DNA of 64,000 bases from Novosphingobium sp. SG919 (GTDB lineage: Bacteria; Pseudomonadota; Alphaproteobacteria; Sphingomonadales; Sphingomonadaceae): assembly GCF_012932495.1 (NCBI RefSeq), contig NZ_JABCNG010000002.1, positions 496,001 to 560,000 on the forward strand. The letters run 5' to 3'. Under the pieces are notes generated by a model. The model was not told the origin of the DNA. It made no database searches and worked only from the letters and a program-made list of their open reading frames with translations. Both the position numbers and the translations under genes were made by a program. Positions within the stretch are counted from its first letter, which is position 1, and each line of letters begins with the position of its first letter. This document shows positions 1-64,000 of the stretch, one piece after another.

Positions 1-12
1 TCCGTGTGAAAG

Positions 13-1434
13 TCAGGCAAACAGGCGCTCGGGGGTTTCGAGCAGGTCTTTGAGTGTGGCGAGGAACGCCGCGCCCGCTGCGCCGTCGATGGCGCGGTGA
101 TCTACCGAGAGCGTGAGCGCCAGCCGCGTTTCAAAGCCAACGCCGCCGCCGGGCAATTCGCAAGGGGTGCGCGCCGCCGCGCCCACCGCCAGAATCGCGG
201 CCTGGGGTGGATTGATGATCGCGGCAAATTCCTCCACCCCGAACATGCCGAGGTTGGAGATGGAAAACGTGCCGCCATCCATGTCCTCGAACGCCAGCTT
301 GCCGGCCTGCGCCTTGTCGATCAATGCGCGGGTGGCCGTGGCGATGGCGGCGATGGGCTGGCGATCGGCCTGGCGCACGATCGGCGTGACCAGGCCCTTG
401 GGGCTCGCGACGGCGATGGCGATATCGGCATGGGCAAAGCGGTGCACGCTTTCACCGTGCACCTGCACGTTGACATCGGGATGCTGCGCCAGGGCCAGCG
501 CGGTGGCGCGCACCAGATAGTCGTTGATCGTGGCCTTGCTGCCAAGAACGAGATTGGCTGTCTTGCGCAGGGCCAGCAGTTCATCCAGCCGCGCGCTGGA
601 GCGCAGGTAGAAGTGGGGAATCTGCTGCTTGGCTTGCGTCAGGCGCTGGGCCACCACCTTGCGCACACGATCGAACGGCGCCACCACTGGCGGATTGGGC
701 ACCAGGGCAAAGGGCGCGGGCGCAGCGGGCGCCGGGATCAGGGCGAGGACATCGGCCTTGGCAATGCGGCCGCGCGGGCCAGAGCCTTTTACGCCCACAA
801 GACTGATGCCGTGCTGGGCGGCCAGCCGCCGGGCGAGGGGGGAGGCGAAGACCTTGGCGTCTTCCTCCACCACGGCGAGCGTGCCGTGCAGCGCGGGGAT
901 GGCCGGCGCACGCAATGCCTGCTGCACGTCCTGCAAGGTGATGCGCCCATCGCGGCCCGGTCCGGTGATCGGCTCGATGTCGAGCCCGGTTGCCTCGGCC
1001 AGCTTGCGCGCTTCCGGGCTGATGGCGCGGTTGGTGAGCAAGGGCTTGGTGACCGGGGGCTGGGGCGCCGGAGCTTGCGCTGCCGGGGCCGGCGCTGCGG
1101 CAGGCGCGGCGCCACCACGCGCGGCGGCGCTGGCTTCGGCCGGGCGGAAAGCAGCGATGAACGCATCGATCTCGGCCGCGCTCGTGCCCGGTTCGGCCAA
1201 TACGGCGAGCAGCGCGCCAACGGGCTGCGCGTCCCCCCCGGCGGGCACCAGCACGCGGGCCAGCACGCCATCCCATTCGGCTTCGACTTCGTTGGTGATC
1301 TTGGCGGTTTCGATCAGGCACAGAAGCTGGCCACGGGAAAAGGCCGAGCCTTCCTCCAGCTTCCATTCGGCGAGGGTTCCCTCGGTCATCTCGATGCCCC
1401 ACTTGGGCATACAGAAGGGGCGGATGTCAGGCAT
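13..1434 (-). CDS. Dihydrolipoamide acyltransferase (E2) of a 2-oxoacid/acetoin dehydrogenase complex
   Basis: This is the acyltransferase core that moves the acyl group from E1 to CoA through a lipoyl arm. The 473-aa product has an N-terminal lipoyl domain with the lipoylated Lys at about residue 45 (ETAKI), an Ala/Pro linker, then two consecutive E3-binding-type modules at about 138-175 (ISPEARKLAE) and 197-233 (FASPLARRLAA). The C-terminal catalytic domain carries DHRAIDG at about 445-451. A tandem pair of E3-binding modules is unusual for a one-lipoyl E2. I chose the ATG at 1434 because GAGGAGG lies 5 nt upstream; an in-frame start at 1476 has no such support and would overlap the E1beta gene. 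It follows E1beta by 10 nt and is the last gene of the operon inside the window. The substrate (acetoin, pyruvate or a pathway-specific 2-oxoacid) cannot be read from the sequence. Confidence 0.9.
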   Translation of the reverse strand: MPDIRPFCMPKWGIEMTEGTLAEWKLEEGSAFSRGQLLCLIETAKITNEVEAEWDGVLARVLVPAGGDAQPVGALLAVLAEPGTSAAEIDAFIAAFRPAEASAAARGGAAPAAAPAPAAQAPAPQPPVTKPLLTNRAISPEARKLAEATGLDIEPITGPGRDGRITLQDVQQALRAPAIPALHGTLAVVEEDAKVFASPLARRLAAQHGISLVGVKGSGPRGRIAKADVLALIPAPAAPAPFALVPNPPVVAPFDRVRKVVAQRLTQAKQQIPHFYLRSSARLDELLALRKTANLVLGSKATINDYLVRATALALAQHPDVNVQVHGESVHRFAHADIAIAVASPKGLVTPIVRQADRQPIAAIATATRALIDKAQAGKLAFEDMDGGTFSISNLGMFGVEEFAAIINPPQAAILAVGAAARTPCELPGGGVGFETRLALTLSVDHRAIDGAAGAAFLATLKDLLETPERLFA

Positions 1435-1444
1435 GCGGCCCTCC

Positions 1445-2458
1445 TCAGCGCCAGGCCAGAACGCGGCGCACGGCATCCTCGATCTTGTCGATCGAGGGCA
1501 AGTACGCGCTCTCCAGCTCGCGCGCGAACGGGATGGGGGTGTGCGGCGGGGTAACCTGCAGCGGCGGCGCCTTGAGGCTGGAAAACGCCTTTTCCGCCAC
1601 CAGCGCGCGCAAGTCTGCGGCCAGGCCGCAGCGCGGCGGCGCTTCGTCCACCACGATCAGGCGGCCGGTCACTTCCACGCTGTCGAGAATGGCTTCCTCG
1701 TCCAGCGGGCTGGTGGTGCGCAAGTCGATCACGTCGCAGCCGATGCCCTCGGCAGCCAGGCGGTCGGCCGCCGCCTCGCACATGCCGAGCAGCAGGCCGG
1801 TCGAGACGATCGTCACGTCGCCACCCGCGCGGGTGAGGCGCGCGTGGCCGAACGGGATCATGAAGTCCGGGTCGTCGGGCACTTCGCCGCTGGTCGCGTA
1901 AAGCGCCTTGTGCTCCAGGAAGATCACCGGATCATCGTCGCGGATGGCGGTGCGCAGCAGGCCTTTCACATCGGCCGGGGTGGCTGGCATCACCACTTTG
2001 AGGCCGGGCATGCCGGTCAGGATCTGGTGGACCGACTGGCTGTGCTGGGCCGCGGCGTTGAAGCCCGCGCCATAGGCCATGCGGATCACCGCCGGGCAGC
2101 GCGTCTTGCCGCCGAACATATAGCGGAACTTGGCAATCTGGTTCCACAGCTGGTCGAGGCACACGCCGATGAAGTCGGCAAACATCAGTTCGGCCACCGG
2201 CCGCTTGCCCGATAGTGCCAGGCCCGCCGCCGCGCCGATGATCGCGCTTTCCGAAATCGGCGTGTCGATCACGCGGGTGGGGCCAAACCGGTCATAAAGG
2301 CCGGTAGAGGTTGACCAGATCCCGCCGATCGCTTCGGGTCCACCGGCCGTCCCCATGCCGCCCACCACGTCTTCGCCCAGCACCACCACATCGGGGTCGC
2401 GCGCCATTTCCTCCATAATGGTGGAAAGCACGGCATCGCGGTACATCATCTTGGTCAT
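1445..2458 (-). CDS. 2-oxoacid/acetoin dehydrogenase E1 component, beta subunit
   Basis: This is the beta subunit of the thiamine-diphosphate-dependent E1 decarboxylase, which forms an alpha2beta2 heterotetramer with the product of the gene 18 nt upstream. At 337 aa it has the normal length for PdhB/AcoB-type subunits. The N-terminus (about 1-25) carries the typical DAVLSTIMEEMARDP and VVVLGEDV segments. The C-terminal transketolase domain contains DVIDLRTTSPLDEEAIL and a VVDEAPP stretch. It sits between E1alpha and E2 with short spacers, so the three are almost certainly co-transcribed and co-assembled. An E3 gene is not visible and may lie past the left edge or elsewhere. Confidence 0.93.
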   Translation of the reverse strand: MTKMMYRDAVLSTIMEEMARDPDVVVLGEDVVGGMGTAGGPEAIGGIWSTSTGLYDRFGPTRVIDTPISESAIIGAAAGLALSGKRPVAELMFADFIGVCLDQLWNQIAKFRYMFGGKTRCPAVIRMAYGAGFNAAAQHSQSVHQILTGMPGLKVVMPATPADVKGLLRTAIRDDDPVIFLEHKALYATSGEVPDDPDFMIPFGHARLTRAGGDVTIVSTGLLLGMCEAAADRLAAEGIGCDVIDLRTTSPLDEEAILDSVEVTGRLIVVDEAPPRCGLAADLRALVAEKAFSSLKAPPLQVTPPHTPIPFARELESAYLPSIDKIEDAVRRVLAWR

Positions 2459-2476
2459 CGTATCCGCTCCCCGCGA

Positions 2477-3460
2477 TCAATAGCTGATGTAGACGTCGGC
2501 CAGCACGTCTTCGGCCGTGGGGCGCGCGGCGGCGCGCGCGGCGGCCACCGCTGCCTCGATCGCGTCCAGCACCTCGGTGTCGAGCGTGTCGATCTCGGCA
2601 TGGTCAAGCAGGCCTGCTGCCGTAACCGCCGCGCGAAACCGCTTGAGGCAATCGCGCTCGGCGCGGATGCGATCGAGTTCGCCCGGCCCGCGATAGCGCT
2701 GCGGATCGCCTTCGAAATGGCCGAAGAAGCGCTCGGTATCGAATTCCACCGCCACCGGCCCGCCGCCGGCGCGCACGTGGGCCAGTACCTCGCGCATGGT
2801 GTCGTGCACGGCAAAGAAATCGGTGCCGTCGGCACGCCAGGCTTTCATGCCAAAGGCTTGCGCCCGGCTGGCGATGTCCTGCGCCGTGCCCACGGCATAG
2901 GAAAAGCCGGTGTGTTCGGAATAGTGGTTGTTCTCGAACACGAAGATGCATGGCGCCTGGGTCACGACGGCGAGGTTCATCGCCTCGAACGTGGTGCCCT
3001 GGTTGCAGGCGCCATCGCCGGAAAAGGCGATGGCCACGTTGAGGCCATCGGGGCCGGGGCCATCGGCGCGGCTGGCCAGCGCCGCGCCCACCGCGATGGG
3101 CGCGCCGGCGCCGACGATGCCATTGGCGCCCAGCATGCCCTTGTCGGCGTCGGCAATGTGCATCGAGCCGCCCTTGCCCTTGCATAGGCCCTCGCGGCTC
3201 CCCCAGATTTCCTTCATCATTCCTTCCACGTCGCAGCCCTTGGCCAGGCAATGGCCATGGCCACGGTGGGTGGAAACGATGCGATCCTGCGTGCCCAGAT
3301 GCGCGCAGACGCCCACCGCCACGGCTTCCTGCCCGCAATAGAGGTGGGTGAAGCCGGCGATCTCGCCGGTCTGGATTTCCACGTGCAGCCTTTCCTCGAA
3401 CTCGCGGATGGTCTTCATCGCGCGATAGGCGTTCAGCAGGGCTTCCCGGCTCAGTTGCAT
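2477..3460 (-). CDS. 2-oxoacid/acetoin dehydrogenase E1 component, alpha subunit
   Basis: This is the ThDP-binding alpha subunit of E1, 327 aa, of AcoA/PdhA type. The ThDP motif is visible as GDG at about 148-150, with the closing NN at about 177-178. The substrate-channel segment THRGHGH is at about 64-70, and GSMHIAD at about 98-104 is typical of the family. The open frame extends to 3859, but the extra 133 residues are the antisense shadow of the neighbouring acyl-CoA dehydrogenase. The ATG at 3460 begins the conserved protein (MQLSREALLNAYRAM). The gene lies 38 nt downstream of that dehydrogenase, which ties the 2-oxoacid dehydrogenase to the acyl-CoA pathway encoded upstream. Confidence 0.93.
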   Translation of the reverse strand: MQLSREALLNAYRAMKTIREFEERLHVEIQTGEIAGFTHLYCGQEAVAVGVCAHLGTQDRIVSTHRGHGHCLAKGCDVEGMMKEIWGSREGLCKGKGGSMHIADADKGMLGANGIVGAGAPIAVGAALASRADGPGPDGLNVAIAFSGDGACNQGTTFEAMNLAVVTQAPCIFVFENNHYSEHTGFSYAVGTAQDIASRAQAFGMKAWRADGTDFFAVHDTMREVLAHVRAGGGPVAVEFDTERFFGHFEGDPQRYRGPGELDRIRAERDCLKRFRAAVTAAGLLDHAEIDTLDTEVLDAIEAAVAAARAAARPTAEDVLADVYISY

Positions 3461-3498
3461 TCCCGACTCCCGACGGTTCTGTTTTGCCTGTTCATGGC

Positions 3499-4719
3499 TT
3501 AAAGATGCAGCACGGTCTTGGCGATGATCCCGGCCTGCACCTCGTTGGTGCCGCCAAAGATCGTCCAGGCACGACTGTTGAGATAGCGCGCGGCAGCGAC
3601 CTGGCTTTGCCCGCCATGCACCGGCACAGGGGCGCCGGGCCCATAGAGCGGGCGCTGGCGTTCCAGTTCCAGCCCGGCCAGGCCGAGCAAGTCCATCGCC
3701 AAGAGGTCGATATCCTGCCGCAGGTTCGAGGCCAGCAGCTTGACCAGCGAGGTTTGCGGCCCCGGCTTTTGCCCATGGGCGATTTCCGAAAGGATCTTCA
3801 GCTCGATCATTTCGAGCGATTCCACCCCCAGGCGGATGCGCGCCACGCGCCGGCGCCATTCGGCGTTGCCGGCCATCGTGCCGCCGTGGCCATCGCTCTG
3901 GCTGACAGCGTCGGCCTCGATCCGGCGCAAGTCATAGGCCAGCTTGGGCGCGTGGCACGAACCGCCGCGTTCGTTTTCCAGCAGGAACTTGGCCAGTTTC
4001 CAGCCATCGCCCTCGGCCCCCACGCGGTCGCTCACCGGCACTTCCACGTCTTCCAGGAACACTTGGTTGACTTCGTGATCGCCCGCCAGCGTCAGGATCG
4101 GGCGCACCGAGATGCCCGGCTGGTTCATGTCGATGAGCAGGAACGAAATGCCCGCGTTCTTGTGCGCGCTGGCATCGGTGCGCGCCAGGCAGAACATGCG
4201 GTTGGCCCAATGGGCATGGGTGGTCCAGATCTTCGATCCGTTGACGACATAGCGCTCGCCGCGTTCGTCGCTGACCCGCACGGCGCGGCATTGCAGGCTG
4301 GCCAGGTCCGATCCGCTCGCCGGCTCGGAAAAGCCCTGGCACCAGTAATCCTCGCCCGAGAGGATGCGCGGCAGATAATGCGCCTTCTGTTCGGGCGTGC
4401 CAAACGTGTAGATCACCGGGGCCACGAGCTTGAGGCCCAGCACCGTCAGGTTGGGCGCGCCGGCTTCGGCGCATTCCTTTTCGAAGATGTAGCGCTGCAC
4501 CGGGCTCCACCCCGTGCCGCCGTATTCCTTGGGCCATTGATAGGCGAGCCAGCCCTGCTTGTGCAGCACGGCGTTCCACGCCTGGCCGATGTCGGGCTCC
4601 ACGAACACCGATGGCGTGGCGGCGGCGCCATCGCGGATCTGCGCTGTCAGGTTTTCGGCCAGGAACGCGCGCACTTCGTCGCGGAACGCCAGGTCTTGGG
4701 GAGAGAGATCAAGGTCCAT
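3499..4719 (-). CDS. Acyl-CoA dehydrogenase
   Basis: This FAD-dependent acyl-CoA dehydrogenase introduces a 2,3-double bond into an acyl-CoA thioester in the cytoplasm. The 406-aa protein has the FAD/substrate motif GFSEPASGSD at about 129-138 and the C-terminal FGGTNEVQAGIIAK segment. It most resembles the FadE29-like class that often works as half of a heteromeric dehydrogenase. A second, shorter dehydrogenase without the SEP.SGSD motif is encoded divergently at 7346-8485, so an alpha/beta pair is plausible. The start ATG at 4719 follows the thiolase stop by only 5 nt, indicating translational coupling. Confidence 0.9.
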   Translation of the reverse strand: MDLDLSPQDLAFRDEVRAFLAENLTAQIRDGAAATPSVFVEPDIGQAWNAVLHKQGWLAYQWPKEYGGTGWSPVQRYIFEKECAEAGAPNLTVLGLKLVAPVIYTFGTPEQKAHYLPRILSGEDYWCQGFSEPASGSDLASLQCRAVRVSDERGERYVVNGSKIWTTHAHWANRMFCLARTDASAHKNAGISFLLIDMNQPGISVRPILTLAGDHEVNQVFLEDVEVPVSDRVGAEGDGWKLAKFLLENERGGSCHAPKLAYDLRRIEADAVSQSDGHGGTMAGNAEWRRRVARIRLGVESLEMIELKILSEIAHGQKPGPQTSLVKLLASNLRQDIDLLAMDLLGLAGLELERQRPLYGPGAPVPVHGGQSQVAAARYLNSRAWTIFGGTNEVQAGIIAKTVLHL

Positions 4720-4724
4720 CGGGG

Positions 4725-5876
4725 CTATTTCTGAAGAATGGTGACGGCAGAGACGCCGGGGGCGCCATAGACATGGCTGTAGGCCGTGCGTGGGCTGCCC
4801 GGCACTTGCCGCCCACCGCCCGCGCCACGCAATTGCACAACGTTTTCATAAACCTGGCGCAGGCCAGAAGCGCCGATCGGCTCCCCGCAGGCAAGGCATC
4901 CGCCATCGGTGTTGACCGGCAGGGTGCCATCGATGCGCGTCCGTCCTTGCGCCAGCCATTCCTCCTGCGCGCCATCGGGGCAAAAGCCGTTCTCGGCCAT
5001 GTGCATGATCTCTGCCCCCGCTTCGGTGTCCTGCAACTGCGCCACGGCGATCTCGGCGGGGCCGATGCCCGCCGCCTCGAACGCAGCAGCCGATGCCAGG
5101 CGCGTGGCCGTTGCGGTGCCGCCGCCGATATCGATGCTGGGGGCGAAGACTTCGAAACTGCCGGGCGGGCGGGTGCGCATGGTGGCCGCGGCCAGGCGGA
5201 TGGGTGCGGCGCCCAATTGGCGTGCCTTGCGCTCGCTCGCCAGCACTAGCGCCACGGCGCCTTCGCCCGGCGAGCAGAACATGAACTTGGTGAAGGGATC
5301 GGACACCATCGGCGCATCGAGAATTGTGTCGAGCGCCACCGGCTCCCGCCGCCAGGCGTGGGGCGCATGGGCGCCGTTGGCAAAGGCCTTTTCCGCCACC
5401 AGGCCGAGCGTGCGGCGCGAAATGCCGTGCAGGTGCATGTAGCGCATGATCTTGGCGGCAAAGAACTGCGTGGTGACCATGTAGCCGGCTTCGCCATACC
5501 ATTCGGGCAGGTTGTATTCCGCCGGCAGGGCATTGAACGCGCCGCGCGGATGCTTGTCGAAGCCGAGCGCAAGGCCCAGCTCGAACTCGCCCGAACGGAT
5601 CGCCATCTGCGCCGAAAACAGCGCCGAGCCGCCGGTGGCACAGCCGTTGCGCACATTGATGAACTGCACGCCGGTCAGCCCCAGGTGCGAGACCATGGAG
5701 TCGGGATTGCCGGCCGCATCCGATCCGCCATAGGCAAACTGGATATCGCGCCACTCTACCCCGGCATCGGCCAACGCCGCGCGCACGGCGAGCACGCCCT
5801 GTTCGAGGCCGGATCGCCCTTCGGTGCGGCCAAACGGATGGATCCCGATCCCCACGATCTCGACGGCCGCGCTCAT
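4725..5876 (-). CDS. Ltp-type thiolase-like protein (possible retro-aldolase)
   Basis: This 383-aa thiolase-fold protein of the lipid-transfer/SCP-x-like class has the nucleophile-type Cys at about residue 79 (NGCATGG). In place of the usual thiolase GHP motif it has CGEPIGASGLRQ, that is Glu where true thiolases have the catalytic His. The same change is seen in Ltp-type enzymes that work with a DUF35 partner to split a tertiary beta-hydroxyacyl-CoA by retro-aldol cleavage. The start at 5876 overlaps the DUF35 stop (ATGA), matching the pairing expected for such complexes. A frame starting at 5912 adds 12 poorly supported residues inside the DUF35 gene. Thiolytic activity is unlikely; the aldolase role is inferred from the motif and neighbours. 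Confidence 0.82.
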   Translation of the reverse strand: MSAAVEIVGIGIHPFGRTEGRSGLEQGVLAVRAALADAGVEWRDIQFAYGGSDAAGNPDSMVSHLGLTGVQFINVRNGCATGGSALFSAQMAIRSGEFELGLALGFDKHPRGAFNALPAEYNLPEWYGEAGYMVTTQFFAAKIMRYMHLHGISRRTLGLVAEKAFANGAHAPHAWRREPVALDTILDAPMVSDPFTKFMFCSPGEGAVALVLASERKARQLGAAPIRLAAATMRTRPPGSFEVFAPSIDIGGGTATATRLASAAAFEAAGIGPAEIAVAQLQDTEAGAEIMHMAENGFCPDGAQEEWLAQGRTRIDGTLPVNTDGGCLACGEPIGASGLRQVYENVVQLRGAGGGRQVPGSPRTAYSHVYGAPGVSAVTILQK

Positions 5877-6265
5877 GCCGCTGCCTCCGCCGGGCGGAAC
5901 GCGGGCAGCCACAACGGCGTTGCGGCCTGCGCATCAAGCGCCACGCGGGTCAGCACCAGATCCATGCCGATGCGAATGGCGTCGAACGCCACATCCACCA
6001 GGCGCGCCTGCACGATTACTTCGCCGGGCAGCTCGACATAGCCGAGCGCCCAGGGGGTGAAGTCTTCCGGCCCGGCATAAGGCGGGCTTTTCGGACGAAA
6101 GCGCTGGATGGTGTAAGACCACAGCGTGCCGCACGGCGAAAGCGCGATCGGTTCGAACGCCGGCGCCGCGGGAGCGGGAAACACGATGCGCCCGCTATCC
6201 CGCTCGCGCCCACCCATCAGCCGCAAGGGCGCTTCGGGCATGAACAGGGCGGCGGGCTGGGGCAA
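5873..6265 (-). CDS. DUF35 OB-fold protein, partner of the thiolase-like protein
   Basis: This 130-aa OB-fold protein of the DUF35 family carries the hallmark run (F.PWALGYVELPGEVIVQARL) in its second half. In well-studied relatives an N-terminal rubredoxin-like zinc ribbon with four Cys precedes the OB fold. Here only a single Cys (SPCGTLWSYT) remains, so the zinc site is lost. The protein probably docks on the Ltp-like thiolase encoded by the overlapping downstream gene. The start is a TTG at 6265, chosen because AGGAGAGG lies 6 nt upstream; an ATG 24 nt further in is the alternative. The 192 nt upstream, to the LuxR gene, contain its presumed promoter and no other recognisable gene. Confidence 0.78.
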   Translation of the reverse strand: MPQPAALFMPEAPLRLMGGRERDSGRIVFPAPAAPAFEPIALSPCGTLWSYTIQRFRPKSPPYAGPEDFTPWALGYVELPGEVIVQARLVDVAFDAIRIGMDLVLTRVALDAQAATPLWLPAFRPAEAAA

Positions 6266-6457
6266 AGTTTTCCTCTCCTGACAATGCGGGCGCTGTTGTG
6301 ATTCCGCTTTCCCGATAAAGCCCGCCGGTGCCCCTGCTGGCGACTCTTCAAAACGCTAGGGCCAATCAAAAGGGCAGGGGAAACGGCGCAATTGTGCCGG
6401 GCACGGCGCCACGCCGCGCCGAAACGACGCGCGCTATGCTGCGGAAATGCTGCACGC

Positions 6458-7240
6458 CTACTTGTTGAGCGAAATGTAGCCGAGCTGGGCCGCCTTGAAG
6501 ACGGTCTGGCTGCGGTTGACCGCGTCCAGCTTGATCGAGGCGTTGTGGATGTGGAAGCGCACCGTGGCGCGGCTGCGGCCGATGATCATGCTGATTTCCA
6601 GGTCGGTCTTGCCGATTGCCGCCCAGCGGAGGCACTCCACCTCGCGCTTCGACAGGCGCGAGCCTGGCGGCAAGGCCTGAAGCGAACCCATCGTGTTGAC
6701 ATAGCTGGTGATGAACGTGCGCCCGACCAGGCCGAAGATATCGCCATAGCGGCGGAACAGCGGGCCAAGATCGGTAAGCGACTGGTCCAGCGGATTGAAC
6801 GAGACCGCGCCGATCTGGCCAAAGGGCAGGTGTACCGGCACGACGATTGCCGCGCGGGTCATCGCCCGGGTTTCGAAGTTGGTGAGGTCTATCGCAGCGA
6901 GATAGCGGTTGGGTGCACGGGTGTGGCAGCCCTTCTCGTTCATCCAGAACGGCTCGCTTTCAAAGCGGCAGGCCGTGGTTATCGGCGAATCCAGCGCGAT
7001 GCGTGGGTTCTGCCACCAGGCCTTTTCGTTGGTCCAGCCGAACACGTCGCGCGCCAGCACGCTGCCATCGGCGTCCATCGGCGTGCGCTTGTCGGCAATG
7101 TTGTGCGCGGGCGCGGCTTGCAATCCGCAACTGCGGGCGAGCGCATCGAGCGCTTGCGCCGCGCGGCGGATCTGATCTGGCGCCGTGATACGCACGGCAT
7201 CAACCCATTCCAGGCTTGGGGCATCCATCTCCAGGACCAT
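6458..7240 (-). CDS. LuxR-family transcriptional regulator with autoinducer-binding-type domain (orphan)
   Basis: This 260-aa regulator has an N-terminal ligand domain at about 20-170 and a C-terminal GerE/LuxR helix-turn-helix at about 190-255 (LSKREVECLRWAAIGKTDLE ... ATVRFHIHNASIKL). The ligand domain keeps the Trp-rich stretch and the D.P ... PFW pattern of the acyl-homoserine-lactone family, with DSP where the classical motif is DP. No luxI-type synthase is present in the window. The gene sits between the DUF35-thiolase operon and the divergent acyl-CoA dehydrogenase and probably regulates one or both. The ligand could be a quorum signal or a pathway intermediate. The ATG at 7240 is preceded by only a weak AAGG; ATG 7228 is an alternative. 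Confidence 0.85.
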   Translation of the reverse strand: MVLEMDAPSLEWVDAVRITAPDQIRRAAQALDALARSCGLQAAPAHNIADKRTPMDADGSVLARDVFGWTNEKAWWQNPRIALDSPITTACRFESEPFWMNEKGCHTRAPNRYLAAIDLTNFETRAMTRAAIVVPVHLPFGQIGAVSFNPLDQSLTDLGPLFRRYGDIFGLVGRTFITSYVNTMGSLQALPPGSRLSKREVECLRWAAIGKTDLEISMIIGRSRATVRFHIHNASIKLDAVNRSQTVFKAAQLGYISLNK

Positions 7241-7345
7241 CTCTTTTGCCTTCTTTTGATCGGGCGTTGTGAGCCTTCCTAGCCTTTTTCGCAGCGTGGT
7301 TGGCCTGTCGGTAGTGCTAGATCGCTTGGCGAGGGAGCAAAACCC
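7241..7345. promoter_or_regulatory. Divergent promoter region between luxR-type gene and acyl-CoA dehydrogenase gene
   Basis: This 105-nt spacer must hold the start signals of both divergent genes. A CCTAGCCTTTTT stretch at 7278-7289 resembles CCCTAGCGTTTTG read on the minus strand at 6361-6349, upstream of the DUF35 gene. No convincing -35/-10 pair or lux-box palindrome is visible. GAGGGAG at 7331-7337 is the ribosome-binding site of the dehydrogenase gene. Confidence 0.4.
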
Positions 7346-8485
7346 ATGAATTTCGAGCGCAGCGAAGAAGAAACCATGCTGGCCGACCTGGCCGATCGCT
7401 TTGTGGCCGACCGCTATGATATCGAGCGGCGCTGTGCCTATCAGGCGCATCCGCAGGGTTTTTCCCAGGAAAACTGGGACTTGCTCGCTGAATTCGGGCT
7501 GATGGCGGCGCCGCTGGACGAGCGCGACGGGGGCATGAACCTGGAAGCGGGAGCGATCGTGGCGCTGTTTGGCGCCCTCGGCCGCGGCCTGGTGACCGAG
7601 CCGCTGACCGAAAGCGTGCTCGTGGGCGCACGGCTTTTGCTGGCCGGTGCGGGCGAAGACCTGGCTGCGGCCTGGCGCGAGGGGCTTTCGACCGGCACCC
7701 GTCGCGTGGCGCTGGCCCACGCCGAGCCATCGAGTCGCGGCAATGCAGCATGGGTGGAAACGCGCAGCGAAGCCGGGCCGGGAACCGTGCGCCTTTCCGG
7801 TATCAAGCATTGCGTGCCAGCGGGCGTGGGCGCCGACGCCTTTGTCGTCAGCGCACGAACTGCCACAAGCGGCGGCAGCGATGGCGTGGGTTTTTACCTG
7901 GTACCCGCCGATGTCCCCGGCCTGACGCTCACGCCGTGGCGGATGATCGATGGCAGCGTGGCCGCGCATCTTGCGCTTGATGGCGTCACCGTCCCCGCCG
8001 ATCACGCGCTCAGTGGCGGGCTTGCCCTGCTCGACCAGGTCATGCCGCTGGCTGATCTGGCCCGCGCCGCAGAGGCGGTGGGCGTCATGCAGCGCATTTT
8101 TGACGAGACGCTGGAATATCTGCGCACGCGCAGCCAGTTCAACACGCCCCTGGGCCGTTTCCAGGCGATCCAGCATCGCATGGTGGCGCACTATTGCGCG
8201 CTGGAACAATCCAAGGCTTTGCTCAACCTGGCCCTGGTGGGAAGCGGCGATGGCGGTGACCCAGCGTCGCACGCGCACGATTTTGCCCATGCCGTGGCCG
8301 GGGCTCGCGCTTTCATCAGCGAAGTCTCGCTGGCGCTGGGCCACGACATGATCCAGTTCCACGGCGGCATGGGCGTGACCGATGAACTGGCGATCGGCCA
8401 TGGCCACAAGCGCCTGGTGCTGCTGTCGCGCTGGCCCGAAGAACCGCTGGCCAAGCTCGATCGTTATGCAGGCCTGGCGGCCTGA
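7346..8485 (+). CDS. Acyl-CoA dehydrogenase, second (partner-type) subunit
   Basis: This 379-aa acyl-CoA dehydrogenase family protein has a C-terminal half with the typical TRSQFNTPLGRFQAIQHRM segment at about 258-276 and a QFHGGMGVTDE stretch near the end. The N-terminal half lacks the usual SEP.AGSD FAD-binding motif; its place is taken by AHAEPSSRGN. Such divergent proteins commonly act as one half of a heteromeric dehydrogenase, and the obvious partner is the 406-aa enzyme encoded at 3499-4719. GAGGGAG lies 8 nt before the ATG. It is transcribed away from the LuxR gene. Its substrate is unknown; a branched or ring-attached acyl-CoA would fit the Ltp/DUF35 context. Confidence 0.85.
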   Translation: MNFERSEEETMLADLADRFVADRYDIERRCAYQAHPQGFSQENWDLLAEFGLMAAPLDERDGGMNLEAGAIVALFGALGRGLVTEPLTESVLVGARLLLAGAGEDLAAAWREGLSTGTRRVALAHAEPSSRGNAAWVETRSEAGPGTVRLSGIKHCVPAGVGADAFVVSARTATSGGSDGVGFYLVPADVPGLTLTPWRMIDGSVAAHLALDGVTVPADHALSGGLALLDQVMPLADLARAAEAVGVMQRIFDETLEYLRTRSQFNTPLGRFQAIQHRMVAHYCALEQSKALLNLALVGSGDGGDPASHAHDFAHAVAGARAFISEVSLALGHDMIQFHGGMGVTDELAIGHGHKRLVLLSRWPEEPLAKLDRYAGLAA

Positions 8486-8631
8486 GGCACCGCGGCATCC
8501 CCGCAAGGCTTGGCGACATATCGAAAAATCGGCAAGGGGGGATACCCGGCGCGATCGAGGCGCGATAAGAGCATGCGCGCGGGAACAGGGGATTCCCCCA
8601 TCGCGCGGTTGTTCTTGGTCGGGATCCCATC

Positions 8632-9564
8632 ATGTTGAAGTCCTCGGTGCGTGTTTTCCTGGCGGGCACGGCCTGCGTTGCGGCCCTCGCGCTGCAAGGC
8701 TGCGGGCCGGCGCTGTTCCACCACGAAGCCGCCGCGCGCCGCGCGATGCCGGCCAGGGCCCGGGCAGAACCTGCCGCGCCGGCCCCGCAGGCTGAACCGG
8801 AACAGGACCAAACCCAGACAGAAACCCAAACCCAAACCGCACCACTGCCACCGCCGGCCGCTGATGCCGAACCCACGCCTCCCGCGTCGGCTCCGGTCAG
8901 CCCGCCGCTGGCCGCTCCGCCACCCGAACCGGCGCCTTCTCCCGCACCCGCTCCAGTACCGGCGCCTGCGCCCGCTCCCGTTCCCGCTCCCGCTCCCGCC
9001 TATACACCGCCTGCGACACCCGCACCGGTTGCGCCGCCGCCTCCTGCGCCCGAGCCGGTCCCGGAAGCCGCGCCCATCGTCGTGAACCGCTCGCCCGATC
9101 CCCCGCCACCGCCGCCACCCCCACCGCCGTCGCCCCCGCCGGTTGCTGTCTCCACGGTCGTGGTGACGGTGTCGCCGCCGTCGGAATGCAAGGATTGCGA
9201 GACGGTCAGGCTTTCGGTCTCGCCCACGGGCGAAGTGCTGATCGAGCGCGGCAACTGGGACATGATCCACCAGAAGTGGGTCTATCGCCGCACGCCGACC
9301 AAGACCCGGCCACGGAACGCCAATGCCTTCATCGCCGCGCTGGATGGCGATCGGCCGCTGGGGATCAAGGCGGTTTCGGGCAACGCGGGCTGCACCGCCC
9401 CAGAAAGCGATGCGGGCGGCAGCGTGGCGCTACGCTGGGTCGATGGTCTGCGCGATGACCGGCTGAACGTGAGCTTTGCCTGCGCGCCTTATGCCGGCAG
9501 CACCTGGGAACGCCACGTGCGCGAAGCGGCGGCGCTGCTGTCGTTGAGCCGGCCCATTTTCTAA
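8632..9564 (+). CDS. Proline-rich putative lipoprotein
   Basis: The family is not recognised. The 310-aa product has an N-terminal hydrophobic signal ending in LQGC, so Cys24 is a likely lipidation site. A low-complexity Pro/Ala region follows at about 46-170, with PAPAPVPAPAP repeats and a run of ten prolines at about 157-166. The C-terminal globular domain of about 130 residues contains CKDC at about 186-189 and two further Cys that could form disulfides. The layout (lipid anchor, extended proline spacer, small domain) suggests a protein reaching across the periplasm from a membrane. It is monocistronic and converges on uxaA with 17 nt between stops. No function is assigned. Confidence 0.72.
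   Translation: MLKSSVRVFLAGTACVAALALQGCGPALFHHEAAARRAMPARARAEPAAPAPQAEPEQDQTQTETQTQTAPLPPPAADAEPTPPASAPVSPPLAAPPPEPAPSPAPAPVPAPAPAPVPAPAPAYTPPATPAPVAPPPPAPEPVPEAAPIVVNRSPDPPPPPPPPPPSPPPVAVSTVVVTVSPPSECKDCETVRLSVSPTGEVLIERGNWDMIHQKWVYRRTPTKTRPRNANAFIAALDGDRPLGIKAVSGNAGCTAPESDAGGSVALRWVDGLRDDRLNVSFACAPYAGSTWERHVREAAALLSLSRPIF
8767..9141 (+). repeat. Pro/Ala-coding low-complexity tract
   Basis: This is degenerate C-rich repeat DNA coding for alternating Pro and Ala, then a poly-Pro run of consecutive ccg/cca/ccc codons near 9100-9140. It spaces the lipid anchor from the C-terminal domain of the lipoprotein. Repeats of this type can change length by slippage. Confidence 0.8.
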
Positions 9565-9581
9565 AGCGCGATGACAAAAAC

Positions 9582-11099
9582 CTAAAGCGTCACGCCGCGT
9601 TTCCAGATGCCGATGGCGCGTTCGTCGTTGGCTTCGTTGCGCGCCGGTTCGCCGCTGGCCACGGCGATAATGCGAGCGAGCAGGGCCTGCGCCGCGGCGT
9701 CCATGCCGATGTCGAGCGCCTGGCCCGCGTCGAAATCGATCCAGCCGGGTTTGTGCCGGGCCAACGCGGTGTTCGAGGCGATCTTCATCGTCGGCACCGG
9801 GCTGCCCAGCGGGGTGCCACGTCCGGTGGAAAACAGCGTGAGCGTGGCGCCGGCCGCGGCCAGCGCGGTGGTGGAAACCGCATCGTTGCCCGGCGCTTCC
9901 AGCACGGTGAGGCCAGGGTGGCTGAGTGTCTGGCCATAGTCGATCACGTCGGTAACCGGGGCCTGGCCGCCCTTTTGCACCGCGCCCAGTGACTTTTCCT
10001 CCAGCGTGGTGATGCCCCCGGCAATGTTGCCGGGGCTGGGGTTTTCCGAAACCGGCTCTCCATGATCGAGGAAATAGCGCTTGAAGCGGTTGACCAGGGT
10101 GGAGAGCCGATCGAACACCTCGGCGCTGGTCGCGCGTTCGAGCAGCAGGGTTTCCGCGCCGAACACTTCGGGAATTTCGGTCAGGATCGCCGCGCCCCCG
10201 GCCTGGGTGACGGCATCGGTCATCCGTCCGATCAAGGGATTGGCGCTCAACCCGCTCATCGCGTCAGACCCGCCGCATTTCACGCCCAAGCGCAGCGCGG
10301 AAAGCGGCACCGGCGAGCGCCGATCCTGCGCCATCACCGCCAGCAGATCCTCGATATGGCCAAGCCCGGCGGCAAATTCGTCGGCCTCGCTCTGCGCTCG
10401 CAGCACGCGCAGGCGCGTCCGCCGTTCGGGCGGAATGCGCGTGAGCAGCGCATCGAGCTGGTTGGATTCGCAGCCGAGGCCGAGCAGCAGCACGCCGCCG
10501 GCATTGGGATTCATCGCCAGGGCCGCCAGGATCGCGGCCGTGCCATCCAGGTCAGCGCCCAGTTGTGAACAGCCAAATGGGTGGTTGAACGCATGGACGC
10601 CATCGATAGCGGCGCCGGGCAGGGCCGCCGCCATGCCCTGGCCGCGCTGCGCCAGGCGCTCGCCCAGCCGGCCTACGCAGCCCACGGTGGGCAGGATCCA
10701 CAGCTCGTTGCGCGTGCCCACGCTGCCATCGGCGCGGGCAAAGCCCAGGAACGTGGGCGCATCCCCCGGCGCAACGGGCGCGGTATCCGCGTGGGGGGCA
10801 AAGGCATAGGCCAGTTCCCCGCCCAGTGCCGTCTTCAGGTTGTGGCTGTGCACATGCTCGCCCGCCGCGATCGCCTGGGTCGCCAGGCCTATGCGCGCGC
10901 CATAACGGTGCACCGGGGCGCCTGCCGAGAGGGAGTGCAGCGCGAACTTGTGCCCCGGCGGCACGGCATCGCGCAACACCACGCGGCTGGTCCCCACGGC
11001 AATTGTCTCGCCCGCGTCGAGCGGACGCAGCGCCACGGCAACATCATCGCGCGGGGCGATCTGCAGGGCATCGGGAAGGGTGGTGAGGGCCTCGGTCAT
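9582..11099 (-). CDS. uxaA: Altronate dehydratase
   Basis: UxaA dehydrates D-altronate to 2-keto-3-deoxy-D-gluconate (KDG) in the galacturonate branch. The 505-aa protein has the N-terminal SAF-like domain (to about residue 90, with DDVAVALRPL and PPGHKFALHS) and the long catalytic domain with conserved Cys motifs (GCSQLGADLDG, LGLGCESNQLDAL, KCGGSDAMSG). The length fits the family (about 495-510). I preferred the ATG at 11099 because it places the conserved SAF segment close to the N-terminus; a GTG at 11132 would add 11 residues and run through the operator palindrome. It is divergent from uxaC, sharing a 76-nt regulatory region. Confidence 0.93.
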   Translation of the reverse strand: MTEALTTLPDALQIAPRDDVAVALRPLDAGETIAVGTSRVVLRDAVPPGHKFALHSLSAGAPVHRYGARIGLATQAIAAGEHVHSHNLKTALGGELAYAFAPHADTAPVAPGDAPTFLGFARADGSVGTRNELWILPTVGCVGRLGERLAQRGQGMAAALPGAAIDGVHAFNHPFGCSQLGADLDGTAAILAALAMNPNAGGVLLLGLGCESNQLDALLTRIPPERRTRLRVLRAQSEADEFAAGLGHIEDLLAVMAQDRRSPVPLSALRLGVKCGGSDAMSGLSANPLIGRMTDAVTQAGGAAILTEIPEVFGAETLLLERATSAEVFDRLSTLVNRFKRYFLDHGEPVSENPSPGNIAGGITTLEEKSLGAVQKGGQAPVTDVIDYGQTLSHPGLTVLEAPGNDAVSTTALAAAGATLTLFSTGRGTPLGSPVPTMKIASNTALARHKPGWIDFDAGQALDIGMDAAAQALLARIIAVASGEPARNEANDERAIGIWKRGVTL

Positions 11100-11117
11100 G
11101 CCGCTGGGATACACTGT

Positions 11118-11131
11118 TGCCAGCGCTGGCA
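11118..11131. promoter_or_regulatory. Perfect 14-bp palindrome, probable LacI-family operator for uxaA and uxaC
   Basis: TGCCAGCGCTGGCA is a perfect inverted repeat with the central CG step typical of LacI-family operators. It lies in the short divergent region between uxaA and uxaC. Its half-site differs from the ACCGGT-centred operators of the kdu genes, so a different repressor is expected; the LacI-1 gene at 14025-15077, next to uxuB, is the natural candidate. Confidence 0.6.
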
Positions 11132-11175
11132 CAACCGGCTAGAGCCCCTTTCGCCGCATGCAAGAGGCTTTTTCG

Positions 11176-12609
11176 ATGCCCAGACTCGACCTTCATCCCG
11201 ATCGCCTGTTTCCCGCCGATCCCGCCACGCGGGCGATTGCGCGCGAACTCTATGGCCTGGTGGCCAAGGCGCCGATCATCAGCCCGCATGGCCACACCGA
11301 CCCGGAATGGTTTGCCAGCGATGCGCCCTGGGCCAACGCAACCGAACTGCTGCTCGCGCCCGATCACTACTTGTTCCGCATGCTTTATTCGCAAGGCGTG
11401 TCGCTCGATGCGCTGGGCGTGCCGCGCCAGGGTGGCGTGCTGCCCGATACCGATCCGCGTGCGGCCTGGCGCACCTTTGCCAGCCACTGGCACCTGTTTC
11501 GCGGCACGCCTTCGGCGATGTGGCTGGGCCATGTCTTTGCCGAGGTCTTCGGGATTACCGAAACGCTCAATGAAACGAGCGCGGACCATTATTACGACGT
11601 TATCGGCGAGAGCCTGGCCAGCCCGGCGTTTCGCCCGCGCGCTTTGTTCGAACGCTTCAATATCGAACTGCTCGCCACCACCGAAGGCGCGGCCGACGAT
11701 CTGGCGCACCACAAGGCCATCCGGGCATCTGGCTGGCAGGGCAATGTGGTCACCACCTATCGCCCGGATTCGGTGATCGATCCCGAACACGATGCCTTTG
11801 CCCGCGATATGGCGCGTTTTGCCGAATTGAGCGGAGAGGACGTGACGAGTTGGACCGGCTATCTCGCCGCGCACCGCCGGCGCCGTGCCGATTTCCGCGC
11901 GATGGGTGCAACCGCCACCGACCACGGCTTTCTCACCCCGCGCACGGCCAATCTTTCGCGCGCGGAATGCGAGGCGCTGTTTGCCAAAGTCATGGCTGGC
12001 CGGTCCGATGCGGCAGAGGCGGAGCTGTTCCGCGCTCAGATGCTGACCGAAATGGCGCGGATGAGCCTGGAGGATGGCATGACCATGCAGATCCACCCCG
12101 GCGCCACGCGCAACCACAATGCGCAGCTTTTTGCCAGCCACGGGCGTGACAAGGGCGCCGACATCCCCCGCGCCACCGAATATGTCGAGGCGCTGCGCCC
12201 GATGCTCGATCTGTTCGGCAACGAACCGGCGCTCAAGGTCATCCTCTTTACGCTGGATGAAACGACCTATGCCCGCGAACTGGCGCCGCTGGCCGGGCAC
12301 TATCCGTGCCTCAAGCTGGGGCCGGCCTGGTGGTTCCACGATAGCCCCGAAGGCATGCGCCGGTTCCGCGAAATGACCACGGAAACCGCCGGGTTCTATA
12401 ACACCGTCGGTTTCAACGACGATACGCGCGCGTTCCTTTCCATCCCGGCGCGGCATGACGTGGCGCGGCGGATCGATTGCGGCTTCCTCGCGCGGCTGGT
12501 GGCCGAACACCGCCTGGCCGATTGGGAAGCGGCCGAACTGATCGTGGAATTGACCACGGGGCTGGTGCGGCGCGCCTATGGCCTGCCCACGCCGGAAGGG
12601 CAGGGCTGA
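11176..12609 (+). CDS. uxaC: Uronate (glucuronate/galacturonate) isomerase
   Basis: UxaC isomerises D-glucuronate to D-fructuronate and D-galacturonate to D-tagaturonate. The 477-aa amidohydrolase-fold protein shows the metal-binding HGH at about residues 38-40 (ISPHGHTDPEWF), the LLAPDHYLFRML segment and a YRPDSVID stretch matching the family's WRPD region. LGPAWWFHDSPEGM and FNDDTRAFLS mark the C-terminal half. AGAGG lies 10 nt before the ATG at 11176 and supports it over the in-frame ATG at 11158. It is the first gene of a plus-strand pair with uxuB (overlapping TGATG) and divergent from uxaA. Confidence 0.95.
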   Translation: MPRLDLHPDRLFPADPATRAIARELYGLVAKAPIISPHGHTDPEWFASDAPWANATELLLAPDHYLFRMLYSQGVSLDALGVPRQGGVLPDTDPRAAWRTFASHWHLFRGTPSAMWLGHVFAEVFGITETLNETSADHYYDVIGESLASPAFRPRALFERFNIELLATTEGAADDLAHHKAIRASGWQGNVVTTYRPDSVIDPEHDAFARDMARFAELSGEDVTSWTGYLAAHRRRRADFRAMGATATDHGFLTPRTANLSRAECEALFAKVMAGRSDAAEAELFRAQMLTEMARMSLEDGMTMQIHPGATRNHNAQLFASHGRDKGADIPRATEYVEALRPMLDLFGNEPALKVILFTLDETTYARELAPLAGHYPCLKLGPAWWFHDSPEGMRRFREMTTETAGFYNTVGFNDDTRAFLSIPARHDVARRIDCGFLARLVAEHRLADWEAAELIVELTTGLVRRAYGLPTPEGQG

Positions 12610-14024
12610 TGCGGCTCTCCCCCGAAACGCTGCAGCTTGTGCCTGCCGAGGTGGCGCGCCCGGCCTATGACCGCACCATGGTACGCCAGGGCGTGGTTCA
12701 TTTCGGCCCCGGCGCTTTTCACCGCGCGCACCAGGCCGCCGCGTTCGACACCTTGCTGGCCCGCGATCCGCGCTGGGGCATCACCGGAGTCAGCCTGCAT
12801 TCGCAGGGCGTGGCCCAGGCGCTGAACCCACAGGGCGGGCTCTACACGCTGGCCTTGCTCGATGCACAGACCGATTACCGCGTGATCGGCAGCATCGGTC
12901 AGGTGCTTACCGGCGCGGCGCCCGCCGCGATCCTGGCCGCGCTGGCCCATGCCGATACCCGCGTGATCAGCGCGACGGTGACGGAAAAGGGCTATTGCCT
13001 GGGCGGCGATGGCGCGCTGGATTTTGCCCATCCGGCCATTGCCGCTGACCTGGCGGCGGCTGGCGGGCCGGGCTGGGTACCGGCCAGCTTCATCGGCTGG
13101 CTGGTGCAGGGCCTGGCCGCGCGGCGCGCCGCCGGCCTGCCGGGCGTGACCGTGCTGTCGTGTGACAACGTGACCGACAATGGGCGCAAGCTGGAAGCCG
13201 CCACCCTGGCGCTGGCGCAGGCGGTGGATGGCGAAACGGCGCGCTGGATCGGCGATCACGTGCGCTTTCCCAATGCCATGGTGGATTCGATCACGCCGGC
13301 CACCGATGATGCGCTGCGCGCGCAGGTGGCCGCGGCAACCGGCCTGGAAGACGCCTGGCCGATCCAGCGTGAACGCTTCACGCAATGGGTGATCGAGGAT
13401 CGCTTTGCCGGGGAGCGCCCCGCGCTCGACCTGGCGGGCGCGACCTTTGCGGCAGATGTGCGCCCGTTCGAGGCGGCCAAGCTGCGCCTGCTCAACGGCG
13501 CGCATTCCTCGCTGGCCTATCTCGGGCTGGGTCTGGGGCATGAAACGGTGGCCCAGGCGATGCAGGATGCGGCGCTCGCCACGTTCGTGGAACGGCTGAT
13601 GCGCGAGGATATCGCCCCGTCGGTCAAGGCGCCGCCGGGCCTGAACCTGGCGGGGTACACCGGCGATGTACTGGCGCGCTTTGCCAATCCGGCGATCCGG
13701 CACCTGTTGGCGCAGATTGCCTGGGATGGCTCGCAGAAGCTGCCCTATCGCCTGCTCGGCACAGTGCAGGACGCGCTCGACGCGGGCCGCCCGATCGACC
13801 GGCTGGCCGTGCCGATCGCGGCCTGGCTGCGCTTTCTGGCGGCTGCGGCGCGCGATGGCCGCCCGATCACCGATCCCCTGGCGGGCGAACTCCTGGCCCG
13901 CGCGCCCGATTGGCGCGCGGTGCTGGCGATGCCGGCCGTGTTCGGCGCGCTGGGCCACGACGAAGACTTCGTCGATGCCGTGGCGCACGCGCATGCGGCG
14001 CTGGAGGAGGGGCGGCTGCCCTGA
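12609..14024 (+). CDS. uxuB: Mannitol dehydrogenase-family hexuronate reductase (fructuronate reductase-like)
   Basis: This 471-aa NAD-dependent polyol dehydrogenase of the mannitol dehydrogenase family has the N-terminal nucleotide-binding segment VVHFGPGAFHRAHQA at about 29-43. That pattern is characteristic of UxuB/mannitol dehydrogenase rather than of tagaturonate reductase UxaB. The central ATVTEKGY segment and FPNAMVDSITPAT are also typical. It would reduce D-fructuronate to D-mannonate, or possibly tagaturonate to altronate given the neighbouring uxaA. Its start codon overlaps the uxaC stop. Its stop directly abuts the convergent LacI-1 stop, with no spacer. Confidence 0.88.
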   Translation: MRLSPETLQLVPAEVARPAYDRTMVRQGVVHFGPGAFHRAHQAAAFDTLLARDPRWGITGVSLHSQGVAQALNPQGGLYTLALLDAQTDYRVIGSIGQVLTGAAPAAILAALAHADTRVISATVTEKGYCLGGDGALDFAHPAIAADLAAAGGPGWVPASFIGWLVQGLAARRAAGLPGVTVLSCDNVTDNGRKLEAATLALAQAVDGETARWIGDHVRFPNAMVDSITPATDDALRAQVAAATGLEDAWPIQRERFTQWVIEDRFAGERPALDLAGATFAADVRPFEAAKLRLLNGAHSSLAYLGLGLGHETVAQAMQDAALATFVERLMREDIAPSVKAPPGLNLAGYTGDVLARFANPAIRHLLAQIAWDGSQKLPYRLLGTVQDALDAGRPIDRLAVPIAAWLRFLAAAARDGRPITDPLAGELLARAPDWRAVLAMPAVFGALGHDEDFVDAVAHAHAALEEGRLP

Positions 14025-15077
14025 TCAGCTTTTCGGTGCCGGACCAGTCGTTTCGGCCGGCACGATCGCCAGCGTGGGGTGGAACGGCGCTGGCAGGGCC
14101 GTGCCTTCGATCCGCGCGATAAGGTGGCGGGTCGCGGCGGCCGCGATGGCATCGAACGGGCGCAGCACCGAGGTTAGCGCCGGGGTGAGCATCTGCGCCA
14201 GCATGCTGCCGTCAAAGCCGACGACGGAAAGCTGGTCTGGCACGCCCAGGCCCATCCGCGCTGCCACTTTGAGCACGCCGGCGGCCATGATGTCGTTGGC
14301 GGCAAAGATCGCGGTGGGGCGATCCGGCCCGGCCAGCAAGGCTTGCGCGGCCGCCATGCCAGAGGCAAAGCCATAGTCGCCCGCCGTCTCGGCCACGCTG
14401 GCATCGGCCGTGCCGGCCGCTTCGCCGATGAAGCCGGCGCGCCGCTCGCGGGCAGAGGCCATGGTGGTGGGGCCGTTGACCAGGCCGAGGCGGCGATGGC
14501 CCAGGTCCAGCAAGTGGCGTGCCACTTGCGCGCCGGCCCCACGCTCGTCGCTCAGGATCACGCCGGCAAACCCATCGAGCGGCACCGATGAGACCGCCAC
14601 CGCCGGCACTTGCGCCCCGTCGAGTGCGCCCGCTAGGCCCGCCACCCCCGAAATCGGCGGCAGCACGATCAGCCCATCCACCCGCGATCGGCCGGCAAAA
14701 CCAATCACGTCCGCGATCGCCGCGTCTCCTGCCAGCGGCGTGGAGTGCACGATCAGTTCATAGCCTTGCTCGGCGGTGACCGAAACGATGCCGCGCTGGA
14801 TGGAATCGAGCACCAGTGCGTTGCGATCGTTGTGGATCAGCCCGATCAGGAACGAGCGCCGCATGGCGAGCGCGCGGGCGCGCAGGCTGGGGCGGAAGTG
14901 CAGTGCGGCAATTGCCGCCTCGATCCGTTCGCGTGTCTGCGCGTTGACCTTGGGAGACTTGTTGAGCACGCGCGAAACCGTGCGGATCGACACCCCGGCT
15001 GCCGCCGCGACATCCTCGATCGTGGGTTCGGCGTGGCGCGCGTGGTCCGCGCCGGGCAGGGGGCTGGGATCGGTCAT
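14025..15077 (-). CDS. LacI-family transcriptional regulator (LacI-1)
   Basis: This 350-aa repressor has a LacI helix-turn-helix at about 18-65 (TIEDVAAAAGVSIRTVSRVLN) followed by a periplasmic-binding-protein-like effector domain. The recognition helix carries Ile-Arg where LacI has Tyr-Gln. It is the last gene of a minus-strand operon with a TonB receptor and an esterase (27-nt and 24-nt gaps). It is clearly related to LacI-2 (23789-24844) across the first 100 residues, but the DNA-contact residues differ (IR versus KK), so the two should recognise different operators. The likely effector is a uronate-derived metabolite such as KDG, tagaturonate or fructuronate. Confidence 0.9.
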   Translation of the reverse strand: MTDPSPLPGADHARHAEPTIEDVAAAAGVSIRTVSRVLNKSPKVNAQTRERIEAAIAALHFRPSLRARALAMRRSFLIGLIHNDRNALVLDSIQRGIVSVTAEQGYELIVHSTPLAGDAAIADVIGFAGRSRVDGLIVLPPISGVAGLAGALDGAQVPAVAVSSVPLDGFAGVILSDERGAGAQVARHLLDLGHRRLGLVNGPTTMASARERRAGFIGEAAGTADASVAETAGDYGFASGMAAAQALLAGPDRPTAIFAANDIMAAGVLKVAARMGLGVPDQLSVVGFDGSMLAQMLTPALTSVLRPFDAIAAAATRHLIARIEGTALPAPFHPTLAIVPAETTGPAPKS

Positions 15078-15104
15078 CCCTGTTCTATGCGCACAAAGGC
15101 GGTG

Positions 15105-16109
15105 TCAGGCCAGCCCCACCGTTGCCGCCCAGGCGCGCCACAGGTCGGGCCAGGCCTCCACCGGCTTGCCGATCGCGCGGCGCAGGCCAAAGCCGTGGCC
15201 GCCGTTGGCAAAGAGATGCATTTCCAGCGGAATGCCACGTGCCTTGAGCGCGGCGCGCAGGCGCACGGTGTTTTCCACCGGCACCACGTCGTCATCCTCG
15301 GCATGGCAGAGGAAATGCGGGGGCGCATCGGCCGGTACGCAAGCGTCGGGCGAATGCGCGGCCTGGAGTGCCGGCGTGGGCTTGGCGCCCAGCAGCAGGG
15401 TGCGGGAGCCGGCATGGGCAATGGCCGGGTCCATACTGACCACCGGATAGATCGGCGCGGCGCTGTGCGGCCGGGCCGACAGTGCATCGGCCGCATCCTG
15501 CTGGGGATAGACGCGTTGGGCAAAGCGCGCCGCCAGATCGGCGCAGACGTGGCCGCCGGCCGAAAACCCCATCGCGGCCACGCGTTCGGGATCGATCGCA
15601 TAATCGCGCGCGCGGTGGCGGATCAAGCGCATGGCGCGCTGTGCATCGGCCAGGGCGGTATCGGGCCCCGAAGACCAGCCTTCGCCCGGCAGGCGATAGA
15701 ACAGAACGAAGGCCGTGAAGCCGCGCGCGGCCAGCCAGCGGCCGATCTCATAGCCTTCCTTGTCCACCACAACCCAGCGATAGCCGCCACCCGGCGTGAT
15801 CATGACACACGCGCCATTGGGCCGATCCGGCCGGAACACGGCCAGGCGCGGGCGCGTGATGCCCAGCACCGCGCGATCGTTGACCAGGGTATCGCTCGAT
15901 CGCTCGTTGACGGTTTCGATCAAGGGAGCGGCCAGATGGCCGGGGGCGCCATCTGGCCACAGGTCGATCGTTTCCACCGGCTGGGGGAGGCCCGGCGGAA
16001 CACCACGTGGCCCAGCCGGCGGTGGGGTTTGCCCCATCGCCGGCCGGGCTGTTGCCCATGCTGCCCCCGCAAGCGTCCGGGCCACCAGAGCGCGACGGGA
16101 AAGCGTCAT
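15105..16109 (-). CDS. Exported alpha/beta-hydrolase, acetylesterase-like
   Basis: This 334-aa alpha/beta-hydrolase has an N-terminal signal containing a twin Arg (LSRRALVARTL) ending near AMG, so export, possibly by Tat, is likely. The core shows the oxyanion-region TPGGGYRWV, the nucleophile elbow GFSAGGH at about 178-184, an acidic segment EDDDVVP and the late catalytic His in GGHGFGL. This pattern is shared with acetyl-xylan-esterase-like and BD-FAE-type esterases. Encoded 24 nt behind the TonB receptor, it probably removes acetyl or other ester groups from pectin-derived oligosaccharides in the periplasm. The substrate is inferred from context only. Confidence 0.8.
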   Translation of the reverse strand: MTLSRRALVARTLAGAAWATARPAMGQTPPPAGPRGVPPGLPQPVETIDLWPDGAPGHLAAPLIETVNERSSDTLVNDRAVLGITRPRLAVFRPDRPNGACVMITPGGGYRWVVVDKEGYEIGRWLAARGFTAFVLFYRLPGEGWSSGPDTALADAQRAMRLIRHRARDYAIDPERVAAMGFSAGGHVCADLAARFAQRVYPQQDAADALSARPHSAAPIYPVVSMDPAIAHAGSRTLLLGAKPTPALQAAHSPDACVPADAPPHFLCHAEDDDVVPVENTVRLRAALKARGIPLEMHLFANGGHGFGLRRAIGKPVEAWPDLWRAWAATVGLA

Positions 16110-16133
16110 GGGCAGTGTCTCCCTGGCGTTACC

Positions 16134-19025
16134 TCACAGCTTGGCACGGGCGCCGAACAGGATGGTGCGGCCATAGTGGTTGTTTTCATAGTTCCGCTGG
16201 GCGGTCTGGTCAGTGAAGCGATAGCGATAGGCATCGGTCAGGTTGTTGCCGTCGATCGACAGTTCCAGCCACGGACGGATCTTGTAGCGCACGGCCGCAT
16301 CGACGCTGGTGTACGAACCATAGCCTTCGAACACGTTGCCCGTGGCGCTGGTGCCATCGACGAACGGGCCGCGATAGCTGACCGAACCGCGCAGGCTGAA
16401 CTTGCCGTCGTCATAATAGAGCGTGGCGTTCCACGCCTTCTTCGACACGTTGAGCAGGGTCTGGTTGTAGATCGCCGAAACCCCGGCCAGCGTGCAGGCG
16501 CCCGCCGTGTTGCGGGTGCAGGCACTCACCGCCGGGCCGGTGATGGTGTAATCGGCATCGCTCTTGATCAGCGTGGCATTGCCCTGGAACCCGGTGTGGC
16601 TGAGGAAGCCGGGCAGGAACGGGAAGGGCAGTTGCAGCGCGATTTCCAGGCCCTTGAGCGTCGCACCGGTGCCGTTGACTTGCGAGGAAACGATGTATTC
16701 CTGGGCCGGATCATAGTTGATGTAGGCCGGCGAACTGGGCGTGAGAACCGAACGATCGAGGCCCAGTTGCGGCAGCGTGGCAACATACGTGCCCGCCACC
16801 GGGAAGCTTTCGATCTGCTTGATGAACCCGGCCACCGAGATCAGCGCCTGCGGCGCGAAATACCATTCAGCCGAAACGTCGAAATTGGTGGCGCGATAGG
16901 GGTTGAGGAACGGATTGCCGAAGGTGACGCGATAGTTGAACCCGTCGACCGAACCACCGGGGTTGAGATTGCCCAGCGAAGGCCGGGTGATGACCTTGGC
17001 GATGGCGCCGCGCAGAATCACGTCGCGATGCGGATAGAGTGCGATGTTGAACGAAGGCAGCCAGTCGTCATAGGTCCGGCCCACCGTGGCCGCGACCCCT
17101 GCGGTATAGCCGGTGGAGCGCTGGTCGGTGTGGGCATAGCGGATCCCCGCGTTGCCGGCATATTCCAGCCCGAGCAGATCGCCCTTCACGTCGAACTGCA
17201 GGTATCCGCCCGACGTGGTTTCCTGCACCTGGCGGTTGGAGCCGAGGTCTTCCACCGCGGTGCGGCCATAAAGCTTGGTATAGGCCGAGGCCGCATCGAT
17301 ATTGGCCGCGAGGAATTGCGAGGTGGTGCCACCCGGTTGCCCGGAATCGCCCAGGCTGACGAGGTCGGAAATGCTCGAGGTGACGGGCAGGCCATAGACG
17401 CTGGACGAGCAGGTGGTGGTGCCGAGGATCAGGTCGGGCTTGCCATTGCCCGAACAGGCGACGGTGTCGCGCGTCCACAACTGGGTCTGGAAGTTATAGC
17501 GGCGCCACATCCCGCCAAGCTTGACGGTAAAGCCCTTGGTCACATCCCATTCGGTGCGCAGTTGCACGGTCTTGAACTTGTTGGTGACGTAAGACGGGCG
17601 ATCGCGGATTTCGGCCAGCTGGAAATTCGCCGGGTTGGTCACGTCGATGCCATAGCTCAGCACGGGCGATTTCATGTTGCTGTAATCGAACGTGAAACCG
17701 TTGGCACCCTTGCTATCGTAGGCGATCGTGCTTTCCACCGGAATATCGGCATCGGATTGCGAGAACCCGCCCAGCAAAGTGAAGCGCAAGCTGTCCGAAA
17801 CGTCCTGGTCCCACGTGGCGCCCACTTGGTAGAACTTGGTCTGCGACTGGCGCAAATAGCTTTCGGTGCGGACATAGGCGTTGTTGAACGTGCCGCTGAC
17901 CATGTTGCCATTGCTGTCATACGTGGGGTTGACCACGTTGAAGCTGCGCTCGTTGGAGCGGGCCAGCACTTCCAGCCACTTTTCCTTGCGGTCTTCCTTG
18001 AACGAGGAATAGAGCGCGTCGATCGAGATCTTGGTGTGGGTGCTGGGCTCGAACTGGATCGAGCCGGTCAGGCCCAGGCGGCGGCGATCGTGCTCCACCA
18101 CGCCATAGCGCGGAATGCGCGGGTGGAACGACAGGGCGGCGGCATCACAAGCGGTCGACGGGCGATAGAAACCGCCGCTGTTGACCGCCGTACCGCCGGT
18201 GTCGCCCGCCACCGAATAGAAGCACGGCGTGCCGTTGACCGAATTGAAATAGGCCTGCGACCAGCGCACCGTGTTGTTGCCGCTTTCCAGCGTATCGGTG
18301 TGCGAATAGGCGGCCGAGACATTCACGCCCAGCGTGCCGGCGTCGTTCTTCCACGACAGCAGCCCGGCCACGCGCGGGCCGACGTTCTTCGACAGGCTGT
18401 TGTACGAACCCTGCACGTTGAGCACCGCGGTCAGGCCGGTCTTGCCCGCCAGTGGATTGCCGGTGTTGAGATCGACCACCGCGCCCAGCGAGCCTTCGTC
18501 AAGGCTCGCCTCGGCCGTCTTGTGCACCACCAGGCTGCTGAACAGTTCCGAAGCGAAGACGTTGAAATCGAACGAGCGATCGCGGTTGGCCGAGGCGCCG
18601 TCGGACGAAGTGGTGATCGTTTCCAGGCCATTCACGCGCACGCGGGTGAACTGGGCGCCCAACCCGCGCACGGTGATTGCGCGGCCTTCGCCGCCATCCT
18701 TCTGGATCGAGATGCCGGGAATGCGCTGGAGGGATTCGGCGATGTTCTGGTCGGGGAACTTGGCGATGTCTTCGGCCACGACGGCATCCACCGCCGAGAC
18801 CGAATTGCGCTTTACATTCAGCGCGGCCTGAAGCGATTGGCGAAAGCCGGTGACGATGATCGCCGGGGTCTGGTCTTCGCCGGTGCCGGGCGCGGCTGCC
18901 TCTGCAGCGGGTGGCGCGGCGTCCTGCGGCGCCGCTTGGGCCTGGGCGCCGTGCGGCAGGGCGAGCGCGCTGCCGGCGAACAGCGCGATCTTCAGCGTCG
19001 AAACTCGGGAAACATTCTTGCGCAT
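16134..19025 (-). CDS. TonB-dependent receptor (Caulobacter/Xanthomonas class), probable oligouronide importer
   Basis: This 963-aa outer-membrane TonB-dependent receptor has a signal peptide ending near QAQA, a TonB box PAIIVTGFR at about 53-61, and the plug signature of the Xanthomonas/Caulobacter class (SAVDAVVAEDIAKFPDQN and AESLQRIPGISI). A 22-strand-type barrel follows, ending in the terminal GARAKL. ATG 19025, preceded by AGAGGGG, was chosen over an in-frame start at 19157. Two ACCGGT-type operators lie upstream (19058 and 19196), so it belongs to the uronate regulon. It leads the operon receptor-esterase-LacI-1. The ligand is inferred to be a pectin or uronide oligomer. Confidence 0.93.
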   Translation of the reverse strand: MRKNVSRVSTLKIALFAGSALALPHGAQAQAAPQDAAPPAAEAAAPGTGEDQTPAIIVTGFRQSLQAALNVKRNSVSAVDAVVAEDIAKFPDQNIAESLQRIPGISIQKDGGEGRAITVRGLGAQFTRVRVNGLETITTSSDGASANRDRSFDFNVFASELFSSLVVHKTAEASLDEGSLGAVVDLNTGNPLAGKTGLTAVLNVQGSYNSLSKNVGPRVAGLLSWKNDAGTLGVNVSAAYSHTDTLESGNNTVRWSQAYFNSVNGTPCFYSVAGDTGGTAVNSGGFYRPSTACDAAALSFHPRIPRYGVVEHDRRRLGLTGSIQFEPSTHTKISIDALYSSFKEDRKEKWLEVLARSNERSFNVVNPTYDSNGNMVSGTFNNAYVRTESYLRQSQTKFYQVGATWDQDVSDSLRFTLLGGFSQSDADIPVESTIAYDSKGANGFTFDYSNMKSPVLSYGIDVTNPANFQLAEIRDRPSYVTNKFKTVQLRTEWDVTKGFTVKLGGMWRRYNFQTQLWTRDTVACSGNGKPDLILGTTTCSSSVYGLPVTSSISDLVSLGDSGQPGGTTSQFLAANIDAASAYTKLYGRTAVEDLGSNRQVQETTSGGYLQFDVKGDLLGLEYAGNAGIRYAHTDQRSTGYTAGVAATVGRTYDDWLPSFNIALYPHRDVILRGAIAKVITRPSLGNLNPGGSVDGFNYRVTFGNPFLNPYRATNFDVSAEWYFAPQALISVAGFIKQIESFPVAGTYVATLPQLGLDRSVLTPSSPAYINYDPAQEYIVSSQVNGTGATLKGLEIALQLPFPFLPGFLSHTGFQGNATLIKSDADYTITGPAVSACTRNTAGACTLAGVSAIYNQTLLNVSKKAWNATLYYDDGKFSLRGSVSYRGPFVDGTSATGNVFEGYGSYTSVDAAVRYKIRPWLELSIDGNNLTDAYRYRFTDQTAQRNYENNHYGRTILFGARAKL

Positions 19026-19057
19026 CGTAACATCCCCTCTCAGCCCGTGAGGCTGGA

Positions 19058-19071
19058 TGATACCGGTGTCA
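19058..19071. promoter_or_regulatory. LacI-type operator upstream of the TonB receptor (proximal)
   Basis: TGATACCGGTGTCA is palindromic at all but one base pair. It lies 33 nt before the receptor ATG. On the minus strand the site reads as part of TTGACACCGG, so a bound repressor would cover a -35-like TTGACA. Confidence 0.65.
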
Positions 19072-19195
19072 ACAATGCACGCAATGGCTTGCATCGATCC
19101 GGCAACACTACTCCCATCCGCGCACGGCGGATCGCCCGGAAGTTGGACCGGGCTCATTGTTTTCGGTGACGTTTCCCCGCCAGCAAGCGAGGAAA

Positions 19196-19209
19196 GGTAA
19201 CCGGTGTCA
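19196..19209. promoter_or_regulatory. LacI-type operator upstream of the TonB receptor (distal)
   Basis: GGTAACCGGTGTCA is identical, base for base, to the site in front of kduI (23636-23649) and to the minus-strand reading of the site in front of lacI-2. Its distance of 125 bp from the proximal site would allow looping by a tetrameric or paired repressor. Confidence 0.65.
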
Positions 19210-19383
19210 TTACAATATGTTTTGCAGCACGATCATGCCCCTGTCAAGAACCCCGTTGCAAACCGTTGGATGAAGAAAATAGTCGATAAAGCAATAATTT
19301 AATCTGAATTCACATCGCCGGGAAAGCGGTTTTTGCGCGCCGTCTCGGCGCTTTGGCCGGGCTGCGTGCGAGTGATTCGCACA

Positions 19384-20949
19384 TCAGCTGCCCGGCTGCA
19401 CATAAGGCGCCGTGGCCCAGATCCGGCGCTGCCAGCCGCGCGGGTCGTCGGCCATGTGGGGGGCGTCGTCGAACACCATCGTGGCGCGCTGCGGCAGGCG
19501 ATAGGGCGCCCAATCGGGCAAGCCCCACCCGGCCCCACCGGGCCGCCCGCCGCGCGCCAGCCCGGCAAAGGCCGCCATCATCGTCGCGCTCAGCTTGCGG
19601 GCAGCGGCATCGGTGCCGGAATAGCTGCCCGGTGCATCGAGCGTGCCGAAGACATAGGGAATATCGTCGGTATGCGCCGCGCCGCGCAAGGGATCGCGTG
19701 GGGAAGGGCGGTCAAGCTGATAGACCCAGGTCTGCGACGCGCCGGCCGCCGCGCGGGCATCGGCCTCGATCACTTGGCCCGGCCAGGAACGCCCGGCCGT
19801 GGTGGCGGCGTAATAGACCTGCTCCGCGCTCCACGTCGGCGCTTGGGCACGGTATTGCGCCACCACCCATTGCGGATCGAGGTCGATCTTCACTTCGGCC
19901 GCAATGCGCGCAGGCAAATTGTCCCACGAAAGTCCGGCCAGCTTGGGGCCGCGCGGATCGAGGAACGCGCGCGTTTCATCACGCACATTGCCCAGGATCA
20001 TCGGCACGCCCAGCGATTGTGGCGCCGCATCGGGCCAGAACGGGTGGCGTGGCAGGTTCGTCATGTCCAGCACCGGGCCGAAATAGACACTGCCACCCAT
20101 GATCGGATCGGTGGCATCGAGTGCTTCGATCAGCCGTGCGATCGGCAGCGTTCGCAAGGACTCCACGTCGCTGACGTCCAGCCGCTGCATCAGCGCGCGG
20201 GTACGCGCCAGGGCATGGATCGGGCCGCTGGCCTGGACTTGCTGCCCGCTCATCGTCGCGGCGGCGTGGAACAGGCCCTTGGCTGCTGGCATGGCCATCA
20301 GCGTGGCGATCTTGGCTCCGCCGCCCGATTGGCCAAAGACCATGACCCGCGTGGGATCACCGCCGAACGCGGCGATATGATCGCGCACCCATTGCAGTGC
20401 CAGGATCAGATCGAGTTGTCCCAGATTGCCGCTATCGGCAAAGCGCGGATCGAGCGGCTTGAGCCAGGCATAGCCCAATGGTCCCAGGCGGTGGTTGACG
20501 CTCACCACCACCACATCGCCACCGGCCGCGAGCCGCCCGCCGTGGGTCAACGGATCGGTGACGGAGCCATTGGCATAAGCACCGCCGTGAAAATAGACCA
20601 TGACCGCGCGGCTAGCGCGCGGGTGCGCCTCGGGCGTCCACACGTTGAGGAATAGGCAATCCTCGCTTTGCGGCGCGTCTGCCATGCCGCGCTGCGGGCA
20701 GACCGGTCCGAACCGCGTGGCATCCACGGTCTCTCCGGTGAAGGGCTCTGCCACGGCGCGGGCAAAGCGGCTGGCGCGGCCATAGCGGATGCCCTTGAAC
20801 GCCATGACGCCTTCCTCGCGCATGCCGCGATAGCGCCCCACCTGGGGTTGCGTTGGAGACGCCGCGCGCAAGGGCAGCGGCGCCAGCGCGGCTATGGCGG
20901 TGGCGCCCGTGACCAAACTTCGCCGGGTAATCGGTCCCATCCTGCCCAC
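19384..20949 (-). CDS. Type-B carboxylesterase, Tat-exported
   Basis: This 521-aa carboxylesterase of the COesterase family has an N-terminal twin-arginine signal (ITRRSLVTGATA) and cleavage near LRAA. Family marks are SEDCLFLNVWTP at about 95-106, YFHGGAYANGS, the nucleophile elbow GQSGGGAK and the conserved DQ-equivalent segment NLGQLDLILALQWVRDHI. It is the last gene of kduI-kduD-kdgK-esterase, 26 nt after kdgK. In this context it should remove ester substituents (acetyl, methyl or feruloyl) from pectic oligosaccharides outside the cytoplasm. The exact ester is unknown. Confidence 0.88.
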   Translation of the reverse strand: MGRMGPITRRSLVTGATAIAALAPLPLRAASPTQPQVGRYRGMREEGVMAFKGIRYGRASRFARAVAEPFTGETVDATRFGPVCPQRGMADAPQSEDCLFLNVWTPEAHPRASRAVMVYFHGGAYANGSVTDPLTHGGRLAAGGDVVVVSVNHRLGPLGYAWLKPLDPRFADSGNLGQLDLILALQWVRDHIAAFGGDPTRVMVFGQSGGGAKIATLMAMPAAKGLFHAAATMSGQQVQASGPIHALARTRALMQRLDVSDVESLRTLPIARLIEALDATDPIMGGSVYFGPVLDMTNLPRHPFWPDAAPQSLGVPMILGNVRDETRAFLDPRGPKLAGLSWDNLPARIAAEVKIDLDPQWVVAQYRAQAPTWSAEQVYYAATTAGRSWPGQVIEADARAAAGASQTWVYQLDRPSPRDPLRGAAHTDDIPYVFGTLDAPGSYSGTDAAARKLSATMMAAFAGLARGGRPGGAGWGLPDWAPYRLPQRATMVFDDAPHMADDPRGWQRRIWATAPYVQPGS

Positions 20950-20975
20950 TCCCGTTTGTTGTTCTGCTGGCGGCC

Positions 20976-21995
20976 TCAGCGCCGCACATCACCACCGCTG
21001 GCGGAGAATGCATCGAGTTCGGCGCGCGGGATCGTGCACATGTCGCCGGGCTGGCTGTGCTTGAGCGCGGTATAGGCGAGGCCCGCCTGGGCCATGGCGG
21101 CCACATCGCCGCGTTCGAGCCAGGCGTGCAGCACGCCGGCGGCAAAGGCGTCGCCGGTGCCGATGCGGTCGACGATGCCAGTCACGTCCACTTCGGCGGT
21201 CTGGTGCGCGGCGTCGCGCGCATCGACGCGGGCGGCGATGCGGTGGTGGTCGGGCCCGGCGATGTGGCGCGCGGTCGAGGCGATCAGGGTGAGGCGCGGG
21301 AAGGCGGCGAAGGCGGCTTGGGCGGCTTCGCGCCGCCGGTCGGCACCGTCGCCGGAAAAGGGCTGGGCCAGCAACAGCGCGATATCGCGGTGGTTGCCGA
21401 TCATGATACTGGCCGATTGCATCAGCCCGGCCAGGATCGCGCGCGGATCGCTATCCCACGCCTCCCACAGCATGGCGCGGTAATTGCCGTCGAAGCAGAT
21501 CGGCACGCCCGCGGCATCAGCCGCCGCCACCGCCGCCTGCGCCAGGGCCACGCCGCCCGGTCCCAGTGCCGGGGTGATGCCCGACAGGTGCAGCAGCGCC
21601 GCGCCATCGAGCGCTGCGGCAAAGTCGAATTCGTCCGGCCGCGACAGCGCAAACACGCTGCCGGCACGATCATAGGTGATTGTCGAGGGGCGCAGGCCCG
21701 CGCCGCTTTCCAGGAAATAGAGGCCCATGCGCCCCGCACCGCGGCCCACGTGGCGCGTGTCCACCCCGGCCGCGCCCAGCGCCGCGCGCGCCTTGTCGCC
21801 CAGCGGGCTGGCCGGCAGGCGGGTGAGCATCGCGGCCTGGTGGCCCAGCGCGGAGAGGCCAGCGGCCACGTTGGCTTCTGCTCCGCCCACCACCAGGTCC
21901 AGGCGTTCGCTTTGCTGCATCAGCCGCGCGCCGGGTGTGGCCAGGCGCAGCAGCACCTCACCAAAGCACACGACGTGCCCCAAACGCGCGCTCAT
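20976..21995 (-). CDS. kdgK: 2-keto-3-deoxygluconate kinase
   Basis: KdgK phosphorylates KDG to KDPG for cleavage by KDPG aldolase. The 339-aa PfkB-family sugar kinase starts with HVVCFGEVLLRLATPG and has GGAEANVAAGLSALG at about 37-51 and the C-terminal ATP/anion-hole signature GTGDAFAAG. The ATG at 21995 overlaps the kduD stop (ATGA). The open frame continues far upstream through kduD and kduI, but that is antisense-free coding noise in a GC-rich frame, not a fusion. No KDPG aldolase gene is in the window. Confidence 0.93.
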   Translation of the reverse strand: MSARLGHVVCFGEVLLRLATPGARLMQQSERLDLVVGGAEANVAAGLSALGHQAAMLTRLPASPLGDKARAALGAAGVDTRHVGRGAGRMGLYFLESGAGLRPSTITYDRAGSVFALSRPDEFDFAAALDGAALLHLSGITPALGPGGVALAQAAVAAADAAGVPICFDGNYRAMLWEAWDSDPRAILAGLMQSASIMIGNHRDIALLLAQPFSGDGADRRREAAQAAFAAFPRLTLIASTARHIAGPDHHRIAARVDARDAAHQTAEVDVTGIVDRIGTGDAFAAGVLHAWLERGDVAAMAQAGLAYTALKHSQPGDMCTIPRAELDAFSASGGDVRR

Positions 21996-22747
21996 CGCGC
22001 CAGCCAGCCGCCGTCCACCGCCAGGACATGGCCGGTGACATAGTTCGACGCGGGCGAGGCAAGGAACACCGCCGCGCCGGCAATGTCTTGCGGGTCGCCC
22101 CAGCGGCCGGCGGGAATGCGTTCCAGAATCTGGCGGTTGCGGGTCTCGTCGGCCTGGAGCGCGGCGGTGTTGTTGGTGGCGATATAGCCGGGCGCGATCG
22201 CGTTGACCTGCACGCCATGGGGCGCCAGTTCGTTGGCCATGGCCTTGGTCACCCCGCCCACGCCCGATTTGGCCGCGGCATAGCTGGGCACGCGGATGCC
22301 GCCCTGGAAGGTGAGCAGCGAAGCGATGTTGATGATCTTGCCGCCGCCCTGCGCCACCATCCCGCGCGCGGCCGCCTGGCTGAGGAAGAACAGCGTCTTG
22401 AGGTTGGTGTCGATCACCGCGTCCCAATCCGCCTCGCTGAACTGAAGCAGATCGTCGCGGCGGATGATCCCGGCGTTGTTCACCAGGATGTCGATCCGCC
22501 CGAGCGCGGAGACGGCCTCGTCCACCACGCGCGCCACCGGTTCGGTGCTGGACAGATCGGCAGTGATGTTCACCGCGCGGCGCCCGGCCTGGGCGACCAG
22601 GTCGAGCGTTTGCGCAGGCTCTGACCGGCCGGCCAGGGCGACGTCCGCCCCGGCCTGCGCCAGGGCGACGGCAATCGCCTGGCCGATGCCGGTGTTGGCC
22701 CCGGTGACGAGCGCGGTCTTGCCCGCAAGGCTGAAGGAAATGGCCAT
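21992..22747 (-). CDS. kduD: 2-deoxy-D-gluconate 3-dehydrogenase / 2-dehydro-3-deoxy-gluconate 5-dehydrogenase
   Basis: This 251-aa short-chain dehydrogenase reduces 2,5-diketo-3-deoxygluconate to KDG after KduI. It shows the Rossmann motif TGANTGIG at about 15-22, NNAG at about 90, the active-site Ser region INIASLLTF and the catalytic YAAAK. FSLAGKTALVTGANTGIGQ at the N-terminus and the VTGHVLAVDGGWLAR end are characteristic of KduD. It lies 6 nt after kduI and overlaps kdgK, so the three steps from unsaturated uronate to KDPG are encoded as one unit. Confidence 0.93.
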   Translation of the reverse strand: MAISFSLAGKTALVTGANTGIGQAIAVALAQAGADVALAGRSEPAQTLDLVAQAGRRAVNITADLSSTEPVARVVDEAVSALGRIDILVNNAGIIRRDDLLQFSEADWDAVIDTNLKTLFFLSQAAARGMVAQGGGKIINIASLLTFQGGIRVPSYAAAKSGVGGVTKAMANELAPHGVQVNAIAPGYIATNNTAALQADETRNRQILERIPAGRWGDPQDIAGAAVFLASPASNYVTGHVLAVDGGWLAR

Positions 22748-22753
22748 CTGCGC

Positions 22754-23590
22754 TTACTTCAGCTGGCAGATGTCGAGCACGTTCATGTCGGTATAGTCGA
22801 GGTTTTCCCCGCCCATCGCCCAAATGAACGCATACTTCTTGGTGCCCGAGCCCATGTGGATCGACCAGGGCGGGCTGATCACCGCCTCTTCGTTGGCGAT
22901 GACCAGGTGGCGCATGCCGTCCGGCTCGCCCATGTAGTGGAACACGCGGTCGTTTTCCTGCGGAAGGTCGAAGTAGAGATAAATCTCGCTGCGGCGGTCG
23001 TGGAGGTGCGGGGGCATGGTGTTCCACACGCTGCCTTCTTCCAGCACGGTGAGGCCGAGCAGCAGTTGCGCGCTGTCGCAAACGCCGGGGATGACCAGCT
23101 GGTAGATCGTGCGCTGGTTGGAATTGGCCAGGTCCCCGCGCGCCAGCGGATTGGCCTGCTCCAGCGTGATGTGCTTGATCGGTAAAGCTTTGTGCGCGGG
23201 GGTAGAGGCAAGGTAGAACCGCGCGCCCTCGCCTTCGAACACCACCTCTTCGCTGCCCATGGGCACGTAGAGGCATTCCTTGTTGCCGACCGCAAAGCGC
23301 TGTCCGTCCACCGTGACGAAGCCCGGCCCACCGATATTGACCACGCCCATCTCGCGCCGCTCGAGCAGCGAATGGCCCGCCGCACTGGCCGGCGCCGTCT
23401 GCCGCGGCAGGGCCAGCGGCTCGGCTCCAGGCACGGCCCCGCCGATCACGAAGCGCTCGTTGTGCGAATAGTTGAGGTTCACTTCGCCCGCCACGAACAT
23501 GCCCGATACCAGGTAGCGATCGCGCAGCGCTTCGTTCGATACCCCGTCCATCATGTCCGGATGCGTGGCGTGATAGGTCTTGGCAAACAT
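22754..23590 (-). CDS. kduI: 5-keto-4-deoxyuronate isomerase
   Basis: KduI isomerises 5-keto-4-deoxyuronate, from unsaturated oligouronide ends, to 2,5-diketo-3-deoxygluconate. The 278-aa cupin is exactly the length of the enterobacterial enzyme and has the zinc motif HLHDRRSE at about residues 196-203 plus the later His in SIHMGSG. I chose the ATG at 23590, preceded by GAGGGAGAG. An in-frame extension to 23734 would translate through the operator at 23636-23649 and is rejected. It is the first gene of the kdu-kdg operon. Confidence 0.95.
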
Positions 23591-23635
23591 GGCGCACTCT
23601 CCCTCGTCGCTCTTGAGGGCTTGGTATCGAGTTTG

Positions 23636-23649
23636 GGTAACCGGTGTCA
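23636..23649. promoter_or_regulatory. LacI-type operator upstream of kduI
   Basis: GGTAACCGGTGTCA lies 46 nt before the kduI ATG. On the coding strand it reads TTGACACCGGTTACC: the TTGACA is a perfect -35 hexamer, and GATACC 16 nt further could serve as -10. The operator would therefore block the -35 element. Confidence 0.7.
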
Positions 23650-23788
23650 ATGGCGTTTTGACCACCCCGGTTTTTGATCGGGACCGCGCCGGTCCATCGC
23701 GCGCGCGGATTGGGCGGCGGCGAATCGCTACCATCCTCCACGCTGTGTCTGACGCCGAGATGGTGGTTCCCCGCGTTTTCTATGCCGG

Positions 23789-24844
23789 TCAGGATTTCAG
23801 CGGCGGATGGTCTGACGAAGCGGTTTGATCCGGCACCCGCTCCACGGCCGATGCCCGCCGCACCAGGTCCGACGGGAAGAACGACGGCTCGCGCGCAGCG
23901 GTTTCGGGGCGGGTCAGCTTAAGCGCGGCGGTGCGGGCCATGGCGCGGATCGGCCAGCGCACGGTGGTGAGCGGGGGCCAGATGTGCGCGGCAATGGCGG
24001 TATCGTCAAAGCCGATGATCGACAGGTCCTGCGGCACGGTCAGGCCGCGCGCGCAGGCGGCGTGCAGGACGCCGGCCGCCATCTCGTCGTTGCTGGCGAA
24101 GATCGCGGTGGGCGGCGTCTTGCCGTCGAGCAGCGCGTCGCCGGCGGCCTGGCCCGATTCGAAGCGATAATCCCCGCGCGTCAGCAGCGCGGGGTCGATC
24201 GTCAGCCCGGCGCGGCCCATGCCGGCGATGAAGCCCAGCTCGCGCTCGCGGGCAGAGCGGAAGCCATCGGGCCCGGCGACAAAGCCGATCCGGCTATGGC
24301 CCAGCTCGGCCAGCCAGGCCACCGCCTCGCTCACTGCCTGCTGGTCGTTCGACGCCACCAGATGGGCTTCATCGTCCAGCCGGGCCGATCCCATGCGCAC
24401 CACGGTGCAGCCCAGATCGCGGCACAGCCGGGCCAGTTCGTCGTTCTCGGACAGCGGAGGGAGCAGCATCACGCCATAAAGCCGCTGCTGTTCGATGAAG
24501 CGGTGGATATCGTCGAGCAGGGTGGGCGAGTGACGATCGACCGGGCGCACCACCAGCGCGAATTCGGTGGCGCGGATCGTGTCGAGAATGCCCTCCTGCA
24601 CATTGAGCACCATCTGGGCGTTGGGGTTGTCGTGGATCAGCCCGATCAGGAAATTGCGCCGCAAGGCCAGCGCGCGCGCCTGGGGGTTGGGCACGTAATC
24701 GAGCTGGGCGATCACCGCTTCCACCTTTTCGCGGGTGGCCTGGTTGAGCAGGGGTGACTTGTTGATCACCCGGCTGACGGTCTTTTTCGACACCCCGGAA
24801 AGGCGCGCCACATCGTTGATCGTGGGTTTTGGCGCTTTGGCCAT
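23789..24844 (-). CDS. LacI-family transcriptional regulator (LacI-2), probable repressor of the kdu regulon
   Basis: This 351-aa repressor has a LacI helix-turn-helix at about 8-55 (TINDVARLSGVSKKTVSRVIN) and the effector-binding domain. The recognition helix carries Lys-Lys at the specificity positions. The ATG at 24844 has AGAAGGA 7-8 nt upstream; a frame starting at 24943 would contain the operator at 24928. Its own promoter and the divergent hydratase promoter each carry an ACCGGT-type site, the usual arrangement for an autoregulated local repressor. The kduI operon begins 198 nt beyond its stop. Homology to LacI-1 suggests the two arose by duplication. Confidence 0.9.
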   Translation of the reverse strand: MAKAPKPTINDVARLSGVSKKTVSRVINKSPLLNQATREKVEAVIAQLDYVPNPQARALALRRNFLIGLIHDNPNAQMVLNVQEGILDTIRATEFALVVRPVDRHSPTLLDDIHRFIEQQRLYGVMLLPPLSENDELARLCRDLGCTVVRMGSARLDDEAHLVASNDQQAVSEAVAWLAELGHSRIGFVAGPDGFRSARERELGFIAGMGRAGLTIDPALLTRGDYRFESGQAAGDALLDGKTPPTAIFASNDEMAAGVLHAACARGLTVPQDLSIIGFDDTAIAAHIWPPLTTVRWPIRAMARTAALKLTRPETAAREPSFFPSDLVRRASAVERVPDQTASSDHPPLKS

Positions 24845-24927
24845 GCGGTGTCCTTCTTGCCTCTCGTCGCGTCCAGATTTCTGGCCCCGATTTTCAGACT
24901 TGCCTTCGTCAGCGGTAAAAGGCAATA

Positions 24928-24941
24928 TGACACCGGTTACC
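24928..24941. promoter_or_regulatory. LacI-type operator upstream of lacI-2
   Basis: TGACACCGGTTACC lies 84 nt before the lacI-2 ATG and is the exact reverse complement of the sites at 19196 and 23636. It is probably the autoregulatory site and also affects the divergent hydratase promoter. Confidence 0.7.
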
Positions 24942-25015
24942 ATGCCGCAAGGCGCATGCTGCCCCGTTCACCGCGGGGCGCGGCAAATCATGTTCAACGG
25001 CGTTGTATCGGGTTT

Positions 25016-25029
25016 TGACACCGGTTTCC
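25016..25029. promoter_or_regulatory. LacI-type operator upstream of the hydratase-exuT-GH43 operon
   Basis: TGACACCGGTTTCC differs at one base from the 24928 site. It is preceded by T, giving TTGACA as a -35 hexamer for plus-strand transcription. It lies 40 nt before the hydratase ATG and 74 nt from the lacI-2 site. Confidence 0.68.
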
Positions 25030-25068
25030 AGGCCAGTGCCTTGTCCGATCCGCTTGAGGTAAGCTGGG

Positions 25069-25875
25069 ATGGGTTTGACGGAACAGGCAAAGTCTGAGGC
25101 GCGCGCCGTGGCCGAAGCATTCGTGGCGGCGCGGCGCGAGAAACGCGCGTTATCATCCTATCCGGGGCAGGCGCCGGCCGATCTGGTCGGTGCCTATGCC
25201 ATCCAGGATGCCGCGCTGGCGATCGACGGCCGCGCGGTTGCGGGATGGAAAGTGGGGCGGATCAACCCGCCCGACGATGCCCGTCTGGCCAGCAACCGCC
25301 TGGCCGGGCCGATCTTCGCCGATAGCGTGGTGATCCCGGGCTTTGGCCAGGTGCCCGGCATGCCGGTGTTTGCGCAAGGCTTTGCTGCGGCAGAGGCGGA
25401 ATTCCTGCTGCATGTGGCGCCGGGCTGGGACGGGACGGTGCCGGGCGATGATGGCGCCACGCGTGCGCTGCTCGATGCTGTGCATATCGGTATAGAGGTC
25501 GCCAGTTCGCCTTACCCGGGGATCAACGACGATGGCCCGCCGGTCACCGTCTCGGACTATGGCAACAACTATGGCCTGGTCGTGGGGGCAGCCCTTTCCG
25601 GATGGCAAGAGATTGATTTTGCGTCTATCTCGGTAACGCTGTCGATCGACGGTGCCCCTGTCGGCAAGGCCACGACGGCCACGATGCTCGATGGCCCGTT
25701 GGGCGCGGTGCGCTTTCTGCTGGGCAACCTGGCGGCGCGCGGCATCGATGCGACGCGCGGCCTTTGGGTATCCACCGGCGCGGTCACCGGGGTGCATTCG
25801 GTCGAGCCGGGGCAACAGGTCCGCGCGGCCTTTGCCGGGCACGGCAGCGTCGCCTGCACGATCGTGGCCGCTTAA
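25069..25875 (+). CDS. 2-keto-4-pentenoate hydratase-family protein
   Basis: This 268-aa protein of the MhpD/fumarylacetoacetate-hydrolase superfamily has the hallmark AGWKVG at about 57-62, an acidic AEAEFLLH segment at about 105-112 and IGIEVASSPYPG at about 143-154, which supply the metal-binding Glu and Asp residues. The family hydrates 2-hydroxypenta-2,4-dienoate or handles related 2-oxoacids. Here it is the first gene of an operon with the hexuronate transporter and GH43 and has a LacI operator in front, so a sugar-derived 2-keto-3-deoxy acid is a more likely substrate than an aromatic ring-cleavage product. The reaction is not resolved. Confidence 0.8.
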   Translation: MGLTEQAKSEARAVAEAFVAARREKRALSSYPGQAPADLVGAYAIQDAALAIDGRAVAGWKVGRINPPDDARLASNRLAGPIFADSVVIPGFGQVPGMPVFAQGFAAAEAEFLLHVAPGWDGTVPGDDGATRALLDAVHIGIEVASSPYPGINDDGPPVTVSDYGNNYGLVVGAALSGWQEIDFASISVTLSIDGAPVGKATTATMLDGPLGAVRFLLGNLAARGIDATRGLWVSTGAVTGVHSVEPGQQVRAAFAGHGSVACTIVAA

Positions 25876-25935
25876 GGCCGCTAGGCAAGCATGACCGGCA
25901 GGGTAACAAGCCCGCCGCTTTCGGGAGTTGAAGCA

Positions 25936-27222
25936 ATGAAAGCGCAGATCGGGGAAGGCATCCCGGCCACGGCAAATGTGGGGCGCACGCGCTGGGTGGT
26001 GGTGGCCCTGCTGTTTGCCGCCACGGCGATCAACTATATCGACCGGCAGATGATCGGCGTGCTCAAGCCCACGCTGGCGGCCGATTTCCATTGGTCGGAA
26101 TCCGATTTCGCGGCGATCGTGTTCTGGTTCCAGGTGGCCTATGCCATCGGCTATCTCTCGTTCGGCAAAGTGGTCGATGCGCTGGGCGCACGGCTGGGCT
26201 ATACCATTGCCATCGTCATCTGGACGGTGAGCCATATCGCCCATGGCTTTGCCACCGGCCTGGTCTCTTTTGCCCTGGCCCGCTTTGGCCTGGGGCTGGG
26301 CGAATCCGGCAATTTCCCCGCCGGCATCCGCGCGGTGACCGACTGGTTCCCCCAGCGTGAACGCGCCTTTGCCATCGGGGTGTTCAACGCCGGGGCCAAT
26401 GTCGGCGCGATCATCACGCCATTGCTCGTGCCCTTGCTGGTGCTGTGGTTCGATTGGCGCATGGCGTTCTTCGTCACCGGCCTGTTCGGCATTGCCTGGG
26501 TCGTGGCGTGGTGGCTGCTCTATCGCCATCCCACGCAGCATGGCCGCGTCAGCGCCGCCGAACTGGCCTGGATTCGCCAGGATCCGGCCGACCCGGTCAC
26601 CCCGATCGGCTGGGCAAGGCTGCTCACCGTGCGCGAGACCTGGGCCTATGCCCTGGGCAAGTTCCTGATCGACCCGATCTGGTGGTTCTTCCTGTTCTGG
26701 CTGCCGGGCTATCTGTTCACGCGCTACAACCTCGATCTCAAGAGTTTCGGCCTGCCGCTGGCAGCGATCTACCTGATTTCGGACTTGGGCAGCATTGCCG
26801 GCGGCTGGCTGTCGTCGCGCCTGATCAAGGCCGGGCGCTCGCCCAATGTCGCGCGCAAGGTGACCATGCTGATCTGCGCGGTCTGCGTCCTGCCGATCTG
26901 GTTCGTGCAAGGGGTGGACAGCATGTGGTGGGCCGTCTTGATCATCGGCCTCGCCACGGCTGCGCACCAGGCCTTTTCCGCCAATCTCTATACGCTGCCT
27001 TCCGACATGTTTCCACGCGGCGCGGTGGGTTCGGTGGTGGGCATCGGCGGCACGGTGGGGGCCTTTGGCGGCATGGGCATGGCGCTGTTTGCCGGCTATA
27101 TCCTCGATGCCACGCACAGTTACGAAGTGCTCTTTGCCATCTGCGCCAGCGCCTATCTCGTGGCGCTTGCGGTGGTCCACCTGCTTAGCCCGCGCCTGGC
27201 GCCGGTGCGGATCGCGGCATGA
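25936..27222 (+). CDS. exuT: MFS hexuronate transporter (ExuT-like, ACS family)
   Basis: This 428-aa major facilitator of the anion:cation symporter family has about 12 membrane segments and probably imports galacturonate or glucuronate with protons. Family features include INYIDRQMIGVLKPTLAADF in TM1, GLGLGESGNFPAGIRAVTDW at about 118-137 and WFPQRERAFAIGVFN in the TM4-5 region. The ATG at 25936 has GGGAG 8 nt upstream and is preferred to an in-frame start at 25891. It sits 60 nt after the hydratase gene and overlaps the GH43 start (ATGA). Confidence 0.88.
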   Translation: MKAQIGEGIPATANVGRTRWVVVALLFAATAINYIDRQMIGVLKPTLAADFHWSESDFAAIVFWFQVAYAIGYLSFGKVVDALGARLGYTIAIVIWTVSHIAHGFATGLVSFALARFGLGLGESGNFPAGIRAVTDWFPQRERAFAIGVFNAGANVGAIITPLLVPLLVLWFDWRMAFFVTGLFGIAWVVAWWLLYRHPTQHGRVSAAELAWIRQDPADPVTPIGWARLLTVRETWAYALGKFLIDPIWWFFLFWLPGYLFTRYNLDLKSFGLPLAAIYLISDLGSIAGGWLSSRLIKAGRSPNVARKVTMLICAVCVLPIWFVQGVDSMWWAVLIIGLATAAHQAFSANLYTLPSDMFPRGAVGSVVGIGGTVGAFGGMGMALFAGYILDATHSYEVLFAICASAYLVALAVVHLLSPRLAPVRIAA

Positions 27223-28835
27223 GCGGCACCGTCGACCGGCGCGGCGCGCTGGCCGGCGCGGTGGGTCTGGCGGGGCTTTCCAGCCTGCCGGCCCGTGCCG
27301 CGCCACCAGTGCCCTTGGCGCCAGTGCCCCACGCCCCGCGCGGGTTCGATGGCCAGCGCCTGGCCGATCTGGGCAACGGCACCTATCGCAATCCGATCAT
27401 GGCCGGCGATCATCCCGATCCGTCGATCCTGAAGGACGGCGCCGACTATTACATGACCTTCTCCACGTTCGATTCCTATCCGGGGCTGGTTATCTGGCAT
27501 TCGCAGGACCTGCTCAACTGGCAGCCGATCACCGCCGCGCTCACCCAGAATGTCGGCGCGGTCTGGGCGCCGGACCTGTGCCGCCACAACGGGCGCTACT
27601 TCATCTATTTCCCCGCCAAGGCCAGTCCCAATGCCAACTATGTGATCTGGGCAGACCGGATCGAGGGGCCGTGGAGCGCGCCGATTGACCTCGGCCTGCC
27701 CGATCACATCGATCCTGGCCATGCCGTGGGCGAGGATGGCTCGCGCTGGCTGTTCCTGTCGGGCGGAGATCGCGTGGCGCTTGCCGCCGATGGCCTGTCC
27801 ACGATGGGCAAGGTAGAGCACGTCTATGATCCCTGGCACTACCCCGAGGATTGGGATGTGGAAGGGTTTTCGCCCGAAGGCCCCAAGATCGTGGCGCACG
27901 GCGGTTGGTTCTATTTGATCACCGCCGTGGGCGGCACCGCCGGCCCGCCCACCGGGCACATGGTCATCGCGGCGCGATCGCGCTCCATCCACGGGCCGTG
28001 GGAAAACTGCCCGCACAACCCGATCGTGCGCACGCAAAGCCGGGATGAGGCCTGGTGGTCGCGCGGGCATGCCACCGTGTTCGAAGGGCCGGGCGGGGAC
28101 TGGTGGTCGGTCTATCATGGATTCGAGCGCGACTATTGGACGCTGGGGCGCCAGACGCTGCTCGATCCAGTGGAATGGACCGCCGACGGCTGGTTCCGCA
28201 TGAAAGGCGGCGATCTAGCCGCGCCGCTGCCCGCGCCGTTTCTCCCCGGGGGCGGCGGGCGCAAGGCCGGGCCCCATGGCCTGCCCTTGTCCGACGATTT
28301 CGCCACGCTCGAACTGGGTCGCCGCTGGAATTTCTTCAAGCCCGCGCGGGACGAAGCCAGCCGGGCGCGCGTCTCCAACCATTGCCTGCACCTGGCGGCG
28401 CGTGGCACCGCGCCTGCCGATTCCGCCCCGCTGCTGCTCATCGCCGGGGACCGGGCCTATGAGTTCGAGTGCGCGATCGAGATCGATCCCGAAACCACCG
28501 CCGGCCTGGTGCTGTTCTATGACCAGGCGCTCTATTGCGGGCTGGGGTTCGATACCCGGCGTTTCGTGACGCACCAATATGGGATGGAGCGGGGCCGCCC
28601 GGCCAATCCATACGGGCCGGCGATGCGCTTGCGCGTGCGCAACGATCGGCACATCGTGTCATTCCACACCAGCGGCGATGGCGGGCAGACCTGGCGCCGC
28701 TTTGACCGTGGGATGGAAGTGTCGGGTTATCACCACAACGTGCGCGGCGGCTTCCTGATGCTGCGTCCCGGCCTTTATGCGGCGGGCAAGGGGGAAGCGC
28801 GGTTCCGCGATTTCCGCTTTCGCGCGCTGGGTTAG
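27219..28835 (+). CDS. Glycoside hydrolase family 43 protein, Tat-exported
   Basis: The 538-aa product has a twin-arginine signal (VDRRGALAGAVG) ending near ARAA, a five-bladed-propeller GH43 domain at about 50-340 and a C-terminal beta-sandwich at about 350-538. Candidate catalytic residues are the Asp of GDHPDPSI (base), the Asp of HIDPGH (pKa modulator) and the Glu of FSPEGPKI (acid), in the family order. GH43 members act on alpha-L-arabinofuranosides, beta-xylosides or beta-galactans; an arabinan or galactan side chain of pectin is the best guess here. The gene is translationally coupled to exuT and followed by the two LamG genes. Confidence 0.88.
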   Translation: MSGTVDRRGALAGAVGLAGLSSLPARAAPPVPLAPVPHAPRGFDGQRLADLGNGTYRNPIMAGDHPDPSILKDGADYYMTFSTFDSYPGLVIWHSQDLLNWQPITAALTQNVGAVWAPDLCRHNGRYFIYFPAKASPNANYVIWADRIEGPWSAPIDLGLPDHIDPGHAVGEDGSRWLFLSGGDRVALAADGLSTMGKVEHVYDPWHYPEDWDVEGFSPEGPKIVAHGGWFYLITAVGGTAGPPTGHMVIAARSRSIHGPWENCPHNPIVRTQSRDEAWWSRGHATVFEGPGGDWWSVYHGFERDYWTLGRQTLLDPVEWTADGWFRMKGGDLAAPLPAPFLPGGGGRKAGPHGLPLSDDFATLELGRRWNFFKPARDEASRARVSNHCLHLAARGTAPADSAPLLLIAGDRAYEFECAIEIDPETTAGLVLFYDQALYCGLGFDTRRFVTHQYGMERGRPANPYGPAMRLRVRNDRHIVSFHTSGDGGQTWRRFDRGMEVSGYHHNVRGGFLMLRPGLYAAGKGEARFRDFRFRALG

Positions 28836-28901
28836 CGCGTCATCTTCGTCACCCCGGGTGATGGTGAAAAAATGAACAGAGATTTGCCTGGGAGAATTGC
28901 C

Positions 28902-31900
28902 GTGCCCCATCCGCTTTTGCGTGGCGCCTCGCTGCTGGCTCTGATCTGCGCCGCCACGGCCGCGCGCGCCACGCCGGCCGATGGCCTGCTGTTCCACGCC
29001 CCGCTGGATACGGGCTTCACGGCGACGCAAGCCGGCGGCGATGCCGTGCCCAATTTCCAGAGCGACGTGGCCATCGTGCCCGATGGCGCCACCGGCGGGG
29101 CCGGGCGCTGGGGCGATGGCGGCTATGTCGCGTGGAATGCGCCGGGCAACATGCTGGCGCAGCGGGGCACGCTGTCGTTCTTCTGGCGCAGCCACACCCC
29201 GGTGGGCGAAGCGCCGTTCGTGATCTTCCGCGCCGGCGCAGCCGATCATTCCAGCTGGGACATGGCGTTCCTGCGCATCGACTGGAACGGCCATGGCTTC
29301 GACGCTTTCGTCACCGATGCCAATCTTTCGCGCGTGCGCGTCAGTTGGACGATCCCGACGCCCCCGGCGCCCGATGCCTGGCACCACCTGGCTTTCGCCT
29401 GGGATGAGACGCGCGGCGTCACGCTGTTCTGGGACGGGCGCGAAGTGGCGCGCAAGGTGCAGGCCGCCGATCTCGACATGGGGCTGGACCAGTTCGGCCT
29501 GGCTGGCCGGGTCATGGCGCCGCACCAAGTGCAGAGCCGCTACAATTTCATGCGCGGGTCAGACCTGGATGACATTCGCGTCTATGACCACATGCTGGAC
29601 GGCGCTGGCGTAGCGGCACTTGCCGCGCACCAGGACCCGGCACCGCAGCCCGTGGCGCCCGATCGCGCCGCCTGGCTGCACCGCTTCGGCTGGGACAGCC
29701 AGACGCCGCCGCCGCTGGCCGATCCGGTCACCACGGTGCGGAAAGTGGAGTTTGCCGACGCCAAGGACCTCAAGGAATGGATGTGGAAAGGGGTGGACGG
29801 CATCGCCGAAACCACCTGGCCCGGCGTCTACAATCGCTCTCGCCTGCCGGGTCGCGACGACTATTTCGAACTGCCCGATTGGAACGTCTATGTCGAAGGG
29901 GGCAAGGCCTATAGCCTGACCGTGCCGGTGGCCGAGCGCTTCAACCGCGTGGAGATCCGCGGCGCTGCTTATGGCGCGCTGGAATGGTCGGCCGATGGGC
30001 AGCGCGGCTGGCAAAAGCTCGCCACGCGTCCGCAAGGGGTGGTGCGCTCGGTCACCCAGGCCGCGCCGCGTACCGGTGGCGTGCTGCGCTTCACCAATGT
30101 GATGCAGGAACAGCCGATCCAGGAAATCTGGGCCTACGACATGCATGCTGGCCCCGTGCCGGCCGGCACGTTCCAGTTGCGCTATACCGTGCGCAGTGCT
30201 GCGCCCACCGATCTGGGCGCGCTGGCGGGCCTCAATGCTTTCATCGCCGGTCGCTACCCGGCGGCGGAGCGCGCCACGGTGGTGGCGCTGCCCACCGACG
30301 GCGTGCGTGCGGCGGTGGGCGCGGGAAGCGCGGCGGGCAGCGACACGGCAGTGCGCGACGAGGGCGCGGCGCGGCTGCCGCTGGTGCATGTGCTGATCCC
30401 GTCGAACTTTGGCGATGCCCCGGCGGGCCGGCCGCTGGCGCGGGCGTGGAACTATGGCTGGGAAAACAGCCACGATGGCCTGGATGGCGTGGCGCTCGAT
30501 CTGCCCGCGCTGCATGCCGCGCCCGATGCCAAGGGGCTAATTGCGCTGAACATTCGCGTGAAAGACCCGATCTGGCCGGGGCGTGATATGATCGACGTGC
30601 AAGTCTCGGTGCGGCCGGGTGAGCCGCGCACGCTGTGGCTCGATCTGCGCGACCGCATCCTGACGGGTGACAGCCTCTACCTGACGGTGGCGTCCGCCGC
30701 GCCCGATTTCGGGCCGGCATCGCTCGATGGCATGGGCGTGCGGCTGGTGTTCAAGGACCGCGCGGCCGCGCTCAAGGAGCATGTGGCCGACCGCTTCAAC
30801 CAGGTGAAAGACAACTGGGCCTTCCTGGTGGAGGAACACACCGCCTCGAAACGCGCGGGGCTCTATCGCCGGCTTTATGGCGACATTACCGACCTGTTGC
30901 GCGTGGACCCGGACAATCTTGAGGCGCGGCGCTATTGGGCCGACATCGGCTATTCGCAGGACCAGTTGCCACCGTTCGTGCAGCCGCAGGCGCCGCAGGG
31001 CATGCCGCTTTGGGCCTTTCGCCAGTTGGAAGATCTCAAGCTGGCCCGCCAGTTCGTCAACTGGTGGATCGACAACCGCCAGGTGCCTTATGGCGATTTC
31101 GGTGGCGGCATTTCCGACGATACCGACCTGACGCAGCAATGGCCGGGCATGGCGCTGATGGGCGTGGACCCGGACAAGATCAACGCCTCGCTGCGCGCAT
31201 TGTCCGATGCGGTCTACAAGAACGGCATGATCGTCAATGGCTTGAGCTATATCACCAGCGACGAACTGCACGTTTACGAGGAAGGCATCAATTCCGACGC
31301 CGAGCGGCTCTATCTCAATTGGGGCGAGCCCAAGGCGGTGGAGCGGATGATGGCCACGGTCAAGGCGCTGGGCAGTGTGATCCGCACCAATCCGGCCGGG
31401 CATATGCACATTTCCTCAAGCTGGTATGGCGGGCGCAAGATCTATCGCGACGAGCCGTGGGCCTGGCAGAAGCCCTATGGCTTCGTGATCATGCACACGC
31501 CGGTCCTGCTGGGCCTGTACAATGCCGATCCCACCGCGCGGCATCTGGTGACGGGCCTGATCGACGGGCTGCTGGCCCATGGCAAGCAGGGCGCCGACGG
31601 GCTGTGGCGCTTTCCCAATGACATCGGCTGGAACAGCGATGCCGAGCGGGCGGGCGATGGCGGCGGGGCCAGCCTGCCGATGCAATCGGCCTGGGCTGCC
31701 TGGCGCTTTACCGGCGATGACAAGTACCTGCGCCCCGTGCTGGGCCGGCTGGGAACGGGCAATTTTGCCGCGCTGGGCGAGCTTAACGAAAATGCGCTGA
31801 CCGTGCTGGGCAAGCGCGGCGACTGGGCCGATGTGCTGCGCAAGGGCGCGGAAAACGGGAACGACGTGGCCCGGTTCGAAGCGTGGAACAGCACCGGCAA

Positions 31901-32705
31901 CCGCGCCTGGCTGGAAGCGCTCAACGCTGCCGGCATCGCCGACAAGACGCAGCACATGTATATGATCACGCAGGGCCACTGGTGGACCGACCGGGTGGAA
32001 GCGGCCAACGACCTGCTCCAGCGCGAACGGCTGGGCGGCATTGCCTTGAAACGCAACCAGACCTGGCCGGGCAACGCGGTAAGCTGGCGCTTTGCCGACC
32101 CGGAAGCCGCGCTCAAGGTGGCGATCCTGGTGCGCGATGCCACGCCCGAGGGCTTTACCGTCATCGCCCACAACACGAGCCGTCAGGAACAGCGTGCCGA
32201 GATGGGCACCTGGAACGTGGTAGCCGGCACCTGGACGATGACGCAGGGCCTCGCGCCGGATGACGGCGACGCGGCGCGCGAGTCGCTGGAGAAGCGCAGC
32301 GTGGAAATGGAACGCGGCGGTTCCATTCCCTTGGCCTTCGCACCGGGGCAGACCACGGTGATGACGTTCCGCCTAACGCAACGCGCGGCGGTGCAGCCCG
32401 AGCATCGGCCGGACCTGGGCATTGGCGCCGACGATGTGACGCGCAAGGGAAGCCGGATCACCGTGCGGGTGCACAGCCTGGGCAGCATGGCGGCGCCGGC
32501 GGGCACGCTGACGCTGGAAACCGCGGACGGACACGTGCTGGCCCGCGCGGCAGTGCCGCCGCTGCCGGCGCCCACCGATTTGACCCCGCGCACCGCCACG
32601 GTCACGCTGGCGATTCCGGCTGGCGCGCCACAGGGCCTGCATGTGCGGGTTTCTAGCGGCGTGGCCGAAGTGACCCAGCGCAACAACGTGGTGGTGCTGC
32701 CATGA
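28902..32705 (+). CDS. Large exported LamG-domain protein with helical central domain, possible novel carbohydrate-active enzyme
   Basis: I do not recognise the family. The 1267-aa product has a signal peptide (PLLRGASLLALICAATAARA), an N-terminal concanavalin-like LamG domain at about 25-245 (APDAWHHLAFAWDETRGVTL, DLDDIRVYDHML) and a beta-rich linker at about 260-600. A helical region at about 600-1030 follows, rich in aromatic and acidic residues (YGDFGGGISDDTDLTQQWPG, HISSSWYGGRKIY, WRFPNDIGWNSDAE), then C-terminal beta domains. The helical part looks like the (alpha/alpha) toroid of polysaccharide lyases or glycosidases. I chose GTG 28902 because GGGAG precedes it by 7 nt; the ATG at 28872 has no ribosome-binding site. 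It lies downstream of GH43 and overlaps the next LamG gene. A role on pectic oligosaccharide is inferred. Confidence 0.7.
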   Translation: MPHPLLRGASLLALICAATAARATPADGLLFHAPLDTGFTATQAGGDAVPNFQSDVAIVPDGATGGAGRWGDGGYVAWNAPGNMLAQRGTLSFFWRSHTPVGEAPFVIFRAGAADHSSWDMAFLRIDWNGHGFDAFVTDANLSRVRVSWTIPTPPAPDAWHHLAFAWDETRGVTLFWDGREVARKVQAADLDMGLDQFGLAGRVMAPHQVQSRYNFMRGSDLDDIRVYDHMLDGAGVAALAAHQDPAPQPVAPDRAAWLHRFGWDSQTPPPLADPVTTVRKVEFADAKDLKEWMWKGVDGIAETTWPGVYNRSRLPGRDDYFELPDWNVYVEGGKAYSLTVPVAERFNRVEIRGAAYGALEWSADGQRGWQKLATRPQGVVRSVTQAAPRTGGVLRFTNVMQEQPIQEIWAYDMHAGPVPAGTFQLRYTVRSAAPTDLGALAGLNAFIAGRYPAAERATVVALPTDGVRAAVGAGSAAGSDTAVRDEGAARLPLVHVLIPSNFGDAPAGRPLARAWNYGWENSHDGLDGVALDLPALHAAPDAKGLIALNIRVKDPIWPGRDMIDVQVSVRPGEPRTLWLDLRDRILTGDSLYLTVASAAPDFGPASLDGMGVRLVFKDRAAALKEHVADRFNQVKDNWAFLVEEHTASKRAGLYRRLYGDITDLLRVDPDNLEARRYWADIGYSQDQLPPFVQPQAPQGMPLWAFRQLEDLKLARQFVNWWIDNRQVPYGDFGGGISDDTDLTQQWPGMALMGVDPDKINASLRALSDAVYKNGMIVNGLSYITSDELHVYEEGINSDAERLYLNWGEPKAVERMMATVKALGSVIRTNPAGHMHISSSWYGGRKIYRDEPWAWQKPYGFVIMHTPVLLGLYNADPTARHLVTGLIDGLLAHGKQGADGLWRFPNDIGWNSDAERAGDGGGASLPMQSAWAAWRFTGDDKYLRPVLGRLGTGNFAALGELNENALTVLGKRGDWADVLRKGAENGNDVARFEAWNSTGNRAWLEALNAAGIADKTQHMYMITQGHWWTDRVEAANDLLQRERLGGIALKRNQTWPGNAVSWRFADPEAALKVAILVRDATPEGFTVIAHNTSRQEQRAEMGTWNVVAGTWTMTQGLAPDDGDAARESLEKRSVEMERGGSIPLAFAPGQTTVMTFRLTQRAAVQPEHRPDLGIGADDVTRKGSRITVRVHSLGSMAAPAGTLTLETADGHVLARAAVPPLPAPTDLTPRTATVTLAIPAGAPQGLHVRVSSGVAEVTQRNNVVVLP

Positions 32706-33364
32706 TCGCGCGCGCGGTGCTGGCGCTGGCTTTGCTGTTGCCCGGCTGCGCCAGCGCGCGGCAGGAAGTATGGCGGTTCGACAGTCTGGCCCGCATCGGC
32801 CACATGGCGCCGCAAGTGCAGGGCCATCCCAGGGTCGAAGGCAAGGCCATGGTGTTCGACGGGCAGGCCGATGCCCTGATCCTGCCGCGCCACCCGCTGG
32901 CCGGCGCCGCGCGGTTCACCGCCGAGGCGGTGTTTCGGCCCGATGGCGGCGCGTTCGAGCAGCGCTGGCTGCACCTGGCCAGCAACGACACGCCCGGCCG
33001 CCCGACGGGCGAAACCCGCATGCTGTTCGAAATCCGCGTGGTCGGCCAATCGTGGTATCTCGACACTTTTGTGAAGGGCGCCGGTTACAGCCAGGTCTTG
33101 GCCGATCCCGCGCGGCTGCACCCGATCGGTCGCTGGTATCACGTGGCGCAGACGTTCGACGGCACCACCTATCGCAGCTATGTCAACGGCTTGCTGGAGG
33201 GAGAGGCCCGCGTGGCCTTTGCGCCGCAACAACCGGGCAGCACCAGCGTGGCAATGCGGCGCAACGGGGTGAACCATTTCCATGGCGCAATCGCCATGGC
33301 GCGCTTCACCGATGAAGCCCTGTCGCCGCGCGATTTCCTGTCGCTGCCGCGCGGCGGGCGTTAA
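32702..33364 (+). CDS. LamG-domain lipoprotein
   Basis: This 220-aa protein has a short signal ending in LLPGC, so Cys16 is a likely lipidation site, and then a single concanavalin-like LamG jelly roll (FTAEAVFRPDGG, RWYHVAQTFDGTTYRSYVNG, HFHGAIAMARFTDEAL). It probably binds carbohydrate at the periplasmic or outer-membrane surface, perhaps holding substrate for the large protein whose stop codon it overlaps (ATGA). No catalytic residues can be named. Its stop overlaps the convergent DUF3237 stop within TTAA. Confidence 0.8.
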   Translation: MIARAVLALALLLPGCASARQEVWRFDSLARIGHMAPQVQGHPRVEGKAMVFDGQADALILPRHPLAGAARFTAEAVFRPDGGAFEQRWLHLASNDTPGRPTGETRMLFEIRVVGQSWYLDTFVKGAGYSQVLADPARLHPIGRWYHVAQTFDGTTYRSYVNGLLEGEARVAFAPQQPGSTSVAMRRNGVNHFHGAIAMARFTDEALSPRDFLSLPRGGR

Positions 33365-33918
33365 CGCACCACGTAGAAATCGATCTGCACATGGTCGGGC
33401 CGGCGAATGCCGCGCGCCACGAAGACCGCGCGGTTCATCCAGTCCAGCGGGCCGGCCCGCGCGGCCAGGCGCGGCGTGGTGCGAAAGTAATAGGCATCGG
33501 GTGGCACATCCTGCCCTTGCGCGATTCGCTCGGTCACGTCGGGGCTGGCCACGCGCACGCCCGGATTGGCCACGTCCACCACCGTGCCATCGGCGGCTTG
33601 AAGGAAGTAGCGTGCTTCCACCTGGGTCAAGCCGCCAGGAAGGATGGTTTGCCAGTCACCACCGCCGGCCAGGACGCGCCCCTTGAACAACGGGCCATCC
33701 ACCGTGCCGCCGGTGATCGCGATGAACCGCTTGCGCCCGCTGGCGACTTCGCCTTGTTCCACCGGCGAGGCGAGCGTTACCGTTGCCGTGAAGGCATATT
33801 CCAGCGTGGGCGCGGGTGCGGCGGGTGCAGCCATGGCGGCACCGGGCCTGGCAGCGCCGGCCGCCACGGCAAACAGCAGGGCGGCAGCCCCGAATTGCCG
33901 GCGCAGCGTGTTCTTCAC
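33361..33918 (-). CDS. DUF3237-family exported protein
   Basis: This 185-aa protein has a clear signal peptide (RRQFGAAALLFAVAAGAARP to AMAA) followed by a DUF3237 beta-barrel domain (GGTVDGPLFKGRVLAGGGDW, YFLQAADGTVVDV, PDAYYFRTTPRL, WMNRAVFVARG). The function of the family is unknown. The start is a GTG at 33918 with a GAGA-type site upstream; the frame is open to 34701 but that part is antisense to the kinase gene. It is divergent from the glycerate kinase gene across 100 nt, and its role in the uronate region is unproven. Confidence 0.78.
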   Translation of the reverse strand: MKNTLRRQFGAAALLFAVAAGAARPGAAMAAPAAPAPTLEYAFTATVTLASPVEQGEVASGRKRFIAITGGTVDGPLFKGRVLAGGGDWQTILPGGLTQVEARYFLQAADGTVVDVANPGVRVASPDVTERIAQGQDVPPDAYYFRTTPRLAARAGPLDWMNRAVFVARGIRRPDHVQIDFYVVR

Positions 33919-34018
33919 TTGGCTTCTCTCCCGATTTCCGGTGCGCCTGGCGGCGATCCGATCTTTTTGGACCATGGCCCGGATTGCCTGGGCCGACAAG
34001 CACTGCCATCCCCAGGAC

Positions 34019-35311
34019 ATGACCGTTTCCCCTCCGCTCGATGATGCACGCGCCCGTTTCCTGCTGCGGGCGATCCACGATGCGGCGATTGCCGCCAGCC
34101 AGCCGGCGCGGTTGATGCGCGGGCATGTGCCGCCTGCGCCGGCCGGGCGCTGCGTGGTGATCGGTGCGGGCAAGGCCAGCGCGGCCATGGCCAGCGCGCT
34201 TGATGCGGCGTTGCTGGATCGCTGGGGACCGGGCGTGCCTGTGTCCGGCGTGGTGGCCACCCGCCACGGGCACGGTGCGGGCCTGCCATCCGGCCGCATC
34301 GCCGTGGTTGAAGCGGGCCACCCCGTGCCCGACCAGCACAGCCTTGCTGCCGCCCAGGCCATCGTGGCGGCGCTGCAGGGACTGACCGCCGACGACCTGG
34401 TGATCGCGTTGATTTCGGGCGGGGGATCGGCCTGCATGGAATGGCCGGTGGATGGGCTGGACCTGGCCGGGTTGCAGGCGCTGACCCGTGCCATGCTGGA
34501 ATCGGGTGCCGGCATTGCCGAAATCAACACGGTGCGCCGGCACCTATCGCGCGTGAAAGGCGGGCGGCTGGCGGCGCTGGCCACGCCGGCGCGCGTGCTG
34601 ACGCTGGTGATCAGCGATGTGCCGGGCGATGATCCGGCGGCGGTCGCATCCGGCCCGACGCTGGCCGATGCTACCACCCCGGCCGATGCGCTGGCGATCA
34701 TCGCCCGCTATCGCCTGCCCGTGCCCGCACCCGTGCTGGCCGCGCTGCGCCAGGCCGGGCCGGTGGTGGCGGGAGCGGGTGAAACGCGCGTGATCGCTTC
34801 ACCCCGCCGGGCGCTGGAAGCCGCCGTGGCGCAAGCCCGCGCGCTCGGGCTCAATCCCCTTGTGCTGGGCGACACGCTGGAAGGCGAAGCGCGCGAACTG
34901 GGCCGGGCCATGGCCGGCATTGCCCGATCGGCGCAGGCCTGGGGCGATCCGGTGCGCGCGCCTGCGGTGATCCTGTCGGGCGGGGAAACCACGGTAACGC
35001 TGGTGGGCGGCCCGATCGGCCGGGGTGGGCGCAATTGCGAATTCGCGCTGGCCCTGGCGCTCGCGCTCGATGGCCTTCCGGGTGTCTGGGCGCTGGCCGC
35101 CGACAGCGACGGGATCGACGGCAGCGAGGATGCCGCCGGCGCGTTCGTCGCGCCCGATACCTTGGCCCGCGCTCGCGCCGCCGGCCTTGGCGCGGGGGAG
35201 GCATTGGCGGGGCATGACAGCTACAGCTTCTTCGCCGCGCTCGGCGATCTGCTGATCACCGGCCCCACGCATACCAATGTCAACGATATCCGCCTGGTGC
35301 TGGTGACTTAG
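34019..35311 (+). CDS. gck: Glycerate 2-kinase (GckA/TtuD, MOFRL family)
   Basis: This 430-aa kinase phosphorylates D-glycerate to 2-phosphoglycerate; the family was formerly annotated as hydroxypyruvate reductase. Visible marks are VVIGAGKASAAMA at about 41-53, the ISGGGSACMEWP loop at about 133-144, INTVRRHLSRVKGGRLA at about 164-180, LSGGETTVTLVG and the C-terminal GPTHTNVNDIRL that ends MOFRL proteins. AGGA lies just before the ATG at 34019. Its presence beside sugar-acid genes fits a route producing glycerate (for example from tartronate semialdehyde), but no partner enzyme is next to it. It converges on tetR-1 with overlapping stops. Confidence 0.88.
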   Translation: MTVSPPLDDARARFLLRAIHDAAIAASQPARLMRGHVPPAPAGRCVVIGAGKASAAMASALDAALLDRWGPGVPVSGVVATRHGHGAGLPSGRIAVVEAGHPVPDQHSLAAAQAIVAALQGLTADDLVIALISGGGSACMEWPVDGLDLAGLQALTRAMLESGAGIAEINTVRRHLSRVKGGRLAALATPARVLTLVISDVPGDDPAAVASGPTLADATTPADALAIIARYRLPVPAPVLAALRQAGPVVAGAGETRVIASPRRALEAAVAQARALGLNPLVLGDTLEGEARELGRAMAGIARSAQAWGDPVRAPAVILSGGETTVTLVGGPIGRGGRNCEFALALALALDGLPGVWALAADSDGIDGSEDAAGAFVAPDTLARARAAGLGAGEALAGHDSYSFFAALGDLLITGPTHTNVNDIRLVLVT

Positions 35312-35916
35312 CTGGCATCGGCGGCGGCCAGATAAGCCCGCAGGAATGCGTCGATCGCTTCTTCGATAGCGGCATCGATCGCAAATTCGATCGGGGCGCC
35401 GAACAGCAGCGGTTCCACCATCCCGGCTTCGAGCAGCCCTTTGAGATGGGCCGAGGCGACACGCGGATCGCACGGGCGCAGCGTGCCGCGTTCGACCAGC
35501 CCGCGCATATAGTCTTCCACCGCCAGCATGCCCCGGCGCGGGCCCAGTTCATAGAGTTCGGCGCCCAGCCCGCTGTTGGTCCCTTCGGCAATCGCGGTGC
35601 GCGTGATCGCCAGGGCATCGGCCGATGTCACCAGCGCGAGATAGGCATGGCCAAAGCGCACGAGCACGGTGCGCAGGTCGGGCTCGGCCGGATTGAGCAG
35701 ATCGAGCAGGCCTTGCGCCTGTTCTTCCATCGCCGCGATCATGGCCGCGGCAAACAGCGCCTCTTTCGATTTGAAGTAGCTGTAGAGCGTGGCTTTCGAG
35801 CCGCCGACCCGGGCCGAGATCATCGCCATCGAGGCACGTTCGTACCCCACCTCGCGGAACAGGTCCTTGGCAATGTCCAAGATGGCCTCTCGCCGGGCAT
35901 CGGATTTCACCCGCAT
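35308..35916 (-). CDS. TetR/AcrR-family repressor of the efflux operon (TetR-1)
   Basis: This 202-aa regulator has the TetR helix-turn-helix at about 8-55 (ILDIAKDLFREVGYERASM ... GSKATLYSYFKSKEALF) and a helical ligand domain. AAGGAG 7 nt before the ATG at 35916 fixes the start; the frame is open to 35979 without support. It is divergent from the nodT-emrA-emrB operon, and a perfect 17-bp palindrome lies between them, so it most likely represses the pump and itself until a toxic ligand binds. Confidence 0.9.
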   Translation of the reverse strand: MRVKSDARREAILDIAKDLFREVGYERASMAMISARVGGSKATLYSYFKSKEALFAAAMIAAMEEQAQGLLDLLNPAEPDLRTVLVRFGHAYLALVTSADALAITRTAIAEGTNSGLGAELYELGPRRGMLAVEDYMRGLVERGTLRPCDPRVASAHLKGLLEAGMVEPLLFGAPIEFAIDAAIEEAIDAFLRAYLAAADAS

Positions 35917-35956
35917 GCATTTTCTCCTTATCTGAACCCAACTGTACACTTTTTCA

Positions 35957-35996
35957 TTGACGACGCAACAGTCCGGCAATACTGAACCGTTCAGTA
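35957..35996 (+). promoter_or_regulatory. Efflux promoter with TetR operator palindrome
   Basis: TTGACG at 35957-35962 and TACTGA at 35980-35985, 17 nt apart, form a plausible -35/-10 pair for the efflux operon. The perfect palindrome TACTGAACCGTTCAGTA (35980-35996) overlaps the -10. It matches the usual architecture of TetR operators and should also control the divergent tetR-1. Confidence 0.65.
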
Positions 35997-36020
35997 CGGT
36001 TATCCAGCCCGGAGTCGCCC

Positions 36021-37544
36021 ATGCAAGTCTTGCCCAAACCGCCGGAATTCCGCCGCCCGGCCGCGTCCGTCATGCCGCTGGCCCATGCGTCGTCCGATGC
36101 CTCCCCGCGCATGTCGTTGCGGCCCACGCTCGCTCTGGCCGTTGCCGGGCTGGCCTTGCTGACCGGCGGATGCGCCGTGCCGCCACCGCGCGCGCAACTG
36201 GCCACGATGGCCACGCCGGAAAAGCTCGGCGCAAGCCAGAGCCTGGCGCCAGCTTCGGGTGCGAGCGCGGCCAACTGGCCGTCGGATGGCTGGTGGCAGG
36301 CCTATGGCGATAGCCAGCTCGACAGCCTGATTGCCGAAGGGCTGGCAGGCGCGACCGACTTGCGCGTGGCCCAGGCGCGTTTTGCCAAGGCGCAGGCGGT
36401 GGCTGGCGAAAGCCGCAGCGCGTTGCTGCCCAGTCTGACTGCGGGGGCGCAGGGCGGCCTGACACAGCAAAGCAACAACTATCTGTTTCCCCAGGGCATG
36501 AGCCCGCGCGGTTGGCCCGATTATGGCCAGGCCTCGCTCAGCTTGTCGTGGGATCTGGATTTCTGGGGCAAGAACCGCGCCGCGCTGGCCGCTGCCAAGT
36601 CTGACGCGGCAGCAGCGGGCGCCGAAGCGGCCGCGACGCGGCTGACCGTTTCGGCCGGCATCGCCAGTGCCTATGCCGACCTGGCCAGCCTTTTTGCCCA
36701 GCGCGATGCCGCGGTCGATGCCGTGGAGGTGCGCCAGAAGACGCGTGACCTGATGGCTGACCGCCAGCGGCAGGGCCTGGAAAACATGGGCGCGGTGGAG
36801 CGCGCGGTGTCTTCGCTGGAAACCGCGCAGGGCGATCTGGCCAGCCTGGACGAAAGCATCGGCCTGGCGCGCAACCGCATCGCCGCGCTGATGGGGGCCG
36901 GTCCCGATCGCGGGTTGGCGATTGCCCGCCCGCAGATCGACCTGGGCAAGGCCACGGCTGGACTGCCCGCCAATCTGCCGGCCGAACTCATCGGCCGCCG
37001 TCCCGATGTCATCGCGGCCAAGCTGCGCGTGCAATCGAGCGACAGCCGCATCCGCCAGGCGCGCGCGGCTTTCTATCCCAGCGTCAACTTGTCCGCGCTG
37101 ATCGGCATGCAGGCGCTCGATATCGGCAAGGTGTTCCAGTCCGGATCGGACTATGGCTCGGTCGGCCCGGCGCTAAGCCTGCCGATCCTCGATGGCGGGC
37201 GGTTGCGTGCCCAGTATCGCGGGACCGAGGCCGATCACGAAGTGGCCGTGGCGCAATATGATGCGGCGCTTGTCCAGGCGTTGCACGATGTGGCCGATGC
37301 CGCCACCAGCCAGCAGGCACTGGGCCAACGCCTGGGCCGCGCCCAAGCCGCGCAGGCTTCGGCCCAGGCCGCCTGGACCGTGGCCAACAACCGCTATCGC
37401 GGGGGCCTGGCCACTTATCTCGACGTGCTCAACGCCGAAGATTCCCTGATCGCGGCGCGCAAGACCGTCGCTTCCCTGCAAACCCGTGCCTTTGCCCTCG
37501 ACGTCGCCATGGTGCGCGCGCTCGGCGGCGGCTTTCGTTCGTGA
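36021..37544 (+). CDS. Outer-membrane efflux lipoprotein (NodT/OprM family)
   Basis: This is the outer-membrane channel of a tripartite efflux pump, 507 aa. The lipobox LTGGC sits at about residues 47-51, followed by the typical two outer-membrane efflux repeats (WWQAYGDSQLDSLIAEGL; PAELIGRRPDVIAAKLRVQS; FYPSVNLSALIGMQ; YRGGLATYLDVLNAEDSL). GGAG 7-8 nt before the ATG at 36021 supports this start but gives an unusually long signal region; an ATG at 36111 would give a normal one. It is the first gene of the operon with the EmrA- and EmrB-like genes. Confidence 0.9.
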   Translation: MQVLPKPPEFRRPAASVMPLAHASSDASPRMSLRPTLALAVAGLALLTGGCAVPPPRAQLATMATPEKLGASQSLAPASGASAANWPSDGWWQAYGDSQLDSLIAEGLAGATDLRVAQARFAKAQAVAGESRSALLPSLTAGAQGGLTQQSNNYLFPQGMSPRGWPDYGQASLSLSWDLDFWGKNRAALAAAKSDAAAAGAEAAATRLTVSAGIASAYADLASLFAQRDAAVDAVEVRQKTRDLMADRQRQGLENMGAVERAVSSLETAQGDLASLDESIGLARNRIAALMGAGPDRGLAIARPQIDLGKATAGLPANLPAELIGRRPDVIAAKLRVQSSDSRIRQARAAFYPSVNLSALIGMQALDIGKVFQSGSDYGSVGPALSLPILDGGRLRAQYRGTEADHEVAVAQYDAALVQALHDVADAATSQQALGQRLGRAQAAQASAQAAWTVANNRYRGGLATYLDVLNAEDSLIAARKTVASLQTRAFALDVAMVRALGGGFRS

Positions 37545-37558
37545 AAGGATCCCCTCCG

Positions 37559-38710
37559 ATGACCGTGATGACCAAGATCGCCGACGTGGAAACCGGTTTT
37601 GACGGCGCCGCCAGCGCGTCGCCCAAGGCGCGCCGCAGCAAGCTGTTCGCGGGGCTGGCCGGCGCCGTGGCCGTGGCTGCCGTAGGCGCCTGGGGTTATG
37701 ACCATTTCGTCGCCGGCCGCCATGTGGTGACCGACAATGCCTATGTCGGCGCCAATCTGGCGCAAGTGACCCCGCAAGTGAGCGGCCCGGTGGCGCAAGT
37801 GCTGGTGGATGATACCCAGGCGGTCAAGCGCGGCGACGTGCTGGTGCGGCTTGACGATACCGATGCGCGGATCGCGGTGGCCCAGGCCGAGGCGCAACTG
37901 GCGCAAACCGAACGCAAGGTCCGCGGGCTGATGGCCACGGGCAGCGGGCTGACTGCGCTGATCGCCAGCCGCGCGGCAGACCAGGCGCGCGCCGATGCCC
38001 AGCTGGCTTCGGCCCAGGCCGATCTGGAAAAGGCGCGGATCGACCTCGATCGTCGCCAGGCGCTGGTCGCCTCCGGCTCTGTTTCGGGCGAGGAACTGAC
38101 CAGCGCGCGCAGCGCCTTTGCCAGCGCGCTGGCCAATGTGAAAGCCGCCCAGGCGGCGCGCACCCAGGCCGCCGCCAACCGCATGAGCGCGACCGGCGAT
38201 CGCGACGCGAACCAGGCGCTTACCGCCAATGCCACGGTCGACACCAATCCCGAAGTGCTCGCCGCGCGGGCCAGCCTGGAGCAGGCCCGCGTCAACCTGG
38301 CACGCACCGTGATCCGCGCACCTGTCGATGGCGTGGTGTCCGAGCGGCAGGTGCAGGTGGGGCAGCGCGTCCAGGCCGGGCAGACGCTGATGTCGATCGC
38401 GCCGCTCCAGGCGGCCTATGTCGATGCCAATTTCAAGGAAGTGCAGCTGGCCCATGTGCGCCCTGGCCAGCCGGTGACGCTCACGTCTGATCTCTATGGC
38501 GACGATGTGACGTTCACAGGCCGCGTCGTGGGCTTTGCCGGGGGCACCGGTTCGGCCTTTGCCGTGGTGCCGGCACAGAATGCCACCGGCAACTGGATCA
38601 AGGTGGTGCAGCGCCTGCCGGTGCGCATCGCGCTCGATCCCGCGCAGCTGGCGCGCCATCCCTTGCAGGTGGGTCTGTCGATGACGGCCGATATCGCCGT
38701 GAAGAACTGA
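37559..38710 (+). CDS. emrA: HlyD/EmrA-family membrane fusion protein
   Basis: This is the periplasmic adaptor linking the inner-membrane exporter to the outer-membrane channel. The 383-aa protein has one N-terminal membrane segment (LFAGLAGAVAVAAVGAWGY), a lipoyl-like half motif (VTDNAYVGANLAQVTPQVSG), a long coiled-coil hairpin at about 100-230 and the returning lipoyl half (VIRAPVDGVVSERQVQVGQR). The region YVDANFKEVQLAHVRPGQPV is typical of EmrA. The ATG at 37559 was chosen; a GTG at 37541 overlaps the upstream stop. It lies 14 nt behind the NodT-like gene. Confidence 0.92.
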   Translation: MTVMTKIADVETGFDGAASASPKARRSKLFAGLAGAVAVAAVGAWGYDHFVAGRHVVTDNAYVGANLAQVTPQVSGPVAQVLVDDTQAVKRGDVLVRLDDTDARIAVAQAEAQLAQTERKVRGLMATGSGLTALIASRAADQARADAQLASAQADLEKARIDLDRRQALVASGSVSGEELTSARSAFASALANVKAAQAARTQAAANRMSATGDRDANQALTANATVDTNPEVLAARASLEQARVNLARTVIRAPVDGVVSERQVQVGQRVQAGQTLMSIAPLQAAYVDANFKEVQLAHVRPGQPVTLTSDLYGDDVTFTGRVVGFAGGTGSAFAVVPAQNATGNWIKVVQRLPVRIALDPAQLARHPLQVGLSMTADIAVKN

Positions 38711-38740
38711 GCGCGGCTTCCTTTCGGAAAGGCATCTGCC

Positions 38741-40303
38741 ATGTCCACATCCGTTGCAATGGCGGGCCGCGCGCTGACGGCGCGCGAGCCGGCCGGGCCG
38801 CTCACCGGGGGCAAGCTGCTGCTGGCAGCGCTGGCCATCGGCCTCGGCAATTTCCTGGTGGTGCTCGATACCAGCATCGCCAACGTTTCGGTCTCGACCA
38901 TTTCCGGCGCGCTGGGCGTTTCCTCCACGCAAGGCACCTGGGTGATCACGTCCTATGCCGTGGCCGAGGCGATCACCGTGCCGCTGACGGGATGGCTGGC
39001 CAAGCGCTTTGGCGCGCAGCGCGTGTTCATTACCTGCTACCTCGCCTTTGCCGCGCTGTCGGTGTTCTGCGGCCTGGCCAACTCGCTGGGCATGCTGGTG
39101 CTGGGCCGCGTGCTGCTGGGCATGGTGGGCGGGCCGATCATGCCGCTTTCGCAGCTCCTGCTGCTGCGCGTTTTCCCGCCCGAAAAGGCCACGCAAGGCA
39201 CCGTGTTGTGGGCCATGACTTCGCTGGTCGGCCCCATCGCCGGGCCGATCCTGGGCGGCGTGATCTGCGACAGCATGACGTGGAACGATATCTTCATCCT
39301 GCCCGCGGTGGTTGCGCTGGGCGGGGGCATGCTGGCGTTGTGGCTGCTCAAGGGCCAGCCCGACCCGCGCGAGCCGGCCTCGATCGACAAGGTGGGCTTT
39401 GCCTTGCTGGTAGTCTGGGTGGCCGCGTTCCAGATCATGCTGGACGAAGGACGCAACCACGATTGGTTTGCCGCTGCGGAAATCCGCTGGCTGGCGGTGA
39501 TTGCCGCGATCGGCTTTGCCGCGTTCCTGATCTGGGAATCGACCGAAGAGAATCCGGTGGTCGATCTCAAGGTCTTTCGCCATCGCGGCTTTGCGGCGGC
39601 GGCGGTCACGTTCGCGGTGGGGTTCGGCGCATTCTTCGCGGGCATCGTGATCATCCCGCTGTGGCTGCAGCAGAACATGGGCTATACCGCCACCTGGGCG
39701 GGCATGGCGACGGGCCTGATGGGCGTGCTGGCGATCGTCAGCTCTCCGATCGTCGGCACAGCGGTCAACCGCTTTGATCCGCGCCTGATCGTTTCGATCG
39801 GTCTGGTCGGGCTGGGCGCGATCAGCGTGTGGCGCATGGGCTTCAACCAGGACATCACGTTCTGGCAGATGGCCTGGCCCACGCTGCTCACCGGGCCGTT
39901 CATGGTCATGCTGTTCATCCCGGTGACCGGCATCGCCATGGCCAGCGTGGAGCCGCACGAGCAAGCCAGCGCGGCGGGGCTGTCGAACTTCATGCGCACG
40001 ATGGGCGGGGCGATCGGCACGTCGCTGGTCCAGACCAGCTGGGCAGACTCGGCCCGGTTCAACCAGAGCGAACTGGCCGGCGCCATGGCCAACGGGCAGC
40101 AGGCGATCGACAATTTCGTGTCCGGCGGGCTTTCCCACGATGGCGCCACCAGCACATTGACCAGCATCGTGGAAGGACAAAGCGTGATGCTGGCCACGCT
40201 CGATGTCTTTGCCGCCGTGGCGCTATGCTTTGGTGTGGCAGCGGCGCTGATCTGGCTGGCGCCCCGGCCCAAGGGACCGATCGACACCAGCGGCGGGCAT
40301 TGA
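38741..40303 (+). CDS. emrB: EmrB/QacA-family multidrug exporter (DHA2 MFS)
   Basis: This 520-aa inner-membrane drug:H+ antiporter has about 14 membrane segments. The TM1 motif LVVLDTSIANVSVSTISGAL, the motif-A-like loop TGWLAKRFGAQRVF and motif C in TM5 (TSLVGPIAGPILGG) identify the DHA2 family. GGAAAGG lies 8-9 nt before the ATG. With the adaptor and channel encoded upstream it would expel hydrophobic or phenolic compounds across both membranes. A small GC hairpin follows the stop at 40307-40320 but without a U-run. Confidence 0.92.
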   Translation: MSTSVAMAGRALTAREPAGPLTGGKLLLAALAIGLGNFLVVLDTSIANVSVSTISGALGVSSTQGTWVITSYAVAEAITVPLTGWLAKRFGAQRVFITCYLAFAALSVFCGLANSLGMLVLGRVLLGMVGGPIMPLSQLLLLRVFPPEKATQGTVLWAMTSLVGPIAGPILGGVICDSMTWNDIFILPAVVALGGGMLALWLLKGQPDPREPASIDKVGFALLVVWVAAFQIMLDEGRNHDWFAAAEIRWLAVIAAIGFAAFLIWESTEENPVVDLKVFRHRGFAAAAVTFAVGFGAFFAGIVIIPLWLQQNMGYTATWAGMATGLMGVLAIVSSPIVGTAVNRFDPRLIVSIGLVGLGAISVWRMGFNQDITFWQMAWPTLLTGPFMVMLFIPVTGIAMASVEPHEQASAAGLSNFMRTMGGAIGTSLVQTSWADSARFNQSELAGAMANGQQAIDNFVSGGLSHDGATSTLTSIVEGQSVMLATLDVFAAVALCFGVAAALIWLAPRPKGPIDTSGGH

Positions 40304-40431
40304 CCCGCCGCCCTGGCGGCCCTGCCCGATCGGGCGCCTGATTGCATTTGTATGTATTGCTGACTAATTCAGAACAGGAGGCACGGCGCCAAGACCGAGT
40401 CCGCTGATAGGCTGAGGGTGGATCAAGGCTG

Positions 40432-41361
40432 ATGATCGAGCATTTTTCGACGCGCAACGTGCCTGGAGCCGACAAGCTGCCGTACTGGCGCAGCTTGATG
40501 TCGAGCACGTATTCGGGCCTTTCCACCAATCCGCTGACCCCGCACTTCGAAGCCACCGTCTCGCGCTGGCAAATGGGTGGCATCGCCATGACCCGGCCCC
40601 GCGCCACCCCGGTTTCGGTAGAGCGCCGCCTGCTCGAAGCCGGGCATGGCGGCGGGCCGCGGCTCAAGCTGCATGTCGTGCGCTCGGGCCAGGGGCGGGC
40701 GGTCCACCGCCGGCGCGAGCTGGACGTGCGCGCCGGCGACATGGTGCTCTGTGCCAGTGAAGAGGTCTATCGGTTCGACTTGCGCAGCGAGCATGAACTG
40801 GTCGTGGCCGAATTCGATCGCGCCGTGTTGGGCGAGGCGCCGCATTGGCTGGACGATGCGGTGGCCACCTGCATCCCGCGCGAGGCGCCGTCCACCCGCC
40901 TGCTGCACGATTTCATGCTTTCGCTGTGGCGCGAGAGCGAGGCAAGCCCGGATGGGCTGCCCGATGAAGGCTATGACGCGGTGTTCTGTTCGCTGCTGCT
41001 GGCCAGCCTGCGCCCGACCGACCAGGTGGCCCGGCCCAGCCGCCATGGCCTGCTCGAGCGCGCTCGCGCCATCGTGGCGGCACGCCTTGCCGATCACACG
41101 CTTTCGCCTGCCACGATCGCGGCCGACATGGGCGTTTCGCTGCGCCGGCTGCAGGCAGCAGCGGCCGGCCAGGGGGTGACGCTGGGCGGCTATATCAACG
41201 AGCGCCGCCTGGCGCTCGCCGCGCAGAGGCTGACGCTGGAACCCCAGCGCAGCATTACCCAGATCGCGTTCGACTGCGGATTTTCCGACAGTTCCTATTT
41301 CAGCCGCCGTTTCCAGGAACGCTTTGGCCAGACCCCACGCCAGTATCGCGCGATGCATTGA
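40432..41361 (+). CDS. AraC-family transcriptional regulator
   Basis: This 309-aa regulator has an N-terminal AraC-binding-like domain (about 1-190; LYWRS-like LPYWRSLMSSTYSGL, RAGDMVLCASEEVYRFDL) of the type found in AraC regulators of aromatic and fatty-acid metabolism. The C-terminal double helix-turn-helix at about 205-309 contains ITQIAFDCGFSDSSYFSRRF and FGQTPRQYRAMH. AAGG precedes the ATG. It sits downstream of the efflux operon and upstream of the deaminase gene, both on the plus strand; which of them it controls is not clear. No operator was identified in the 128-nt gap before it or the 132-nt gap after it. Confidence 0.88.
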   Translation: MIEHFSTRNVPGADKLPYWRSLMSSTYSGLSTNPLTPHFEATVSRWQMGGIAMTRPRATPVSVERRLLEAGHGGGPRLKLHVVRSGQGRAVHRRRELDVRAGDMVLCASEEVYRFDLRSEHELVVAEFDRAVLGEAPHWLDDAVATCIPREAPSTRLLHDFMLSLWRESEASPDGLPDEGYDAVFCSLLLASLRPTDQVARPSRHGLLERARAIVAARLADHTLSPATIAADMGVSLRRLQAAAAGQGVTLGGYINERRLALAAQRLTLEPQRSITQIAFDCGFSDSSYFSRRFQERFGQTPRQYRAMH

Positions 41362-41493
41362 TAGCCGGGTCGTGCCTGGCCCCGCTCTGTTTTTTGCCAC
41401 GCGCCATTGCGCATTCCATGTTTGACCACAAGGCGCGTGCCACCCGACAAACGCGCGTCGTGACATGGGCAGTGAGACAGCAAGGGGGTGGCA

Positions 41494-42606
41494 ATGGATC
41501 GGCGCGGATTTGCAGCAGGGATGGTGTGCGCGATGGCTACCATCGGGCGGGCAAGGGCAGTGGCGCCGGTCAAGGATGCGGCCCTGGCCAGGTTCATCGC
41601 GGGCATGCCCAAGGCGGAATATCACGTCCATCTTGAAGGCACGCTGGAAGCCGAGATGAAATTCGCCCTGGCGCGGCGCAATGGGCTGCAACTCCCCTTT
41701 GCCGATGTCGCCGCGATGAAGGCCAGCTACCGCTATCACGACCTGCCGAGCTTTCTGGCGATCTATTATGACGGCATGAAAGTGCTGCTCAAGGAGCAGG
41801 ACTTCTATGACCTAACTTATGCCTATCTCGCCAAGGCCGCCGCGCAGAACGTGATCTATACCGAGATGTTCTTCGATCCGCAGGAGCATCTCAAGCGCGG
41901 CGTGCCGATGGCCGCGGTGATTGGCGGGATCACCCGGGCGCGGCGCGACGCGCGGACCCGGCTTGGCATCCGTTCGCAATTGATCCTGTGCTTTGTGCGC
42001 GATCTTTCGGCGCAGAGCGCGATGGATGCGCTCGATGCCGGCTTGGCCTTCCGCAAGGATCTGGTCGGAGTCGGCCTCGATTCCGATGAAGCAGGCAACC
42101 CGCCTGAAAAGTTCCGTGCCCATTTCGCCAAGGCGCGGGCCCATGGCCTGCGGGTGACGGCGCATTGCGATGTCGATCAGGACAATACGCTGGACCATAT
42201 CCGCACTGCGCTGCTCGATCTCAAGGTTGATCGCATCGACCATGGCGGCAACATTGTGGAATCGCCCGAACTGGTTGCCTTGGCGCGGCAGCGGGGCATG
42301 TTCTTCACGGTGTGCCCCACTTTTTCGGGAACCTTGCGCAAAGGCCTGGAGACACCGGTGGATGTGGTGCGCGCAATGCTCGACGCCGGGTTGAACGTGA
42401 CGATTTCTTCGGATGATCCGGCCTATATGGGCAGCGAATATCTCGACGACGTGTTGATCCGTGCCGCCGATCGCAGCGCCCTGACGCGAACCGAGATCGT
42501 CACCCTGGCGCGCAATGGATTTAGGGCGGCATGGCTGCCCGAGGCCGAAAAGCAGGCCATGCTGGCCAGGCTCGACGCCTATGTGCAGCGGGCGGACCAC
42601 AGCTAG
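41494..42606 (+). CDS. Tat-exported adenosine/adenine deaminase-family amidohydrolase
   Basis: This 370-aa member of the adenosine deaminase family starts with a twin-arginine signal (MDRRGFAAGM ... RARA). Metal ligands are recognisable: HVH at 44-46, H224, H250 in RIDHGG and D307-D308 in SSDDPAYMG. The catalytic HAGE motif of adenosine deaminases is replaced by HCDV, so the proton-shuttling Glu is missing and Asp228 may substitute. Export and the changed active site argue against ordinary cytoplasmic purine salvage. A periplasmic deaminase acting on a modified purine is possible. AAGGGGG precedes the ATG at 41494. Confidence 0.8.
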   Translation: MDRRGFAAGMVCAMATIGRARAVAPVKDAALARFIAGMPKAEYHVHLEGTLEAEMKFALARRNGLQLPFADVAAMKASYRYHDLPSFLAIYYDGMKVLLKEQDFYDLTYAYLAKAAAQNVIYTEMFFDPQEHLKRGVPMAAVIGGITRARRDARTRLGIRSQLILCFVRDLSAQSAMDALDAGLAFRKDLVGVGLDSDEAGNPPEKFRAHFAKARAHGLRVTAHCDVDQDNTLDHIRTALLDLKVDRIDHGGNIVESPELVALARQRGMFFTVCPTFSGTLRKGLETPVDVVRAMLDAGLNVTISSDDPAYMGSEYLDDVLIRAADRSALTRTEIVTLARNGFRAAWLPEAEKQAMLARLDAYVQRADHS

Positions 42607-42722
42607 GCGCGGATCGCGCCATGCCCATCGCGTTTGTCCGTGCTTTTCGCGCGATCGTGCAAGAAGGCGCGCAGGCAGGCGGGTAGCTCCCACAGCGATA
42701 ACAAATCGCAAGGGAGTGCAGG

Positions 42723-45341
42723 ATGCTGAAATGTTCCACCCGTTCCAGCCTGTTTGCCATGGCCGCGGCCCTGGGCGCGGCCGCGCCGGGCCTGGCCCAG
42801 GCCCAGGACGCCGCGCCGCCGGCCGATGGCGCGCCGGCGCCGCAGCAGGGCGGCATCCAGGAAATCGTCGTTACGGCGCAAAAGCGCGCGCAAAACGTGC
42901 AGAACGTGCCGATCGCCATTTCCGCGTTCACCGCCGCGTCGCTCAAGGAACGGGCGGTGACCAGCGTTTCGTCGCTTTCGGCGCTGGCGCCCAACGTCAA
43001 CCTGGATGGCGGGACGCCGTTTTCCGGCTCTTCGGCCGTGCTTTCGGCTACGATCCGCGGCATCGGATCGGATGACTTTGCCTTCAACATCGATCCCGGC
43101 GTGGGGATCTACCTGGACGGCGTCTATCTGGCGCGCACGGTGGGGGCGAACCAAGACCTGCCCGACGTGGAGCGCGTCGAAGTGCTCAAGGGCCCGCAGG
43201 GCACGCTGTTTGGCCGCAACACCATTGGCGGGGCGATTTCGATCGTCACCCACGAGCCGGGCACGGAATTCAAGGGCTCGATCGACGCCACAACCGGCAG
43301 CTACAACCTGGTCAAGGTGCGGGGCACGATCGACGTGCCGCTCGCCCAGTCGCTGTTTTCTTCGGTCACGTTCGCTGTCACCAACCGGGAAGGGTTCCTC
43401 AAGCGCATTCCCTATCCCGACCAGCGCGCCAGCAATTCCGACACTTTCTATAATTTCAACCAGGCCGACTATGCCAGCTCCAGCCGTGAAGGGGGCGACA
43501 ACACCGCCTCGCTGCGTGGCAAGCTGAAGTGGGACAACGGCGGCGCGATCACCGCCACGCTGACCGGCGACTGGACTCGCCAGGACACGTCCTCGCAGGC
43601 GACCAAGCTGCTGGGCACGGTGAACCTGCCTGGCCCCTTTGCCGGGACGGACAATCTGCCTGGTACCGCGCTGTCGGCCTCGGGCACCACGGGCTTCCTG
43701 TTCTCGGGCCTCTACAACTTCTGCATCGGCGCCAATGCGCAGCAGATCGCCGCGCGCAATGCCCAGGCGCTGTGCGGGGCGCGGGGCACGCAATATGGCC
43801 GCCGGCTGTCGCCATTGGCAGGCGTGAACGTCGATAGCGATCCCACCAACGATCGCCTGCCTTGGGATTCCCGCTTTGTCTTGTCCGATCCCGATACCAG
43901 CTATGCCACCGGGCCCAGCTTCAACAAGCTGACCACCTGGGGCCTGGGCGCCACGGTGCAGGCGCAAGTGAACGACGACCTCACGATCAAGTCCATCACC
44001 GCCTATCGCGATACGCGCTGGCGCGCCGGCGTGGACGCGGACGGTTCACCGCTGTCGTTCCTGGAGCTGTCGTTCCAGCAGAACCAGTGGCAGTTCAGCC
44101 AGGAAGTGCAGATCCTGGGCAAGGCACTGGACAAGAAGCTGAACTACGTGCTGGGCGGGTACTATTTCAAGGAGCAGGGCACGCTGCACGATTACGTCAC
44201 GTTTGACGAAGGCCTGGTGCAGGTGGATGGGCCCAACCGCTTCAAGACCGAAAACTATGCCTTCTTCGGCCAGGTGGACTATCGCCCGATCGAGATCCTG
44301 GGGATTACCGTGGGTGGGCGCTACACCCATGAAACCAAGCAGTTCGAAGGCGGGCAGCAGGAATTGAACGGCTTCAACTACAAGCTGTTCGGGTGCAGCG
44401 ATGCCAATGGCAATGTCACGCCGGGCGCGCCGTTCCCGCTTGGCCCGGTCAGCTGTCAGACCGGCATTTCCTATCCCAACCCCGCCAATCCGGTGCAGGT
44501 CTATACGCCGGGGGTGAACCGCAAGACGTTTGACAACTTCTCGCCCAAGGTGGGGGTGCAGCTATATCCGGCCAACCGGATCATGGTCTATGGTTCGTGG
44601 TCCAAGGGGTACAAGACCGGCGGCTGGACCACGCGATTGACCAACCCGCAGGGCAACGTTGCCCCCGGCTTTGGCCCGGAAAAGGCCACGACGTGGGAAC
44701 TGGGCGTGAAATCCACCCTGCTCGATCGCAAGCTGCAGTTGAACCTGGCGGCGTTCACCACCGATTACCAGGGCGTGCAGCTCAACATCCAGATCGGCAC
44801 CTCGCCCACGATCGCCAATGCCGGGCGCGCGCGGATCAAGGGCGTGGAAGCCGAGATGGTGCTGGCGCCGGTCACCGGCCTGACCATCAATGGCTCGGTC
44901 GGCTATATCGATGCCCATTATACCCAGATCGATGCCGCCGCGCTCGTCAACGCCAGCCCGATCCCCGGCATCCAGGCCGGCATCTTCCTGGGCGCGCCGC
45001 TGCCCAAGACGGCCAATTGGAAGATCAACGTTTCGCCGCGCTACCAGCTCGACCTGGCCAATGGCGGCAATGTCGTGGCCCTGGCAGACTGGACACACAC
45101 CACCCCGGTGTGGAACGACATCGCGCGTACCCTCCTGCTGCGCCGCCCCACCAACGACATGGTCAACGCCAGCCTTACCTACAACACGCCGGGCGATCGC
45201 TGGTCGCTGACGGTGGGAGGCACCAACCTGACCGACACGCGCTATCTGGTGACCGGCGGCCCCAATCTTTCGGCCGGGGCAATCTTTGGCAGCTATAACC
45301 GCCCGCGCGAATGGTATCTGCGCGCCGGCTTCAAGTTCTGA
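42723..45341 (+). CDS. TonB-dependent receptor
   Basis: This 872-aa outer-membrane receptor has a signal peptide ending near AQAQ, a TonB box GIQEIVVTAQKR at about 44-55, and a plug with NVPIAISAFTAASL and RVEVLKGPQGTLFGRNTIGG. The barrel ends in GFKF with the terminal Phe. This plug type (iron.complex.outermembrane.recepter-like) is common in sphingomonads for siderophore, vitamin and aromatic or terpenoid ligands. GGGAG precedes the ATG. A strong terminator follows, so it is transcribed separately from the alcohol dehydrogenase gene. Its ligand may be the purine-like substrate of the upstream deaminase, but this is speculative. Confidence 0.92.
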   Translation: MLKCSTRSSLFAMAAALGAAAPGLAQAQDAAPPADGAPAPQQGGIQEIVVTAQKRAQNVQNVPIAISAFTAASLKERAVTSVSSLSALAPNVNLDGGTPFSGSSAVLSATIRGIGSDDFAFNIDPGVGIYLDGVYLARTVGANQDLPDVERVEVLKGPQGTLFGRNTIGGAISIVTHEPGTEFKGSIDATTGSYNLVKVRGTIDVPLAQSLFSSVTFAVTNREGFLKRIPYPDQRASNSDTFYNFNQADYASSSREGGDNTASLRGKLKWDNGGAITATLTGDWTRQDTSSQATKLLGTVNLPGPFAGTDNLPGTALSASGTTGFLFSGLYNFCIGANAQQIAARNAQALCGARGTQYGRRLSPLAGVNVDSDPTNDRLPWDSRFVLSDPDTSYATGPSFNKLTTWGLGATVQAQVNDDLTIKSITAYRDTRWRAGVDADGSPLSFLELSFQQNQWQFSQEVQILGKALDKKLNYVLGGYYFKEQGTLHDYVTFDEGLVQVDGPNRFKTENYAFFGQVDYRPIEILGITVGGRYTHETKQFEGGQQELNGFNYKLFGCSDANGNVTPGAPFPLGPVSCQTGISYPNPANPVQVYTPGVNRKTFDNFSPKVGVQLYPANRIMVYGSWSKGYKTGGWTTRLTNPQGNVAPGFGPEKATTWELGVKSTLLDRKLQLNLAAFTTDYQGVQLNIQIGTSPTIANAGRARIKGVEAEMVLAPVTGLTINGSVGYIDAHYTQIDAAALVNASPIPGIQAGIFLGAPLPKTANWKINVSPRYQLDLANGGNVVALADWTHTTPVWNDIARTLLLRRPTNDMVNASLTYNTPGDRWSLTVGGTNLTDTRYLVTGGPNLSAGAIFGSYNRPREWYLRAGFKF

Positions 45342-45367
45342 TCACCCAAGCACCCATCCACCCACTG

Positions 45368-45413
45368 GCGCCGGGCCGAACCCTCCACCATCCCCCGGCT
45401 CGGCGCTTCCTTT
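45368..45413 (+). terminator. Rho-independent-type terminator after the TonB receptor
   Basis: An 11-bp stem (GCGCCGGGCCG at 45368-45378 with CGGCTCGGCGC at 45396-45406, one G-U pair) encloses a 17-nt loop and is followed by TTCCTTT. It ends 28 nt before the alcohol dehydrogenase ATG. Confidence 0.7.
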
Positions 45414-45441
45414 GTGTTCGTTCCAGTCAAGGATACTTGCC

Positions 45442-46551
45442 ATGCCCACGCCCGCCCAAGCCGCCGTGTTCCGCCAGCCGGGTGCGCCGCCGGTGATCGA
45501 GCCGGTCGTGCTCGACGATCCGCGCGAGGGCGAACTGGTGGTGCGGCTGGTTGGCGTGGGCGTGTGCCATACCGACATGGTGCTGCGCGACGGGCACCTG
45601 CCCACGCCCTTTCCCGTGGTGCTGGGCCACGAAGGCGCGGGCGTGGTGGAGCGCGTGGGTGCTGGCGTTACCACGCTGGCACCGGGCGACCATGTCGTGC
45701 TCAGCTTCGATTCCTGCGGGCATTGCCCGTCGTGCGACGATCACGCCCCGGCCTATTGCCACGACTGGTTCGCCTATAACTTTGGCGGCAGCCGCACCGA
45801 TGGCACCACCGCGTTGTCTGCGTCCGATGGCACGGCGATCCACAGCCACGTGTTCGGCCAATCCTCGTTCGCCACCCATGCCCTGGTCCATGCGCGCAAT
45901 GCGGTGAAAGTGGATGCCGATCTGCCGCTCGAACTGCTCGGGCCCTTGGGTTGCGGCATCCAGACCGGGGCGGGCGCCGTGCTCAACGAACTGCGCCCGC
46001 GCCCGGGCGCCAGCGTGGCGGTGATCGGCACCGGCGCGGTGGGGCTTTCCGCCATCATGGCCTGCGGCATTGCCGGGGCCGGCGTGGTGGCGGCGGTGGA
46101 CATCAATCCCGCGCGCATTGCCCTGGCGCAGGAACTGGGCGCCACGCATGGCTTTGACGCGCGCAGCGGCAGCCTGGCCGACCATGCCCGGGCCGCGGGC
46201 CTGGCCCAGGGTTTCGACTGCGTGATCGACACGACCGGTCGTCCCGACGTGGTCAACGCCGCCCTGCCGGCGTTGGCCCCGCGCGGGCAGATGGCGCTGG
46301 TGGGCGCCTATGGCCCCGGCGACATTGCCGCCGATGCCACGTTCCTGATGAGCGGGGGCCGCGTGATCCGCGGCGTGGTGGAAGGCGGTGCCGATCCGCA
46401 GGCCTTCATCCCCGAACTGCTGGCCCACTATCGCGCCGGGCGCTTTCCGTTCGATCGCCTGGTGCGCTTTTTCGCGTTCGAAGACATCGCGGATGCCATT
46501 GCGCAGGGAGAGGCGGGCCACGTGGTCAAGCCGATCTTGCGCATTGGCTGA
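45442..46551 (+). CDS. Zinc-dependent alcohol dehydrogenase (MDR, aryl-alcohol type)
   Basis: This 369-aa medium-chain dehydrogenase has catalytic zinc ligands in GVCHTDM, GHEGAGVVE and LGCGIQTGAGA, and the structural zinc set CGHCPSCDDHAPAYC. The Rossmann motif is GTGAVGL, with the Asp of AAVDIN that favours NAD. The pattern is that of benzyl/aryl-alcohol and class-III-like enzymes. AAGGAT precedes the ATG at 45442; an in-frame start at 45286 lies inside the receptor gene. With the aldehyde dehydrogenase 41 nt downstream it oxidises an alcohol to the acid in two steps. The substrate alcohol is unknown. Confidence 0.9.
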   Translation: MPTPAQAAVFRQPGAPPVIEPVVLDDPREGELVVRLVGVGVCHTDMVLRDGHLPTPFPVVLGHEGAGVVERVGAGVTTLAPGDHVVLSFDSCGHCPSCDDHAPAYCHDWFAYNFGGSRTDGTTALSASDGTAIHSHVFGQSSFATHALVHARNAVKVDADLPLELLGPLGCGIQTGAGAVLNELRPRPGASVAVIGTGAVGLSAIMACGIAGAGVVAAVDINPARIALAQELGATHGFDARSGSLADHARAAGLAQGFDCVIDTTGRPDVVNAALPALAPRGQMALVGAYGPGDIAADATFLMSGGRVIRGVVEGGADPQAFIPELLAHYRAGRFPFDRLVRFFAFEDIADAIAQGEAGHVVKPILRIG

Positions 46552-46592
46552 CGCCTTCCCACAATGGCCCCATAGGCAAAGGAATTTTTGAC

Positions 46593-48008
46593 ATGGACAA
46601 GCAATTCAGCCTGTTGATCGACGGTCAATTGGTGCCGGGCGCGGCCACGTTCGACGTGATCAACCCCGCCACCGAAGCCGTGCTGACCCAGGCTCCGCGC
46701 GCCGACCAGGCCCAGCTGGAGGCGGCCGTGGCCGCCGCCAAGCGGGCGTTCCCCGCCTGGGCCGCGCGCAGCCAGGACGATCGCGCCGCGTTGATCGACC
46801 AGTTGGCCGACGCGGTGATGGCGCGGATCGAGGAGTTTGCCCAGTTGCTCACCGCCGAGCAGGGCAAGCCGCTCGACCAGGCGCGCAACGAAATCTACGG
46901 CACGGTTTTCGTGCTCAAGGCCTTTGCCGGCATGCGCATCACCGACAAGGTCCTGCGCGAAGAGGGCGGCAATACCGTGATCGAGCATCGCACCCCGCTG
47001 GGCGTGTGCGCGGCGATCACGCCGTGGAATTTCCCGGTGGTGCTGCTGGCCAACAAGCTGGGCCCGTGCCTTCTGGCGGGCAACACCATGGTGGCCAAGC
47101 CCGCGCCGACTACGCCGCTCACCACCCTGCTGCTGGGCGAAGTGATCGCGTCGATCCTGCCGGCTGGGGTCGTCAACATCATCGCCGACGTCAACGATCT
47201 GGGCGCGGCGCTTTCCACCCACCCCGATGTGGCCAAGGTGGCGTTCACCGGATCGACCGTCACCGGCAAGAAAGTCATGGCTTCGGCCTCGGGCAGCGTG
47301 AAGCGCGTGACGCTGGAACTGGGAGGCAACGACGCGGCCATCGTGCTGGACGACATGCCGGCCAAGCTGGCCGCCGAAAAGGTCTATCAGGGCGCGATGG
47401 TCAACGCAGGCCAGGTCTGCGTGGCGATCAAGCGCGCCTATGTCCACGAAACCGTCTATGACGAATTCGTGGAAGAAATCGCCCGCCTGGCCAAGGAAGC
47501 CGTGGTGGACGAAGGCACCCGCCAGGGTGTGACGATCGGCCCGGTGCAGAACAAGATGCAGTTCGAAAAGGTATCTGCCCTGCTGGCCGACGCGCGGGAG
47601 CGCGGGACGGTGCTGGCCGGCGGCGCGCCGCTCGATCGGCCGGGTTACTTCATCGCGCCGACCATCGTGGCAGACCTGGACGACGATGCGCCGCTGGTGC
47701 GCGAGGAACAGTTCGGCCCGGTGCTGCCCGTGCTCAAGTTTTCCGACGTGGACGACGTGATCGCGCGCGCCAACGACAGCGACTATGGGCTGGGCGGCAC
47801 GGTCTGGGGCAAGGACGTGGCCCGCGCGATGGATGTGGCGCGGCGGATCGACACCGGGACGGTGTGGGTCAACCAGCACCTGGCGATCGACCCGACGATA
47901 CCGTTCCGCGGGGTCAAGCAATCCGGCCTGGGCGGCGAACTGGGTGAGGCGGGCCTGCTGGAATATACCCAGGCGCACATCATCAACGCCGTCAGCTTGC
48001 CGGCTTGA
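46593..48008 (+). CDS. NAD(P)-dependent aldehyde dehydrogenase
   Basis: This 471-aa aldehyde dehydrogenase has the oxyanion Asn in TPWNFPV at about 145-151, the Glu of LELGGND at about 246-252 and the catalytic Cys in NAGQVCVA at about 280. The length is normal for the family. It is encoded directly after the zinc alcohol dehydrogenase and completes the conversion alcohol to aldehyde to acid. The hairpins beyond its stop may end the transcript. Confidence 0.93.
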   Translation: MDKQFSLLIDGQLVPGAATFDVINPATEAVLTQAPRADQAQLEAAVAAAKRAFPAWAARSQDDRAALIDQLADAVMARIEEFAQLLTAEQGKPLDQARNEIYGTVFVLKAFAGMRITDKVLREEGGNTVIEHRTPLGVCAAITPWNFPVVLLANKLGPCLLAGNTMVAKPAPTTPLTTLLLGEVIASILPAGVVNIIADVNDLGAALSTHPDVAKVAFTGSTVTGKKVMASASGSVKRVTLELGGNDAAIVLDDMPAKLAAEKVYQGAMVNAGQVCVAIKRAYVHETVYDEFVEEIARLAKEAVVDEGTRQGVTIGPVQNKMQFEKVSALLADARERGTVLAGGAPLDRPGYFIAPTIVADLDDDAPLVREEQFGPVLPVLKFSDVDDVIARANDSDYGLGGTVWGKDVARAMDVARRIDTGTVWVNQHLAIDPTIPFRGVKQSGLGGELGEAGLLEYTQAHIINAVSLPA

Positions 48009-48016
48009 AACACGGA

Positions 48017-48069
48017 CAGGGGCGGCGCTGGCGGCCTGGCCGGCGACGCCCCTGCCCAGCGCGGCAGGG
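48017..48069 (+). other. Two overlapping, mutually exclusive hairpins after the aldehyde dehydrogenase gene
   Basis: Hairpin 1 (48017-48054) pairs CAGGGGCG with CGCCCCTG and CGCTGGC with GCCGGCG, around a 6-nt loop. Hairpin 2 (48050-48069) pairs CCCTGCC with GGCAGGG. They share 48050-48054, so only one can form. No U-run follows either one. They may stabilise or end the upstream mRNA; they are 210 nt from the next gene. Confidence 0.45.
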
Positions 48070-48279
48070 CCTTATGAATTTGTAACAAGTTGTATGGCCC
48101 GCCGCCGCCACCGCCGCATCGGATCGTCCGGCGGGTTTGATTAATATACTGATCAATATAGAAAAAATGTTCGTGTTCCACCGCGGCTTGGGTGGATCAT
48201 TTCAGTTCGTCAGCAAACGTTTCGCGTTCGTATCGCGGCGAAATTGGGGTGATACAACTGCGGGCTAGACGCTCCGGCC

Positions 48280-49683
48280 ATGAACTCGCCGGTGTTGCCC
48301 CCAGACTCCGTCCTGCCTTTGTCCGAGCCGGCGCGTCCCTCGCGGTGGGAACGGCTGATGAACCGTCCGGTGCCGCTGTGGGCGCTGGGACTGGTGGTGG
48401 CGCTCGGCGCGCTGGCATTGCTCGGCTTCGGCTTCGTTCTGCTGGCCCCGCGCAAGCATGGCGCCCTGGGCACGCTGGCGGTGCAGGTGGCGAGCATTCC
48501 CGATACCGTGGGGCGCGCGGTGGGCGAACTGCTGCCCTATCGACCGTCGATCGGCCAGCCTTATGAACCGCTGCCCGGTGGGTTGTGGCGCCGGCCGGGA
48601 TTCGTCGACCCAGGTTATATCCTGGTCACCGTGTTCGACACCGCGCAAGGGCGCTGGGTGGTGCAGTTGCTGCGCCTGCGCGATGGGCAGGTGGTGCGCC
48701 GCTATGCGCCCGACATCGCCGCGATCCATGCGCAATCGACATTCCACTCTGCCCTGGTGGACCTGGCGCGCGACAAGACCAACCGCCGTTTCATGCCGAT
48801 GCACCCGCTGCTGATGCCCGATGGCGGGCTGATCGTGCACGATACCTCGCCACTCACGCGCATCGATGCCTGCGGGCGGCCGGAATGGATGATCGACGGG
48901 ATTTTCCATCATTCGCTGGAGCGGGCGAGCGATGGCACTTTGTGGGCTGCCTATCGCCTCCCACGCACCGCGCGCCCGGGCCTTGGCCCGCAGTTTGCCG
49001 ACGAAGGCCTCATGCACCTGACGGCACAGGGTAAAGTTCTGGCGCGTATCTCGGTGATCGACCTGCTCGACGCCAACAACCTGGGATATTTGTGGCGCGC
49101 GCGGCCCTATTCCGACGATCCGATCCATCTCAACGATATCCAGCCCGTGCCCGGCGATGGCCCTTATTGGCGCAACGGCGATCTGCTGGTCAGTCTGCGC
49201 AATCTCTCGCTGCTGTTGCTCTATCGCCCGTCGACCGGGCAGGTGGTGTGGAGCCGTGGCCTGCCCTGGCGGTTCCAGCACGATGTCAGCGTGCTCGATG
49301 ATCACCGCATCTCGGTGTTCGACAACCACTGGCGCTTTGCCTGGGACCAGCCCGAGCAGGCCGAGCCCGACGGCACCAACCGCATGCTGGTCTACGACTT
49401 TGCCACGGGCGCGGTGAGCGCGCCGCTGGCTCCCGCGTTCCGCGATCTGAACATCCACACCCGTGCCCAGGGCCGCGCCACGCCGCTGCCGGGGGGCGAT
49501 ACCATGGTGGAGGAAACCGAACTGGGCCGCGTCATGCGCCTCGCCGCCGATGGCAGCGTGCGCTGGAGCTATATCAGCGCGGACGCCGGCCGGAACCGGT
49601 TCGAGCTGCGCTGGACCCGTTACATCGATCCCCTTGCCGACAAGATCGGCATCCAAGCCGCGGAGAATGCCCGATGCGAATGA
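48280..49683 (+). CDS. Membrane-anchored arylsulfotransferase-like protein
   Basis: This 467-aa protein has one N-terminal membrane anchor at about 34-56 (VPLWALGLVVALGALALLGF) and a beta-propeller domain of the arylsulfotransferase type facing the periplasm. Candidate active-site residues are H211 (FHHSLERASDG), H283 (HLNDIQPVPGDG), R307 (VSLRNLS) and H334 (QHDVSVL), in the order known for PAPS-independent enzymes that pass sulfate from a phenolic sulfate through a sulfo-His. The gene overlaps the next small gene. Upstream, 48070-48279 holds no gene; an AT-rich imperfect palindrome around TGATCA lies near 48145-48160. Confidence 0.8.
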   Translation: MNSPVLPPDSVLPLSEPARPSRWERLMNRPVPLWALGLVVALGALALLGFGFVLLAPRKHGALGTLAVQVASIPDTVGRAVGELLPYRPSIGQPYEPLPGGLWRRPGFVDPGYILVTVFDTAQGRWVVQLLRLRDGQVVRRYAPDIAAIHAQSTFHSALVDLARDKTNRRFMPMHPLLMPDGGLIVHDTSPLTRIDACGRPEWMIDGIFHHSLERASDGTLWAAYRLPRTARPGLGPQFADEGLMHLTAQGKVLARISVIDLLDANNLGYLWRARPYSDDPIHLNDIQPVPGDGPYWRNGDLLVSLRNLSLLLLYRPSTGQVVWSRGLPWRFQHDVSVLDDHRISVFDNHWRFAWDQPEQAEPDGTNRMLVYDFATGAVSAPLAPAFRDLNIHTRAQGRATPLPGGDTMVEETELGRVMRLAADGSVRWSYISADAGRNRFELRWTRYIDPLADKIGIQAAENARCE

Positions 49684-49928
49684 CCGTCTTTGCACCCTTG
49701 ATGTGCCTTTTGGCCGGGGCCGCCCCAGCCGCGCTGTTGCTGGCAGCCACGGCCGTCCCGGCGCAGGCCTACGTTGGCCCCGGCCTGGGCCTGGGCGCGG
49801 CATCCACTGCGCTGGGCGTGGTGGGGGCCATCCTCCTCGGGTTGATGGCTTTCGTGTGGTATCCGGTCAAGCGCCTGCTGCGCATGGTGCGCCGGGCCGG
49901 ACGCAGCAGCGCGGGACGCAAGCCATGA
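49674..49928 (+). CDS. Small exported membrane protein with AYVGPG motif
   Basis: This 84-aa protein has an N-terminal signal ending near AQA, followed immediately by YVGPGLGLGAASTALG, a second membrane segment and a basic tail (KRLLRMVRRAGRSS). Small proteins with this GPG.GLG-TM-WYP.KRLLR layout are seen beside arylsulfotransferase or phosphodiesterase-like genes; their role is unknown. GGAG lies 8 nt before the ATG at 49674, and it overlaps both neighbours (ATGA at 49925), so it is produced together with them, perhaps as a small subunit of a membrane sulfotransfer complex. Confidence 0.75.
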   Translation: MRMTVFAPLMCLLAGAAPAALLLAATAVPAQAYVGPGLGLGAASTALGVVGAILLGLMAFVWYPVKRLLRMVRRAGRSSAGRKP

Positions 49929-50350
49929 TGGCGGCGGCCACGCTGCTGCTGGCCCTGGCCTTGCTGGCCACGGTCATGCTCGCCCGGCGCTGGGGGGTGC
50001 TGGGGCGTTTTGCCGCATTGGGGGCGATCGGGCGTCGATCGGTGCGGATCATGGCGCGGCGCGGGGCGTCGGACTGTTCGAAGGAGCGCGCCGCACGCCT
50101 GCTGGCCATGCGGCTGATGGGGCGCTCGCTGGCGGCCGGCGCAGGGCTCGCGCTGGCGGCGGCGCCGCTGGCCGCGGCGCTGGCGCTGGGCCCCTGGCTC
50201 GGCCTGCCGACCCTCAATGCCCTGTTCGACCCGCTGGCCCGCGCGGCCATTCTTTGCCTTGGAATCAGCCTTGCCCTCATCCGATTTGTCCTTGGCCGCA
50301 TCGGCCGTGCCCACGGCGGCAGCCGGCGCGGACGCCTATCGCCCGCTTGA
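49925..50350 (+). CDS. Hypothetical membrane protein of the sulfotransferase cluster
   Basis: This 141-aa protein is unrecognised. It has a hydrophobic N-terminal segment (MMAAATLLLALALLATVML), a basic amphipathic middle (RRSVRIMARRGASDCSKERA) and two further hydrophobic stretches (SLAAGAGLALAAAPLAAALA; AAILCLGISLALIRFVLG). The ATG overlaps the stop of the preceding gene and the frame overlaps the following sulfotransferase gene, both signs of coupling. It probably stays in the inner membrane. It is kept as a gene because of its tight coupling and because the downstream frame has no better upstream start. Confidence 0.55.
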   Translation: MMAAATLLLALALLATVMLARRWGVLGRFAALGAIGRRSVRIMARRGASDCSKERAARLLAMRLMGRSLAAGAGLALAAAPLAAALALGPWLGLPTLNALFDPLARAAILCLGISLALIRFVLGRIGRAHGGSRRGRLSPA

Positions 50351-51395
50351 TCGGCTGCTGCACCGGATTGCCTTGGGCAGCCGCGCCGCGCTGGAATTGA
50401 GCTTCGACCTGGAACGCGCCCGGTTCGGCCGCGCTGCCGGGGCGCTGGCGCTGCGCCCGCCGGTGTTCGTCACCGCGCTGGCGCGGGCCGGCACCACCGT
50501 GCTGATGCAGCGGCTCGAAGCAGCCGATCGCTTTGCCAGCCTGCATTATGCCGACATGCCCTTTCCCTTGGCGCCCAACACCTGGGCCGGGCTGGTGGCG
50601 CGGCGGCGCCGGGGCGTGGTACGCACCCTGCGCGGCCATGGCGACGGACTGGAGCACGATCTCGACAGTGCCGAGGCGATCGAGGAAGTGTTCTGGCGCA
50701 TGCAGTGCGGGCCCGATTACCTCACCGCCGACGGCTTGGCCGCGCACCAACCCGATGCCCAGGCCATGGCTGCGTTCGGCCAGTTCATGGCGCTGGTATG
50801 CCTGGCGCGCGCGCGCCACGGGCAGGGCGGGCGCTATCTGTCCAAGAACAACGCCAATGTCCTGCGCTTGCCCAGTCTTGCCGGCATTCCCGGCGCCGTG
50901 CTGGTCCACCCGTTCCGCGCGCCGCTCGAACAGGCCGCCAGCCTGCTGGCGCAGCATCGCCGCGCCTGCGCGCTGGCGCAGGCCGATGCGTTTCGCGGGC
51001 ATTACATGCGCTGGCTGGGCCATCATGAATTCGGGGCGCACCAGCAACCGTTCCTCCTGCCGGGCCAAGCGCCGCCGCAGGGCGATCCCGACAGTCTGGT
51101 CTATTGGCTGCGCACATGGTGCGGGGTCTACCGCCACCTGCTCGACCAGCCGGCGAGCGTGGCGGCGCGGCAATGCTTCGTCGATTACGATCGCCTGGCG
51201 CGGGGCGAGGATGCGGTTCGCGCTGCGCTGGCACGGCAACTGGCCTTGCCGAACGGCCTGCCCGCCACCGATCTGCGCCCGCCAAAGCCCCATGCCCTGG
51301 CCCAGCAGGCGGTGCCGCCGGCAGACCTGAGCGCGGCCAACGCGCTTCATCAGCGCCTGCAACAACGCGCCCAGGCAACGGTGCCAACGGCTTAG
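50217..51395 (+). CDS. Sulfotransferase-family protein (PAPS-binding type)
   Basis: The product, 392 aa at most, is of the bacterial sulfotransferase family. The 5'-phosphosulfate loop is visible as VTALARAGTTVLMQRL at about 85-100, and a 3'-phosphate-binding segment as VLVHPFRAPLEQAASLL at about 226-242. It would transfer sulfate from PAPS to a hydroxyl or amine group. The N-terminus is uncertain: ATG 50217 has no ribosome-binding site and overlaps the previous gene by 134 nt, TTG 50271 has a weak GGA, and GTG 50307 is also possible. The conserved domain begins near YRPLDRLLHRIAL. The acceptor is unknown; coexistence with an arylsulfotransferase-like protein is notable. Confidence 0.8.
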   Translation: MPCSTRWPARPFFALESALPSSDLSLAASAVPTAAAGADAYRPLDRLLHRIALGSRAALELSFDLERARFGRAAGALALRPPVFVTALARAGTTVLMQRLEAADRFASLHYADMPFPLAPNTWAGLVARRRRGVVRTLRGHGDGLEHDLDSAEAIEEVFWRMQCGPDYLTADGLAAHQPDAQAMAAFGQFMALVCLARARHGQGGRYLSKNNANVLRLPSLAGIPGAVLVHPFRAPLEQAASLLAQHRRACALAQADAFRGHYMRWLGHHEFGAHQQPFLLPGQAPPQGDPDSLVYWLRTWCGVYRHLLDQPASVAARQCFVDYDRLARGEDAVRAALARQLALPNGLPATDLRPPKPHALAQQAVPPADLSAANALHQRLQQRAQATVPTA

Positions 51396-51510
51396 TCCCT
51401 GGTCGGGCACCATTGCCGGGGCCAATGCGTTGTGCTTGCCGTGCGCGGCGCATACCGGCTTGCCTGCTGTGGCCCATTGCCCGCGCCTGCGTTCTATGGG
51501 AGCAGGGGGC

Positions 51511-53976
51511 ATGACAATGACCGGAACGCACGAGGCCAATCTGGTCATTCTTTCCATTCTGATCGCGGTGTTTGCATCGTTCACGGCGTTGAGCCTGGCC
51601 GGGCGGGTGCGTGCCGGGCAGGGCTGGGCGCGGCGGGTGTGGCTGGCAGCGGCATCGGTGGCGCTGGGCGGGGGCATCTGGGCGATGCATTTCGTGGCCA
51701 TGCTGGCCTTCCGCCTGCCGGGCATGGCGATGCGCTATGATCCGGGCATCACGCTGCTATCGCTGGCGATCGCGATTGCCTTTACCGGCGCCGGCTTTGC
51801 CGCGCTCGATCGGCGCAACCAGTCCTTGCCGCGGATCGCGGCGGCGGGTTTGCTGATGGGCCTGGGCGTCGTGGCCATGCATTACCTGGGCATGGCGGCG
51901 ATGCGCATGGATGGCACCATGCATTACGATCCGCTGTGGCTGGCTTTGTCGGTGGTGATCGCCATCGTTGCAGCCACGGCCGCCCTGTGGTTCGCCGCGC
52001 GCGACCAGACGCCGGGCATGCGGCTGGGCGCTGCTGGCCTGATGGGGCTGGCGATTGCCGGGATGCACTACGCCGGCATGCACGCAGCGATGTTCGTCAT
52101 GCATCGCCCCCATGGGGCGGGCGCTGCGGAAACCGGCGTGGGCCAGACTTTCCTCGCCGTGTCGATCGGCACGATCACGCTGCTGATCCTCACGATCGCG
52201 CTGGGCGCTGCCTGGCTGGAACGGATGTTTCACGGCATCGCCCGGCGCGAGGCGCGCATCGCGCTACGCCTGAAAATTGCCGACGTGCTGCGCGATTACG
52301 AAACCGCCGCTGCGCTGCACGAGATTGCCGCGCTCATGGGCGCGCATTTCGCGGTCAATCGCACCGGATTTGGCCAGTTGCTGGCCGACGAGGACATGTT
52401 CGATTACGACGTGTGCTGGACAGATGGCACCGTGCCGGCCCTGCTCGGCCGCCTGCCAACCGCCGATTTCGGCGTGGCGGTGGTGGCGGCGCTCAATCGC
52501 GGCGAAACCGTGGTGGCGGGCGATCTGCTTGCGCCCGATCCGCGCCTTGATGCGCGCAGCGTGGCCACGGCGCGCCAGGTTGATACCCGCGCGATCCTGG
52601 TCGTGCCGTTCCTGCGCGAGGGCCGGCTGCGCACGATCGTCTATCTCAACGATCGGGCGCCGCGTCATTGGCATCCCGACGATATCGCCTTCATGGAGGA
52701 AATCGCCGAACGCACTCGCCTGGTGAGCGAGCGGGCGGCCATTGCCCAGCAACTGCAAGAGCTCAACGCCACGCTCGAAGCGCGGGTGGAGGCACGCACC
52801 AGCGAGTTGCGCGCCGCGCAGGAAGCCCTGGTGCAAAGCCAGAAAATGGAAGCGATGGGCCAGCTTGTCGCCGGCCTGTCGCACGATTTCAACAACGTGC
52901 TTGGCGCGATCCTGGCCTCGTTCGACCTCATCACGCGGCGCAGCGGCGATGCCGCGCGGGTGGAGCGGTTGGCAGGCGAAGGGCGCCAGGCCGCCCAGCG
53001 CGCGGCCAACCTGATTGCACAACTGCTGGCCTTTTCGCGCACGCAGCGCCTGTCGACCGGCCCGCTTGATCCGGCACAGGTGATCGAGCGGCTGCGTCCG
53101 ATGCTGGCGCGCACGCTCGGGCCGCTGATCGCGCTCGAATGCCGGCTTGACCCGCCAGAGGGCGACGACTGGGCCGCGCTGGCCGATCCCACGCAATTGG
53201 AGATGGCCCTGCTCAACCTGGCGGTGAACGGGCGCGACGCGATGCCCGCCGGTGGGCAACTGACCATTGCCCTGGCCACCCACGTGGCCGATGCCGACGG
53301 GGACCTGGCCGAGGGCACCTATGTCGAAGTGCGCGTCAGCGATACTGGCGCCGGCATGGACGAGGAAACGCTGCGCCGCGCCATGGAGCCGTTCTTCACC
53401 ACCAAGCCCGTGGGCAAGGGCACCGGGCTGGGCCTGGCGCAGATCTATGGCAGCATGCGCCAGATCGGCGGCGGGGTGCGGATCGAAAGCGCGCCTGGCG
53501 AGGGGACCACAGTGCGCCTGTTCCTGCCCCGCACCGCCCGCGTGCCCGAGGACGTGGCCGCGCCGCCGCCGACTGCGGCGCCGGGCCGCGCGGCGCTGCG
53601 CGTCCTGCTGGTTGACGATGATGGCGATCTGCGCCGCGCCCTGGCTGCCGCGCTGGAATGCGAAGGCCACGTGGTTCATGCCACGGCCGATGGCGGCGCT
53701 GCGCTGGCCGCGCTCGATGCAGCGGCGGCGGCCGGCACGCCGCTGGCCGATGTGGCGCTGGTCGATTACGCGATGCCCGGCATGACGGGGGCCGAACTGG
53801 CCCGCCATCTGGCGCAGCGGCACCCGGCTTTGCCCATCGTGTTCATGAGCGGCTTTGCCGACGTGGCCGCGATCGAAGCGGTGGCCGGGGCCGATGCGAT
53901 CCTGCTGCGCAAGCCATTTGCCACAGAGCGGCTGACAGAAGCCTTGGCGCGTGCCCGGGCGGCCCACGCCGCCTAG
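51511..53976 (+). CDS. MHYT-domain hybrid histidine kinase
   Basis: The 821-aa hybrid sensor kinase has an N-terminal seven-helix MHYT domain at about 8-235 with the repeated motifs MHFVAML, MHYLGM and MHYAGM (a putative metal/gas-sensing site). A GAF-like domain lies at about 255-405, a coiled coil at about 410-440, the phospho-acceptor His in GLSHDFNNVLGAI at about 453-465, an HATPase domain with DTGAGMD and GTGLGLAQIYG, and a C-terminal receiver with Asp in LVDYAMPGMTGAEL. The ATG at 51511 with GGGAG/AGGGGG upstream is chosen over 51430. No separate response regulator is adjacent, so its output partner is elsewhere. It converges on the shikimate dehydrogenase-like gene. Confidence 0.92.
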   Translation: MTMTGTHEANLVILSILIAVFASFTALSLAGRVRAGQGWARRVWLAAASVALGGGIWAMHFVAMLAFRLPGMAMRYDPGITLLSLAIAIAFTGAGFAALDRRNQSLPRIAAAGLLMGLGVVAMHYLGMAAMRMDGTMHYDPLWLALSVVIAIVAATAALWFAARDQTPGMRLGAAGLMGLAIAGMHYAGMHAAMFVMHRPHGAGAAETGVGQTFLAVSIGTITLLILTIALGAAWLERMFHGIARREARIALRLKIADVLRDYETAAALHEIAALMGAHFAVNRTGFGQLLADEDMFDYDVCWTDGTVPALLGRLPTADFGVAVVAALNRGETVVAGDLLAPDPRLDARSVATARQVDTRAILVVPFLREGRLRTIVYLNDRAPRHWHPDDIAFMEEIAERTRLVSERAAIAQQLQELNATLEARVEARTSELRAAQEALVQSQKMEAMGQLVAGLSHDFNNVLGAILASFDLITRRSGDAARVERLAGEGRQAAQRAANLIAQLLAFSRTQRLSTGPLDPAQVIERLRPMLARTLGPLIALECRLDPPEGDDWAALADPTQLEMALLNLAVNGRDAMPAGGQLTIALATHVADADGDLAEGTYVEVRVSDTGAGMDEETLRRAMEPFFTTKPVGKGTGLGLAQIYGSMRQIGGGVRIESAPGEGTTVRLFLPRTARVPEDVAAPPPTAAPGRAALRVLLVDDDGDLRRALAAALECEGHVVHATADGGAALAALDAAAAAGTPLADVALVDYAMPGMTGAELARHLAQRHPALPIVFMSGFADVAAIEAVAGADAILLRKPFATERLTEALARARAAHAA

Positions 53977-53999
53977 GGCAAAGGCACGGCGGGCTTCCC

Positions 54000-54827
54000 T
54001 TACCCGAGGCTGCGCTTCATGCGCGCGGCGTCGGGCGTGTGGCCGGTAATGATCTCGAACGCCAGCGCGGCCTGGCCCACCACCATGCCGGTGCCGTTGA
54101 TGGCGCGGCAACCCTTGCTTCGTGCGACCCGAAGCAGCTCGGTTTCCAGCGGGAAATAGATGATGTCGGCCAGCCAGTGATGCGCCGCCACGGCGCCTGG
54201 TGGGATCGGCATGCCAGGTTTGCTGGCCATGCCGATGGGCGTTGCATTGACGATGCCATCGGCCGGCGTGGTATCGAGCGCGGCAAGCGCCGTCACATCG
54301 ATCTGCGCGGCGGGATAGCGCGGGGCAAGGTCGGCGGCGAGGGCCTGAGCCCGCGGGGCATCGGGATCGACCAGTTCCAGCCGCGCCACGCCAAGCGAGA
54401 GCAGCGCATTGGCCACGGCCGATCCCGCGCCCCCCGCACCCAACTGGATCACGTGCCCCAGCGCCGCACCGGGAAGTCCGGCGAGCAGGCTTTCGCGAAA
54501 GCCGGGCATGTCGGTGTTGTGCCCGATCAGGCGCCCGTCGCGGATGGCCACCGTGTTGACCGCGCCGGCGGCCAGGGCACTGGGCGCGAGTTCGTCCATC
54601 AGCGCCATGATCGCCTGCTTGAACGGATAAGTCACGTTGAAGCCGGCGAAGCCCTGGTCCTTGAGGGTTTCGACCAGGGTTGGCAGGTCTTCGTCAGTCA
54701 GGCCTCGCTGCGTGAAATCGAACAGTTCGTACGTCAGCTCCAGGCCCAGTGCTTGCGCCTCCTCTTCATGCAGGCGCGGTGAGCTGGATGCCAGGATGGC
54801 GCGACCAAGTAGCCCGGAGCGGATCAT
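54000..54827 (-). CDS. Shikimate/quinate dehydrogenase-like protein
   Basis: This 275-aa AroE-superfamily dehydrogenase has the catalytic Lys in FNVTYPFKQ at about 63-71, the Asn-Thr-Asp of GHNTDMPGF at about 102-110, the Rossmann loop GAGGAGSAVA at about 131-140 and INGTGMVVGQAALAFEI near the end. The biosynthetic enzyme is of similar length, but linkage to a 3-dehydroshikimate dehydratase, transporters and a TetR gene points to catabolism: shikimate to 3-dehydroshikimate, or quinate to 3-dehydroquinate. It follows the TonB receptor gene on the same strand after a terminator. AAAGG precedes the ATG. Confidence 0.87.
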   Translation of the reverse strand: MIRSGLLGRAILASSSPRLHEEEAQALGLELTYELFDFTQRGLTDEDLPTLVETLKDQGFAGFNVTYPFKQAIMALMDELAPSALAAGAVNTVAIRDGRLIGHNTDMPGFRESLLAGLPGAALGHVIQLGAGGAGSAVANALLSLGVARLELVDPDAPRAQALAADLAPRYPAAQIDVTALAALDTTPADGIVNATPIGMASKPGMPIPPGAVAAHHWLADIIYFPLETELLRVARSKGCRAINGTGMVVGQAALAFEIITGHTPDAARMKRSLG

Positions 54828-54845
54828 CAGTACCTTTGTCTTATC

Positions 54846-54885
54846 AAAAGGCTCCGGCGCTGCGATTGTGAAGGCGCAGCGCCGG
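54846..54885 (-). terminator. Rho-independent terminator between the TonB receptor and shikimate dehydrogenase-like genes
   Basis: A perfect 11-bp stem, CCGGCGCTGCG (54854-54864) with CGCAGCGCCGG (54875-54885), has a 10-nt loop. On the minus strand it is followed by GCCTTTTGATAA. It should stop or attenuate receptor transcription before the dehydrogenase gene. Confidence 0.75.
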
Positions 54886-54896
54886 GGCAGGGTGGA

Positions 54897-57860
54897 TCAG
54901 AAGCTGACCCGCGCGCCGATATAGAACGAGCGGCCGATCGGGTCATACAGCGCCACGTCGGTGCCGTTCTGCGAACTGGCGACGTAGGGCAGCTTGGCAT
55001 TGAGCACGTTGGTGATGCCACCGCGCAGTTCGAACATCTTGCCCACCTTCACGTTGCCGAAGACATCGTAGAGGTTGTAGGCCGCCACGCCCACCTGGGC
55101 GGCACTGGGCGTGAGCACCGAGGTGGCATCGTTCATCGCGCTCTGGTAGCGCCAGCGCACGCCGATCCCCATGTTGTCCGAGCGGTAGCCCAGGGTGGTG
55201 AGCGCCTTCCAGCGTGGCGTGGCGCGCGGCGGAACCGAGCTGGGGCCGGCGGCGCCGTTGCTGATGTTGGTATAGTCCAGCTCTGCCGCGCCGGGCAGCA
55301 GTTGCACCTTGTAGGCATGGAGCCAGCCGACCGTGGTGCTGGCGTAGATCTTGCCGGTGTTGCCCAGGAACGGCGCCGGCGTGGCCCAGTTCACTTGCGC
55401 TTCAACCCCGTCGGTCTTGAGCGAGCCGAGGTTGAGATAAGGCGTGACGACGTTGACCAGCTGGCCGTTGCTGTCACGCTGGATCAGCGCGCAATAGGGG
55501 TTGGTGGTGGCATAGGACGGGTTGCTGCCATCGAGGTTGTAGCACTTGGACAGCACGGTCAGGCCAGGCACCGTGGAAATCACGTTCTTGATCGAGATGT
55601 TGTAGTAATCGACCGAGAACGAGAAATCGCCGAACAAGCCACTACCGCGCGGCGCATTGAACACGACGCCGGCGTTGAACGTATCGGCATGTTCGGGGCG
55701 CAGCGCCAGGTTGCCCGAAACCAGCTGGCCGGTGGCCGTGGTCGGGAAGGTATAGCTGCCGATCGCGGCCTGCGGCACGCCCTGCGCCACGCAGAGCGCC
55801 GCCACTTGCGCGCCATTGGCGCCGGTGCGGGCCGTGGAGCGCGCGTCGCAGGGATCGCCCAGCGCGCCCGGCGGCGTGCCGATCACCAGCTGCGTGCCCT
55901 GCTGCGGCGAGAACAGTTCGCCGATATTGGGCGCGCGCACCGCGCGTTGATAGCTGCCGCGCAGCATGATCGTGTCGGTCGGGCGCCAGCGGGCATCGGC
56001 TTCATAGCTGGTCACCGTGCCGGTGGTCGAATAGTTGGACACGCGCGCCGCCGCGCCGATGCCCAGTTCGCGCATGAACGGCTTGTCGGCCACCAGCGGG
56101 ATATCGATCTGCCCGGCCAGTTCCTTGACCGAGATACGGCCCGAGGCGGGTTGCGAGGCGGTGATCGCTTCCAGGTTCTGCGCCTGGAGATCGCTGTCGG
56201 GACGATAGCTGTAGGTGTTCTTGCGATAGCCGGCGACCAGGGCGATCTGCGCCGGGCCGGCGCCAAGGTCAAACAGCTTGCCGTTGATCTGGCCCTGGAA
56301 CTGGGTCTGGCCCAGGCGCTCGGTGCTGAACGCATCCTTGGTGATATAGGCCGCGCAAGCGGCCGAAATCGAGCGGGCATTGGCATCGCCGAACGGGTTA
56401 AACCCACCCTGGCAGATCGAGGCGCCGCCATCGGCTGCGCTCAGCAGCGTCTGCACGCGGCTTTTGACCACGGCGTTGTGCATCGTCTGGTTGTGCACCG
56501 ACTGGTCATAGGACCCATAGATGTCGAACGTCCAGCCCGGCGCGATATTGCCCTTCAGGCCGGCCATGTACTGCTGGACGGTATAGTCTTCGTCCCAGCT
56601 CTTGTACGGCAGGCCGACATAGCGCCCGTTCCACAGGAAATTAGCAGTGGGATTGGGGCGCGACGCCAGGATCGTGCGCAGGTCCTGCGGGATGAACGGG
56701 TTGGTCACCGGAATGGTGGTGAGCTGGCCGAACTGGGTGAGCGTGCCGCCGCTGGCGGTGTGGACGTTGAGGTCCACGAACAGGAACTGGCCATAGAGCG
56801 TGAGGTCGGGGGTCAGGTCATAGTCCGCCTTGATGAAGGCGGTCTTGCGCTTGAGCCCGTTCATGAAATCGGTCTGCTGGCCCACTGGCATGCGCACGTT
56901 GCCATTGACGATGGCATAGCCGCCGGTGTTGGTCTGGCCCTTGTAGTTGACGGCGCCGGTCTGCACGAACAGCGAGCCATCGTTGTTGAAGCCGAGGTTG
57001 AGCAACGGGTTGATCGTGCTGGTCACGCCATAGCCGTTGAAGATCGACTGCACGACGGCGGCGTTGGGCGCGTTGGTGGCGTTGGGCACGAAAGTGCCGG
57101 TGCCGATGTACGACGAGGGCGTCTTGTCGGAAAAGAAGCTGCGCGCGCGGCCGTTGATCGGGTCCTGCTTGGTGTAGCTGAACGCGGCGATGACATGGCC
57201 GCGATCCTGGGCAAAGCTGCTGCCGAACGCGATCGAGCCCGAAAACTTGAACGCGTCGCCCTTTTCGCTCAGCGTGTTCTGGACATCGGCCTTGACGCCG
57301 TTGAAGCTGCGCAAGGTCTTGAAATTGACCACGCCGGACATGGCGTCCGAGCCATAGACCGCCGATGCGCCACCGGTGATCACGTCAACCCCGCCGATGA
57401 TCGATTCGGGGATGATGTTGGTATCGACCGTGCCCGAAATGTCGGACAGGGGCAGACGCTTGCCATCGAGCAGCACCAGGTTGCGGTTGGGGCCCAGGCC
57501 ATGCAGGTTGACCGAGGCGCGGCCGCCGGTGCCCTGGCCGCCGGTGCCCGAGTTGCCGGAGGCGGTGAAGCCGGGAAACTGATTGAGCGCGTCTTGCAGA
57601 TTGACGTTGCCGCTGGCCTTGATCGCGTCGGTGCTGACCGACACGATCGGGCTGACCGCGGTGTTGTTGGGCCGCTGGATCAGCGAGCCGGTCACCACGA
57701 TTTCCTTGACGTCAGGCTGCGCCGCTTCTGCGGCCGCCGGCGGTGCATCGGGCGCGGTGGCGGCCTGGGGCGCTGTTTGCGCCAAAGCCGGGGTTGCAAG
57801 GGCCACGGCCACGCTCAGCGCAGACGCGGACAGCACAAGACGGGTGCCTTCCAAACGCAT
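54897..57860 (-). CDS. TonB-dependent receptor of the shikimate/quinate locus
   Basis: This 987-aa outer-membrane receptor has a signal peptide ending near ALAQ, a TonB box KEIVVTGSLIQRP at about 51-63, and a plug with NLQDALNQFPGF, GLGPNRNLVLLDGKRLP and VDVITGGASAVYGSDAMSG. The last residue is Phe (GARVSF). I chose the second ATG, 57860, because AGGGAGG lies exactly 6 nt before it; the ATG at 57866 would touch the ribosome-binding site. Its promoter holds the TetR-type repeat at 57908-57929. It probably imports quinate, shikimate or larger phenolic esters such as chlorogenates. Confidence 0.92.
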   Translation of the reverse strand: MRLEGTRLVLSASALSVAVALATPALAQTAPQAATAPDAPPAAAEAAQPDVKEIVVTGSLIQRPNNTAVSPIVSVSTDAIKASGNVNLQDALNQFPGFTASGNSGTGGQGTGGRASVNLHGLGPNRNLVLLDGKRLPLSDISGTVDTNIIPESIIGGVDVITGGASAVYGSDAMSGVVNFKTLRSFNGVKADVQNTLSEKGDAFKFSGSIAFGSSFAQDRGHVIAAFSYTKQDPINGRARSFFSDKTPSSYIGTGTFVPNATNAPNAAVVQSIFNGYGVTSTINPLLNLGFNNDGSLFVQTGAVNYKGQTNTGGYAIVNGNVRMPVGQQTDFMNGLKRKTAFIKADYDLTPDLTLYGQFLFVDLNVHTASGGTLTQFGQLTTIPVTNPFIPQDLRTILASRPNPTANFLWNGRYVGLPYKSWDEDYTVQQYMAGLKGNIAPGWTFDIYGSYDQSVHNQTMHNAVVKSRVQTLLSAADGGASICQGGFNPFGDANARSISAACAAYITKDAFSTERLGQTQFQGQINGKLFDLGAGPAQIALVAGYRKNTYSYRPDSDLQAQNLEAITASQPASGRISVKELAGQIDIPLVADKPFMRELGIGAAARVSNYSTTGTVTSYEADARWRPTDTIMLRGSYQRAVRAPNIGELFSPQQGTQLVIGTPPGALGDPCDARSTARTGANGAQVAALCVAQGVPQAAIGSYTFPTTATGQLVSGNLALRPEHADTFNAGVVFNAPRGSGLFGDFSFSVDYYNISIKNVISTVPGLTVLSKCYNLDGSNPSYATTNPYCALIQRDSNGQLVNVVTPYLNLGSLKTDGVEAQVNWATPAPFLGNTGKIYASTTVGWLHAYKVQLLPGAAELDYTNISNGAAGPSSVPPRATPRWKALTTLGYRSDNMGIGVRWRYQSAMNDATSVLTPSAAQVGVAAYNLYDVFGNVKVGKMFELRGGITNVLNAKLPYVASSQNGTDVALYDPIGRSFYIGARVSF

Positions 57861-57906
57861 GGTCATCCTCCCTGGCGAACGTTTGCCGTTTCGCCTTCCG
57901 ACGACT

Positions 57907-57935
57907 CATTTATGTTACGAACTAGTTCCTGTCAA
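57907..57935 (-). promoter_or_regulatory. Promoter and TetR-type operator of the TonB receptor gene
   Basis: On the minus strand TTGACA (57935-57930) and TAAATG (57912-57907) are 17 nt apart. Between them lies the perfect 10-bp palindrome GAACTAGTTC. Twenty of 22 bases (57908-57929) recur at 60070-60091 next to tetR-2, which points to a shared operator. Confidence 0.7.
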
Positions 57936-57936
57936 A

Positions 57937-59169
57937 TTATTCTGAAACGTCGAGAGACATTCTGTCGACGGCAAACGCGGCCGCGGCGCAGGCCAGCAAC
58001 GGCACGCAATAGGCGGCAAACAGCACGGGAAGGGGTGCTTTGGCGGCCATCAGCCAGCCGCCCATCATCGGCCCGATCACCGCGCCGGCACGGCCCAGGC
58101 CGATCGCCCAGCCCACGCCCGTGGCACGCATGCGCGCGGGATAGACGCCGGCAGCCAGCGGCCAGACGCCGTTGTATCCGCCCTGCAGCAGCACGCCGAT
58201 GGCAAACGCGAGCGCCAGCGTGGCGGCCACTGGCATCGCCACCGAACCGAACACCAGCATGGCAACGCCCGCGCCGACCAGCATTGCCGGCACCAGCCGC
58301 CCCAGCGGTACGCGCACGGCCAGCACGCTCATCCCGGCGGTGCCCACGAAGGCCCCGAAATTGTACAGTGCGCCGGCATAGATGCCGTCGGTTTCGGAAA
58401 GCCCGGCCTGGATCGACAGCTTGGTGATCCAGCTGACGATAAAATAGAGCACCATCAGGCCGCAGAACACCGCCGCCCACAGCGCCAGCGTGCGCGCGCG
58501 AAACGCAGGGGACAGCAGATCGCCGATGCGCCCGGCCGGCTCTGCGCCGCTGCCCGGCATGCCTTCGTGTTGACGCGGCAGGATGGCCATGGCGGCGGGG
58601 AACAGCACCACGGTGAGGCCGCCGGCCGCCAGCAGCAGGCGATGCCAGCCCCAGATCGGCAGGAGGTGCGCGGTCAAGAGCGCGGTGAACACGGCGGCAA
58701 ACGGATAGCCTGCCTGGACGATGCCCACGGCCAGGTTGCGCTGGGCGGCGGGGGCGGCCTCGGCGGCCAATGCGGCCATGGCGGCCAGCACCGTGCCGAT
58801 GCCCATGCCCACCACCACGCGCAGGGCATAGAGCACCGGCACCGAGCCGGCAAAGCCGCTCGCCACCATGCCGGCCGACATCAGCCCCAGCGCGGCCAGG
58901 ATGATGCGCCGCCGCCCCAGCCGGTCGGCCAGCGGGGCGATGCCCATGCCGCCGATCGCCATGCCGACAAGTCCCGCCCCGAACAGCAGCCCCATGGTAT
59001 CGGCCCCGATCGCCCAGTCGGCCTGGAGCCGGGGGGCGATGAACGACAGGATCGTCACGTCGATGCCGTCGGCCATGTTGATGGCAAAGCACAGGGCCAC
59101 GATGGCCAGGCCCGTGCGGGTCCATTGCGCCGGCCCGCTGCCGGCGCTTGCATTGATGGGTGTGGCCAT
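57937..59169 (-). CDS. MFS transporter, aromatic acid:H+ symporter-like
   Basis: This 410-aa major facilitator has about 12 membrane segments and probably imports shikimate, quinate or protocatechuate across the inner membrane. TM1 contains INMADGIDVTILSFIAPRL and the loop-2 motif is GIAPLADRLGRRRI, both typical of the aromatic-acid:H+ symporter group, whose TM1 Asp is needed for transport. YNGVWPLAAGVYPARMRATG is the family's C-terminal signature region. ATG 59169 is chosen over 59202. It lies 82 nt after tetR-2 and 76 nt before the receptor start on the same strand. Confidence 0.88.
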   Translation of the reverse strand: MATPINASAGSGPAQWTRTGLAIVALCFAINMADGIDVTILSFIAPRLQADWAIGADTMGLLFGAGLVGMAIGGMGIAPLADRLGRRRIILAALGLMSAGMVASGFAGSVPVLYALRVVVGMGIGTVLAAMAALAAEAAPAAQRNLAVGIVQAGYPFAAVFTALLTAHLLPIWGWHRLLLAAGGLTVVLFPAAMAILPRQHEGMPGSGAEPAGRIGDLLSPAFRARTLALWAAVFCGLMVLYFIVSWITKLSIQAGLSETDGIYAGALYNFGAFVGTAGMSVLAVRVPLGRLVPAMLVGAGVAMLVFGSVAMPVAATLALAFAIGVLLQGGYNGVWPLAAGVYPARMRATGVGWAIGLGRAGAVIGPMMGGWLMAAKAPLPVLFAAYCVPLLACAAAAFAVDRMSLDVSE

Positions 59170-59251
59170 GCCTGTCTCTCTCCCGCATGCGCCGGGTGCC
59201 ATGGGACAGGCGCTGGCCGGCGGGCCGCTGGGCTGCGGCCGCCGTTCGCGC

Positions 59252-59968
59252 TCAATCCTTGTGGGTCACCCAGGCGATGATGATGTCTGCCACCTGGCTT
59301 GCCCGGCGGGCCAGCGCTGTTTCGCTGGTCATGTCCACGCCGAAATTGTGGGCAAAGGTGAACTGGTTGGATACGTTGTAGAACGCCAGCGCGGTCATGT
59401 TGAGATGCAACTCGACCGGATCGATGCCCGCGCGAAAGCTGCCCTCGGCTTCGCCACGCGCGATCAATTGCGCCAGGATCTCGATCACGCTGTGGTTGCG
59501 GCTGGGCAACGCGGCGATCTGCTTGAGATGCTGGGCGCGGTGGATGTTCTCGTTCATCACCAGGCGCACCAGTTCGGGATGGCGGGCATGATAATGCACG
59601 TCGTGCTCGATCAGCCGGCGCAACGCCTCCACGGCGGTGCCGCTGGCTATGTCCACCTGCGCCTCGCTCTCGCGCACCTGGCGATAGGCGCGTTCCAGCA
59701 CGGCGCGGTAGAGTTCTTCCTTGCCTTCGAAATAGTAGTAGATCTTGCGCTTGGTGGCCTTGCCGGCGATCTCGTCGATCCGCGCGCCGGCCAGGCCCTT
59801 TTCCACGAATTCCTGCGTGGCGATGTCCACGATCTGCGCGATCGCGGCTTCGCGTGCTTCCGCGTGCGACCGGCGCGGCTGCTTGGCCTTTGGATCTGGC
59901 GCGTCGGAACTGGCTTTGGGCAAGGGTCTCTCCTGGGCAGGACGGCGCGCAGGTTTGCGGTCCCGCAT
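59252..59968 (-). CDS. TetR/AcrR-family regulator of the shikimate/quinate locus (TetR-2)
   Basis: This regulator of 238 aa has an N-terminal basic, disordered stretch (RKPARRPAQERPLPKA), a TetR helix-turn-helix at about 40-90 (IVDIATQEFVEKGLAGARI ... TKRKIYYYFEGKEELY) and a helical ligand domain. The start is uncertain: ATG 59968 gives the most usual length, and the frame is open to 60064 but no ribosome-binding site is convincing there. It is divergent from the dehydratase gene, with the repeated operator in front. The likely ligand is a pathway intermediate such as protocatechuate or 3-dehydroshikimate. Confidence 0.85.
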   Translation of the reverse strand: MRDRKPARRPAQERPLPKASSDAPDPKAKQPRRSHAEAREAAIAQIVDIATQEFVEKGLAGARIDEIAGKATKRKIYYYFEGKEELYRAVLERAYRQVRESEAQVDIASGTAVEALRRLIEHDVHYHARHPELVRLVMNENIHRAQHLKQIAALPSRNHSVIEILAQLIARGEAEGSFRAGIDPVELHLNMTALAFYNVSNQFTFAHNFGVDMTSETALARRASQVADIIIAWVTHKD

Positions 59969-60069
59969 CGCTGCGGGCACTGCTTCCGTTGCGCCGATGA
60001 TCCTTCCTTGCCGCACCTGTCCCTCGTTGCAAGGCCCGGCCTTTGGCCAGCATCGCCTCTGCATCTGCT

Positions 60070-60091
60070 ATTTATGTAACGAACTAGTCCC
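60070..60091. promoter_or_regulatory. TetR-type operator between tetR-2 and the dehydratase gene
   Basis: This 22-nt element has the core ACGAACTAGTCCC and matches 57908-57929 at 20 positions. It also contains the TAAAT that would serve as the tetR-2 -10. It lies 87 nt before the dehydratase ATG. Confidence 0.65.
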
Positions 60092-60177
60092 TAACATTTT
60101 TGCTTTTGTCAAGCATCGGGGCGTGATAGGCCCATGGCCGGGGCAGGAAACCAAAGGCAACAATCGGCAGGCGGCCA

Positions 60178-62076
60178 ATGACCAATCCCGCATTCAAGAC
60201 ATCCATCGCCACCGTGTCGATCTCCGGCACGCTCGATGCAAAGCTCCAGGCGATCGCTGCTGTCGGTTATGACGGCGCGGAAGTGTTCGAGAACGACTTG
60301 CTCTCGACGCATCTTTCCGCGCGCGAGATTGGCGCGATGATGGCCGACCTGGGCCTGGCCTGCACGATGTTCCAGCCGTTTCGCGATCTTGACGGCTTGC
60401 CCGAGCCCCAGCGTGCCCGCGCGTTCGACCGCCTGGAACGCAAGTTCGACGTGATGCAGGAGCTTGGCACCGACCTGCTGCTGGTCTGCTCCAGCTGCTC
60501 GCCGCTGTCGGACGGCAACCGCGAGCGCACGATTGCCGATCTCACCGAAGCGGCCGAGCGCGCCGCCGCGCGCGGCCTGCGCCTGGGCTATGAAGCGCTG
60601 GCCTGGGGCCGCCATGTGCACGACCATCGCGAGGCCTGGGGCATCGTGCGCGATGCCGATCATCCCGCGCTTGGCTTGGTGCTCGATTCGTTTCACTCGC
60701 TCTCGCGGCAGATTCCCTCGTCCAGCATCGGCGACATCCGGCCGGAAAAGCTGTTCATCGTGCAAGTGGCCGATGCTCCCATGCTCGACATGGACCACCT
60801 GGGGTGGAGCCGCCATTTCCGCTGCATGCCGGGCCAGGGCGATTTTCCGCTGGACGATTGGGCCGGCGCGATCCGCAAGATCGGCTATCAGGGCTATTGG
60901 AGCCTGGAAATCTTCAACGACCGTTTCCGCGCGGGTTCCGCCAGCGGGGTGGCGCTCGATGGCTATCGTTCGCTGCGCCTGCTGGAGGGCGGGATTGCCC
61001 GGCCTTCGGTTTCGGCTGCCGCGTTGCCGCCACGGGTGAAGACCGCTGGGGTGGAATTCATCGAATTTGCCGCCAGCCATGAAGAAGCGGAAAACCTCGC
61101 CGCCATGCTGCGCCCGCTGGGCTTTCGCCCCACCGCGCGCCACCGCAGCAAGGACGTGACGCGCTGGACGCAGGGGGTGGGGACGCAGGGGGTGGACGAC
61201 CCTGTCAACATCGTGATCAATTGCGAGCCCGAAGGGCTGGCCCACAGCTTCGACGTGGTCCACGGCGCTTCGGTCTGCGCGCTGGGCCTGGCGGTAGACG
61301 ATGTGCCGGGCGCGCTGGCGCGGGCCGATTTCCTGCGCGTGCCACGCTTCAACCAGCCATTGGCGCCCGATGAATGGCCGATCCCCAGCGTGCGCGGGGT
61401 GGGGGGCAGCCTGATCTACTTCGTCGACGCCGCCACCCGCGCGGCGATGTGGGCGCACGAATTCCCCACAACCCTGGAAGACCCGGTGCCCGGCCCGCGC
61501 CTGGCGATCGACCATGTCGCGCAGACCATGCAGTACGAGGAATTCCTCAGCTGGCTGCTGTTCTACGTCGCGCTGTTCGACGTGGCCAAGACCCCGCAGC
61601 TCGACATTGCCGATCCCATGGGCCTGATCCAGAGCCAGGCTGTGGAAAACGCCGATCGCTCGGTGCGTTTCACGCTCAACGGCTCGCTCGCCACGCAATC
61701 GCTCACTTCGCGCTTCATCCAGAACTATTTCGGGGCGGGGGTGCAACACATCGCCTTTGCCACCGACGACATCATGGCCGTTGCCGATGCGGCCCATGCC
61801 CAGGGGCTGCCGCGCCTGTCGATCCCGCGCAACTATTTCGACGATCTGGAAGCGCGCTGGGGACTGGAGCCCGACCTGATCGATGCCATGGCGACGCGCG
61901 ACATCCTCTATGACCGCGATGGCGAGGCCGAATACCTCCAATTCTACAGCCGCGCCTTTGCCCGGCGGGTGTTTTTCGAAGTGGTCGAGCGGCGCGGCTA
62001 TGCCGGCTACGGCGCGGTCAACGCGCCGATCCGCCTGGCCGCCCAGGCTCGCCACAAACCCGATTTTCCCGATTGA
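60178..62076 (+). CDS. quiC: 3-dehydroshikimate dehydratase, two-domain (TIM barrel + HPPD-like)
   Basis: This 632-aa enzyme of the QuiC type converts 3-dehydroshikimate to protocatechuate, linking quinate and shikimate to the beta-ketoadipate or meta-cleavage routes. Residues 1-280 form a xylose-isomerase-like TIM barrel (SIATVSISGTLDAKLQAIAA, GLRLGYEALAWGRHVHDH, LGLVLDSFHSL). Residues about 290-632 form a vicinal-oxygen-chelate domain like hydroxyphenylpyruvate dioxygenase, in which H446, H524 and E601 keep the 2-His-1-Glu metal triad. The length matches known fused enzymes (about 630). It begins a plus-strand operon with two esterase genes and is divergent from tetR-2. Confidence 0.92.
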   Translation: MTNPAFKTSIATVSISGTLDAKLQAIAAVGYDGAEVFENDLLSTHLSAREIGAMMADLGLACTMFQPFRDLDGLPEPQRARAFDRLERKFDVMQELGTDLLLVCSSCSPLSDGNRERTIADLTEAAERAAARGLRLGYEALAWGRHVHDHREAWGIVRDADHPALGLVLDSFHSLSRQIPSSSIGDIRPEKLFIVQVADAPMLDMDHLGWSRHFRCMPGQGDFPLDDWAGAIRKIGYQGYWSLEIFNDRFRAGSASGVALDGYRSLRLLEGGIARPSVSAAALPPRVKTAGVEFIEFAASHEEAENLAAMLRPLGFRPTARHRSKDVTRWTQGVGTQGVDDPVNIVINCEPEGLAHSFDVVHGASVCALGLAVDDVPGALARADFLRVPRFNQPLAPDEWPIPSVRGVGGSLIYFVDAATRAAMWAHEFPTTLEDPVPGPRLAIDHVAQTMQYEEFLSWLLFYVALFDVAKTPQLDIADPMGLIQSQAVENADRSVRFTLNGSLATQSLTSRFIQNYFGAGVQHIAFATDDIMAVADAAHAQGLPRLSIPRNYFDDLEARWGLEPDLIDAMATRDILYDRDGEAEYLQFYSRAFARRVFFEVVERRGYAGYGAVNAPIRLAAQARHKPDFPD

Positions 62077-62141
62077 TCGGCGGGGCCGGCGCGGCCCTGC
62101 CACCCCCCAAAAAGCATAACAAGACCATGGAGAGAGACCTG

Positions 62142-63134
62142 ATGTTTGCCCGCCTTTCCGCAGCAGCGCTGGGCCTTGGCGCCCTGCTCGCCGTTCCCGC
62201 CCAAGCAGCACCCGCGCGCGATTTCCCCACCGAGGCCAAGCCGGTGCTGGCCGATCGTTTCCCGCAAGTGCCGGTGGCCTTTCCCGGCGGGGTCAAGGCC
62301 TGGCGCGACGTGACCTATCAGCAGTTGCCCGGCTATCGCCCGCAGGCGCTGGATATCTATGTGCCGGCAGGCAAGGGGCCCCATCCGCTGGTGGTCTATA
62401 TCCATGGCGGCGGCTGGATGGCCGGGCACACCCGCCATTCGGGCGCCTTTGCCAATTGGCCCAAGGTGCTCGCCGCGCTCGCGGCCGAAGGCTTTACCGT
62501 GGCCAGCCTGGAATATCGCCTGTCGGGCGAGGCGAAGTTTCCGGCGCAGCTTCAGGATGCCAATGCCGCGCTGCGCTTCCTGCGCGAGCATGCGGGCGAC
62601 TATGCGATCGATCCCGCGCGCGTGGCGTTGTGGGGTGGTTCGGCCGGCGGGCACCTGACGGCGTTGACCGCGCTGACTTGCGGCAACACCACGCTCGATC
62701 CTGCTGCCGGCGCCGACCGTTGCGTGCAGGGCGCGGTGACATGGTACGGTGTCTATGACTTTGCCGGGATGAACGCCACGCCCGATGGCAATTCGGCCGG
62801 CACCCGGCTGCTCGGCTGCGAGGGGCCGTGCAGCGCCGACAAGCTGCGCAGCGTGAGCCCGGTGGCCTATATCGACGCCAAGGACCCACCGTTCCTGCTG
62901 ATCCATGGCGACGAGGACAAGACCGTCCCGGTGGCGCAATCGCACCTGGGCGAAGCCGCGCTCAAGGCAGCCGGGGTACCGGTGCAGGCGATCTACATTC
63001 CCCATGTGGACCACAGCTTCATCGGCCGCACCCCGGCCGAAACCCATGCCGCCTCGATGCAGGCGCTCAACGCCACGTTCGATTTCTTCCACCGCGTGCT
63101 CAACGTGCCGGCGCCGGCAGGCAAGGCCAAATGA
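62142..63134 (+). CDS. Exported alpha/beta-hydrolase (BD-FAE-like esterase)
   Basis: This 330-aa hydrolase has a signal peptide (FARLSAAALGLGALLAVPAQA). It shows the oxyanion-hole motif YIHGGGWMAG at about 87-96, the nucleophile elbow GGSAGGH at about 166-172, the acid in HGDEDKTVP and the final His in VDHSFIG. This is the pattern of bifunctional feruloyl/acetyl esterases. GGAGAGA precedes the ATG at 62142; ATG 62127 is an alternative. Placed after the 3-dehydroshikimate dehydratase gene, it may cleave hydroxycinnamoyl or galloyl esters of quinate or shikimate before import. That substrate is an inference. Confidence 0.83.
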   Translation: MFARLSAAALGLGALLAVPAQAAPARDFPTEAKPVLADRFPQVPVAFPGGVKAWRDVTYQQLPGYRPQALDIYVPAGKGPHPLVVYIHGGGWMAGHTRHSGAFANWPKVLAALAAEGFTVASLEYRLSGEAKFPAQLQDANAALRFLREHAGDYAIDPARVALWGGSAGGHLTALTALTCGNTTLDPAAGADRCVQGAVTWYGVYDFAGMNATPDGNSAGTRLLGCEGPCSADKLRSVSPVAYIDAKDPPFLLIHGDEDKTVPVAQSHLGEAALKAAGVPVQAIYIPHVDHSFIGRTPAETHAASMQALNATFDFFHRVLNVPAPAGKAK

Positions 63135-64000
63135 TCCGGCGGATTCTGGCCGCGCTTGCGCTGGGGCTGGCTGCTCCCGCGCAAGCCGAACCGATTGCCG
63201 TGGATGGCGGCCTGGTCGAGGGGACCACGTTGCCCTCGGGCGTGGCGGCATGGCTGGGCGTGCCCTTTGCCGCGCCGCCTCTGCGTGAACTGCGCTGGCA
63301 GCCGCCGCAGCCGGTCACGCCCTGGACGGGCACGCTGCACGCCGATCGCTTCGCCCCCGAATGCCTCCAGCCGCTGCGCGGATCGCTGCAGAACCACTAT
63401 TTCGGCAACGAGGCGACGAGCGAGGACTGCCTCTTCCTCAATATCTGGGCGCCGCCCAAGACCAGCAACGCGCCGGTCGTGGTGTGGATCTATGGCGGCG
63501 GTTTCAACATCGGCTCTGCCTCGATGGCCAACTATTCGGGGGAGCCGATGGCCCGCGAAGGGGTGGTGCGGGTCAACATCGCCTATCGCGTCGGGGCGCT
63601 GGGTTTCCTCGCCCATCCCGAACTGTCGGCACAAAGCGGGCATGGATCGGGCAACTATGGCCTGATGGACCAGATTGCCGCGTTGCAATGGGTGAAGCGC
63701 AACATCGCCCGCTTTGGTGGCGATCCCGACAATGTGACCATCGTGGGCCAATCGGCCGGGGCGATGTCGGTGGCGCTCCTGCAGATCAGCCCGATGGCCA
63801 GGGGCCTGTTCGCGCGCGCCGTGGCGATGAGCGGCAGCCCGTTCGGCGGCATGCTCGGCCCCGCGCCGCTGGCGCAGGGGGAAGCGCAGGGCCTGGCCCT
63901 GCAAAAGGAACTCGGCGCCGCCTCCATCGCGGAAATGCGCACCATGCCGGGTGACCGGATCATGGCCGCCACCACGCCGCGCAGCGCCATCGTGCGCGAT
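63131..64000 (+). CDS. Type-B carboxylesterase, truncated by the window end
   Basis: The first 290 codons of a carboxylesterase are present, running off the right edge without a stop. It has a signal peptide (RRILAALALGLAAPAQA), the family segments SEDCLFLNIWAPP at about 98-110 and WIYGGGFNIGS at about 120-130, and the nucleophile elbow GQSAGAMS at about 207-214. The ATG overlaps the stop of the preceding hydrolase gene (ATGA). With that hydrolase it gives the locus two different exported esterases. It is related to the carboxylesterase at 19384-20949 only at family level. A tannase- or chlorogenate-esterase-like role is possible. Confidence 0.88.
   Translation, partial: MIRRILAALALGLAAPAQAEPIAVDGGLVEGTTLPSGVAAWLGVPFAAPPLRELRWQPPQPVTPWTGTLHADRFAPECLQPLRGSLQNHYFGNEATSEDCLFLNIWAPPKTSNAPVVVWIYGGGFNIGSASMANYSGEPMAREGVVRVNIAYRVGALGFLAHPELSAQSGHGSGNYGLMDQIAALQWVKRNIARFGGDPDNVTIVGQSAGAMSVALLQISPMARGLFARAVAMSGSPFGGMLGPAPLAQGEAQGLALQKELGAASIAEMRTMPGDRIMAATTPRSAIVRD

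Follow-up and report, generated by a model that had tools for sequence, protein, structure and literature searches.

The window analysed here is a stretch of 64,000 nucleotides from Novosphingobium sp. SG919 (contig NZ_JABCNG010000002.1, positions 496,001 to 560,000) that carries the gene for a large protein, hereafter BIG. Gene mapping showed that BIG sits in a uronate-utilisation locus with a TonB receptor, KduI, KduD, a PfkB kinase, UxaC, a GH43 protein and an MFS transporter. The genes and operator-like sites are as follows, in window coordinates:

9582..11132, minus strand: altronate/galactarate dehydratase family (profile match)
11158..12609, plus strand: UxaC (profile match)
12477..14024, plus strand: fructuronate/tagaturonate-reductase family, below cut-offs; overlaps the UxaC frame, true start later
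14025..15077, minus strand: second LacI-family regulator (profile match)
15105..16109, minus strand: BD-FAE-type esterase (profile match)
16134..19157, minus strand: TonB-dependent receptor (profile match)
19195..19209, minus strand: operator-like site upstream of the TonB receptor
19384..20949, minus strand: carboxylesterase-family protein (profile match)
20976..21998, minus strand: PfkB-family kinase, probably KDG kinase, below equivalog cut-offs
21992..22747, minus strand: KduD (TIGR01832, 387.7 bits, cut-off 338.85)
22754..23734, minus strand: KduI (NCBIfam NF002091, 380 bits, cut-off 250; match starts at frame residue 52)
23635..23649, minus strand: operator-like site upstream of the likely kduI start
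23789..24943, minus strand: LacI-family regulator (profile match); true start probably later, because the HTH starts at residue 41
24928..24942, plus strand: operator-like site TGACACCGGTTACCA, repeat upstream of the operon
25016..25030, plus strand: operator-like site TGACACCGGTTTCCA, repeat upstream of the operon
25069..25875, plus strand: 2-oxopentenoate-hydratase/FAH-like protein, first gene of the operon; below equivalog cut-offs, without a Pfam match
25891..27222, plus strand: MFS transporter (best NCBIfam match D-galactonate transporter, 230.5 bits, below the 395-bit cut-off)
27219..28835, plus strand: GH43 with GH43_C2, beta-xylosidase/alpha-arabinofuranosidase type (profile match)
28872..32705, plus strand: BIG, LamG/(alpha/alpha)-toroid protein of no known family, 1277 aa from ATG 28872
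32702..33364, plus strand: LamG2, probably secreted LamG protein of 220 aa with a Pfam LamG match, in ATGA overlap with BIG

Profile matches confirmed the GH43, MFS and LacI neighbours, and the KduI and KduD reported in a preliminary description of this DNA both exceeded the NCBIfam equivalog cut-offs. Its hexuronate transporter belongs to the MFS family, but at the score listed above the specificity is a family-level guess. The description had recognised no polysaccharide lyase, and none of the scanned genes of 9582-33364 matched a polysaccharide-lyase family; the candidate glycan-cleaving proteins among the scanned locus genes were BIG and the GH43 protein only. Judged from its genes alone, the locus has all the features of a carbohydrate-utilisation (CUT) locus for pectin or uronate: besides a TBDR and a transporter it holds a regulator, a glycan enzyme and uronate catabolism, with a common operator. 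The CUT loci of Xanthomonas and Caulobacter likewise group catabolic and glycan-enzyme genes with a TBDR, a transporter and a regulator, and passages of the report describing them state that polygalacturonate induces TBDR genes and that the loci are conserved in Caulobacter and Sphingomonas; unlike the locus studied here, no BIG-like protein was found in those passages (PMC1790865).

The same operator core is common to the BIG operon, kduI and the TonB receptor, and the operator-like repeats that precede the operon point to operator control, as had been proposed from the sequence. The pattern was derived from the window; in a subsequent test on other loci the core was found no more than 300 bp ahead of BIG, or of the FAH-like gene that heads its operon, at 62 of 68 independent loci (2 of the 70 loci, without upstream sequence, were left out; gene starts are from tblastn), against a background of 752 in 20,000 random 330-bp stretches from the same loci. 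None of the three named xanthomonad loci (L058, L062, L074) has the core before BIG.

Both coding frames were found as described, that of BIG with 1267 codons between GTG 28902 and a stop at 32705, and the coupled LamG frame of 220 aa in ATGA overlap with it. ATG 28872 is the likelier start of BIG, because the N. pokkalii homologue retains MNR..GRIAVPHPLLRG; residue numbers below count from GTG 28902 (the 1267-aa version), and the signal peptide of BIG was assigned by eye. LamG domains stand above the Pfam cut-off of 27.6 bits in both proteins, as stated before, with 62.7 bits in LamG2. The earlier designation of LamG2 as a lipoprotein is unconvincing, as a lipobox Cys aligned with the Cys of LPGC in 0 of 14 readable homologue N-termini (that of L113 is incomplete), which look like ordinary signal peptides. 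LamG2 was present at 11 of the 70 homologous BIG loci, which rules it out as an obligate partner. The tandem arrangement behind BIG was seen only in records titled Novosphingobium, and at four loci (L008, L045, L113, L115) a LamG2 homologue lies near BIG in another arrangement. These findings weaken the proposed enzyme pair.

Domain anatomy and fold of BIG

AlphaFold2 modelling of BIG placed an (alpha/alpha)6-type toroid between two N-terminal beta domains and a beta-sandwich that is followed by an Ig-like end, and bore out the long helical region of the preliminary description. Together with the LamG domain, the parts of BIG are:

29115..29609, plus strand: N-terminal LamG (Laminin_G_3) domain, residues 72-236 (Pfam, 34.8 bits)
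29811..29885, plus strand: the most conserved 25 residues, 304-328, TTWPGVYNRSRLPGRDDYFELPDWN (sequence conservation)
31008..32036, plus strand: toroid, residues 703-1045 (AlphaFold2 model, homologue alignment)
32079..32384, plus strand: C-terminal beta-sandwich, residues 1060-1161 (structural model)
32436..32699, plus strand: C-terminal Ig/CARDB-like domain, residues 1179-1266 (structural model)

Sequence searches with BIG matched LamG alone in Pfam (24,736 models, E<=1), NCBIfam and PHROGs, and the roughly 1000 residues beyond it had no useful Pfam, NCBIfam or PDB-sequence match; querying the PDB sequences with either the protein or its alignment gave one chance match (E 0.45). Thirty-five homologues gave weak single-member Pfam matches alone, with CARDB matched at 4.6e-4 in 1 of the 35, and no polysaccharide-lyase profile was matched by BIG or by these homologues (Pfam, 24,736 models, E<=1). 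Pfam holds a GH76 profile, which neither BIG (E<=1) nor the 35 homologues matched; Glyco_hydro_88 (PF07470) was likewise unmatched by BIG (E<=1), and hhalign of BIG against six PF07470 proteins (78-99% alike) returned a probability of 0.1. A phylum-wide profile search found clear BIG homologues in 6 of 398 genomes, the own genome included, and no distant bridge family in these 398. Open-licence literature, judged by titles and abstract openings, yielded no publication recognised as treating the BIG family.

Conservation is concentrated in three parts of the protein. The toroid, modelled with a pLDDT of 90.4, has 58 of 343 positions invariant in 35 sequences, many of them acidic, aromatic, His or Arg, and in model and alignment the invariant polar and aromatic residues gather in or beside the inter-helix loops. 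The conserved acids lie in D739-D740-x-D742 and D787-E788-x-H790-x-Y792-E793, where D739-D740 is invariant in the 35 sequences and D787-E788 in a 34-sequence alignment; N830/H834, W1028-x-D1030-R1031 and Q1040-R1041-x-R1043 are conserved as well. The LamG domain is conserved at least as well as the toroid (47 of 211 positions invariant over residues 30-240, 35 sequences), and is a highly conserved part of an enzyme-like architecture as opposed to a loosely attached binding module. In residues 304-328, where model confidence is low, 21 of 25 positions are at least 97% identical.

Among the solved-structure matches listed, the best for the toroid were hydrolases (GH76, GH88, GH105, GH47) and epimerase-fold proteins. 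The structure prediction and fold search suggested in the preliminary description thus placed the modelled toroid nearest to GH76 and GH88, without sequence support, and returned no lyase among the matches listed; no polysaccharide lyase stood among the 50 matches in either VIA list, for which only Foldseek's top candidates were aligned. For a 1023-residue BIG model the Foldseek list against the PDB was headed by alignments that were long but had very low TM-scores, and for the toroid model by a phage tail protein (TM 0.27-0.31); a viral structure library gave no match at E<=0.001. Middling Z scores arise by chance among helical toroids.

The best fold match was to the GH76 endo-alpha-1,6-mannanases (6y8f, 5m77: Z 16.7, rmsd 3.9 over 278; Z 16.6, rmsd 3.8 over 284), in which an Asp pair was mutated for inactivation according to the PDB entry titles; BIG has the adjacent acids D739-D740 and D787-E788, compared by sequence only, and mannan, the GH76 substrate, is unrelated to the BIG locus. 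The GH88/GH105 barrels also align with the toroid (1vd5, Z 15.3, rmsd 3.9, 298 aligned; 3wiw, Z 15.1, rmsd 3.5, 286 aligned; 4xuv, Z 13.2, rmsd 4.3, 275 aligned), so that an (alpha/alpha)6 barrel of this type is present in the model, although the fold is common to other families and is therefore unspecific for GH88/GH105. BIG differs from these enzymes in its added LamG domain, two N-terminal beta domains, beta-sandwich and Ig domain. GH88/GH105 catalysis uses two Asp (D88 and D149 in Bacillus UGL). D787-E788 opens the fourth helix of the toroid and could match the first of these, the spatial fit being taken from sequence position; in the alignment an invariant acid is absent where the second is expected, and the loop between helices five and six (824-857) has no invariant acid but carries N830, H834 and W855.

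Two family assignments were discarded. GH127 is a family with catalytic cysteines, and because the whole of BIG holds a single Cys, membership was dropped; PL26 (PcRGLX), an early idea, is supported by no Pfam match.

Occurrence and linkage to uronate genes

BIG occurs in many Sphingomonadales and in some Caulobacterales and Xanthomonadales. Neighbours at the 70 homologous loci (named records) included KduI at 39, KduD at 37, PfkB at 30 and MFS at 39, and KduI or KduD lay near BIG in 35 of 53 long loci. Neither was found in the other 18, of which 15 carry the operator core directly before BIG. At one locus (L117, genome G327) the gene immediately preceding BIG encodes a PL10 pectate lyase. In the neighbour count at the 70 loci the GH88 queries were all close relatives of one another (78-99% alike), so a divergent GH105 near BIG could be missed.

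Within the bacterial family of the host, KduI was present in 12 of 13 BIG-bearing genomes compared to 45 of 285 others; by genus it was found in all 8 BIG genera, with 34 of 96 genera having KduI. GH88 was equally enriched with KduI (20 of 22 genomes). A common plant-polysaccharide lifestyle could account for the BIG-KduI association. Within 20 kb of the KduI genes (n=66 loci), BIG was found at 6, GH88/105 (PF07470) at 13, both at none and neither at 47. These counts used 66 of 69 rows, weak matches being left out (one in G267, two in G043), which gives 57 genomes and not 58; one sub-cut-off GH88 row was dropped (G013, 3 kb from the KduI gene) and one was added from a six-frame scan, and locus coordinates and genus labels were transcribed by hand. 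Genome G385 carries BIG without a KduI profile match, and G294 also lacks the match and carries only a 48% paralogue; the product of BIG therefore need not be unsaturated.

The own genome had no match to the GH28, GH88/105, PL1, PL10 and PL22 profiles, nor any PF07470 match in a six-frame scan. It encodes one Hepar_II_III protein, unlinked to the BIG locus. The profile set comprised only these five pectinase profiles and Hepar_II_III.

Possible functions of BIG

The earlier proposal of a candidate new carbohydrate-active enzyme is supported by a sequence without a family, by a toroid whose invariant positions include acidic, aromatic, His and Arg residues, and by the ties of BIG to uronate catabolism in gene neighbourhood and regulation. 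In our judgement there is an even chance that BIG founds an unnamed family of such enzymes, exo-acting and freeing uronic acids from pectic oligosaccharides, and we lean slightly towards hydrolysis, GH88/GH105-like in role, over beta-elimination. The location, substrate, exo-mode, chemistry and catalytic residues that we infer would fit together as follows. The TonB receptor would import short pectic oligosaccharides, which the esterases and the GH43 protein would trim before BIG, exported and probably periplasmic, attacks them from one end. The products would be monomers of galacturonate, of 4,5-unsaturated galacturonate or of both, which the MFS carrier would pass to KduI, KduD and KDG kinase and to UxaC and UxaB/UxaA-type enzymes. 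The (alpha/alpha)6-type toroid would be the catalytic part, its cleft probably closed by the LamG domain together with the conserved loop 304-328. The usual division of labour assigns exo-polygalacturonase to GH28, oligogalacturonide lyase to PL22 and unsaturated galacturonyl hydrolase to GH105; that BIG alone does the combined work of these three by one exo-acting mechanism is a bolder and rather doubtful extension.

The suggestion that BIG fills a lyase gap is possible but unlikely. Here BIG would be a new-family polysaccharide lyase (an exo-lyase or oligouronide lyase) delivering unsaturated monomers by beta-elimination straight to KduI/KduD. Linkage to these genes and the invariant Tyr792, His790, His834, Asn830 and Arg1031 are consistent with this, and in a genome lacking the GH88/105, PL1, PL10 and PL22 profiles one exo-lyase would account for the unsaturated branch as well as the saturated one. 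Hydrolases and epimerase-fold proteins are nevertheless nearest among the solved folds listed, carboxylates abound in the conserved loops and G385 carries BIG without KduI. KduI/KduD are in any case no proof of a missing lyase, because most KduI loci have neither GH88/105 nor BIG nearby (above) and because E. coli KduI/KduD reportedly contribute to growth on saturated hexuronates or their utilisation (PMC3578941).

Slightly less probable again is that BIG is a new-family side-chain glycosidase, acting perhaps as an arabinosidase, xylosidase or rhamnosidase, and is simply a member of the pectin regulon. The toroid and C-terminal beta-sandwich resemble multi-domain toroid glycosidases, with matches to the GH127 structure 4qjy (Foldseek E 4.6e-3) and the GH78-type 8iwd (Z 10.5, rmsd 4.5 over 263), and the neighbouring GH43 suggests side-chain trimming at the locus; such an activity would, however, leave no uronide-cleaving enzyme among the scanned genes of the own locus, and the uronate operator is often kept before BIG at loci without nearby KduI/KduD. 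That BIG is a non-catalytic glycan-binding scaffold, serving the TonB receptor and GH43 with pectic oligosaccharides caught by its LamG domain and toroid, is very improbable, since the strong LamG conservation and the second LamG protein at some loci are outweighed by the many invariant acidic, aromatic, His and Arg positions of the toroid and by a locus again left without a uronide-cleaving enzyme among the genes scanned.

In summary, the preliminary description is partly supported in observation and interpretation, and a conserved protein under operator control, found in three bacterial orders, has about 1000 residues without a family name. If BIG is a uronide-releasing enzyme, as in the reading we prefer, it would add one more enzyme family to pectin breakdown, account for pectic uronate use by a genome without the usual pectinase profiles and provide a tool enzyme for pectic oligosaccharides. 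Should it also combine the work of GH28, PL22 and GH105, its LamG domain would be built into the active site, and scavenging of pectic fragments would be within reach of plant-associated members of the Sphingomonadales, Caulobacterales and Xanthomonadales that lack known pectinases.

Fold and conservation of the large LamG protein

Pfam searches confirmed the LamG domain previously proposed for both the large LamG protein (BIG) and its small partner (LamG2), with one domain per protein.

28902-32705, + strand: BIG, open frame of 1267 aa
32702-33364, + strand: LamG2, open frame of 220 aa, with an ATGA overlap with the BIG frame

The ATG at 28872 is the likelier BIG start and gives 1277 aa; residue numbers here count from 28902. 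BIG had no Pfam match besides LamG at E≤1, and NCBIfam, PHROGs and PDB sequence searches added nothing useful. Its N-terminus was hydrophobic and weakly conserved among 35 sequences and, judged by eye, fits a signal peptide as expected. The earlier reading of LamG2 as a lipoprotein was not accepted because its candidate lipobox Cys had no aligned Cys in 14 readable homologue N-termini.

An AlphaFold2 model of BIG residues 245–1267, a span that excludes LamG, was built with 34 sequences (pLDDT 84.2, pTM 0.84). It starts with two beta regions at its N-terminus and runs on through a helical toroid and a beta-sandwich to an Ig-like end; residues 616–1169 modelled alone gave pLDDT 90.4 and pTM 0.91. 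We read modelled residues 703–1045 as an (alpha/alpha)6-type toroid, since about a dozen helices align end to end with (alpha/alpha)6-type barrels. Among the matches listed, the closest solved fold to the 616–1169 model was GH76 6y8f (Z 16.7, rmsd 3.9, 278 aligned), followed by GH88 1vd5 (Z 15.3, rmsd 3.9, 298 aligned) and GH88 3wiw (Z 15.1, rmsd 3.5, 286 aligned). Epimerase-fold proteins, GH47 and GH105 came next (Z about 13–15); as helical folds reach middling Z by chance in this comparison, these matches give a fold class and not a family.

Conservation was assessed over 35 sequences including that of the window, the others being 46–82% identical to it over residues 245–1267. The most conserved 25-residue stretch was 304–328 (TTWPGVYNRSRLPGRDDYFELPDWN), with 21/25 positions at least 97% identical, followed by LamG residues 118–142 (17/25 positions), and toroid stretch 723–747 (IDNRQVPYGDFGGGISDDTDLTQQW) reached 16/25. 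Residues 304–328 precede the toroid and had low confidence in the model lacking LamG, which suggests that they may pack against LamG. LamG was conserved at least as strongly as the toroid (47/211 vs 58/343 invariant positions), and the C-terminal domains were less conserved (6/102 and 3/88). Invariant toroid residues included D739, D740, D742, D787, H790, Y792, E793, N797, N830 and H834, as well as W855, W1028, D1030, R1031, Q1040, R1041 and R1043; E788 was invariant among 34 aligned sequences and ceased to be so once the 35th was added. With regard to the conserved acidic/aromatic cleft raised in the preliminary description, the model places conserved acidic, aromatic, His and Arg residues in or beside loops.

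Gene content and operator of the locus

The locus comprises, in order, genes for altronate/galactarate dehydratase family, UxaC, fructuronate/tagaturonate-reductase family, LacI, BD-FAE esterase, TonB receptor, carboxylesterase, PfkB kinase, KduD, KduI, LacI, FAH-like, MFS, GH43, BIG and LamG2 proteins, and the order from carboxylesterase to LamG2 is annotated likewise on Novosphingobium capsulatum plasmid NZ_CP140001. KduI and KduD exceeded their equivalog cut-offs. UxaC accompanies altronate-dehydratase family genes, which in view of the known pathways suggests galacturonate and hence pectin. Beyond the locus, a Sulfotransfer_3 gene stands after one of the arylsulfotransferase (ASST) family (48280–51395), a pair that N. 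capsulatum annotation likewise shows outside the locus, and consecutive outer-membrane efflux factor, HlyD-type and MFS genes (36021–40303) resemble a tripartite efflux system.

The pattern TGACACCGGTTNCCA (≤2 mismatches) occurred four times in the 64-kb window vs 0.49 expected, upstream of the TonB receptor, upstream of the likely kduI start and twice upstream of the BIG operon. As this pattern was itself derived from the window, its 10-base operator core was tested in other loci. In 37/68 loci from named records the core lay ≤300 bp upstream of BIG. Counting also the loci in which it precedes the FAH-like gene that heads the BIG operon raises this to 62/68; of random stretches drawn from these loci, 752/20,000 contained it. 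Of the 18 long loci that had neither KduI nor KduD in the vicinity, 15 carried it immediately before BIG, so that BIG standing apart keeps its regulon membership. Counting against the regulon link, the core was missing before BIG in each of the three xanthomonad loci from named records (L058, L062, L074); L062 carried one elsewhere, upstream of the FAH-like gene.

Distribution and neighbourhoods of BIG

BIG was present in 13/298 genomes (8/96 genera) of the bacterial family and 6/398 of the phylum, own genome included, with G125 and G294 holding only paralogues (48–51%). A pattern scan, which detects close relatives only, identified 70 loci among 84,980 species genomes, and three plasmid records carried BIG. 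Named carriers were Novosphingobium, Sphingomonas, Hephaestia, Caulobacter, Asticcacaulis, Niveispirillum, Xanthomonas, Pseudoxanthomonas and one Arthrobacter-titled record. This last (L083; QDFQ01000001, 1.67 Mb, titled Arthrobacter sp. TPD3018) has a Sphingomonas-type BIG/KduI locus, with BIG 67% identical to that of the window, and is probably mislabelled or contaminated. The L081 and L082 homologues fell into two or more tblastn pieces, probably through frameshifts or sequencing errors.

Neighbours detected by tblastn in the 70 loci were DUF885 (45), KduI (39), MFS (39), FAH-like (39), KduD (37), PfkB (30), GH43 (15), LamG2 (11) and PL10 (2), with GH88 in none using two queries; KduI or KduD was present in 35/53 loci of at least 20 kb. 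In L031, L034 (13122–14573) and L052 a DUF885 gene follows BIG directly. In G327 (L117, same phylum; its gene order suggests a xanthomonad) the gene just before BIG encodes a PL10 pectate lyase of 376 aa (1.7e-97) and stops ~40 bp short of the BIG frame; genes for a GDSL esterase, a GH43 and a BNR protein come after the pair. In G125 a PL22-profile protein (L110:12794–14002; 44.1 bits, cut-off 30), which could be a lyase or related propeller, lies just upstream of a BIG paralogue in the same direction, with about 30 bp between the two matches. The BIG neighbourhood of Sphingomonas mali includes an 807-aa protein (L071:5546–7966), encoded between esterase-like genes, that had only a weak Glyco_hydro_20b match (0.0048) and is possibly another orphan glycan enzyme.

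Among the 298 family genomes, KduI occurred in 12/13 with BIG vs 45/285 others, and by genus in 8/8 with BIG, from 34/96 KduI genera in total. KduI matches were absent from G385, which has BIG, and from G294, which has a paralogue. Within 20 kb, 6 of 66 KduI loci were near BIG and 13 near GH88/105; no locus had both in range, and 47 had neither. Coordinates gave two further linked cases, with BIG and KduI 10–13 kb apart in G327 and G586. BIG and GH88/105 thus look like alternatives at KduI loci. The argument of the preliminary description, that BIG could fill a polysaccharide-lyase gap upstream of KduI/KduD, is nevertheless weakened, since most KduI loci have neither. Under osmotic stress, KduI/KduD are also reported to help E. 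coli on galacturonate and on glucuronate (PMC3578941).

Predicted role of BIG

The own genome, rated 100% complete, had no GH88/105, PL22, PL1, PL10 or GH28 profile match and one Hepar_II_III protein, on a different contig; among 17 BIG-bearing genomes examined, those with a match numbered 11 for GH88/105, 9 for PL22, 2 for PL1, 6 for PL10 and 11 for GH28. BIG and GH43 were the sole candidate glycan-cleaving proteins among the locus genes scanned, and this GH43 is of the xylosidase/arabinofuranosidase type. Read most simply, BIG would release the uronic acids. With no GH28 or PL22 profile match in the genome to finish a chain, an exo-acting enzyme is the best fit. We slightly favour hydrolysis, as the neighbours in fold space are hydrolase-type and the modelled loops carboxylate-rich, over an exo-lyase, which would account equally simply for KduI/KduD together with UxaC-type genes.

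The locus is of a known kind, the TonB-receptor carbohydrate-utilisation loci described for Xanthomonas and relatives (PMC1790865). Since BIG matches no Pfam or NCBIfam family apart from LamG and sits in a locus of this known type, it is probably a new enzyme family inside a familiar pathway.
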